DNA from: Clostridia bacterium
GTDB taxonomy: Bacteria > Bacillota > Clostridia > Oscillospirales > CAG-272
Reading direction: 5' to 3'
Assembly (NCBI GenBank): GCA_017938425.1
Contig: JAGBBQ010000017.1
Location: forward strand, 1 to 34,054
Length of the DNA: 34,054 bases
Below, in pieces: positions 1-34,054 of the stretch (position 1 is its first letter; every line of letters starts with the position of its first letter). The notes beneath the pieces were generated by a model that was not told where the DNA came from, searched no databases, and saw nothing but the letters and a program-made list of their open reading frames with translations. The position numbers and the translations under genes were made by a program.

Positions 1-447
1 ATAATCGTCGAAGCTATCCACGTCAAAATATGCAACGGCAATTCCCATAGCTTCCAGTGTTTCCCTCATCTCAACATTGGAGGCAGTGGACGCGCTTGCG
101 ATAACAAAATCGGGGTCTGCTGATATGAGAAGCTCAAGACTCGGAGAATGCGCGCCGCCGATATTGACGGCATCGTCAAGCGCAAGCCCGAAATCCTCCC
201 AAGCATCCTCAGCAGATGCGCAAAGCTTGCCGCCCGCAAGCATCCAAACGTCCGCGAAGCTTCCAAGAAGGGCGGCAACTCGCTCGGGGGTCTTTTTGAT
301 ATTCACCTCTCGACCGAGGGCATCGGTAAAGACTACCGTATTTTTGTTCTCGTTTTTCGGTTGACCGTTACACGCTGACATAGAAAACAGAACGGCTGTG
401 ATCAACAGAAAAGCGACGATGTTCTTTATTGGTTTTACTTTCTTCAT
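1..447 (-). CDS. ABC transporter substrate-binding lipoprotein, N-terminal 149 residues (cut by window edge)
   Basis: The reading frame runs from ATG at 447 out of the window without a stop. The protein begins with a basic, hydrophobic leader and a lipobox ending MSAC, with the lipidated Cys at residue 26. It continues with VVFTDALGREVNIKKTPERV, typical of the BtuF/FhuD/FepB class of helical-backbone binding proteins that bind siderophores, haem or corrinoids outside the membrane. Later text matches the family too (NIGGAHSPSLELLISADPDFVIA). An AAGAGGA ribosome site lies 3-4 bases before the ATG. It is transcribed divergently from the siroheme protein at 568. The ligand cannot be told from this part; the downstream permease and ATPase, if present, are outside the window. 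Confidence 0.85.
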   Translation of the reverse strand, partial: MKKVKPIKNIVAFLLITAVLFSMSACNGQPKNENKNTVVFTDALGREVNIKKTPERVAALLGSFADVWMLAGGKLCASAEDAWEDFGLALDDAVNIGGAHSPSLELLISADPDFVIASASTASNVEMRETLEAMGIAVAYFDVDSFDDY

Positions 448-450
448 ATA

Positions 451-484
451 TCCTCTTAAATGGCGCATCCTCTTAAATGGCGTA
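451..484. repeat. 17-bp tandem duplication in the leader of the lipoprotein gene
   Basis: The units 451-467 and 468-484 are TCCTCTTAAATGGCGCA and TCCTCTTAAATGGCGTA, differing at one base. On the minus strand each copy carries an AAGAGGA Shine-Dalgarno-like sequence, so the lipoprotein mRNA has two such sites, of which the one nearer the ATG is the functional candidate. Confidence 0.9.
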
Positions 485-553
485 TTTCATTGACAAATCG
501 CGAAAAACGTGATATAATATTATATCATAAAAACAAATGTAAGTCAATGAAAT
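484..553. promoter_or_regulatory. Exactly symmetric bidirectional promoter
   Basis: On the plus strand TTGACA (490-495) and TATAAT (513-518) are 17 bases apart and drive the 568 gene. On the minus strand TTGACT (547-542) and TATAAT (524-519) are also 17 bases apart and drive the lipoprotein gene. Both -10 boxes lie in a perfect 16-bp palindrome (511-526), and both -35 boxes lie in perfect 11-bp inverted arms (484-494 and 543-553). All elements share one dyad centre at 518.5. Polymerase can probably bind in only one direction at a time. The palindrome could also be an operator. Confidence 0.85.
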
Positions 554-567
554 CGAGGTAAACAACA

Positions 568-1497
568 ATGCTTACGAATGAACAAATAACAGGTGTTAAA
601 GGAAGAGGCTTTCTCAGAAACAGAGGAACCGACTGCTTCTCAGGCAGAATCGTTACGGTCGCAGGACTTTTTACTCCCACTGAGCTTCACGCGATCGCCG
701 AATGCTCCGAGAAATACGGCAACGGCAAAGTAATATTTACCGCAAGACTTGCCGCAGAGATTGTTGGAATTCCGTTTGATAAAATTCCCGAAGCGGAAGC
801 CTTTATGGCAGAGCGTGGATTGTATTTTGGCGGCACGGGCGCAAAGGTTCGTCCTATTACCGCTTGTAAAGGCACGACCTGCGTTTACGGAAACATTGAT
901 ACACAGGCACTTGCAAAGGTTATATACGATAAGTTTTACATAGGGATGCGCGACGTGAAGCTTCCGCATAAATTCAAGATCGGAGTAGGCGGCTGTCCGA
1001 ACAGCTGTATGAAGCCGAGTCTTAATGACGTAGGCGTTGAGGGATGCCGTGCGTTCTCTTTTGACAGTGAGCTTTGCCGAGGCTGTAAAAAATGTGCCGT
1101 TGCCGAAAGCTGTCCGACAAAGGCAGTATCCGTTGTTGGCGGAAAGGCGGTTATCGATACGTCTAAATGCACAAGCTGCGGCGTTTGCGTTGGAAAATGT
1201 CCTTTCGGTGCTGTTCCTAAGGAAGCGGCATCGGTCTGCCGTGTCTTTGTGGGTGGAACTTGGGGAAAGACGCAGCGCATGGGAACACTCTTGAATAACG
1301 TATATTCGGCAGACGAAGTTCCCTCTGTTATTGAAAAGGTCATGCTTTGGTATAAGGAAAACGGATATGTCAAGGAGCGTCTTGGTGCAACAGTTGACCG
1401 TATAGGCATGGATGCTCTTGAAGCGGCAATTGCGACGGATGATCTGATCACAAGAAAAGATGACATTTTGGCAAAGCCTCTGCTTGAAAGACAATAA
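568..1497 (+). CDS. Siroheme/4Fe-4S sulfite or nitrite reductase-like protein with C-terminal ferredoxin domain
   Basis: This 309-residue protein has a nitrite/sulfite reductase ferredoxin-like half-domain (about residues 25-85). It is followed by the siroheme-4Fe-4S cysteine set C100-x4-C105 and C143-x3-C147, the latter in GGCPNSCMKP. Two 4Fe-4S ferredoxin motifs follow: C170, C173, C176, C182 and C201, C204, C207, C211, each ending in Cys-Pro. The order resembles the anaerobic sulfite reductase AsrC/DsrA-like small reductases, which reduce sulfite or nitrite in the cytoplasm using low-potential electrons. No AsrA or AsrB partner is visible here. The start at 568 has GAGGT seven bases upstream and a consensus promoter. 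It could equally serve another siroheme-linked redox step, so no gene symbol is given. Confidence 0.8.
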   Translation: MLTNEQITGVKGRGFLRNRGTDCFSGRIVTVAGLFTPTELHAIAECSEKYGNGKVIFTARLAAEIVGIPFDKIPEAEAFMAERGLYFGGTGAKVRPITACKGTTCVYGNIDTQALAKVIYDKFYIGMRDVKLPHKFKIGVGGCPNSCMKPSLNDVGVEGCRAFSFDSELCRGCKKCAVAESCPTKAVSVVGGKAVIDTSKCTSCGVCVGKCPFGAVPKEAASVCRVFVGGTWGKTQRMGTLLNNVYSADEVPSVIEKVMLWYKENGYVKERLGATVDRIGMDALEAAIATDDLITRKDDILAKPLLERQ

Positions 1498-1529
1498 ATA
1501 TTTCTTTGCTTTCTTTAACACAAATTTTG

Positions 1530-1567
1530 AGGGCTGACAGATTGATTTCTGCCGGCCCTGTTTCGTT
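1530..1567 (+). terminator. Probable intrinsic terminator of the siroheme protein gene
   Basis: The 12-bp stem (1530-1541 with 1548-1559, one A-C mismatch and one G-U pair) has a 6-base loop and is followed by GTTTCGTT. The T tract is weak, so termination may be partial. It lies 33 bases after the stop codon. Confidence 0.55.
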
Positions 1568-1736
1568 ATTCGGTCAAAGCTTCGATAGCAATCTGCATAC
1601 CGAGCTTGAAAGCATACTGAAAGATAGCTGCTTCGGCAAGGCTTACGTACTCGTCCCGGCTTCTCACCATCGGCACATAGTCGTTGTCTGTCGCCTTCGG
1701 CACGGCTTTCGGTAAGGACAGAGCGGGCGGTGCGCC
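1566..1736 (-). pseudogene. Short coding-like remnant of an unrecognised small protein
   Basis: The minus-strand frame ending at TAA (1566-1568) reads SLPKAVPKATDNDYVPMVRS and then RDEYVSLAEAAIFQYAFKLG-MQIAIEALTE. The second half looks like a genuine amphipathic helical C-terminus (Phe-x-Tyr-x-Phe-x-Leu-Gly pattern). There is no credible start with a ribosome site; the 5' part runs into the hairpin at 1725-1752. The likeliest reading is a truncated gene end joined to a palindromic repeat. I do not recognise the family with confidence. Confidence 0.35.
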
Positions 1737-1758
1737 CTTCGGCCCACCGCCCTTTTTT
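1725..1758 (+). terminator. Strong stem-loop with T tract, plus strand
   Basis: Perfect 8-bp arms GGGCGGTG (1725-1732) and CACCGCCC (1745-1752) are followed by six T. It has the form of an intrinsic terminator reading rightward, although the nearest intact plus-strand gene ended at 1497. It may be a back-up terminator or part of a repeated palindromic element. Confidence 0.6.
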
Positions 1759-1870
1759 ATTCGTTATTTTGCGGTTCCTTTCATCGCCTATCCTTGCGCT
1801 TGATTATTTTGCTTATCCCTTCTTAAAACCGCCGGAAGATGCGCAAGGCTTTTTTCTTAACAAGTTACCG
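1759..1870. other. Non-coding stretch with an inverted repeat, convergent gene ends
   Basis: I see no gene here. CCTTGCGC (1792-1799) and GCGCAAGG (1841-1848) form an inverted repeat with a 41-base loop, followed on the plus strand by CTTTTTTCTT. It may be a weak terminator, but the loop is long for that. Confidence 0.35.
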
Positions 1871-4246
1871 TCAGGTTGCGGGAACGATGCCGACCGTCTT
1901 GGATACGGTATCGAAAGAAACGTCATAGGTCCCCGTCACGTTGATCAAGATCGCCATATCCATAAACACGCTCGCGATCGCAGGATCGGTGCCCTCCGCG
2001 AGGGCATAATAGGTCTCGTCGCTATTATCCGTGCCGACAACGACCACCATAACCATCTGACCCGCGGTGATCTCTATGCCGGTCTTTACGTACAGATCGC
2101 CGTTTGTATCGTCCCGACTCATCATAAGCGTATTGTTACCGCCGCTTGCCATATCTATAATACCGACAAAGTACATATAGGTGACCGACGGATCGGGCGG
2201 CGGCGTACCACCGGCCGCTTCGATATAGAAATTGCCGCTATTTACGTTATATACGAGGCTGTATTCGCCCGCACGGATGATATAAGCGACCGTGACGCCG
2301 CTCTCCGTATAAAGCCTGACGAGGGATGAATCCATCTCTGCATCGAGAACGAGGGGAAGAGGGCTGCTCCCTGCCCCAAGGAAGGAGATGCTCGTATTCT
2401 CCTCCGCGGTCAGCGTATAGAACACGTTGCCGTCCGCATCGGGGATGAGCGGGATAAAATCGCCGTCCAGCAGCATACTGATGCTTGCCGCAGGTTCCGA
2501 GGAGAGCCGCTCCACCGCAAAGACGTTGTAGGCGGGCAGATAGATCACGAAATATTCGCCGTCCTCCAGCACCTCGATATAATCGCCGTCCACAGTGATG
2601 GCGCCCTCCGTGCCACAGCTGTCCGCAAGATGCTCGCCACCGATAAAGACACTCGCCGTCAGGTTCTCAAGACGGAAGCGCGTGCCTGCCGTAAGCGCGG
2701 CATTGAGCGAATACACGTAGAGTCCCTTCGCATCCACGTACGAAAGAATATCCGAAACGTTCGTCACAGTCTCGTGCTTGAAGTACCAGAGCACCGCCTC
2801 GTATTCCTCCGTGCCTGCGGGGATGCGCATCCCCATCATCGGCGTGCCGTCCTCTGCTCCCTCGGTTACAAGCTCGTACGAAGCGCCGTCCAAGGGCGCA
2901 AATACCTTGGTAAGATACAGCTGACCGTTTCCGTCGGTATCAAACTCCACGCCGTAGCGCGCGGCGTAGTCGATCACGATCTCGCCGTCCGTGCCGCGAT
3001 GGAAATCCCAGGTATTGTACTTATAATCTGCGATAAGATCATCGTAACCGTAGACCGTGCCGCTCACGTTATCAACGATCACGAAGCGATCCCCTACGGC
3101 AAAATTCACGTAGCCGTAGATATAAGCGGTGGTCTCTTCATTGGAATATGTGACGAAATGCATCGGATACTGCACGCCGTTGATCTCGATCACAACGCCC
3201 TCGTACCGATAGCCGCTGATCGAAAGCATCAGGCCGTTCGGCGTGGCATAAAGCGTTACCTCGGCGTCTGCTGCCGTTGTAAGTATCTTACCGTCCGTGC
3301 CGACGTTGCCGTCCGCAAAATACTCGTATCGGATGCTCGCATCGTCGGTCGCACAGAGGGTGATCACGTCGCCCTTTTCTACCGAAAGCCCCGAGAGCGA
3401 CCACAAGACGTGGCTCTCATCCTTTGCATCCAGCGTGAGCGCCGTCGGTGTTCCGTTCACGCAAATGGAAATATTTGTTGACAATTTCGGTATAGTGACC
3501 GTGGCAACCGCATGGTATTGCTCATCGAAATACCCATCGCACCCCTCGCACTGATAGTAGGCGATATTGCCATCCTCCCAAAAGCTCGCATTGTTCGCGT
3601 AATACATCGCGCCGTATGCGTGTGCGCTCTTTGCGATCACGGCCGAGGTAAGCACCTCGTAGTTATCGTTGAAGATGCCGCCGCAGCCCTCGCAAAGATA
3701 ATGCGCAAGGATACCCTCCTCCGTGCAGGTCGCCGCCTTGCCGTCCACTCTCGTATAGGTATGCGTATGCGGCGGTGCCTCGGGCTCGGGCTCGGCAACG
3801 ATGAAGTAGGAAAAGCTGTCGGTCTCAAAGGAGATCCTGCCGTCCTTCACGGTCGGCATAAGCGTCTCGGCGCTGCCGTCTGCCTTGACGTGGAAGAGAA
3901 GATATCCCTCTGCCGTGCCGTCAAAGGGCGCGCTGACCTTCACCTTGCCGCTCGGCTGCACCTCTGTGCCGTCCTTGGTTACCTTAATATCAAAAATACA
4001 GAGAGCGCCTTCCTTGTTGTAGGCCTTATCCGCAATGGCGGCAAGCGCGCTCCTTCCCTCCTCGGATGCCGCCTCGATCACGCGGCTGACGAGCAACGTG
4101 CCCTCCTTGAAGCCGCCGCCCTCTACGGTGAAGCCGTATTCATTCTGCAGCGATTCAAGCGTTCCCTCTCCACCGCCGCAGGCGGTCAGCGAAAGAACAA
4201 GCGATATACATAAAAGAAGCAAAACGAGAAATGATCTTTTTTTCAT
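1871..4246 (-). CDS. Large secreted lipoprotein with Cys/His-rich modules (791 aa)
   Basis: The start at 4246 is chosen over a 28-codon extension because GGAG lies seven bases upstream and the protein then begins with a clean lipoprotein signal (lipobox L-T-A-C, Cys23). Residues about 30-160 form a beta-rich module of the type seen in clostridial surface proteins (VTKDGTEVQPSGKVKVSAPF, then SFSYFIVAEP). Residues about 165-265 hold two Cys-x2-Cys units, each pairing YLCEGCGG or YYQCEGCDGY with nearby His. The rest is a run of beta-sandwich-like repeats with no motif I can name. It lies 98 bases behind the 1825-aa gene on the same strand. Unlike its neighbours it has an N-terminal lipid anchor and no C-terminal membrane segment. 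Its function is unknown; an extracellular binding or adhesive role is inference. Confidence 0.8.
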   Translation of the reverse strand: MKKRSFLVLLLLCISLVLSLTACGGGEGTLESLQNEYGFTVEGGGFKEGTLLVSRVIEAASEEGRSALAAIADKAYNKEGALCIFDIKVTKDGTEVQPSGKVKVSAPFDGTAEGYLLFHVKADGSAETLMPTVKDGRISFETDSFSYFIVAEPEPEAPPHTHTYTRVDGKAATCTEEGILAHYLCEGCGGIFNDNYEVLTSAVIAKSAHAYGAMYYANNASFWEDGNIAYYQCEGCDGYFDEQYHAVATVTIPKLSTNISICVNGTPTALTLDAKDESHVLWSLSGLSVEKGDVITLCATDDASIRYEYFADGNVGTDGKILTTAADAEVTLYATPNGLMLSISGYRYEGVVIEINGVQYPMHFVTYSNEETTAYIYGYVNFAVGDRFVIVDNVSGTVYGYDDLIADYKYNTWDFHRGTDGEIVIDYAARYGVEFDTDGNGQLYLTKVFAPLDGASYELVTEGAEDGTPMMGMRIPAGTEEYEAVLWYFKHETVTNVSDILSYVDAKGLYVYSLNAALTAGTRFRLENLTASVFIGGEHLADSCGTEGAITVDGDYIEVLEDGEYFVIYLPAYNVFAVERLSSEPAASISMLLDGDFIPLIPDADGNVFYTLTAEENTSISFLGAGSSPLPLVLDAEMDSSLVRLYTESGVTVAYIIRAGEYSLVYNVNSGNFYIEAAGGTPPPDPSVTYMYFVGIIDMASGGNNTLMMSRDDTNGDLYVKTGIEITAGQMVMVVVVGTDNSDETYYALAEGTDPAIASVFMDMAILINVTGTYDVSFDTVSKTVGIVPAT

Positions 4247-4261
4247 AACAATCTCCAATCT

Positions 4262-4276
4262 GTCGCCGAAGGCGAC
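4262..4276 (-). other. Mini-hairpin just upstream of the lipoprotein ribosome site
   Basis: A perfect 6-bp stem GTCGCC/GGCGAC with a 3-base loop ends 15 bases before the ATG at 4246. It matches the form and position of the hairpins at 9838, 13287 and 23650. Confidence 0.6.
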
Positions 4277-4306
4277 CGCATAAAAGAAGATGAATTTTTC
4301 GGGAGA

Positions 4307-4336
4307 AGCCCCTCGCCCCGTGAGGGACAAGGGGCT
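4307..4336. terminator. Stem-loop after the 1825-aa gene
   Basis: The arms AGCCCCT (4307-4313) and AGGGGCT (4330-4336) form a hairpin 8 bases after the stop of the large gene. On the minus strand there is no good T run behind it, so it may protect the transcript end or allow partial read-through to the lipoprotein gene rather than terminate. Confidence 0.45.
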
Positions 4337-4344
4337 GAATCCAA

Positions 4345-7300
4345 TTATTTCTTAAAAACCATCAAAAGCTCGGCAAAGCTCTTTTTCTTGATCACGAACC
4401 AGAAGAGAGCAAAGCCGCCGATGCCTGCTACCGCCACGGAGCCGCAGACGATGCCGGCGATCGCGCCTGCGCCGAGTCCACCATCATCGTCAGTAGGAGG
4501 ATTGTCCGCAGGAGGCGTTGTTCCGGGATCGTCGGGATCGTGTGTAGGCATTGCGTAGTCACAAGTGTCGCACTTGTTGTCGCCGTTACCGTCGATGTGA
4601 GCTGCCTTTTCGAGCTGCTGTCCTTCGCAACCTGTGCATTCGTGCCAGTGGTTATCTTCATCAGATTTCCATTCCGACTTCGGTGCGTGAACGTGTCCTT
4701 TTACGGGTTCAATGATGTAACCACAAACCGTACACTTAATAGGATCAGTTTCGGTTGCTTCTGTTCTGTCGGGAGTATGTGAGACAGGAGTGTCGTGCGC
4801 TCCGCAAGAACAGGTATTTGCGTGGCCGTCTGAGCCTTTATATCCGTTTGTGATGTTATAATTGTGAGGTGCAAACTCACCGTACTCTTTTCCGCAGGTA
4901 GCACATTTTGCCTTTTCGGTGCAGGTTGCAGTTCCACCCGCACAAGCAGCAAGCTCGCCATACTCAGCATTGCAAACCTCGCATTTTGCCTTTGCTTGAC
5001 AGGTTGCGCTGCCTCCACTATGAGCCGCCTTGTTTGCCTTGTCGCCACAAGAACACTCATTCCAATGCTCGTTAGCGTCGTTTTTCCATTCAGAGCCGTG
5101 GGTGTGAGGCGTTACGCTGCCGTACGCCGCGTTACATACCGAGCAGATTGCTACGGCAGTACAGGTCGCGCTGCCTCCACTATGAGCCGCCTTGTTTGCC
5201 TTGTCACCGCAAGCGCACTCGTTCCAATGCTCTGACCCGTCGGTCCTCCAATCGGTGCCGTAGTCGTGAACGTGAATGCTTACATACTTATAGCTTTCAA
5301 GGGCAGTCTCCTTGAGGGCGACCGCGCCGCTTCCGTCCTCGTTTACGCTTGCGAGCATTCTATTGTCGCCCGCAACGGTGGGAAGGGTGGGAAGATATTC
5401 ATCCTCATACGCGTCATAGCGCGCAAATGCATATCCGGCAGTCTTTGTTGAAATTTCAAGAGTGCCGCCGCAAACGGTAAGAGCTCCGTCAAGCCACACG
5501 GCAATGCCTACATAGTCCGTACCGATATTGAGGCTGCCGCCGTTCATCGTGAAGCCGTATACCATCATACCGCAGACATTCGCGCCGCGCGCGGTTAACG
5601 TAAGCGCTCCGCCGTTCATCGTGAAGCCGTCTGTCATTATCGGGCACGACGCATTGATTACGGCATTTCCGCCTTGTATTTCAAGGCTTGCATCATACAG
5701 ACAAATACCGCCCTCGGGTGAATTCACTTCAAGCGAGCCGTTACCCTTAATTACGACGTCAGCTCCTTCTACGCAGATAGCTTCCGTGTACTCCGTCCCT
5801 GTTAAGGTAATTTCGTTTTCACCCTCAAGCAGGAGCGTTAAGGTATCCATAAAATCGGGAACAACAAATATTCCATAGAACCATCCGCCATCCTCAAAGC
5901 CCTCGCCCTCGTACTTATAGCCCTTTAAGGTGAGCGTATTCGTTTGGGGATCGTAGGAAACGGTGCCGTCACCGAGAGGATCGGTATAGTTATCCTCGTC
6001 TATCATAACGCCGTCATCCTCGCCGTTGGCAATTACGATACCAAATCTTAGCTTGACGGTAGCCTTTACATATTTATAGGTCTCAAAGGCAGCCTCATCG
6101 AACGCAACCGCGCCGCTGCCGTCCGCGTTTACGCTTGCAGTCACCGTGCCTTCGCCCCAGGCGTCGGGAAGGATGGGAATATGATTGCCCGAATCATAGC
6201 GCACAAATGCATATCCCGCATTCTTGGTTGAGATTTCAAGCGTACCGCCTAAGACCTCAAGACTTGCGCTTGAGGTACCCGCGTAAATACCCTTATCGAC
6301 CGTAGCTATCTTAACGTTACCGCCGTTCATTACGAAATAATACTGAACATACACACCGTAAGCGCTATCGCCGACCGCAGTTACCGTCAGCGCGCCACCC
6401 GCAATCGCGAATGAGGACGTATATATTGCGTAGGTAGCGTTCAAGTTAACGCTTCCGCCCGTCATTTTAAAGTCGTATGCAGACACCGCGCTGAAGGCAT
6501 TTACGGTAATATTACCGCCTTGAACGTTAACGTCACCCCTCACATAAATTCCACCTTCGGGCGAATTCACTTCAAGCGAGCCGTCGCCCTTAATTACGGC
6601 GTCAGCTCCATCTACGCAGATAGCTTCCACGTCCTCGGTCTCCGTTAAGGTAATTTCGTTTTCACCCTCAAGCAGGACGGTTAATGTATTCATATAATTC
6701 GGAAGCGCAAGAATTCCATAACTCCATCCGTCATAGATGAAGCCCTCGCCCTCGTACTTATAGCCCTTCAGGGTGAGCGTATTCGTTTTGGGATCGTAGG
6801 AAACGGTGCCGTCACCGAGGACATCCGCGTAGTTATTCTTGGTTATCATAACGCCGTTATCCTCGCCGTCGGCAATGATGATTCCGTAGCTTTCGGTAAC
6901 CGTCATACTTACGTACTTATAGGTCCCAAGGTCGTCCTCGTTATATACAACCGCCGCGCTGCCGTCCGCGTTTGTACTTGCGGTGGCGTCGGATTTGCCA
7001 CGAATGATGTAATTATAGGGAACGGGACGAGGAGTACCGCTATGCAGATAAGCAAACGTACCGCCTGCTTCGCCCGCGGAAATTTCAAGCGTACCGCTCT
7101 TGATATAAGGCTCGTTGTAAGGCCCATTCTCTCTTACGAAAATGCCGAAGTCCCTGGCAATTATCTTCAGGCTGCCGCCGTCCATTCCGAAGCGGCTTTC
7201 GTTCGTCTCTAAATAAATACCTATGCCAAAGCCGTCTATTTCAACAACCGTGTCCTCGCCACTGATTATAACGTCAGCGTCGCTTGCAAAAATGCCGTAG

Positions 7301-9822
7301 CTCATTGCATTCAAGCCGTGAAGCGTGAGCTTGCCGCCGTTAATCATAACGTCGCCGCCTGCTTCTATTGCGGTTCCAACGTCGGTAACGGTGATTTCGC
7401 CGCCGTTAATTTCCAAGCCGCCCTCCGACACGCAGATGCTTCTGTCGAAGAGTATATTGATCACGCCGCCGTTAATGACTGCGCGGTATGCGTAAATACC
7501 CGCGCCATATTCCTCGTCCGCAGCTTCAATATCAAAATTGCCGCCGTTTACCGTTACCAAGTAGGCGTCTAAGCCCGAAGATCCTACCAAATGGTATGCG
7601 CCGCTTTCTACGGTAAGTTCATAGCTAGATATTGCGTATTCATAAGCATCGATATCAAGTGCGCCGTTTTCATCACCAGCCGAAATCGTAAGGTCTTCCA
7701 CAGAGATACCGTTACCGTACTCCGCAACGATACTGCTTTCGCCTACGAGCAGGATATTTAATTCACCCAGAGCAATAATAGAGCCCAGGGAATAATCCTC
7801 GTCGGCAAAAAGAGCTTCCTCGGCGGTGAGGCTCATATTCGTCAAGGTAAGCGTTTTCGTGGCGGGATCGTAAGCCGCCGTGCCGTCCCCCAAAATATCG
7901 CCTTTATTCTGGGCTGTTACGGGGATACCGCCTACGTACAGATCGTAAAATGTAACGCCCTCCTCAGCACCCCATATCGCATACAGGCTTGCCCCATACG
8001 GGTCGACCTCAATCTCGGTGACGGGCTCGCCCATATACCATTCTGAAAAGCCCTTGAGCTCAAGCCCCTCGGGGGGAGTGACCACAGCATCTATGAAGTC
8101 CAAGGTATGCGTGCCGTAAGGAAGCATGTATTCCACCGCCGCGTGCGCGCCTGCTTTAGGATAATAAACGCGTACGGTCGCCGTTTTTTGCTTCAGCACT
8201 GCGTGGAACGCCATATTTTCGGTTACGGTGACGGTGTCACCCTCGTCATAAACGGTAGTACCGTCAACCGAACCGAGCGCCCAGCCGTCGAATTCATAAG
8301 CGAAGGGGAGCTCGTATTCGCAGGTCGGCAGCTGATACTCTTCGCCGATTTCCCGAATCTCCGAGGACATCAGATCTTCGTTCAGATAATACTCTATCCT
8401 TGCGCCCTCCGCAAGCCTGATATATTTATACTCCGCTATTTCAGCCGCGTCGTAATCCTGCGTCCAAGCTGTGCCGTCTGCATTTTCAGATACCTTAATG
8501 CAGGCTGTTTCGTAGTAGGAACGAAGATCGGGAGCCGCGCTCATTCCGGGTACGGTGTTCATCGCCGCTTCGGTACCCGCGACGGTGATGCTGCCGCCTT
8601 TTATTTCGCTGACGGCGTCAATACCGTATGCGCCGCTTACGGTAAGCGCTCCCGTCTCGCCTTCCTTAGTATCAGTATCAATAGTAAGAAGGCGATTGTC
8701 TGCTAATTTTATACCGTATTCCCCCGGCATGGCCGTCAGGGTGTTCTCGCCCGAAAGAATGATATTGAGGTCATCCTCGGAATACACGAGCGCCTTAAGG
8801 TCTCCCGAAAAGGCGTAACCGCTCGTGTTATTACAGGTAAAGTCCGTCAATGTGAGCGTGCGCGATATAGGATCAAAGAATACCCCTATGGGCATATTGG
8901 CGTTGGAAAGCTGAGTTCCGCCAATCCAGACGTTATGTACGGTAGGCTTTACCAATACGCGCTTGTAGGAGGCTTTGTCCTCATCGTCGTAAAACTGGGC
9001 GCTGTTGCCCTCGACATTGTCGTAGCCAAAGACTTCTGCGACGGTCAACGCGGGAAAAACAATGCTCTTACTCGAATTAAAGGCAGACGCGCCGTCACCC
9101 GAAGCTATAGCAAGAAGACAGCCCGACGTCATAGAAAAATTGCCGTCAATAGCGTGATTATCACCCGTTGCGGTCAGCGAGCCGCCGCTCATTGAGGTAC
9201 CGCCCGCGGCATAAACCGCGCCGTAATATCCCGTAACGGAATGAATACCGCCGCTAATGCTTACGCTGCCCGAGGCATAGATGCCGTAAGTGTTCCCGCG
9301 ATGTGTCAGATTCAGGCGGCCACCCTCAATAGATAGATCGCCCGCGTTGACCCTGATAGATTCGCTTGCATCAACAGTCAGCTTACCCGGGCCATTTATA
9401 TTCAACGAGTCGTTATTTACGTAAATTCCCGTAAAATCAGCGTTTACCGAGGCGCTTGCCTTAAAGCTGCTTTCACCAAGCAGAATGATATTTAAATCGC
9501 CCTCTGCATAGACGAGATAAAAATTATTCTGGCTTTCCTCATAGCCCCAGCCCTCGTATTCGTAATTACAAAGGATCAGCAAATCCTTATCCGGACGGTA
9601 AGCAAAGCCCTCGCTGCCGTTAAAATCAGGCGCGCCGTCCGTTGCCGTCACCTCACCGCTAATCAAGTGATGGCCGACCTCCAGCTTTACGCCACCGACG
9701 TAGAGCTCGGGAATTTCGATCGCCGATGCGCTGATGGGAGAGAGCGCAAGTGCCCCGAGCAATACGGCAAGCACGAAAAGCAGGCCGAGTGCAAAAGATC
9801 TTTTTCTCATTTTCATTTTCAT
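4345..9822 (-). CDS. Giant surface protein with parallel beta-helix modules, InlB repeats, Cys/His repeats and C-terminal membrane anchor (1825 aa)
   Basis: The start at 9822 has AAGGAG seven bases upstream and gives a classic signal peptide ending S-A-S-A. The protein carries five modules that open with an LYVGG or IIADGED header followed by LGDGTVSYDPKTNTLTLKGY, starting near residues 41, 296, 629, 976 and 1259. Each continues into GG-rich repeats (ADAVIKGDGSLEVNSPEGG, VNVQGGNITV) typical of right-handed beta helices such as the Cthe_2159-type carbohydrate-binding family. Two InlB (Listeria-Bacteroides) repeats lie at about 474-620. From about 1516 there are Cys/His-rich units, then a Pro/Asp linker and a membrane segment with a KKK tail. 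It is probably a polysaccharide-binding or adhesive surface protein. No catalytic motif is seen. Confidence 0.82.
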   Translation of the reverse strand: MKMKMRKRSFALGLLFVLAVLLGALALSPISASAIEIPELYVGGVKLEVGHHLISGEVTATDGAPDFNGSEGFAYRPDKDLLILCNYEYEGWGYEESQNNFYLVYAEGDLNIILLGESSFKASASVNADFTGIYVNNDSLNINGPGKLTVDASESIRVNAGDLSIEGGRLNLTHRGNTYGIYASGSVSISGGIHSVTGYYGAVYAAGGTSMSGGSLTATGDNHAIDGNFSMTSGCLLAIASGDGASAFNSSKSIVFPALTVAEVFGYDNVEGNSAQFYDDEDKASYKRVLVKPTVHNVWIGGTQLSNANMPIGVFFDPISRTLTLTDFTCNNTSGYAFSGDLKALVYSEDDLNIILSGENTLTAMPGEYGIKLADNRLLTIDTDTKEGETGALTVSGAYGIDAVSEIKGGSITVAGTEAAMNTVPGMSAAPDLRSYYETACIKVSENADGTAWTQDYDAAEIAEYKYIRLAEGARIEYYLNEDLMSSEIREIGEEYQLPTCEYELPFAYEFDGWALGSVDGTTVYDEGDTVTVTENMAFHAVLKQKTATVRVYYPKAGAHAAVEYMLPYGTHTLDFIDAVVTPPEGLELKGFSEWYMGEPVTEIEVDPYGASLYAIWGAEEGVTFYDLYVGGIPVTAQNKGDILGDGTAAYDPATKTLTLTNMSLTAEEALFADEDYSLGSIIALGELNILLVGESSIVAEYGNGISVEDLTISAGDENGALDIDAYEYAISSYELTVESGAYHLVGSSGLDAYLVTVNGGNFDIEAADEEYGAGIYAYRAVINGGVINILFDRSICVSEGGLEINGGEITVTDVGTAIEAGGDVMINGGKLTLHGLNAMSYGIFASDADVIISGEDTVVEIDGFGIGIYLETNESRFGMDGGSLKIIARDFGIFVRENGPYNEPYIKSGTLEISAGEAGGTFAYLHSGTPRPVPYNYIIRGKSDATASTNADGSAAVVYNEDDLGTYKYVSMTVTESYGIIIADGEDNGVMITKNNYADVLGDGTVSYDPKTNTLTLKGYKYEGEGFIYDGWSYGILALPNYMNTLTVLLEGENEITLTETEDVEAICVDGADAVIKGDGSLEVNSPEGGIYVRGDVNVQGGNITVNAFSAVSAYDFKMTGGSVNLNATYAIYTSSFAIAGGALTVTAVGDSAYGVYVQYYFVMNGGNVKIATVDKGIYAGTSSASLEVLGGTLEISTKNAGYAFVRYDSGNHIPILPDAWGEGTVTASVNADGSGAVAFDEAAFETYKYVKATVKLRFGIVIANGEDDGVMIDEDNYTDPLGDGTVSYDPQTNTLTLKGYKYEGEGFEDGGWFYGIFVVPDFMDTLTLLLEGENEITLTGTEYTEAICVEGADVVIKGNGSLEVNSPEGGICLYDASLEIQGGNAVINASCPIMTDGFTMNGGALTLTARGANVCGMMVYGFTMNGGSLNIGTDYVGIAVWLDGALTVCGGTLEISTKTAGYAFARYDAYEDEYLPTLPTVAGDNRMLASVNEDGSGAVALKETALESYKYVSIHVHDYGTDWRTDGSEHWNECACGDKANKAAHSGGSATCTAVAICSVCNAAYGSVTPHTHGSEWKNDANEHWNECSCGDKANKAAHSGGSATCQAKAKCEVCNAEYGELAACAGGTATCTEKAKCATCGKEYGEFAPHNYNITNGYKGSDGHANTCSCGAHDTPVSHTPDRTEATETDPIKCTVCGYIIEPVKGHVHAPKSEWKSDEDNHWHECTGCEGQQLEKAAHIDGNGDNKCDTCDYAMPTHDPDDPGTTPPADNPPTDDDGGLGAGAIAGIVCGSVAVAGIGGFALFWFVIKKKSFAELLMVFKK
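4945..5268 (-). repeat. Two tandem 162-bp (54-residue) Cys/His repeats
   Basis: The units 5107-5268 and 4945-5106 encode H-x5-W-x2-D-x2-EHWNEC-x-CGDKANKAAHSGGSATC and end in C-x2-CNA-x-YG. A 38-base core is nearly identical between them at DNA level, which indicates a recent duplication or gene conversion. Confidence 0.85.
5270..6900 (-). repeat. Tandem duplication of an approximately 850-bp beta-helix module
   Basis: Modules 4 (about 6055-6900) and 5 (about 5270-6050) of the giant protein share long near-identical protein stretches, including GDGTVSYDP-x-TNTLTLKGYKYE and GSLEVNSPEGG, and matching DNA such as GAATTCACTTCAAGCGAGCC. The other three modules are much more diverged, so this is the youngest expansion. 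Confidence 0.85.
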
Positions 9823-9837
9823 TTCTATCTCCTTTCC

Positions 9838-9851
9838 GCCGCCTTGGCGGC
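9838..9851 (-). other. Mini-hairpin just upstream of the giant gene's ribosome site
   Basis: GCCGCC and GGCGGC arms, separated by two bases, end 15 bases before the ATG at 9822, directly beside the AAGGAG site. Confidence 0.55.
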
Positions 9852-9868
9852 TGTACGAAGGATGTTTT

Positions 9869-9906
9869 GCGCAGTCCCCCTGCACAAAAAGGCGAGGGGA
9901 CTGCGC
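9869..9906. other. Large palindrome after the decayed anchor frame
   Basis: Perfect 11-bp arms GCGCAGTCCCC (9869-9879) and GGGGACTGCGC (9896-9906) lie 7 bases after the stop at 9914. No T tract follows on either strand. It occupies the same place relative to an anchor-encoding frame as the palindrome at 4307-4336. Confidence 0.6.
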
Positions 9907-9913
9907 CCGTTCA

Positions 9914-10144
9914 TCAAAGAAGCTTCTTTCTGATCACGAAAAAGTAGAGGCAGAAGCCACCGCCGCCGACTACGCCGACAGAGCCAAGCACGATGCCATC
10001 GATCGCACCTGCGCCGAGTCCGTCCTTATCGTCGCTCGGATCATCGGAAGTGTTATTCGGGTTGTCGGGCGTATTGTTAGGATTATCGGGAGTGTTGGGA
10101 GTGGTACTCATCTGATATTCACAAGTATTATTTATTATTTGTTT
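9914..10144 (-). pseudogene. Orphan C-terminal anchor of a lost surface protein
   Basis: The frame reads NNTCEYQMSTTP, then three rounds of Pro-Asp-Asn repeats, then GLGAGAIDGIVLGSVGVVGG and a segment ending FFVIRKKLL. This matches the last 60 residues of the three intact surface proteins, including the TC-x-Y-x-M motif that just precedes the linker in the giant protein (TCDYAM). The frame is closed by a stop just upstream, there is no signal peptide, and the only ATG (10111) has no ribosome site. It is best read as the 3' relic of a deleted gene, although expression as a 65-aa membrane peptide cannot be excluded. No other gene lies in 10145-10221. Confidence 0.7.
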
Positions 10145-10221
10145 TCACCGTACACATTTACTTATGCAAAGGTCGGCGAAAGAATATCTCAGTGAAAATT
10201 TGAGACTGCATATAAGCATAA

Positions 10222-10258
10222 TACCGCCCGTGGATTTCTGTAAAAGACACGGGCGGTA
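10222..10258 (-). terminator. Stem-loop ending the surface-protein gene set
   Basis: Perfect 11-bp arms TACCGCCCGTG (10222-10232) and CACGGGCGGTA (10248-10258) begin 3 bases after the stop of the 129-aa gene. On the minus strand a moderately T-rich TTATGCTTAT follows. It is a probable terminator or 3'-end protector. Confidence 0.6.
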
Positions 10259-10261
10259 CAC

Positions 10262-10651
10262 TTATACCTTTTGAATTTTTAAAATACCGCCCGATATGGA
10301 AAGATAGCCGTCATCATCCGTGAACACGGGGAAAAAGCCATCTCCCTTCTTTCCATAATCGATCATAATTGCCTCGCCCTCTATCCTTAGGGGGAAGGAG
10401 TCAAGAAGAATGCCTCTCTCGGAAATCTCCTTGCCCTCGTCCTCGGGGAGGATGGGCTCGCCGTCGCTCGGTTTATAGTAAATAGAAAGAGAGCTATCGG
10501 AAATGATGAAGTCCGAACGGAACATCATTTTCACTCGCTTCGTATAATTGTTATCCTCGAGGCTCGAAAGATCATCCTCGGATATCACTTGAAAACGACC
10601 CTTAGTCAGCGCGGTCATTTTCCTTAACTTCCATAAACCGGGGTATTCCAT
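10262..10651 (-). CDS. Small leaderless protein, paralog of the 12886-13266 product (129 aa)
   Basis: The start at 10651 (MEYPGLWKL) is chosen because AGGAGGG lies about nine bases upstream and because it aligns with the start of the 126-aa neighbour (MELLGVWRM). The two share SxxSLxxYYxP in the middle, GxLLxSxPxxI, then a DY-x(4)-G-x2-FFPV/YFPV-x3-DD-G-x-ISxG ending. There is no signal peptide, membrane segment or Cys. The beta-strand pattern would suit a small calycin/lipocalin-like barrel, but that is inference. It is the last gene of the set, 23 bases behind the 734-aa surface protein gene. Confidence 0.75.
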   Translation of the reverse strand: MEYPGLWKLRKMTALTKGRFQVISEDDLSSLEDNNYTKRVKMMFRSDFIISDSSLSIYYKPSDGEPILPEDEGKEISERGILLDSFPLRIEGEAIMIDYGKKGDGFFPVFTDDDGYLSISGGILKIQKV

Positions 10652-10674
10652 ACAGCTCTCCCTCCTCTGTAGCA

Positions 10675-12879
10675 TTAAGCCATTATCTTTTTTCTTATTA
10701 CGAACCACCACAGGCAGAAGCCACCGCCGCCGACTACGCCGACAGAGCCAAGCACGATGCCGACGATCGCGCCTGCTGAAAGTCCTTCAGGCTCAACTTC
10801 TCTTTCAAATCCGCAGAAATAGCAACTATTGTTTCCATTTGCGAAGATATGAGCGAGAGCTTCACTCTTTGCGCCGCAGGAGCATTTCTTGAAATGTCCG
10901 TTTTCATCCGACTCCCAATTTTCACCGTAGCTGTGAGCAAGAGGTGTTCCGAGTGTAGCCGAGCATACGGTACAGGTCTTCGGGGAGGTGCATGTAGCGG
11001 GAGAATAACTGTGAGCAAGAGGCGAGCCTACGGTAGCACCGCATTCGCTTCTCTGACAAACAGCAGCAGCCGTACAGCTTGCCTCTGAAAGGTCATGGCC
11101 AAGTGCCCCGGCAAGAGGTACACCGCAGTCAAGGCAGAACTGAGGGGTGGTGCACGTAGCGGGCTCACCGGGATTATGATCGCCACCCGAAAGGGCGTCG
11201 CCAATCGTTTGTCCACAGCCCTCGTTTGTACAGGTTGCGGGCGAAACACAGGTTGCGGGCGAATAGTTGTGTCCTGTTGCGGGAATCACACCGTAGGATG
11301 CAAGATCATCAATCATCTCCGTGCCCTCTGCGTCACGGTATGCTTTACCGCAATAGCAAGAATAATACTCTATTTTGCCGTCAACTTCACAGGCGGGAGC
11401 CTTTTCCTCTACCAAGACAGGCTTGCAGACGTGAGTGCCGTCGCCCTTAATACCCGTGCTTGCGTCATACTCGGTCAGGAACATTCCCATAACCGTCTTT
11501 GATCCCATTGGCATCAGTTGGGTTGCGATCCAATTTATACCGCTCACCTTCAAGAAATCGCTGCTTACAAGATCAGGGAGAGTATATCCTTCCTTCAAAT
11601 GCAGTATAACCAACAGCATGTATTGTCCGCCGTCCACAAACTCCTTGGCAGCTTTTCCATCTTCACCAAGCTCCAACCAACCGTATTCAAGGATCTCACC
11701 TATTCCAAGCTCCGATTTATAAACACAGTCACACTCCGGTGAACAAGCGTAATACATATCGGTTTCATCAATTTGCAGTGGTTTGGGCTCTGTTATGTCT
11801 ATGAGAGTTGAGCCGTCAAGCTCGATATCGTCAACGGGAACTCCGCCACTGAGTCCTCCAATACCCGTTTCAGCATCGTATACCATGTAAAAATGTACCG
11901 CATACTGTTTTCTGTCATGATTTTCCTGAGCATGGACGAAGTCGTTAACAGAAACCCAATCTACACCTTCGATCTTAATGTATCCGTTTTCCGGTATACC
12001 GGCTATGTCCGGTAACACGTATCCGTTACTTTCCTTTGCGTGAATGGCAACTCGGTAATAATACGCCTTGCCGTCCTCGAAAGTAATTACCTTTTCATCC
12101 GTCTCGGCATCATACCACTCGTTAGACGCCTGGCAGGGACCCCACATAGCGCCGCTGCCGCCGTATTTGCAGTTCGCGCAATCGTAACCGTCGCAGAAAT
12201 AATACTGCTCGGAGACGGGCGGCGAAAGCGTCGCGAGCGTGGGGGTCTTCTTCCCCACCATAGCGGAGCCGTCGATCTCTATGGGCAGCTCCACCACGGG
12301 CTTCCATATTGCTTTTACGACGATATTCTCGGTTACGCTAATATCCGCGTATGCGGAATAAGTCTTGTTTCCTATCTGCCAGCCTACGAAGCGATAGCCC
12401 TCGGGGGCTTCTACATAACAATCGGAGAGCATGAACTTTCCTTTTGCGAAGTCGGGCTTCTTAGTTCCCTGTGCGGGTGAAAGATCGTAAGAGATCTTAT
12501 AATCGTCGGTGAAGAAAACACCAAAGCTCGACGTTTCTGCAGCTATCTCGCCGTTGTTATCGATAGCCTGAATCTTAACATTCAGATTTACCTTTGCATC
12601 ACGGGTGATGCCATAGCTGTTGCCTTCCGCACTGTAAGGAACCTCGGCGATCTTTTCCCAAGCGCCCTTTCCGGTATTAAAAAGCATAACGTTGAAATGC
12701 TTTACCGCAACGCCAGTCTGCCAGGATATGGTCGCCTCAACGCCGACAAGCTCCGTAATGTCCTGAGGTGAGGTAGTGAATTTAACGTCCTCCTCTGCCG
12801 ATGCGGTGATCACGAACATCGCAAGCAGTATCGCGCAAAGCGATAAAACTGTCAAAAGAGTTATCCTTCTTGCTTTCAT
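10675..12879 (-). CDS. Surface protein with InlB-like repeat, Cys/His repeats and C-terminal membrane anchor (734 aa)
   Basis: A signal peptide ends VITASA. A fibronectin/Ig-like strand region follows (about 30-125), then an InlB-type repeat (YKISYDLSPAQGTKK to NIVVKAIWKP, about 125-195) and two related domains (about 200-480) carrying ISGV/IEGVDWV strands. Cys/His-rich units (HNYSPATC, HNPGEPATC, HSYSPATC) fill about 540-650, then the terminal unit H-x5-W-x2-DENGHFKKCSCG with SCYFCG. The end is GLSAGAIVGIVLGSVGVVGG, an aromatic stretch and RKK. The ribosome site AAAGGA overlaps the end of the preceding gene (6-base gap), so translation is probably coupled. It is likely membrane-anchored and outward-facing; the ligand is unknown. 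Confidence 0.8.
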   Translation of the reverse strand: MKARRITLLTVLSLCAILLAMFVITASAEEDVKFTTSPQDITELVGVEATISWQTGVAVKHFNVMLFNTGKGAWEKIAEVPYSAEGNSYGITRDAKVNLNVKIQAIDNNGEIAAETSSFGVFFTDDYKISYDLSPAQGTKKPDFAKGKFMLSDCYVEAPEGYRFVGWQIGNKTYSAYADISVTENIVVKAIWKPVVELPIEIDGSAMVGKKTPTLATLSPPVSEQYYFCDGYDCANCKYGGSGAMWGPCQASNEWYDAETDEKVITFEDGKAYYYRVAIHAKESNGYVLPDIAGIPENGYIKIEGVDWVSVNDFVHAQENHDRKQYAVHFYMVYDAETGIGGLSGGVPVDDIELDGSTLIDITEPKPLQIDETDMYYACSPECDCVYKSELGIGEILEYGWLELGEDGKAAKEFVDGGQYMLLVILHLKEGYTLPDLVSSDFLKVSGINWIATQLMPMGSKTVMGMFLTEYDASTGIKGDGTHVCKPVLVEEKAPACEVDGKIEYYSCYCGKAYRDAEGTEMIDDLASYGVIPATGHNYSPATCVSPATCTNEGCGQTIGDALSGGDHNPGEPATCTTPQFCLDCGVPLAGALGHDLSEASCTAAAVCQRSECGATVGSPLAHSYSPATCTSPKTCTVCSATLGTPLAHSYGENWESDENGHFKKCSCGAKSEALAHIFANGNNSCYFCGFEREVEPEGLSAGAIVGIVLGSVGVVGGGGFCLWWFVIRKKIMA

Positions 12880-12885
12880 AATGTT

Positions 12886-13266
12886 TTATCCTTTCTTTTC
12901 CAAACGAATCGTTCCGTCGGATATGATAAGGCCTTCCTCATCGTCAAGCCTGACGGGGAAATACTCCTTTCCTTCCCTCTCATAGTCAAGCATCAGAACG
13001 CCGTCAACGATCTTTGCAGGATAGCTCTCAAGGAGCACGCCCTTATCGGTCAGCTCCCAGCCCTCCTCTTTGACCGTTTCCATCTCCTCGGGAAGAGGCA
13101 TATAGTACATATCGAGAGCGCTCTCGCTAAGGTGAAATTCTGCGCGCAAAAGCTTGTTAAGATCCTCGTCACCGAGTGCGGCCACCTCATCTCTTGAGAG
13201 CATCCTCGTACCGTTTTCGTCAGCCGAGAACATTGCATTCATTCTCCAAACGCCCAAAAGCTCCAT
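12886..13266 (-). CDS. Small leaderless protein, paralog of the 10262-10651 product (126 aa)
   Basis: The start at 13266 (MELLGVWRM) has AAAGGATGG upstream; a 31-codon extension upstream would run through the hairpin array and is rejected. The protein is acidic, lacks signal and membrane segments, and contains MLSRDEVAALGDEDL, a stretch I associate with a family of small clostridial proteins that often open MELxGxW. Its stop overlaps the ribosome site of the 734-aa surface gene. Pairing with a secreted protein suggests a helper or sensor role, but no function is known. Confidence 0.75.
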   Translation of the reverse strand: MELLGVWRMNAMFSADENGTRMLSRDEVAALGDEDLNKLLRAEFHLSESALDMYYMPLPEEMETVKEEGWELTDKGVLLESYPAKIVDGVLMLDYEREGKEYFPVRLDDEEGLIISDGTIRLEKKG

Positions 13267-13286
13267 AATTATTACCATCCTTTCAC

Positions 13287-13385
13287 GTTGCCCAAGGCAA
13301 CATATCGCGCCGCCCAAGGCGGCATATCGCTCCTGCGAAGCAGGAATATCACGCGCCAACGGCGCATATCACGTGCCGAAGGCAC
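13287..13385 (-). repeat. Array of five mini-hairpins with changing stems and a constant spacer
   Basis: Five perfect hairpins (13287-13301, 13309-13323, 13331-13345, 13353-13365, 13373-13385) have stems of 5-6 bp and 3-base loops. Each is followed on the plus strand by ATATCGC or ATATCAC (ATACTAG after the last). The stem sequence differs in every unit, yet both arms always match, so pairing rather than sequence is kept. The array fills the gap between the DUF6935 stop (13389) and the ribosome site of the 126-aa gene and would be transcribed in the leader of the latter. Confidence 0.9.
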
Positions 13386-13388
13386 ATA

Positions 13389-13967
13389 CTAGGCCCACGC
13401 ATCCTGCGACTTCGGGATTCGGATATCGGAAAGCAGATTCTGCTCCCACAAATACCAGGTGCCTCCTCCGGTCTTGCGAAGGGTGATCGAGCGGGGGCTG
13501 TCTGCACCGCCGCTATGTATCCAGAGCTGCATATAATTGCCGCCCTCAAGCTTTGAATACTGGTTGGAAATGATCTTCACGGTATAGGGTTGCGTGGGCG
13601 TGTATTCATTCTCGGGAGTCGCGCCTGCAAAATAAGAGCGCGCAACGTAATTTTTACCGTCCATAAGTCTGTCGTTTAAGAACGCCAGCTCCATAGGACT
13701 CATAGGACGAGGTCCGCGAAGGAAGTTGAGCATTTCCGTTCCGTTTTCACGGTCCTCGGAATAAACGCAAAGAGCGCAGAGCGCAAGTGCCGCACTCTTG
13801 AATGGATCGTCCATAGATATTTCGGGAAGTGCCTTCAGCTCCTCTAAGTTTTTGGGAAGCTTTTCGAACGTAAAGGTTGCCTTTTTGGAAAGCGAAGCGA
13901 GAAGCTTGTTTTTCACAAAGGAGACAGGCTTTTTCACGCTCGAGGTTAATAATCTGATCAAGTCCAT
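13389..13967 (-). CDS. DUF6935 family protein (192 aa)
   Basis: The text FTFEKLPKNLEELKALPEIS, then DDPFKSAALALCALCVY, MLNFLRGPRPMSPMELAFL, DGKNYVARSYFAGATPENEY and a WYLWEQ-x-LLSDIR-x-PKS ending match what I recall of DUF6935, a clostridial family without known function. No signal peptide is seen; the first 25 residues are basic and amphipathic. AAAGGAGGT lies before the ATG at 13967. It sits between an unknown 176-aa gene and the hairpin array, within the surface-protein set. The conserved Trp, Arg and Asp in the C-terminal half might form a binding site, but this is inference. Confidence 0.8.
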   Translation of the reverse strand: MDLIRLLTSSVKKPVSFVKNKLLASLSKKATFTFEKLPKNLEELKALPEISMDDPFKSAALALCALCVYSEDRENGTEMLNFLRGPRPMSPMELAFLNDRLMDGKNYVARSYFAGATPENEYTPTQPYTVKIISNQYSKLEGGNYMQLWIHSGGADSPRSITLRKTGGGTWYLWEQNLLSDIRIPKSQDAWA

Positions 13968-13992
13968 ATAGACCTCCTTTTAAATTCGGCGT

Positions 13993-14523
13993 TTATTCAT
14001 CGCCGCTATCTGCCATACCGAAGATACGGTACAGCTCTTTAGCAAATTCGATCGGTATGATCGGATCCTGGTTATTATAGCAGTAAAGCGTTTCTCCCGA
14101 CTCATATTCGGCATCGATCGATGCACCGTAAAAATCGGGCAATCCGCTGACCTTGTAATAACGACCGTTGAGGCTCTCGATGCCGTGCTCCTTTATCAGA
14201 GCGGCTATCCTGTCGAGTACCTCACACGGAAGCTTTCGGCTGATCTTCTTGCCTCCGAGGGAGCCTCGGATGCACTCCGCGGTGCACCCTGCTCCATCGT
14301 TTTCTCTTATTGCTGTGAATTTGTAATCTCCGGCAGGTATCTCGCGCTCATCGATAAGGGAGAGCGTAGAATAGCGGCAGGAAAGCTTCACTAAGGTGTC
14401 CGATATGATCTCCTTTGGAGCGTCGATATCATTGCTGATCCTCGTGCCTCCGTCGATACACGGACCCTCATATATTCTGTCGCGACGCTTTTTGCGCCAC
14501 TTTTTTATCAAATTTAAAAACAT
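13993..14523 (-). CDS. Unrecognised small protein (176 aa)
   Basis: The start at 14523 (MFLNLIKKW) lies 11 bases after the stop of the 1034-aa surface gene. No clear Shine-Dalgarno sequence is visible, so translation is probably coupled. The first 15 residues are hydrophobic then strongly basic (KKWRKKRR), which might tether the protein to the inner membrane face. The body shows alternating beta strands, a helix (CEVLDRIAALIKEHGIESLN) and YYKVSGLPDFYGASIDAEY. I do not recognise a named domain. A longer in-frame extension upstream is a shadow of the surface gene's anchor. Confidence 0.65.
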   Translation of the reverse strand: MFLNLIKKWRKKRRDRIYEGPCIDGGTRISNDIDAPKEIISDTLVKLSCRYSTLSLIDEREIPAGDYKFTAIRENDGAGCTAECIRGSLGGKKISRKLPCEVLDRIAALIKEHGIESLNGRYYKVSGLPDFYGASIDAEYESGETLYCYNNQDPIIPIEFAKELYRIFGMADSGDE

Positions 14524-14534
14524 AACTTTACATT

Positions 14535-17500
14535 TTACATTCTTTTCTTTCTGATAACGAACCAGAAGAGGCAGAATCCGCCGCCGCCGACTACTGCTAC
14601 AGAGCCAAGAACGATAGCTACGATAGCGCCTGCGCCAAGGCCCCCAGACATAACGTATCCGCACTTGTCGCAGCTCTTGTCGCCGTCATCGTCAGCGTGT
14701 GCCTCACCCTCAGAGCGAGCTCCGCAAGCGCAGAGCTTGTAATGCTCATTCTCGTCGTTCAGGTAGCTCTCGCCATAGGTGTGACCGATAGCCTCTGCAA
14801 GGATGGCCTCACATTCCGAGCACTTCGACGGCTCGGTACAAGTAGCTGCGCCTGCAGGAGTATGTCCGTTTGCAGGGTTGAGCTCGGCTGTACATACAGT
14901 ACAAAGCTGGGGCTCGGTGCAGGTCGCAGAAGCACCGGGGGTATGACCGAGTGCGTGAACGAGAGTAACCTGACATACGGTACAGATCTGAGGATCGGTG
15001 CAGGTTGCGGCAGTTCCGGGGGTATGACCTAAGGCACTACCTACAGTCTCCTCACATCCCTTATGGATGCAGCTGCCCGCGCTTGTGCAGGTGGGATCGC
15101 TGAATTCGTGACCTATCGAAAAGGCAAGAATCTTGGAGCAAGCGGTACATTTCTGAGGATCGGTGCAGGTTGCAGCAGCGCCGGGGGTATGATCTACAAT
15201 CGTTTCTCTGTGCTTTCCGCACACGCTACAGTTTTCCTGGCAGTCGGAGTCGTAGAAATGAAGAGGTCCGCCGTCAAGGTCAGCTGTTCTCACGTGACCG
15301 CAATTGTTGCAAACCTCGTCGCACGGGGTGTTGTTTCCGTATTGATGATTCGTTGCCATATCACCGTTCGGCAGCTGAGACATATCGTTTCTTCCACGGT
15401 CAACGTCGGGGCAATCCGCGATAGTACACTCATATCCGCACGTACCGTCGCCGAAGTCTACTTTAGTCTTGCTGTATACGTGAATATGAGTAGCCGGATC
15501 GTCGTTATTATTTGTGGGAACGTATACCGCGTAAAGAGTAACTGCCGTGTTATTTGACGTTGTAGCGTATCTTCCACTTGTTATGATCTGATTCGATCCA
15601 TCCGTCTCTGCCCATCCGATGAAGGTAGATCCCGCGGGAGCGGTGCATCCCTCAAATCCCGGAAGCATTATCTCATCGCCCACCTTTGCCGTGATCGACT
15701 CAACGGTTCCGGTGCCTGCACCAAGATCAAAGTTTACTATAACATCGGAAAGCTTTTCGGGATAGAATACGTAATTTATAAATGCAAGATCGGGAGATAT
15801 TACGGAGAAGTCTGCGTAATTGCCGTTTACGGAAGCATTTACGCCGTCAACGAAGTAATACTCGCTCGACAGATTGACCGTCAGCTGAAGGTAATAAAGA
15901 TAATCTGCCTCGAATCTGTCGTCAAGGGACATAGGATCGTTGCTGCCCTCACAATACCAGGATGCCTTAACGATTCTGACAATATCCTTAAAGATCTCGT
16001 CTAACAGGATCTTCTCGGAGAAGGAGCCACCCTCGGTCGGTACAGCTATGCTGAAGTCGAGATCAAACGGGAATCTGGAGGGAGCTACGTCGAAGTCTGC
16101 GATAATGACAGCTTCGGTATCGCTGACCTTCTCTGCCTTCACCGACTTTGCGCCGCTTACCTCTGCGGTAAGGTTATCTCCGAAGGTGAAGTCTCTGTAT
16201 CCATAGACAGCGATCGGCACTTTGATACGGTAAGTGTTGCCGTAAACAAAGGTCTTATCCGCGCTCAGCTCAACGGCATTGTCGGGATCGGTCACGTCGA
16301 ACCATTCGATCTCTCCGCTCACGTTGTATCCGGTACCAAAGGTAGGAAGGTTGGAAGTATGAGACTGACCGTGAACGACGTTGCCAACATTCATAGTGAC
16401 GTTTGTCAACTCACCTCTTGTACCGCAAACAAGTCTTACGGCAACGTAGCAGACAGTGGGATCAAGATAATCGACCATTACATCTGCGATTCCCTCGTTT
16501 ACGCTAGCCTCAAGGAAGTCGAAGAATGTGTGAGCTATATCGGATCTGACGGTGAAGGAGAGCGTATAAGTCTCGCCTTCCTCGAACACGTCGTTTTCGG
16601 TCATTGGCCGGCTGTTGTAATACCAGGAAACACCGTTTATGTATCCTTCGTCGACAAACTCACTGTCTATAGCATACGTATAGTCACCGGTGGTTATGGA
16701 ATCCGTGCTGAAGGTGGGATGATTGCCTGCAACGGGTGCCGATATACCCGAAAACGCAACCGATTCGATCTGTTCGGTCTTGACCGAGTCAAAGATCACT
16801 GTCGCAGTGAGTCTTCCCTGCTCGATGTTGTAGTCCTCGCGGTTTACGAGATAATCGATAGGCTTTCCGTTGAAAAAGCCCTTTACGTACAGAGGCTCTG
16901 AGGAGGGCTCTGCGGAAACGTCAAAGCGCATACCGTCCACTGCGGATAATCCGAACTCTACGCGGTAGGTATTTCCGGAAACAAACACTTCATTTGGAGG
17001 AAGATATACCCAACCCTTCTCGGTCATCTTCGACCAAGCAGGGCTGCTCTCCGGCTCTACGAGGGGATTGTCAGACTCCACCGAGAAATCCTGCTTACTG
17101 CCCGCCATAGGAGCATCAAGCTTTGCCGGTGGATAATAGATAACGCCGTCGGGAATCTGATCGAACTTGTATATGATACGAATGTATTCTTTTGCGTTTG
17201 CGTCAAGAGGAAGGCCTCTTAATATCCTCATAGGAGTCTTTTCTTTAGCGGTACCGGCATTGATCTTTGCATCAAAATGTTCAAGATCTTCATCTTCAGC
17301 CGGCCAGGTGCGATCGCCCTTTGCCTTGACGATAAGCTGCAGGTAGTAGGTATTTCCGCCGAGGAACACCGTACCGTTACTCATCTTGTGATCATCGTCG
17401 TAATTGTCCTTATACCACTGGACAGCGGTAATTTCATAGTGATTCTTGTTGTCGACCCAAGTGACTGTTTCGGGGCTGTTGTTTACTTTTCTGCCCGCTT

Positions 17501-17639
17501 CAGCGCCGGATACGTCGACGTGCACTTTTGTTATTTCGTTCGTGATCGTAAGCGCGGATACTGAGATCGCAGCACTGCATATCAAAGAAAGGATCATAAC
17601 GAGTGCAGATAAAAATGCTAAAAATCTTTTTGCTTTCAT
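14535..17639 (-). CDS. Surface protein with repeated beta domains, five Cys/His units and C-terminal membrane anchor (1034 aa)
   Basis: A signal peptide ends SVSA (residue about 29). Repeated domains of about 90-110 residues follow, each with a VSWYYN or VQWYKD strand, a DVFEEGETYTLSFTV-type segment and an aromatic end. They resemble beta-sandwich adhesion modules. An InlB-like piece (GSTFIGWAETDGS) lies near 700. Residues about 816-952 hold five 27-28-residue units of the form H-T-P-G-x-x-ATCT-x3-x-C-x2-C, ending in GH. Then come a terminal unit (ENEHYKLCACG, DKSCDKCGYVM), GGLGAGAIVAIVLGSVAVVG, FVIRKKRM. GGGAGAG-like purines lie before the ATG. It is the largest product of the LuxR-adjacent operon. 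Metal binding by the Cys/His units is plausible but unproven. Confidence 0.8.
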   Translation of the reverse strand: MKAKRFLAFLSALVMILSLICSAAISVSALTITNEITKVHVDVSGAEAGRKVNNSPETVTWVDNKNHYEITAVQWYKDNYDDDHKMSNGTVFLGGNTYYLQLIVKAKGDRTWPAEDEDLEHFDAKINAGTAKEKTPMRILRGLPLDANAKEYIRIIYKFDQIPDGVIYYPPAKLDAPMAGSKQDFSVESDNPLVEPESSPAWSKMTEKGWVYLPPNEVFVSGNTYRVEFGLSAVDGMRFDVSAEPSSEPLYVKGFFNGKPIDYLVNREDYNIEQGRLTATVIFDSVKTEQIESVAFSGISAPVAGNHPTFSTDSITTGDYTYAIDSEFVDEGYINGVSWYYNSRPMTENDVFEEGETYTLSFTVRSDIAHTFFDFLEASVNEGIADVMVDYLDPTVCYVAVRLVCGTRGELTNVTMNVGNVVHGQSHTSNLPTFGTGYNVSGEIEWFDVTDPDNAVELSADKTFVYGNTYRIKVPIAVYGYRDFTFGDNLTAEVSGAKSVKAEKVSDTEAVIIADFDVAPSRFPFDLDFSIAVPTEGGSFSEKILLDEIFKDIVRIVKASWYCEGSNDPMSLDDRFEADYLYYLQLTVNLSSEYYFVDGVNASVNGNYADFSVISPDLAFINYVFYPEKLSDVIVNFDLGAGTGTVESITAKVGDEIMLPGFEGCTAPAGSTFIGWAETDGSNQIITSGRYATTSNNTAVTLYAVYVPTNNNDDPATHIHVYSKTKVDFGDGTCGYECTIADCPDVDRGRNDMSQLPNGDMATNHQYGNNTPCDEVCNNCGHVRTADLDGGPLHFYDSDCQENCSVCGKHRETIVDHTPGAAATCTDPQKCTACSKILAFSIGHEFSDPTCTSAGSCIHKGCEETVGSALGHTPGTAATCTDPQICTVCQVTLVHALGHTPGASATCTEPQLCTVCTAELNPANGHTPAGAATCTEPSKCSECEAILAEAIGHTYGESYLNDENEHYKLCACGARSEGEAHADDDGDKSCDKCGYVMSGGLGAGAIVAIVLGSVAVVGGGGFCLFWFVIRKKRM

Positions 17640-17655
17640 TGTTTCTCTCCCATAT

Positions 17656-18087
17656 TTAAATTTTATTTAAAACCAATTGAACATTCTCCAGCACTTCCAA
17701 AAATTTAAGCTTACCTCTCGGCTGACGTATGGTGTCACCGTCGAATTCAACCCGTACCTGTCCGGGCAGGGTGTGAGCTTCTCCGCTTTCATCAAAAAGC
17801 TCCATGCAGAAGTACCATACCGCCGTGTCGAGATTTTTATGCCTTTCGGGGCAGAAGAATTTGATCACTCGTCCTGATCGCTTCAGCTCGAACAGACAAT
17901 AATCCCTGTCGGAGTGTTCGGGTACGGTGAAGATTGGAAAGTCCTTTTCAAACATCATCGAAAAGGTATCGTGCTGCCCGCTTATCAGCAGAAAATCGGT
18001 CTCGGGAACATTCTCGTTGATGAGATATTCAAGACCTTTTTCCACGGGAAATTCAAACTCGCCAAATAGGATGCGTTTGTCGGTCAC
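17656..18087 (-). CDS. Unrecognised leader gene of the surface operon (143 aa)
   Basis: The start is GTG at 18087 with GGAGGTGG about nine bases upstream. An overlapping ATG two bases upstream is followed at once by TGA and cannot start the frame. The protein has no signal peptide or membrane segment and is rich in Phe, Glu and Asp, with TAVWYFCMELFDESGE and GQVRVEFDGDTIRQPRGKLK as the most distinctive parts. I recognise no domain. It is the first gene after the palindrome-bearing promoter, 16 bases before the 1034-aa surface gene. Confidence 0.7.
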   Translation of the reverse strand: MTDKRILFGEFEFPVEKGLEYLINENVPETDFLLISGQHDTFSMMFEKDFPIFTVPEHSDRDYCLFELKRSGRVIKFFCPERHKNLDTAVWYFCMELFDESGEAHTLPGQVRVEFDGDTIRQPRGKLKFLEVLENVQLVLNKI

Positions 18088-18142
18088 ATTTCACCACCTC
18101 CGTTTTCATTTTCCAGACAGTACCGAATTCCATCTTGCCTAT

Positions 18143-18153
18143 ATTTTATCATA
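18143..18153 (-). promoter_or_regulatory. Predicted -10 region of the surface operon
   Basis: On the minus strand TATGAT (18153-18148) and TAAAAT (18148-18143) are both usable -10 boxes. The expected -35 position holds no TTGACA-like sequence and instead abuts the GGGGTA palindrome at 18173-18187. That is the usual form of an activator-dependent promoter. Confidence 0.55.
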
Positions 18154-18172
18154 AGCCATTTATTTTGGCATC

Positions 18173-18219
18173 TACCCCTTAGGGGTAAAAGTATCAAAAT
18201 TAGGGGTAGGTTTGGGGTA
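18173..18219 (-). promoter_or_regulatory. Palindromic operator with phased half-sites, candidate LuxR binding site
   Basis: TACCCCT-T-AGGGGTA (18173-18187) is a 7-bp perfect dyad. Further GGGGTA half-sites lie at 18203-18208 and 18214-18219, so the three copies start 21 and 11 bases apart, close to two and one helical turns. The cluster lies just upstream of the -10 of the 143-aa gene and beside the gene for a 7TM-LuxR regulator. The link to that protein is inference from position and symmetry. Confidence 0.6.
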
Positions 18220-18291
18220 ATTTTTCAAAATTCAGGGCCAAAAGGAGCAACCGCCCTATAAGGAGGTAAAAAGGGAGAAAACGTATTTTTT

Positions 18292-18330
18292 TGAAATAAA
18301 AAAGGACGACGGTGCTTTTTCCGTCGTCCG
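18292..18330 (-). terminator. Intrinsic terminator of the LuxR gene
   Basis: A perfect 9-bp stem GGACGACGG/CCGTCGTCC (18304-18312, 18321-18329) is followed on the minus strand by TTTTTTATTTC. It lies just after the LuxR stop at 18352, so the surface operon downstream needs its own promoter. Confidence 0.9.
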
Positions 18331-18351
18331 ATGTAAACTATAGTTTATATT

Positions 18352-19311
18352 TTATTGTTTTTTCACGAGAATCGCATACAATTCCTCTCGGCAGGTCACG
18401 CCGAGCTTGGAGTAAAGGGTTCGCGTATAGAGCTTCACGGAGCTCTCCGATACGTACAAAATTTCGGCGATCTCTCTGCGTTTTTTATATTGAAGTATCA
18501 GCTCCAGCACCTCGCGCTCACGGGGAGCGAGGGTCTCGCCGCTCTTCAAGCACAAAAGCACCTTGCCGATCTTTATGTCCATCGGCATCGTGGCGATATC
18601 GATCCCCAGCTGCTCCGACTCCGCGGGAGTGAAGGTGGGAATATCGCTCTTATGAACGTAATCCTGCATCATCCAATAAACGAGCAGAAGCAGAAGCTCG
18701 GATGCTATGTAGGTGACCGAAAGGAATTCGTATTCCCAACGCACGAGCTTTTCGAACAGCCACATCAGAAGATTGCTGAATACAATGGCGGCGATAAAGC
18801 CTGCGAGCTTGGGCCCGGCGATCTTCTTTTTTCTGACCGAGTGAACGATCGTACCGATCATTGCGGCAAAATAGCCGAGCAGATACACCATATAGAAGGG
18901 ATGCAGCACGCCGTATTCCTTTACGAGCTTCGCCGCACCGTCGATCATTTCAATATCCACGCTCTTGTAGTATAGCGGGAGCATCGGCGCGCTTGCGACG
19001 ATGGCGAACATCAGTACGCCGAGCGAAACGCAGGTGATCACGCGTGCTTTCTTGATCTCAAATCCGCAAAGCCGAACGATCGTCAGGAACATAAACGCCG
19101 AGAGAAACACGCTGCCGAGGTACGCCACGTCGTTGGCAAACAGAGCAAAGCCTACGGTATTTGCAAGGGATATCAGAAGGTATCCGAGATTGACCACCGT
19201 AATGCTGATATACAGCATCGTCAGCCAAAGCTCCTTATTTTTTACCATCAGCAGGTAGGCGATCAGCAAGCCTATGGCGGCTATCAGGCATATCGCATAT
19301 CCAACTGTCAT
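18352..19311 (-). CDS. Membrane-bound LuxR-family regulator with 7TM N-terminal domain (319 aa)
   Basis: The first 225 residues form about seven hydrophobic helices, in the manner of the histidine-kinase N-terminal 7TM domain. The end (261-319) is a LuxR/GerE helix-turn-helix: LAPREREVLELIL, then REIAEILYVSESSVKLYTRT, then LYSKLGV. There is no receiver or kinase domain, so it is a one-component membrane sensor that binds DNA directly. AAGGAGG lies before the ATG. It is preceded by two good promoters, closed by a strong terminator, and sits directly upstream of the surface operon, whose promoter carries a fitting palindrome. The signal it senses is unknown. Confidence 0.85.
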   Translation of the reverse strand: MTVGYAICLIAAIGLLIAYLLMVKNKELWLTMLYISITVVNLGYLLISLANTVGFALFANDVAYLGSVFLSAFMFLTIVRLCGFEIKKARVITCVSLGVLMFAIVASAPMLPLYYKSVDIEMIDGAAKLVKEYGVLHPFYMVYLLGYFAAMIGTIVHSVRKKKIAGPKLAGFIAAIVFSNLLMWLFEKLVRWEYEFLSVTYIASELLLLLVYWMMQDYVHKSDIPTFTPAESEQLGIDIATMPMDIKIGKVLLCLKSGETLAPREREVLELILQYKKRREIAEILYVSESSVKLYTRTLYSKLGVTCREELYAILVKKQ

Positions 19312-19349
19312 AGGCTTACCTCCTTGTAAATTGCTTATTTATTAAAATA

Positions 19350-19378
19350 ATTATATCACAAGGCGTCCGTTTTTACAA
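19350..19378 (-). promoter_or_regulatory. Proximal promoter of the LuxR gene
   Basis: On the minus strand TTGTAA (19378-19373) and TATAAT (19355-19350) are separated by 17 bases. Confidence 0.75.
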
Positions 19379-19406
19379 TATGTTTTCGAAACATTTGTCC
19401 GTTTTT
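19366..19406 (-). promoter_or_regulatory. Direct repeats and dyad near the LuxR promoter
   Basis: GTCCGTTTTT occurs at 19366-19375 and 19397-19406, 31 bases (three helical turns) apart, flanking an ATGTTT-TCG-AAACAT dyad. The cluster overlaps and extends upstream of the proximal -35 box. It is a candidate operator, possibly for self-regulation. Confidence 0.45.
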
Positions 19407-19444
19407 TCCAACAATTATGCTTGAAAGCCCCTTATGTCTATTAT

Positions 19445-19473
19445 ATTATACACCAAAAGAGCCGCTATATCAA
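19445..19473 (-). promoter_or_regulatory. Distal promoter of the LuxR gene
   Basis: On the minus strand TTGATA (19473-19468) and TATAAT (19450-19445) are separated by 17 bases. The remaining gene-free DNA up to the thiC stop (19474-19584) shows only an AGGGATCCCT dyad, and no clear terminator for the thiamin operon. Confidence 0.7.
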
Positions 19474-19584
19474 GCAACGAATGTTAACCTTGCGTTCTGC
19501 ACCGTATTTACGCAGATCCGCACAGGGCCGCGCTTACAGGGATCCCTAAGAAAAGCATAATAGTATCCGCCGCCCTCCCGACCG

Positions 19585-20889
19585 TCACAGAATATCCACC
19601 GTTTCATGACCAAGCGCCTTATTCATGCTTCGCACGGCGCAGAACTTTCCGCACATCGAGCAGGTATCCTCGTGCTCGGGCTTGCGCTCGTCGCGGATAC
19701 GCTTCGCCGTTTCGGGATCCAGAGCGCACGCCCACTGTGCCTCCCAATCGAGCCTGCGGCGCGCATCTCCCATACGGTCGTCGATATCCCTTGCGTGAGG
19801 GATCTTCTTGGCAATGTCCGCTGCGTGCGCCGCAATCTTGGAGGCGATAATTCCCTGCTTCACGTCGTCCACGTTGGGAAGCGCCAGATGCTCGGCGGGG
19901 GTCACGTAGCAAAGGAAGGCGGCACCCGATGCCGCGGCGATCGCACCGCCGATCGCGGAGGTGATATGATCGTAGCCGGGCGCAATATCGGTAACGATAG
20001 GACCGAGAACGTAGAAGGGCGCGCCCATACAGACCGTCTGCTGCAGCTTCATATTGGCTTCGATCTGATCCATCGGCATATGTCCGGGACCCTCTACCAT
20101 CACCTGTACATCCTTTTCCCAAGCACGCTTTGTCAGCTCTCCGAGGCGCACAAGCTCCTCGATCTGACACACGTCGCTGCCGTCCGCAAGGCAGCCGGGA
20201 CGGCAGGCATCACCGAGAGAAATGGTCACGTCATACGCACGGCAGATCTCAAGGATCTCATCGAAATACTCGTAGAAGGGGTTTTCCTCCCCCGTCATGC
20301 ACATCCAGGCAAACACGAGCGAGCCGCCGCGGGAGACGATGTTCATTTTTCTCTTATGCTTTCTGATCTGCTCGATGGTCTTACGGGTAATACCGCAATG
20401 AAGGGTAACGAAGTCCACGCCGTCCTCCGCGTGAAGCCTTACCACATCGATAAAGTCCTTTGCGGTGAGGGTCGCGAGGTCGCGCTGATAGTGGATCACG
20501 CTATCGTACACGGGAACGGTGCCGATCATCGCGGGACACTCACTTGTGAGCTTTCTGCGGAAGGGCCGGGTGTTGCCGTGGGAGGAGAGATCCATAATTG
20601 CCTCCGCACCCATATGGACCGCCGCCATCACCTTTTCCATCTCAATATCGTAATCCTTGCAGTCGCGGGACACCCCGAGATTCACGTTGATCTTGGTGCG
20701 AAGCATCGAGCCGACGCCGTTCGGATCGATGCAGGTATGTAACCTGTTGGCGCAGATCGCGACCTGCCCTTTTGCAACGAGGTCGCGGATCTCTTCTTCG
20801 GTTCTGTATTCCTTGGCGGCGACCGCCTTCATTTCGGGCGTGATCAAGCCATGTCTTGCGGCGTCCATTTGCGTTGTGTAATTTCTCAT
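19585..20889 (-). CDS. thiC: Phosphomethylpyrimidine synthase ThiC (434 aa)
   Basis: ThiC is a cytoplasmic radical-SAM enzyme that rearranges aminoimidazole ribotide to HMP phosphate, the pyrimidine half of thiamin. Family signatures visible here are [58 protein letters not shown] and the C-terminal cluster motif C410-x2-C413-x4-C417 ([11 protein letters not shown]). The length fits the Firmicutes form, which lacks the plant and proteobacterial N-terminal extension. It is the last gene of the operon, 25 bases behind thiD, with AAAGGA before the ATG. Confidence 0.97.
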
Positions 20890-20914
20890 TGCAATCGATT
20901 CCTTTCAAACGGTT

Positions 20915-21712
20915 TTATTTTGCAAATCGGCTGTTCAGATCAAAAGCGTGATCCATAGGTCCCGCGCCCTCTCCAAGGTCGAGCATCGCGGCAAGTGCAC
21001 CCGAGATATAATCCTTTGCTCTTTGTACGGAGCTCTCAAGGTCATATCCTTTCGCGAGGTTGGATGCAATGGCTGACGAAAGCGTGCAGCCCGTGCCGTG
21101 TGTGTTGGGATTGTTGATACGCTTACCGCTGAACCATTTGTAGTTGCCGTTTACATACAGAAGATCGTTTGCATCGCTCACGCTATGACCGCCCTTAAGC
21201 AGAACCGCGCAGTGATACGCCTCGCCAATGATATTCGCTGCTTTTCGCATATCGTCCTTATTTTGAATCTTCATTCCCGACAACACCTCTGCCTCGGGGA
21301 TATTGGGGGTTACGAGAGTCGCAAGCGGAATCAGCTCATTTTTTAGTACGTCGATCGCGTCCTCATGGATCAGCCTTGCGCCGCTTGTGGCAACCATCAC
21401 GGGATCGATTACAACGTTTTCCGCCATGTGAAATTTCAGTCTTTCTGCAATGGTTCTGATCAGCTCTGCCGAGCTGACCATGCCTATTTTTACGGCATCG
21501 GGAAAAATATCCTCAAACACCGCATCGATCTGATCCTTCAGAAATTCGGGCGTTACCTCCGCGGTGGATCTTACGCCGACCGTGTTCTGCGCCGTCAGCG
21601 CCGTGATCGCGCTCATGGCATAAACACCGTTCAGCGTCATCGTTTTCAAATCCGCCTGAATACCGGCGCCTCCGCTGCAGTCGCTTCCCGCAACGGATAA
21701 GGCGGTCCTCAT
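20915..21712 (-). CDS. thiD: HMP / HMP-phosphate kinase ThiD (265 aa)
   Basis: ThiD phosphorylates HMP and HMP-P to HMP-PP for coupling by ThiE. The N-terminus MRTALSVAGSDCSGGAGIQA and the GTGCTLSSAIA anion hole with catalytic Cys near the C-terminus are diagnostic of the ribokinase-fold ThiD family. I prefer the start at 21712 over an ATG at 21730, because AGGGAAG lies ten bases upstream and this gives the usual family length. The gap to the thiE stop is then four bases. The 21730 start would overlap thiE. Confidence 0.94.
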   Translation of the reverse strand: MRTALSVAGSDCSGGAGIQADLKTMTLNGVYAMSAITALTAQNTVGVRSTAEVTPEFLKDQIDAVFEDIFPDAVKIGMVSSAELIRTIAERLKFHMAENVVIDPVMVATSGARLIHEDAIDVLKNELIPLATLVTPNIPEAEVLSGMKIQNKDDMRKAANIIGEAYHCAVLLKGGHSVSDANDLLYVNGNYKWFSGKRINNPNTHGTGCTLSSAIASNLAKGYDLESSVQRAKDYISGALAAMLDLGEGAGPMDHAFDLNSRFAK

Positions 21713-21716
21713 TTTC

Positions 21717-22364
21717 TTACTTCCCTGCATAACAGATCCCAAGCTCCCTTACTCTTGCCTTCAGCTCGGCCGCCGCCGCCCTCGGGCTCTCGGCCTTCAT
21801 AATCGCGGAAACAACGCAGATACCCGCAATGGGAATGCCTGCGAGAACGTCAATGTTGTTTTTATTGAGTCCGCCGATGGCGTTCACGGGGATCGGAACG
21901 GCTTTGCAAATGTCAGAGAGTGTTTCGGTAGACGTGAGAACGGTTTTCACCTTGGTCGTGGTCGGATAGATCGCGCCGACGCCGAGATAGTCCGCGCCGC
22001 CCTCATAGGCTTCCAGCGCCCACGGCACGGTCTTGGCAGTCGCGCCGATGATGAAGTTTTCACCGAGGATTTTTCTCGCGGTCGCGATCGGCATATCCTC
22101 TTTTCCGAGGTGAACGCCCTCTGCGCCTACGGCAAGAGCCACATCCACACGATCATCAATGATCAGCGGAACGTTGTATTTTTTCGTCAGAGCGTGAACC
22201 TTTTCCGCAAGGTCTATATACTCCATTGTGGTCTTGTTCTTCTCACGGAGCTGCAAGATCGTCGCGCCGCCCTTGAGTGCTTCTTCCACACGGCGAAGGA
22301 ATTCCGCTCCCTCAAAGCCCGTGGAATCGGTGATAAAGTAAAGCGTTGTATCAAAGCTTTTCAT
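21717..22364 (-). CDS. thiE: Thiamin-phosphate synthase ThiE (215 aa)
   Basis: ThiE joins HMP-PP to the thiazole phosphate, giving thiamin phosphate. The TIM-barrel sequence shows LQLREKN, LIIDDRVDVALAVGAEGVHLG, GATAKT and GVGAIYPTTTKV, the phosphate-binding and substrate loops of the family. Many family members read SxHS where this one has GATAKT; that is an accepted variant (ATAKT) in clostridia as far as I recall. AAGGAG lies before the ATG, ten bases after the thiH stop. Confidence 0.95.
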   Translation of the reverse strand: MKSFDTTLYFITDSTGFEGAEFLRRVEEALKGGATILQLREKNKTTMEYIDLAEKVHALTKKYNVPLIIDDRVDVALAVGAEGVHLGKEDMPIATARKILGENFIIGATAKTVPWALEAYEGGADYLGVGAIYPTTTKVKTVLTSTETLSDICKAVPIPVNAIGGLNKNNIDVLAGIPIAGICVVSAIMKAESPRAAAAELKARVRELGICYAGK

Positions 22365-22374
22365 ATTCTTCTCC

Positions 22375-23628
22375 TTATACGTACAGATAATCGTTCAGCA
22401 CGGGCTGCAGCCCCTCGCCCTCAATATCCTTATACATCCGCTCAAGGCTGCGGCTATCGTCGATCTCGAACTGCTCGTCGCCCCGCGCCTCCTCGCTTTC
22501 CTTCCCGCTGTACTTGCTCTCGTGATCGCCGATGCCCGTGGAGACCCCCGCCGAAACCTTCGTAGCGGCGATCTTTACGATGCCGTTGCGAAATTCCGCG
22601 CTCTCGCGGGAGGAAACGGTGATTCCGACGAACGGCAGGAAGATGCGGTATGCGCAGAGGATCTGACAGAGCTGCCTTTCGTGAACGTCAAGGGGATTTA
22701 TCTTGTCATTGTTGATGATGGGACGAAGACGAGGGCAGGAGAGCGACATCTCGGCGTGAGGGTATTTTCTCTGCAAATAATAGACGTGCAAAGCGCTTGC
22801 CAGTGCATCCTTGCGAAAGTCCGAAAGCCCGAGAAGCGCCGAGAATGCCACGCCTCTCATACCGCCGCGCAAGGCTCTCTCCTGCGCATCGAAGCGGTAG
22901 GGCCATACGCGCTTGTGACCAAGCAGGTGAAGCTTTTCGTATTTATCGGTATCGTAGGTCTCTTGGAACACGGTCACGTAGTCCGCGCCGCATTCGTGAA
23001 GGAATTTATACTCATCGGTGTTGACGGGATAGATCTCAAGGCCCACCATACGGAAATATTTTCTCGCCAGCTTGCAGGCCTCACCGATGTATTCCACGTT
23101 GCTCTGCGCACGGCTCTCGCCCGTGAGAATCAGGATCTCCTCCATGCCGCTTTCGGCAATGACCTTCATTTCCTTTTCGATCTGCGCCATGGTGAGCTTC
23201 ATACGGTGGATGTGGTTATAGCAGTTAAAGCCGCAATATACGCAGTAGTTTTCACAGTAATTGGCAATATACAAGGGCGTAAAAAGATACACCGTATTGC
23301 CGAAATGCTTGCTCGTTTCCAGCCTTGCTCTCTCTGCCATCTGCTCAAGAAACGGCTCTGCCGCAGGTGACAGCAGCGCCTTGAAGTCCTCAACAGAGCA
23401 GGTCGTATGTTCAAGAGCTGCACGCACATCTTTTGCCGTGTATTTACTGTAATCGTAAGAGTTCATCTGCGCCAAGACAAGCGCGCATACGTCCGACTCG
23501 ATGATCTCCATACCGGGCAGATATTCCATATGATTTTTCCTGCTCGTCGGATCGTTTTCGATGCGGTGCTTTTTGGCAAGCGCTTCGGGCGAGAGATGCT
23601 CCGAATCCACGAAAAATTGGTTTTCCAT
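22375..23628 (-). CDS. thiH: 2-Iminoacetate synthase ThiH (417 aa)
   Basis: ThiH is the radical-SAM tyrosine lyase that makes dehydroglycine for thiazole assembly in anaerobes, replacing the oxygen-using ThiO. The cluster motif C125-x3-C129-x2-C132 (CENYCVYCGF) is present. So are the ILTGESR, GLEIYPVNTDEY and SLSCPRLRP stretches of the family and a full-length C-terminal domain. AGGAGGAG lies before the ATG. It is separated from thiG by 88 bases that hold two hairpins, the only sizeable gap between genes of the operon. Confidence 0.96.
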   Translation of the reverse strand: MENQFFVDSEHLSPEALAKKHRIENDPTSRKNHMEYLPGMEIIESDVCALVLAQMNSYDYSKYTAKDVRAALEHTTCSVEDFKALLSPAAEPFLEQMAERARLETSKHFGNTVYLFTPLYIANYCENYCVYCGFNCYNHIHRMKLTMAQIEKEMKVIAESGMEEILILTGESRAQSNVEYIGEACKLARKYFRMVGLEIYPVNTDEYKFLHECGADYVTVFQETYDTDKYEKLHLLGHKRVWPYRFDAQERALRGGMRGVAFSALLGLSDFRKDALASALHVYYLQRKYPHAEMSLSCPRLRPIINNDKINPLDVHERQLCQILCAYRIFLPFVGITVSSRESAEFRNGIVKIAATKVSAGVSTGIGDHESKYSGKESEEARGDEQFEIDDSRSLERMYKDIEGEGLQPVLNDYLYV

Positions 23629-23649
23629 AAAATCTCCTCCTAATGATTG

Positions 23650-23716
23650 GAGTTCCGAAGGAACTCGTGGGCGGGATAAGCGAATTTACAAAACATATAA
23701 TGCATCATTCCCGCCC
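23650..23716 (-). other. Structured thiG-thiH intercistronic region
   Basis: A long-range stem GGGCGGGA/TCCCGCCC (23669-23676 with 23709-23716) begins immediately after the thiG stop. A perfect 7-bp hairpin GAGTTCC-gaa-GGAACTC (23650-23666) follows, ending 21 bases before the thiH start. There is no T tract, so RNA processing or differential stability is likelier than termination. Confidence 0.65.
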
Positions 23717-24487
23717 TTAATCACGCAAAAAGCCTGTCAAGGGATCGGATGCGGATGCGCCGCGGGTCAGAACTCTTCCAAGGCCCGCAAGGTATGCCTT
23801 GCGACCGGCTTCGATCGCCTGCTTGAAGGCGGACGCCATCATAGGAAGGTCGCCTGCGGTGGCAAGCGCGGTATTCGCCATAATTGCCGCCGCGCCCATC
23901 TCCATCGCCTCGCAAGCCTGCGAGGGTCGGCCGATACCCGCATCCACGATGATGGGCAGGTCGATCTCGTCAATGAGTATCTGAATAAATTCCTTGGTGG
24001 CAAGACCTTTGTTCGAGCCGATGGGGGAAGCCAAAGGCATTACGCTTGCCGCTCCCGCATTCACAAGATCGCGCGCGGTGTTCAGATCGGGATACATATA
24101 CGGCATCACCACAAATCCCTCTTTTGCAAGGATCTCGGTCGCCTTGACCGTTTCCACGTTATCGGGAAGGAGATATTTGGAGTCGCGCATGATCTCGATC
24201 TTCACGAAATTGCCGCAGCCAAGCGCACGGGCAAGGCGTGCGATGCGGACGGCTTCTTCTGCGTTTCTCGCGCCCGAGGTATTGGGAAGGAGCGTGATCC
24301 CCTTCGGTATGTAGTCGAGAATGCTTTCGTTCTCCTTGGTGTTGGCACGGCGCACCGCCAGGGTGATGATCTCCGCACCCGCATCCTTGACGGCCGCTTC
24401 AATGAGCTTCATCGAATATTTTCCCGAGCCGAGAATGAAGCGGGAGTTAAATTCGTGGCCGCCGATAATAAGCTTGTCGCTATTCAT
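23717..24487 (-). CDS. thiG: Thiazole synthase ThiG (256 aa)
   Basis: ThiG condenses deoxyxylulose phosphate, dehydroglycine and ThiS-thiocarboxylate to the thiazole phosphate. The Schiff-base Lys is K96 in NFVKIEI. Other signatures are [41 protein letters not shown] and [20 protein letters not shown]. Full length. AGAGGA lies before the ATG, 18 bases after the thiF stop. Confidence 0.97.
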
Positions 24488-24505
24488 TTTGTTTTCCTCT
24501 TTTCC

Positions 24506-25141
24506 TTATACGTCAAATTGTTTTGCTAAAATACGAAGCACCGTATGTGCCTCGTGCGCGGCGCAAATCATAACACGGGACGATACAAGCCCGATTCCGT
24601 CTTGGACGTCGCTTTTTTCATCTCCGCAAAGATAGAATTTGCTTGTTATTTTTCTTGTTTGGATACGGTTGGCATCATAAAGGCCCGCCATGCCCGAAGC
24701 CGCAACAAGATATTTGTCGGGAAGCTCGGAAAGCACGTTATTTGCAAATATTGCTTTACATTCCGCATCGTCAAAGGCCTCACAGATGATGTCTGCATCC
24801 GAGAGAAGCGCCGCGGCATTCTCTTCCGTGATGCGCGCCGTATGCACCGTTAGCGAGACGTACGGCGCAATTTCCTTCAGGTTTTGTGCGAGGGCATCGG
24901 TCTTATACATACCGATCTGCCCCGCCTTGTACTGCTGGCGGTGAAGATTCGTAATATCCACGCGGTCAAAGTCGCACAGGATCAACCGTCCCACCCCCGC
25001 CCGCGCGAGCGCGATGGCGATATTGGAGCCAAGACCGCCAAGACCGCACACGGCGACCGTAGCGCAGGAGAACGCCCGATGCAGCTCCTTGCCGTGGCGC
25101 GCCTCCAGGGCGCGATTCCATTCCTCCTTTGTCGGGATCAT
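24506..25141 (-). CDS. thiF: ThiS adenylyltransferase ThiF, short clostridial form (211 aa)
   Basis: ThiF activates the ThiS C-terminal Gly as an adenylate before sulfur transfer. The Rossmann motif CGLGGLGSNIAIALARAGVG, then LILCDFDRVDITNLHRQQY and a DIICEAFDDAE stretch are typical of the E1-like ThiF/MoeB fold. At 211 residues it is the short form found in anaerobes, and I see no paired Cys-x2-Cys zinc ligands. Its ATG directly follows the thiS stop (TAAATG), so translation is coupled. The sulfur donor (a cysteine desulfurase) is not in the window. Confidence 0.93.
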   Translation of the reverse strand: MIPTKEEWNRALEARHGKELHRAFSCATVAVCGLGGLGSNIAIALARAGVGRLILCDFDRVDITNLHRQQYKAGQIGMYKTDALAQNLKEIAPYVSLTVHTARITEENAAALLSDADIICEAFDDAECKAIFANNVLSELPDKYLVAASGMAGLYDANRIQTRKITSKFYLCGDEKSDVQDGIGLVSSRVMICAAHEAHTVLRILAKQFDV

Positions 25142-25336
25142 TTAGCCACCTCCCACAAAGCTTACGATCTCAATTCCGTCACCGTCCATAAGCACGGTTT
25201 CGCCGTACCGTGCCACGGCAACGATATCGCCGTTATGCTCGACGGCAATACGCTTCATATCGTAATTTGCCGCCGTAAGATATTCGGCAAGTGTCTTGCC
25301 CGCAATATCCTTCTCTTCTCCGTTTACCCTTACCAT
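25142..25336 (-). CDS. thiS: Sulfur carrier protein ThiS (64 aa)
   Basis: A small beta-grasp protein beginning MVRVNGEEKDIAGKTLAEYL and ending in FVGGG, the Gly-Gly tail that is adenylated by ThiF and carries sulfur as a thiocarboxylate to ThiG. The start at 25336 has GGAGG six bases upstream and gives the usual family length; a nine-codon extension upstream is rejected. First gene of the riboswitch-controlled operon. Confidence 0.95.
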   Translation of the reverse strand: MVRVNGEEKDIAGKTLAEYLTAANYDMKRIAVEHNGDIVAVARYGETVLMDGDGIEIVSFVGGG

Positions 25337-25360
25337 TTCGCACCTCCGTAAAAATTGCAA

Positions 25361-25391
25361 CAAAAAAAGGAGCTACCGATTCGGTAACTCC
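25361..25391 (-). terminator. TPP-controlled intrinsic terminator
   Basis: An 11-bp stem (25369-25379 with 25381-25391, one G-U pair) is followed on the minus strand by seven T. It lies between the TPP aptamer and thiS and is the expected expression platform: formed when TPP is bound, stopping transcription before thiS. Confidence 0.9.
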
Positions 25392-25426
25392 AAAAATTTC
25401 TTCGATCCTCCCAATAGTCTCGTATC

Positions 25427-25511
25427 AGGCATCCCTACGTTGGCATTATCCAAATCAGGTTCTCGGTCGAAGGTCGCACCTTCCTCTCAGCCTGTATACA
25501 AGCTCCCGCTT
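25427..25511 (-). ncRNA. TPP riboswitch aptamer (THI element)
   Basis: On the minus strand the conserved pieces appear in order: GGGAGCTTG, GGCTGAGAGG, GACC, GAACCTGATTTGGATAATGC and CAACGTAGGGA. These are the P2/J3-2 pyrimidine-binding and P4/P5 pyrophosphate-binding parts of the thi-box. Followed by an intrinsic terminator and thiS. It turns the operon off when thiamin pyrophosphate is plentiful. Confidence 0.97.
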
Positions 25512-25527
25512 TTTCAGTTGTGAATCT

Positions 25528-25556
25528 ATTATACACCCATGGAAAGAAAAAAGCAA
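25528..25556 (-). promoter_or_regulatory. Promoter of the thiamin operon
   Basis: On the minus strand TTGCTT (25556-25551) and TATAAT (25533-25528) are 17 bases apart, placing the start of RNA just ahead of the aptamer. Confidence 0.8.
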
Positions 25557-25574
25557 GTGTTTTTTATAAGAAAA

Positions 25575-26351
25575 TCATACCCCCTCGGCGTATTTCTTCG
25601 GAGATACGCCGATCGCCCTTTTGAAGGCCTGGCTGAAGGTATAGATATCGGGATAGCCGAGCGCGGCGGCCACCTCGCCGACGCGCATTCCGTCGAGGCG
25701 CAGCAGCGTGCAGGCCGCCTCGGCGGCAAGGGTATTTTTATAACCGACGGGCGAGGTGCCGAGCTTCTCGGCAAAGAGGCGGCGCATATGCCCCTCGCTG
25801 ATGCCGCAGAGCGCGGCGAGCCGCTCCCCCGTGATGCGCTCGGTGTAATTCTTGCGGATATACTCTACGGCGGGGGCAATCCTTCCGAGATGCGTGTGCT
25901 CTGCGGGCGCAAGCGTGCGAAGGAGCAGCGAGATCAGACGGTAAAGATCGCCAACGGCGGTCAGCCTCTCGGTATGGAAGCGCGAAAGGATCTCGTAAAA
26001 GAGCGAGCGCAGCGCACCTCCCTCTCCCTCACCCCCGATCACGGTGGGTGCTAAGCAGATCGGCTCTATACGCCGCCTTCCCTCTTCCACCTCCGCCTCG
26101 AGGATAAACTCAACGTAGATGCATTCCGCGGCGCCGCGGATCTCGTAGCTGTATTCCGAAAAAACGGGAAGATACACGGCATCGCCGCGCTGTGCCACCC
26201 TTCTCCCCTCTGCCGTGCGATACTCGTATTTTCCCTTGATGATATAGAGAAAGGCCGAGGTCGTCCTTCCCTTGTTATGGAAGCGCTGCAGGGAGGGCAC
26301 GTATTGCACGGCACGCATATCGCGCACCGAATAATTTAAATTTTGATCCAT
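25575..26351 (-). CDS. AraC-family transcriptional regulator (258 aa)
   Basis: The start at 26351 (MDQNLNYSVRDM) is favoured because a GGGGGA site precedes it and a consensus promoter lies 29 bases further upstream; a 60-codon extension would span that promoter. Residues about 27-85 form a cupin-like sensor (TSAFLYIIKGKYEYR, RGDAVYLPVFSEYSYEI). Residues about 158-256 carry the twin AraC helix-turn-helix (ERITGERLAALCGISEGHMR and VGEVAAALGYPDIYTFSQAF, then SPKKY). Such proteins usually sense a sugar. It is divergent from the 26512 operon, which it probably controls. Confidence 0.9.
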   Translation of the reverse strand: MDQNLNYSVRDMRAVQYVPSLQRFHNKGRTTSAFLYIIKGKYEYRTAEGRRVAQRGDAVYLPVFSEYSYEIRGAAECIYVEFILEAEVEEGRRRIEPICLAPTVIGGEGEGGALRSLFYEILSRFHTERLTAVGDLYRLISLLLRTLAPAEHTHLGRIAPAVEYIRKNYTERITGERLAALCGISEGHMRRLFAEKLGTSPVGYKNTLAAEAACTLLRLDGMRVGEVAAALGYPDIYTFSQAFKRAIGVSPKKYAEGV

Positions 26352-26379
26352 AAAAGCACGTCCCCCATCTTTTTTCTTC

Positions 26380-26408
26380 ATTTTATCATTTTGCGCGCAG
26401 GTTGTCAA
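26380..26408 (-). promoter_or_regulatory. Promoter of the AraC-type gene
   Basis: On the minus strand TTGACA (26408-26403) and TAAAAT (26385-26380) are separated by 17 bases. Confidence 0.8.
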
Positions 26409-26417
26409 GAAAAAATG

Positions 26418-26446
26418 TTCGTTTTGCTTAAATAATATTCGTTTTT
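26418..26446. promoter_or_regulatory. Candidate AraC operator: direct repeats
   Basis: TTCGTTTT occurs at 26418-26425 and 26438-26445, 20 bases apart, on one face of the helix. The pair ends four bases before the plus-strand -35 box, the standard place for an AraC-type activator. Confidence 0.5.
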
Positions 26447-26450
26447 CACA

Positions 26451-26479
26451 TTGTTTATGCACTTTTTTGATGGTATAAT
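26451..26479 (+). promoter_or_regulatory. Promoter of the 26512-31077 operon
   Basis: TTGTTT (26451-26456) and TATAAT (26474-26479) are separated by 17 bases. The -35 is poor (3-4 of 6), fitting activation by the divergent AraC-type protein. Confidence 0.75.
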
Positions 26480-26511
26480 TGTGATGAAAACAACTTTTAA
26501 AGGAGAGAGAT

Positions 26512-27582
26512 ATGAACGCAAAACAGATCAAAGAGCTTGCCTACCGATGCGGTGCGGATCTTTGCGGCATTGCGCCCCTGGATCGCTTTGAGGGCGCGCC
26601 CCCGAATATGGATCCCCGCTTCATTATGCCCGAGGCAAAGAGCATGATCGTTATGGGCTTCCGCGTGATGCGCGGCTCACTCAGAGGCATCGAGGAGGGC
26701 ACCTTCTTCTCGAATTACTCCGCGATGGGCTACGGCGCGATCACCTACAACTACATACCGATGACGGTCATCAACATCTGCCGCGTAATCGAGGACGAGG
26801 GCTACGAGGCCATCCCGATCGGCCATCAGAGCGATTGGCGCGGCATCGACAACGAGGGCCATCCGCGCGAGCGCTATTCCAAATCCGTTGACGGCGTGAA
26901 GCCCCAGCCGGATATTATGCTGCACCTGCGCATCTGCGCCTACCTTGCGGGTCTCGGCGAGATCGGCTACTCGAAGATGCTTCTCACCCCCGAATTCGGC
27001 CCGAGAGTGCGCATCGGCGTGATCCTGACCGAGCTGGAGCTCGAGCCCGATCCCATCTACAGCGGACCGAAGCTCTGCAATAAGTGTATGGCCTGCGTGC
27101 GCGAATGCCCCGGCCACGCCATCAGCCCGACCAAGACCGTGAAGGTCAACCTCGCCGGTCACGACGTGGAATGGGGCGAGCTGGACTGTGATGCCTGCGA
27201 TATCGCCTTCCGCGGCGGCGAGCTCTGCCCCGAGGGAGAGCGCGGCACCTACCAGGAGGGCAGAGACGACGTGCGTCCCGGCTCCCATACCCCCTTCTAC
27301 TTCAAGCCTGCCAACCTCTACAACACGGGGCAAGCGGTTTGCGGTGCGAAGGGCTGCACGCGCGCCTGCATGATCTCGCTGGAGAAGCGCGGCATGCTTT
27401 CCAACAAATTCAAAAAGCCCTTCCGCCGCCGGCCGCTCTGGAGCGTGGACTGGTCGGATTACGAGCCCCTTGAGGGCGGTAACACCTCCGTCAGCGCCCT
27501 CGGCGCTATGTCCAAGGTGGGAAAAAAGCCCAAGGAAGAGCAAAACGAGCTTTCCAAAAAGCACGATAAGGAAGCAGACTGA
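26512..27582 (+). CDS. QueG-like 4Fe-4S protein (356 aa)
   Basis: The N-terminal 180 residues (LAYRCGADLCGIAPLDRF, PEAKSMIVMGFRV, YNYIPMTVINICRVIEDEGYEAIPI) match the N-terminal domain of epoxyqueuosine reductase QueG and corrinoid reductive dehalogenases. A ferredoxin motif follows at C189, C192, C195, C199-P. Further Cys lie in LDCDACDIAFRGGELCP and CGAKGCTRACM, perhaps for a second cluster. A true QueG would show two regular clusters and a HEAT-like tail; this one does not, so the queG name is withheld. AAAGGAGAG precedes the ATG. It is the first gene of an AraC-controlled operon with glycan enzymes, which suggests a redox step on a sugar-linked or cofactor substrate, but the reaction is unknown. 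Confidence 0.72.
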   Translation: MNAKQIKELAYRCGADLCGIAPLDRFEGAPPNMDPRFIMPEAKSMIVMGFRVMRGSLRGIEEGTFFSNYSAMGYGAITYNYIPMTVINICRVIEDEGYEAIPIGHQSDWRGIDNEGHPRERYSKSVDGVKPQPDIMLHLRICAYLAGLGEIGYSKMLLTPEFGPRVRIGVILTELELEPDPIYSGPKLCNKCMACVRECPGHAISPTKTVKVNLAGHDVEWGELDCDACDIAFRGGELCPEGERGTYQEGRDDVRPGSHTPFYFKPANLYNTGQAVCGAKGCTRACMISLEKRGMLSNKFKKPFRRRPLWSVDWSDYEPLEGGNTSVSALGAMSKVGKKPKEEQNELSKKHDKEAD

Positions 27583-27592
27583 GGAGTGGCGT

Positions 27593-28615
27593 ATGCTGAA
27601 GCTTTCGGTTGGATATCAGGATAGCGAAAAGAACGGTTTTTCACAGATCGTGCGCACCTACAGGGATGCGATCGAGGAGGTCTACTTCGCCTTCGTCGGC
27701 GAGCCGAGCGGCCGCTCTGCGCTCGGCGGCTATGACGGATACTTCGATTACACCCTGCAGGCGCGGCTCGTTTCCGAGCTGAAGGCGATCCGCGCCCTCG
27801 GCATAAGGCTCGATCTGCTCTTCAACGCCAACTGCTACGGCGCGGATGCAATGAGCGAGGTGCTGCGCGGCCGCGTTTTATCCATTATAGAATACCTGGA
27901 GAGCGAGGGGCTCTTGCCCGAAACGGTCACCACCGCCTCCCCTGCGATCGCGACCGTCGTGCGCGAGTGCTTTCCCTCGATCGAGCTGCGCGCCTCGGTG
28001 AATATGCGGATCGGCAGCGTGAAGGGAATGCAATATATGTCCCATCTCTTCGACAGCTTTTGCGTTGCCAAGGAGGTCAACCGCGATCCTTCGCGCCTTC
28101 GCGCGATGCGTGCGTTCGCGGATGCCGAGGGAAAAAGGCTCGTTATGTTAGCCAACAGCGGCTGTATGCGGGACTGCTCGGGGCAGATCTTTCACGACAA
28201 TATGGTGGCGCACGAGAGCGAGATCGCAAGGCAGAAAAACATAAAGCTGCTTCCCTACGCCTGCTGGAATTATCTGAAGGACCCGAAAAACTACCCCGCC
28301 GTGCTGCAGAACACTTGGATCCTGCCCGAGGATATCGACCGCTACGAGGGGCTGATCGACACCGTGAAGCTGGCGACGCGCACGCACGCGCTGCCGGGTA
28401 TGGTGATCGACGCCTATGCAAGACGGCGCTACTTGGGAAACCTGCTCGATCTCTTCGAGCCGGGCTTCAGCCCCGTCTTTGCGCCCTATGTCATAGACCG
28501 CTCGCGGCTCCCTGCCGATTTCTTCGAGAGGACCGTTGGGTGTGACAAGGCCTGCGAGAGGTGCGACTACTGCCGTGCCGCCTTAGAGGGCGCGCTGGTG
28601 AACGCCGACGAATGA
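27593..28615 (+). CDS. U32-peptidase-like TIM-barrel protein with Cys-rich tail (340 aa)
   Basis: The start at 27593 has GGAG six bases upstream and lies ten bases after the previous stop. The body reads as a TIM barrel: VYFAFVGEP, IRLDLLFNANCYG, ELRASVNMRIGSV, LVMLANSGCMRDC, MVIDAY. The mid motif NSGC-x3-C-x5-HDN (C191, C195) is typical of the U32 collagenase/UbiU-UbiV group. A second set, C317-x3-C321-x2-C324-x2-C327, lies near the C-terminus and could hold a 4Fe-4S cluster together with the first. UbiU/V proteins bind Fe-S clusters and act in oxygen-independent hydroxylation; whether this one does is inference. Two neighbouring Fe-S-type genes in one operon suggest they work together. Confidence 0.65.
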   Translation: MLKLSVGYQDSEKNGFSQIVRTYRDAIEEVYFAFVGEPSGRSALGGYDGYFDYTLQARLVSELKAIRALGIRLDLLFNANCYGADAMSEVLRGRVLSIIEYLESEGLLPETVTTASPAIATVVRECFPSIELRASVNMRIGSVKGMQYMSHLFDSFCVAKEVNRDPSRLRAMRAFADAEGKRLVMLANSGCMRDCSGQIFHDNMVAHESEIARQKNIKLLPYACWNYLKDPKNYPAVLQNTWILPEDIDRYEGLIDTVKLATRTHALPGMVIDAYARRRYLGNLLDLFEPGFSPVFAPYVIDRSRLPADFFERTVGCDKACERCDYCRAALEGALVNADE

Positions 28616-28624
28616 GGAAAAAAT

Positions 28625-29710
28625 ATGAAGATCAACGAGCATTTTTATAAAAACAGCCCCTTCTATCGGGCTCCCGAGGATCTTGTTTTTTACGACGTAA
28701 AAAAGCACGAAAGCATCGCGGTGCACGGGATCCTTGATGATAAAGCACAAACGGGCTTCCCGAGAATGCCGCGCGCGGTGGCGGAGGCAACGAACGAGCG
28801 CGTCGCCTGCCTTTACACCAATCCCGCAGGCGGCAGAGTGCGCTTCAAAACCGATTCGGCGCGCCTTGCCCTGCGCGCCACCTATCCGAATCTCACGCCG
28901 AGAAGCATCCTGACCGATCAGGCATCGATGGGCTTCGACGTATATCTTTACGAAAACGGCGTGCCGACCTTTTACGCCGCGCCCTATCCGCCCGTGGATA
29001 TGACGGACGGCTACGAAAAATGCATCACCCTCGGCAAAGGAGAGCACGAGGTGGAGATCTATCTGCCGATCTACAACGATCTTGCGAGCCTCGCGATCGG
29101 TCTGGACGCGGGCGCATCCCTTGCGCCCCCCACGCCGTACACAAGAAATAGGCCGATGCTCTACTACGGCTCCTCCATCACGCAGGGTGCCTCCGCATCC
29201 CGTGCGGGCAACGTCTACTCCGCGATCCTCGAGCGCCGCTTTGATACGGATTTCATCAACCTCGGCTTTGCCAGCGGTGCCTGCGGCGAGGAGGCGATCG
29301 GTGCCTATATGGCAAGCCTCTCGCCCTCGGTCTTCGTCTGCGATTACGATTACAACGCGCCGAGCGCCGCGCATCTTGCCGCCACGCATCTGCCGCTCTA
29401 CCGCAAAATGCGCGCGGCGCATCCCACGCTTCCGATCATCCTGATCACGAAGCCGATCCTGCTCGCCTGTGCCGACAACGAAGACAATGACCGCCGCAGA
29501 GAGATCATATGCGAGACCTACCGCACCGCGCGTGCCGAGGGAGACAAAAACGTCTATCTGATCGACGGAAAGCAGATGCTCGCCCGCTACGGGGCGGGGA
29601 TGGCCTGCGCCGACGGCGTGCATCCGAACGATCTCGGTATGCTTGCCTACGCGGATGCCATTACAAGGATCCTGCAAAACGAGCTTGGCTGGGAGGTGCG
29701 CGGAAAATGA
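28625..29710 (+). CDS. SGNH/GDSL-type esterase with N-terminal beta domain (361 aa)
   Basis: Residues 1-170 form a beta-sandwich domain of the type found before carbohydrate esterases (RVRFKTDSARLALRATYP, GFDVYLYENG, HEVEIYLPIYN). The catalytic half holds the Ser block YYGSSITQGAS (Ser184), a Gly block NLGFASGACGEE, an Asn block (about N244) and the Asp-His block ADGVHPNDLG (D330, H333). Such enzymes remove acetyl groups from plant or host glycans. There is no signal peptide, so it acts in the cytoplasm on imported sugars. GAGG precedes the ATG, ten bases after the U32-like gene; its stop overlaps the next start. Confidence 0.88.
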   Translation: MKINEHFYKNSPFYRAPEDLVFYDVKKHESIAVHGILDDKAQTGFPRMPRAVAEATNERVACLYTNPAGGRVRFKTDSARLALRATYPNLTPRSILTDQASMGFDVYLYENGVPTFYAAPYPPVDMTDGYEKCITLGKGEHEVEIYLPIYNDLASLAIGLDAGASLAPPTPYTRNRPMLYYGSSITQGASASRAGNVYSAILERRFDTDFINLGFASGACGEEAIGAYMASLSPSVFVCDYDYNAPSAAHLAATHLPLYRKMRAAHPTLPIILITKPILLACADNEDNDRRREIICETYRTARAEGDKNVYLIDGKQMLARYGAGMACADGVHPNDLGMLAYADAITRILQNELGWEVRGK

Positions 29711-31077
29711 AATGCATCGGAAGGCTACAGCACCTTTCCTCGGGCGAGATCGCCCTTTCGCGCATCGGCATCGGCTTTGAGTGCCTCGACCGCGAGCTCT
29801 TCAGGCCCGAGCCCTGCTACGACCCTGCCGCAGCGGCAGGCGCAAAATACGCCAGATGCCAGACGGGCTGGGCAAGGTGCGAGACAAAAGAGGGCGCATA
29901 CGATTTCGCTTGGCTCGACGCGGTGGTCGATAGCCTGCGTGCGCGCGGCATCGAGGTATGGTTCAACGTCGGCTACGGCAACCCTCTCTATATGAAAGAC
30001 ATCCCGAACAAGACAGGCGTCGGCTGCGTGCCGCTTTATTTCGGGGAGAAATGCCTTGCGGCGTGGAAAAACTACGTATCCGCGCTTGCAGAGCATTTTT
30101 CGGGAAGAGTGACGCTCTTCGAGCTTTGGAACGAGCCGGAGGCGGACCACTTCTGGTATCCCGAGGCACCCGATCCCGCGGCCTACGCAAGACTCTACGC
30201 CCTCACCGCAAAGGAGATAAAAAAGCATATCCCCGAGGCAAAATTTGCCGCCACGGTGGCATCGGGCTTTGACTTTGATTTTATCGAAAAAATGCTCACC
30301 GCTATGCAGGGAATGCAGGTGGACTTCTTTGCCTACCACGCGCATTCGCGCCTGCCCGAGGTCTCCTTCGGCAGAGGCGGCAGCTACCTTGAAAACGTCG
30401 CGCATCTGCGCCGCCTGCTCGACGGGGCGGGCTTTCAAAAAACGATGCTTATCCAAGGCGAGGCAGGACAGCCCTCCTGGGCGCCGAAGGGGCATTGGCT
30501 CTATAAGGACGGCTTTGACGATCCGCGCGCCCAGGCGGTTTGGCTTCTGCGCCGCTTCGCGCTGGACCACTACGCAGGCGTTGCCCTCACCTCCTTCTTT
30601 ATGATCGCGGATATATGGGAGAAGCCCTACGAGACCGCCACGCAGACCCTGCCGCGCGCCCAGGCAAACGGCATTCTGAACGGCCTCGTCTACACCCCGA
30701 AGCCCTCCTACGAGGCATTTTGCCACGCGGCGGCCGCGCTTTCGGGCGTGCTCACGCCCTCGGACGAGGACTGTGCGGTGATACCGCGCGAGAGCACCGA
30801 GGGGCAGAGCGTTTGCCTTCCTTTTATCAAGGACGGCGCACCGGCGTATCTTTATTATCTCCCCATCGCACCGGCCGAGAGATACGAGAGCCGCGCAGAC
30901 CTCTGCCTTCCCGCCCCTCTCACGGACGGCGTGCTCGCCGATCTTCTGACGGGCGAGGTCTTTTCGCTTCCCTCTCCCACCGTCACGGAAAACGGCGCAA
31001 AATACAGTGCGCTTCCCTTGAAAAATTACCCCTATCTTATCACGGAACGCGCAAATATCCCTATCATTTGTAAATAA
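29707..31077 (+). CDS. Clan GH-A glycoside hydrolase, GH39-like (456 aa)
   Basis: The ATG at 29707 overlaps the preceding TGA (ATGA), indicating coupled translation. A (beta/alpha)8 barrel is indicated by GAKYARCQTGWARCE, IEVWFNVGYGNP, VTLFELWNEPEADHFW (acid/base E143) and VDFFAYHAH. MLIQGEAGQPS follows, with E252 the likely nucleophile, then a C-terminal beta domain. The motif order fits GH39-type xylosidases or iduronidases, but the exact family needs a profile search. There is no signal peptide; it should act on internalised oligosaccharides, together with the esterase. Last gene of the operon. Confidence 0.8.
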   Translation: MKCIGRLQHLSSGEIALSRIGIGFECLDRELFRPEPCYDPAAAAGAKYARCQTGWARCETKEGAYDFAWLDAVVDSLRARGIEVWFNVGYGNPLYMKDIPNKTGVGCVPLYFGEKCLAAWKNYVSALAEHFSGRVTLFELWNEPEADHFWYPEAPDPAAYARLYALTAKEIKKHIPEAKFAATVASGFDFDFIEKMLTAMQGMQVDFFAYHAHSRLPEVSFGRGGSYLENVAHLRRLLDGAGFQKTMLIQGEAGQPSWAPKGHWLYKDGFDDPRAQAVWLLRRFALDHYAGVALTSFFMIADIWEKPYETATQTLPRAQANGILNGLVYTPKPSYEAFCHAAAALSGVLTPSDEDCAVIPRESTEGQSVCLPFIKDGAPAYLYYLPIAPAERYESRADLCLPAPLTDGVLADLLTGEVFSLPSPTVTENGAKYSALPLKNYPYLITERANIPIICK

Positions 31078-31085
31078 TTATATGC

Positions 31086-31418
31086 AAAAAGGGGCTGTCG
31101 CATTTAGGCATAACCGAATAAAAAACAGGGGTATTGTGAAAAGATCACAGTACCCCTTTGAAATGAATCACAAATTTGAGGAAATCAAGGTCGAAAACCT
31201 GCGGTTTTCCTCATTTTTTATTTTTTTATTCTTTCTCCCCTCTCTCTCTCTCGACGTATGTATATACGCCTTCGGGGCGAGAACGAAGAATTCTGCTCTA
31301 AATCCATTCGCCCCACGGTTCTGTTCTCATTAAGAATTCGCTAAGTTCGTATTTACGGCTAAATTTCCTCGGATTTTGTATTGATTATTTTGAATTCTTA
31401 ATGAGACAGCCCCTTTTT
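31086..31418. mobile_element. MITE-like element with 20-bp terminal inverted repeats
   Basis: The left end AAAAAGGGGCTGTCGCATTT (31086-31105) and the reverse complement of the right end (31399-31418) AAAAAGGGGCTGTCTCATTA differ at two positions. Ends of the GGGGCTGTC type occur on several transposase-bearing IS families in Bacillota. The 333-bp interior has no reading frame of note. It contains a 13-bp-stem hairpin (31127-31157), a terminator hairpin (31177-31226), and inner inverted copies CTCATTAAGAATTC (31326-31339) and GAATTCTTAATGAG (31392-31405). I see no convincing target duplication. It fills the gap between two convergent genes. Confidence 0.7.
31177..31226 (+). terminator. Intrinsic terminator of the 26512-31077 operon, inside the MITE-like element
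   Basis: TGAGGAAA (31177-31184) pairs with TTTCCTCA (31206-31213), with an inner AGGT/ACCT stem, followed by TTTTTTATTTTTTT. It lies 100 bases after the glycosidase stop. Confidence 0.75.
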
Positions 31419-31446
31419 CTTCTGCGCAGATTCCTTCTTTTAAGAA

Positions 31447-32112
31447 TCATCTGTTTTTCTTTTCACGGCTCTTAAAATCCGCCTCGATCCTTTTGCCCCA
31501 GGAGGCGTCGAGCGGCGCATGCGTGCGCAAGCGGCAGGCCGCCTCGGAGACCGACTCGAAGAGCACGCGCGTGCCCTCGCCGTCGGCGTGGTAATTCACG
31601 GCGCGGTCACGGCCGATGCCGTAGCGCGCGGCGGTCTTTACCGCATCGATATTCGCACCGATGAAAAGGAACTCCCAGCCGTATCTTTGCTTCTGCCGCT
31701 CGATCATCGCCTTCACCCTTTCGCTCGAATAGCGATGGCTCGCGTTCTCCATCCCGTCGGTGGTGATGATGAACATCGTATGTGCGGGCACGTCCTCGGC
31801 GCGTGCGTACTTATGCACGTTCCCGATATGGTGGATCGCGCCGCCGATGGCATCGATCAGCGCGGTGCTGCCGCCGACCGCGTAGTCGCGCTCGGTCATC
31901 CTCGGAATATCCGCCAGCCGCACCCTATCGTGCAGGACCATGCTTTCATCGTCGAAAAGCACGGTGGAGACCAGGCACTCGCCCGCCTCCTTTTTCTGCT
32001 TTTCGATCATCGCGTTGAAGCCGCCGACGGTGTCGCTCTCCAGCCCTGCCATCGAGCCGCTGCGGTCAAGGATAAATACAAGCTCGGTAAGATCTCTGTT
32101 TTCGTTTTTCAT
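31447..32112 (-). CDS. von Willebrand factor A domain protein (221 aa)
   Basis: The start at 32112 (MKNENRDLTEL) has AGAGG about ten bases upstream. The metal-ion-dependent adhesion site is intact: D16-R-S18-G-S20 in FILDRSGSMAG, the Thr in GGSTALIDAIG, and the Asp in FIITTDGMEN. It is a single-domain VWA protein without signal peptide, of the type found in cytoplasmic assemblies (tellurite-type and chaperone-linked VWA proteins). WEFLFIGANIDAVKTAARYGI is a family-typical tail. The ribosome site is buried in a hairpin (32122-32166), so translation may be regulated. Its partner is unknown. Confidence 0.85.
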   Translation of the reverse strand: MKNENRDLTELVFILDRSGSMAGLESDTVGGFNAMIEKQKKEAGECLVSTVLFDDESMVLHDRVRLADIPRMTERDYAVGGSTALIDAIGGAIHHIGNVHKYARAEDVPAHTMFIITTDGMENASHRYSSERVKAMIERQKQRYGWEFLFIGANIDAVKTAARYGIGRDRAVNYHADGEGTRVLFESVSEAACRLRTHAPLDASWGKRIEADFKSREKKNR

Positions 32113-32121
32113 AATAAAAAA

Positions 32122-32166
32122 CCTCTCTTTCTTTCGGTGTCTCAATTATACACCGAAAAAGAGAGG
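32122..32166 (-). promoter_or_regulatory. Leader hairpin of the VWA gene with T tract and buried ribosome site
   Basis: The arms 32122-32140 and 32150-32166 form a 17-bp stem with two extra bases on one side. On the minus strand it is followed by TTTTTT, so it can act as the terminator of the TIGR04076 gene. Its 3' arm contains the GAGAGG that precedes the VWA start, and its loop overlaps a TATAAT. Confidence 0.65.
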
Positions 32167-32194
32167 CAAAGGTCGCATAGCAGGCGACATTTTT

Positions 32195-32497
32195 TTATTC
32201 TATGACCTCGATCAAAAAGCTCACGGGGCGAAAGCCGTCGTTGCAGGAGATCATCGCGGAATAAGGGTCCTTCATCCATCCGTCGAAGAAATTGCCGCCG
32301 CCCTCGGAAAGCACCCTCACGAAGGGAGAAACGCTCTCCCACGCGCTCTCGCAAAAGCCCTCGGGTCTCTGCCCTTCCTCGGAGATAAACACCTGCCCGA
32401 CCTCGATATCGCAGGTGTGGAGGATGGGGTTTTCGTATTTTGCGATCAGATCGTCATAGCGCGTCTTACGCATCGCGGTGATCCTGATCTTCTTCAT
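32195..32497 (-). CDS. TIGR04076 family protein (100 aa)
   Basis: The text CDIEVGQVFISEEGQRPEGF, then CESAWESVSPFVRVLSEGG and MISCNDGFRPVSFLIEVIE, fits the short family TIGR04076. Its members have conserved Cys (here in HTCDIEVG, FCESAW and ISCNDGFRP) and a C-terminal RPV-x-F-x-I-E. The function of the family is unknown; clustered Cys hint at metal or redox chemistry. AGGAAGC precedes the ATG. It lies 25 bases after the macrodomain gene on the same strand and 82 bases before the VWA gene. Confidence 0.82.
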   Translation of the reverse strand: MKKIRITAMRKTRYDDLIAKYENPILHTCDIEVGQVFISEEGQRPEGFCESAWESVSPFVRVLSEGGGNFFDGWMKDPYSAMISCNDGFRPVSFLIEVIE

Positions 32498-32522
32498 TTT
32501 ATAGCTTCCTTTCTTCCGTATT

Positions 32523-33554
32523 TTACACTAACAAGCTCTGATCAAAGGCGAAGAGCGCCTCGTTGATCTCAAAAATATTGTAATTTCCGTGGCTGATGAA
32601 ATACTCGATAATAATATCGAACTTGTTGCTGTGAGATAAGGCGAAGCCCGCCTTGCGAAGCAGCTCCTCGGTCTCGGCAAGGGAGAGGTGCAGCGCGATC
32701 GCAAAGGCAAGCGCGGTCGGCTTGCTCGGCTTATACGCCGCGTCCGAGCGGATCTTGGAGAAGAGCTTGCGGTCGATATTCGCCCTTTTGTAGCATTGCG
32801 CATCGGTCATACCGCTCTCGTCGATCTTGCGCAGCAGCATTTCGGAGAAGCTCTCGTCGAGCCGCCGCAGCCGATCGTCAAGGTCGCCGTGCGGGGGCTT
32901 GGCGCCCGCCTCGCACATCTCGAAGGAAAGCGGCTCTGGCTCATACTTTCTCGCACGGGATGCCCCCATAGCAAACGGCGCGCAGGCATCTCTTCGCCCT
33001 CTCTCCCGCCGTATATCCGTATGCGCCTGTGCATAGCGATCGTCGATATATTCCTTGATGTCGGAAAAAAGCTTCTCCGAGATCGCATAGGATTCGCCGT
33101 CAAAGACCACGAGATAGACCTGCATCTCATTTTCAAGAAGAAAGGCGCCGATCTCGTCGATCGCCACGCGGAGCGCCTCGGCACGCGGATAGCCGAACGC
33201 GCCTGCCGAGATCAGCGGAAACGCCACGCTCGCAAAGCCTCTCGCCCTCGCAAGCGCGAGCGACTCACGGTAGCAGGAGGCAAGAAGTTCCCTTTCGCCC
33301 TGACGGCCGTCCCGATAGACGGGGCCGACGGTATGTATCACGTATTTTGCAGGCAGCCGATAGCCGCCCGTGAGCTTCGCCTGCCCGACCTCGCAGCCGC
33401 CAAGCGCACGGCACTCGGCAAGCAGCCCGGCACCCGCGGCAGAGTGGATCGCGCCGTCCACGCCGCCACCGCCGAGAAGCGAGGGATCCGCCGCGTTGAC
33501 GATGGCATCCACCGCCATTTTCGTTATATCGTTGCGCACAATTGCAAGTGGCAT
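32523..33554 (-). CDS. Macrodomain fused to a C-terminal helical/HTH-like domain (343 aa)
   Basis: The start at 33554 ([13 protein letters not shown]) has GAAGGAG upstream; a 57-codon extension would cross the promoter. Residues 1-165 are a macrodomain, the fold that binds ADP-ribose and hydrolyses O-acetyl-ADP-ribose or ADP-ribosylated protein. It shows [20 protein letters not shown] with N19 and the Gly loop, and [12 protein letters not shown]. After an Arg-rich linker (about 170-220) a helical domain follows ([55 protein letters not shown]). This resembles a repressor-like helix-turn-helix. Such fusions occur in Bacillota. Its target is unknown. Confidence 0.85.
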
Positions 33555-33594
33555 AGACCGACGCACTCCTTCCTTTTCGGTTCTCTTTGCTTCT

Positions 33595-33623
33595 ATTATA
33601 CAATAAGGAGCAAAAAAATGCAA
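33595..33623 (-). promoter_or_regulatory. Promoter of the macrodomain gene
   Basis: On the minus strand TTGCAT (33623-33618) and TATAAT (33600-33595) are separated by 17 bases. The -35 box overlaps the ATG of the divergent leader frame. Confidence 0.65.
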
Positions 33624-33740
33624 GTCACCGAAAAACGCCCGGTTCTGCCGCGTGTCTCTTTGTCGAAAAACGGCATATACTGGCAAGGGTGCCCCAAAAA
33701 AAGAAAGGATAGAAAAAATGTGCAAATACGATCCGTATAA
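33618..33740 (+). CDS. Possible 40-codon leader frame ahead of the collagen-like gene
   Basis: AAGGAG (33605-33610) lies seven bases before the ATG at 33618. The frame ([20 protein letters not shown] and a basic tail) ends at 33740, overlapping the collagen-like start by 23 bases in another frame. The site is better than that of the gene itself. It may be a regulatory upstream frame that couples translation; the peptide has no recognised features and the call is tentative. Confidence 0.35.
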
Positions 33741-34054
33741 GCGAAGCTACGGCAACCGCTGCGGCGGCTGCCCGAAGCATACAACACCGCCCTGCGAGGA
33801 AGGGCGCGCACCGAGCGAATGCTGCGCCGAAGGACCGAGAGGACCCGTCGGTCCGAGAGGCCCTATGGGACCGCGCGGTCCGCAAGGCCTGCCGGGCGAG
33901 ATCGGACCTGTAGGCCCTCGAGGTGCGGTTGGTCCCGCAGGTCCCCAAGGTTTACCAGGTGCGGTTGGCCCCGCCGGTCCGCAGGGCGAAGTCGGCCCTG
34001 TAGGCCCCCAGGGCGAGGTCGGTCCCGTAGGCCCCCAGGGCGAGATCGGTCCCC
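33718..34054 (+). CDS. Collagen-like Gly-X-Y repeat protein, N-terminal 112 residues (cut by window edge)
   Basis: The ATG at 33718 has AAAGGA upstream. The first 43 residues are Cys-rich and hydrophilic ([21 protein letters not shown]). Unbroken Gly-X-Y triplets then start ([19 protein letters not shown]) and run to the window end. No signal peptide is seen. Bacillota collagen-like proteins often sit on spore exosporia (BclA-like) or cell surfaces, and the Cys-rich head may crosslink or anchor. The repeat DNA (GGTCCCGCAGGTCCC-type) is highly repetitive, so its length may vary or be misassembled. Confidence 0.88.

What the first reader, a model, noticed from the sequence alone, without database searches (positions are those of the whole stretch)
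10262..18219. LuxR-adjacent operon that alternates anchored surface proteins with small leaderless proteins
One minus-strand set reads 143 aa, 1034-aa surface protein, 176 aa, DUF6935, 126 aa, 734-aa surface protein, 129 aa. Gaps are short except for the hairpin array, and a terminator follows. The two surface proteins are each flanked by small proteins without signals. Nothing in the set is an enzyme I can recognise. Co-transcription of outward-facing Cys/His proteins with several cytosolic partners of unknown family suggests an uncharacterised surface or envelope system.
Basis: partly seen in the sequence, partly recalled or inferred. Interest (0 to 1): 0.72.

Follow-up and report, generated by a model that had tools for sequence, protein, structure and literature searches.

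The report
Sensor-controlled, swappable bacterial surface-protein operon
In Clostridia related to gut bacteria of deer, goats and sheep, a membrane sensor appears to switch on one neighbouring set of genes for large surface proteins and small helper proteins, and that set seems to be swapped between species behind the sensor.

Summary
In detail: seven minus-strand ORFs, gaps 6-25 bp except one of 122 bp. (2) The LuxR gene belongs to the unit: upstream on the same strand in 8 of 8 loci with enough sequence, a 7TM membrane regulator. (3) Between them lies an ACCC half-site array, typically 29 bp from a -10. A strict form occurs at 20 of 26 LuxRs of this type and at one other place in 2.34 Mb of overlapping loci. 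Half-site letters follow one recognition-helix residue in 24 of 26 (22 of 23 without the weak W class). The five-gene block is 92% identical in DNA to a species whose other aligned stretches are 70-80%, behind a LuxR only 41% identical: probable cassette exchange. Best reading: a membrane one-component activator driving an adjacent surface-display operon. What the small proteins do is unshown; structure prediction was off. New variant of a known kind.

The parts
18352..19311 (-). LuxR7TM: membrane regulator, N-terminal 7TM (HisKA_7TM) plus C-terminal GerE/LuxR HTH, recognition helix SESSVKLYTRTL
   Evidence: Pfam PF16927 E 1.6e-10 and PF00196 E 6.6e-12; upstream of the operon in 8 of 8 loci with enough sequence
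18304..18329 (-). intrinsic terminator between LuxR and the operon
   Evidence: 9-bp stem plus T run; -17.6 kcal/mol, z -5.05
18174..18218 (-). operator-like array: three direct TACCCC-type half-sites and one inverted GGGGTA
18143..18148 (-). -10 hexamer TAAAAT, 29 bp from the inverted half-site; transcript start expected near 18136
   Evidence: site also listed with a weak -35 (9 of 12 in all)
17656..18087 (-). P143, small protein, first gene of the operon; optional in relatives
   Evidence: homologues aligned; tblastn
14535..17639 (-). S1034, surface protein with signal-like segment, Cys/His repeats and C-terminal membrane anchor
13993..14523 (-). P176, unnamed family; some relatives carry an N-terminal membrane segment
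   Evidence: alignment, hydropathy; adjacent upstream of DUF6935 in 14 of 112 non-redundant DUF6935 loci
13389..13967 (-). DUF6935 protein
   Evidence: PF22043 E 5.4e-58
13282..13388 (-). hairpin array with GATATG-like linkers; absent at the same site in L005 and L074
   Evidence: sequences
12886..13266 (-). P126, small GxW protein
10675..12879 (-). S734, surface protein with signal-like segment and membrane anchor
10262..10651 (-). P129, paralogue of P126
   Evidence: BLASTP E 4e-27
10222..10258 (-). strong hairpin after P129 (terminator-like, weak U run)
9914..10111 (-). orphan C-terminal anchor ORF (65 aa, no signal), probable remnant of a further surface gene
   Evidence: repeat D1 (75% to the S734 anchor DNA)
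4345..9885 (-). 1846-aa surface protein beyond the hairpin, five PF14262 (Cthe_2159) stretches; membership of the operon uncertain
   Evidence: PF14262 E 1.1e-23

Best explanation
The window carries a self-contained, regulated surface-display unit. LuxR7TM (inferred) senses a signal at the membrane and binds as an activator to the TACCCC array; the palindromic pair lies about 41-44 bp upstream of the expected start (a class II activator position) and makes up for a weak -35. It thereby switches on one operon: P143, large membrane-anchored surface proteins, and the leaderless proteins P176, DUF6935 and P126/P129. The surface proteins probably bind something outside the cell (perhaps polysaccharide in herbivore hindgut, a guess resting on the neighbouring 1846-aa protein); the leaderless proteins probably act at the inner face of the membrane in display or envelope protection. 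The surface cassette moves between species as a block behind different LuxR heads. Shown by sequence: gene order, array, spacing, helix/half-site covariation, mosaic identity. Inferred: activation, the signal, what is bound outside, and what the small proteins do.
For: Gene order. LuxR upstream on the same strand in 8 of 8 loci with enough sequence. An array in the LuxR-operon gap in 12 of 12 loci read by eye; 9 of the 12 by a four-part pattern, with no other match in 2.07 Mb of overlapping loci and 0 in 3 Markov passes. In 60 genus genomes a tighter pattern matches 4 times, each at LuxR7TM, reversed control 0; it misses 3 of the 7 genomes with LuxR7TM (G016, G018, G022). Palindrome + 25 + -10: 46 matches in 2.34 Mb of overlapping loci, 44 with at least two upstream half-sites, all at LuxR7TM: 20 of the 26 T/M/L/W-type LuxRs with 200 bp or more downstream. 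The 29-bp spacing was fixed on the first 12 loci and then found in 10 of the 12 further array-type loci fetched that have downstream sequence. Helix residue to half-site: T-TC 14 of 15, M-AC 6 of 6, L-TT 2 of 2, W-CT 2 of 3 (in both W cases CT ties with two other pairs); 24 of 26, or 22 of 23 without W; 0 of 20000 permutations each. The tree needs 13 label changes and its strongly supported branches force two origins of L. Cassette: DNA 92% to G006 against 80, 76, 71 and 70% for the four other stretches aligned from a 10.8-kb query; LuxR 41% to G006, LuxR-P143 77% in DNA to G058. Precedent: E. lenta 12-TM LuxR activators (PMC9734109, passages read).
Against: No expression, binding or localisation data. 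Six of 26 LuxRs miss the strict operator: L004, L077, L194 and L179 have variant arrays, L190 a degraded one, L191 none. The patterns and helix classes were drawn up after seeing part of the data, and permutation ignores kinship. L213's large gene looks like a lipoprotein without a C-terminal anchor. A second LuxR7TM subfamily (HTH KENTLKxHNKN) has no array. The mosaic could in part be a metagenome assembly or binning artefact; two MAGs (L079, L080) share 7,360 bp at 100%. The in-operon surface genes of five relatives do not match PF14262, which weakens the polysaccharide guess. DUF6935 also lives in other contexts.
Confidence: 0.6

Rival explanations
1. The small proteins are an envelope-stress module, like the B. 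subtilis YdjGHI-PspA set; the LuxR senses envelope damage and the surface proteins are protective rather than adhesive.
For: Elsewhere DUF6935 has, on the same strand within 6 kb, an SPFH-type gene in 24 of 112 non-redundant loci, a TPM gene in 14 and a zinc-ribbon protein in 15, although PF13421 is scarce (32 matches in 21 of 24 genomes searched). YdjI with YdjG/H links PspA to the membrane (PMC8581546, abstract and outline). L045 and L091 carry surface gene, P176, DUF6935 and an SPFH-like ORF together (SPFH E 2e-11 and 5e-14).
Against: No PF13421 match in the window's genome (genome 68.6% complete); none of the 7 loci with LuxR, surface gene, P176 and P126 has SPFH or TPM within 6 kb on the same strand.
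Confidence: 0.22
2. A mere cluster of independently expressed, fast-changing surface genes with hitch-hiking small genes; LuxR is a neighbour by chance.
For: The LuxRs of L004, L005, L063 and L066 are only 41-46% identical to the window's, and P143 is optional.
Against: LuxR in 8 of 8 loci; array with near-constant spacing and helix covariation; gaps of 6-25 bp between most genes.
Confidence: 0.06
3. Contact-dependent or polymorphic toxin/immunity locus: large surface proteins as delivery platforms and small leaderless proteins as immunity proteins.
For: Large surface proteins followed by small, partly paralogous leaderless proteins.
Against: C-termini of the large proteins are membrane anchors; no toxin, immunity or defence family was found (PADLOC 78, PHROGs for the small proteins 79); DUF6935 is 99% identical between G000 and G006, not diversified.
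Confidence: 0.04

Closest known systems
10-12-TM LuxR-type activators of Eggerthella lenta (DadR, CadR, HcdR; PMC9734109, passages read)
   Same: Polytopic membrane domain fused to a C-terminal LuxR HTH; locus-specific regulator of a nearby gene; many paralogues
   Different: Here a 7TM (HisKA_7TM) domain, Clostridia, target is a surface-protein operon, not a metabolic enzyme; signal unknown; activation not shown
DUF6935 family (Pfam PF22043)
   Same: Member by profile, E 5.4e-58
   Different: Family has no named function; here tied to P176, P126 and surface proteins
YdjGHI-PspA envelope-stress set of B. subtilis (PMC8581546, abstract and outline)
   Same: DUF6935 genes lie near SPFH, TPM and zinc-ribbon genes in some other genomes
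   Different: None of these genes in the window's operon
Cthe_2159-type carbohydrate-binding proteins (PF14262)
   Same: The 1846-aa neighbour beyond the hairpin has five such stretches
   Different: S1034 and S734 match no family above its cut-off; surface genes at the matching place in five relatives show InlB B-repeats (4 of 5 above cut-off) and weak beta-helix matches, not PF14262
Sortase-anchored (LPXTG) adhesin loci (recalled)
   Same: Large secreted repeat proteins with C-terminal hydrophobic segment and basic tail
   Different: No LPXTG motif at the C-termini of S1034 and S734; anchoring looks like a plain membrane segment

Membership tests
Membrane LuxR activator (E. lenta type) | C-terminal LuxR/GerE HTH | tested here: met
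   PF00196 E 6.6e-12
Membrane LuxR activator (E. lenta type) | N-terminal 10-12 transmembrane helices | tested here: not met
   HisKA_7TM region, 6 segments by a simple hydropathy scan
Membrane LuxR activator (E. lenta type) | Activates the nearby gene on an inducer | not testable with these tools
   array at class II distance is indirect support only
DUF6935 (PF22043) | Profile match above gathering score | tested here: met
   195.9 bits against 27
YdjGHI-PspA envelope-stress set | SPFH (PF13421) gene present | tested here: not met
   no match in G000; genome 68.6% complete
Sortase-anchored adhesin locus | LPXTG-like motif before the C-terminal segment | tested here: not met
   C-termini of S1034 and S734 read
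Sortase-anchored adhesin locus | Sortase gene | not tested
   no search made
Lipocalin-like small protein (P126/P129) | Eight-stranded barrel with GxW at the first strand (recalled) | tested here: inconclusive
   G invariant and W in at least 90% of 33 rows; one member each weakly matches DUF5004 (E 0.1) and DUF5640 (E 0.13); structure prediction unavailable

The most novel reading that the evidence does not exclude
A family-wide, modular surface-switching system: many LuxR7TM heads, each with its own operator dialect set largely by one recognition-helix residue (T, M or L; W less sure), so that paralogous units stay insulated even within one genome (G089), and interchangeable surface cassettes that move between species behind the heads, some carrying a dedicated inner-face apparatus (P176-DUF6935-P126).
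Probability: 0.4. Interest if true: 0.78.

Novelty: new variant of a known kind. Interest (0 to 1): 0.64.

Why it matters
It turns an anonymous gene cluster into a testable unit: one regulator, one operator with known spacing, one operon. The helix-to-operator covariation offers a natural specificity code for the LuxR/GerE DNA-binding fold, and the cassette exchange suggests how uncultured herbivore gut Clostridia remodel their surfaces. It also gives DUF6935, for which the library searched holds no paper, partners and a setting.

Tried and rejected
Toxin/defence reading: no PADLOC match for the small or large proteins (only a weak CARF hit, E 0.0033, to the LuxR HTH) and no PHROG match for the five small ones; set aside. 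Solved-structure searches by sequence gave nothing usable: A2 best E 0.54, A3 0.36, A4 none, A8 none, A6 0.58, A7 0.15; the A2 list included S-layer and neurotoxin chains at E 0.54-0.95, taken as noise and not pursued. Structure prediction of DUF6935 and P126 could not be run. LuxR as a marker of DUF6935 only: rejected, since 4 further genus genomes have a near full-length LuxR7TM match (G018's with an internal stop) and no DUF6935 match; there LuxR is followed by a surface protein, or by P143 near a contig end. 'The helix code is only descent': weighed against the tree, which needs 13 changes; L occurs twice on separate strongly supported branches, but W and K could each be one origin. Hairpin array as a dispersed repeat: the own-genome pattern had one N too few, so its zero is uninformative; roughly similar units were picked up in L171 and L070. 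In one search the L004_S1164 row was read in the wrong frame and is ignored. My automatic gene picker chose antisense ORFs in L063 and L066; all ORFs were read instead. One search searched missing files and was redone. Rows dropped: of 123 DUF6935 loci, 112 non-redundant were counted. Of 53 LuxR places listed, regions around 20 were fetched for reading. Of 49 distinct LuxR proteins, 29 are of T/M/L/W type and 26 of these, with 200 bp or more downstream, entered the association test; L177, L187 and L188 were too short.
Full report
OBSERVATION. The seven minus-strand genes are real with gaps of 16, 11, 25, 122, 6 and 23 bp. S1034 and S734 have a signal-like segment and a C-terminal membrane anchor and are rich in Cys (34 and 30) and His (24 and 14), with 4 and 2 [TS]C-x(4-9)-CxxC units towards the C-terminus. 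DUF6935 is confirmed (PF22043, E 5.4e-58); the other four small proteins reach no Pfam or NCBIfam cut-off. P126 and P129 are paralogues.

CONSERVED ORDER. PF22043 is found in 3 of 60 genomes of the genus and 79 of 295 of the family. One scan of named genomes kept the best 80 of 245 relatives; the nine closest (75% identity or more; the next is 59-63%) are MAGs, five of them from roe deer, goat, water deer and sheep hindgut. With the window these are ten genomes: WIN, L074, L075 (=L005, G006), L076, L077, L078, L079, L080 (=L063, G318), L081 (=L066, G333), L082 (=L004, G016). L079 and L080 are identical over 7,360 bp, so there are nine different sequences. All ten read surface protein > P176 > DUF6935 > P126 (L077 has two P176 copies). 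Eight of eight with enough upstream sequence have LuxR7TM first on the same strand (L074 and L079 are cut). A second P126-type gene is seen in 7 of 10, in 5 of them directly after the first; in WIN and L074 S734 stands between. More widely, P176 lies next to DUF6935, upstream, in 14 of 112 non-redundant DUF6935 loci, and a P126-type gene next to it in 26 downstream and 4 upstream. Chromosomal neighbours differ: a thiamine set in the window (ThiC recognised by eye), LexA-like and DNA polymerase Y-like genes at L004 and a Nif3-like gene at L005 (read by eye).

LUXR7TM AND ITS TARGET. The LuxR is a HisKA_7TM plus GerE protein. In the genus a near full-length match is found in 7 of 60 genomes (two further genomes match over part, and G018's match has an internal stop): the three with DUF6935 and four without. 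In those four the next gene is a surface protein (G022, G011) or P143 (G058, G018); the G058 and G018 contigs end soon after, so DUF6935 may be unassembled there. Family-wide, 46 of 295 genomes match. Reading the 26 T/M/L/W-type LuxRs with 200 bp or more downstream: 17 are followed by a complete anchored surface protein (directly or after P143 or a short ORF), 5 by a signal-bearing protein cut by the contig end, 1 (L213) by a large lipoprotein-like protein, 2 only by P143 before the view ends (L168, L194), 1 (L191) by no gene. P143-type genes occur in 11 of the 26; nine by alignment or tblastn, the window included, two (L208, L194) by eye.

OPERATOR. After the LuxR terminator comes a set of (T)CACCC-type half-sites, usually three direct copies and one inverted copy (12 of 12 loci by eye). 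A four-part pattern drawn from these was found 19 times in 2,070,152 bases of overlapping loci, nine distinct genomes, all in this gap, with 0 in three Markov-simulated passes. In 60 whole genomes of the genus a slightly tighter pattern matches four times, each directly after LuxR7TM, with 0 in the reversed control; it misses three of the seven LuxR7TM genomes. The inverted half-site lies 29 bp from a -10 hexamer in 11 of 12 loci (in L077 it reads TAGG rather than GGGT; L004 is the exception). A general form (ACCC N1-5 GGGT N25 TANNNT) gives 46 matches in 2,339,395 bases of overlapping loci; 44 have two or more further half-sites in the 50 bases upstream and all 44 are at LuxR7TM (20 distinct LuxR loci of the 26); the other two are one off-target terminator seen in two overlapping loci. 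Of the 12 array-type loci with downstream sequence fetched, after the 29-bp spacing had been fixed, 10 fit it; L206 and L216 do not. With the start about 7 bp after the -10, the palindrome falls near -41 to -44, a class II activator position (general knowledge).

A SPECIFICITY CODE. The residue after SENTVK (SESSVK in the window) in the recognition helix goes with the commonest two bases before ACCC: T with TC (14 of 15; L191 has no array), M with AC (6 of 6), L with TT (2 of 2: the window and L214), W with CT (2 of 3, and in both CT only ties with two other pairs; the third, L194, has no ACCC but CTATAC repeats). That is 24 of 26, or 22 of 23 without W, with 0 of 20000 permutations as good in either case. 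Permutation ignores kinship, so I built a tree of all 49: the seven labels need 13 changes against 29.4 in shuffles, and the two L proteins lie on separate, strongly supported branches next to T proteins. Recombination within LuxR could distort the tree but not the association. Genome G089 holds two units, one L with TTACCC and one T with TCACCC.

CASSETTE EXCHANGE. Window 17650-13390 and 13263-10670 are 92% identical in DNA to G006. Other stretches of a 10.8-kb piece of G006 that align to G000 are 80% (prfB), 76, 71 and 70% identical. LuxR is 41% identical in protein to G006, while LuxR-P143 of the window is 77% identical in DNA to G058, whose next surface protein starts differently. So head and cassette seem to have different histories; the join lies between P143 and S1034. 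Assembly or binning error is not excluded. The hairpin array at 13282-13388 is absent from L005 and L074 at the same site, and L004 has a different repeat there, so it is probably an insertion, not a conserved regulator.

FUNCTION. The 1846-aa gene beyond the hairpin carries five PF14262 stretches, a hint of polysaccharide binding; but the surface genes at the corresponding place in five relatives match InlB B-repeats (4 of 5 above cut-off) and, weakly, beta-helices, not PF14262, so this remains a guess. The small proteins have no membrane segment in the window; some P176 relatives have an N-terminal one, and the first residues of DUF6935 look amphipathic (by eye). Elsewhere DUF6935 lies, on the same strand within 6 kb, near SPFH-type (24 of 112), TPM (14) and zinc-ribbon (15) genes, although PF13421 has only 32 matches in 24 genomes, which suggests a membrane-side role. 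P126/P129 look lipocalin-like to me (recalled pattern GxW; Pfam support only at E 0.1).

LITERATURE. No paper in the library holds 'DUF6935'. Six phrases for membrane LuxR proteins found three papers, two of them on gut catechol-metabolising bacteria (listing); E. lenta 12-TM LuxRs are the nearest precedent (passages read; a second set of terms hit only its reference list). Searches (3 listed of 3; 8 of 11; 4 of 5) listed no title on a 7TM LuxR controlling surface proteins. Most subscription papers and all preprints lie outside that library.

Noticed in passing
window 13282-13388: Hairpin array with GATATG-like linkers inserted between DUF6935 and P126; L004 carries a different repeat at the same gap, so this gap seems to collect repeats.
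   Followed up: partly
window 9914-10111: Orphan anchor ORF with the same membrane segment as the surface proteins but no signal; the anchor DNA is a shared repeat (75-76% between copies) and may serve as a recombination point.
   Followed up: partly
L042, L045, L050, L091: A surface protein, P176 with membrane segment and DUF6935 form a trio in other genera; L042, L045 and L050 add two small zinc-ribbon-type proteins, and L045 and L091 an SPFH-like ORF.
   Followed up: partly
L209, L217-L222: A second 7TM-LuxR subfamily (HTH KENTLKxHNKN) without the CACCC array; target unknown.
   Followed up: no
L101, L122, L123: A third type (SENTVKKH) in Oscillospiraceae near DUF6935 with TTACCC/TCACCC sites but no evident palindrome (by eye).
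   Followed up: no
L212 upstream of its P143 gene: Six TCACCC half-sites, several about 11 bp apart.
   Followed up: no
L161/L168 (G018): The LuxR7TM match has an internal TAG; pseudogene or assembly error.
   Followed up: no
L079 and L080: Two MAGs held as different species share 7,360 bp at 100% identity across the operon: very recent transfer or binning error.
   Followed up: no
window 19585-25141: Thiamine synthesis genes (ThiC by eye, PF08543, PF02581, PF06968, PF05690, PF00899) next to the LuxR gene; no ThiC match was found in G006 or G016 (both incomplete genomes).
   Followed up: partly
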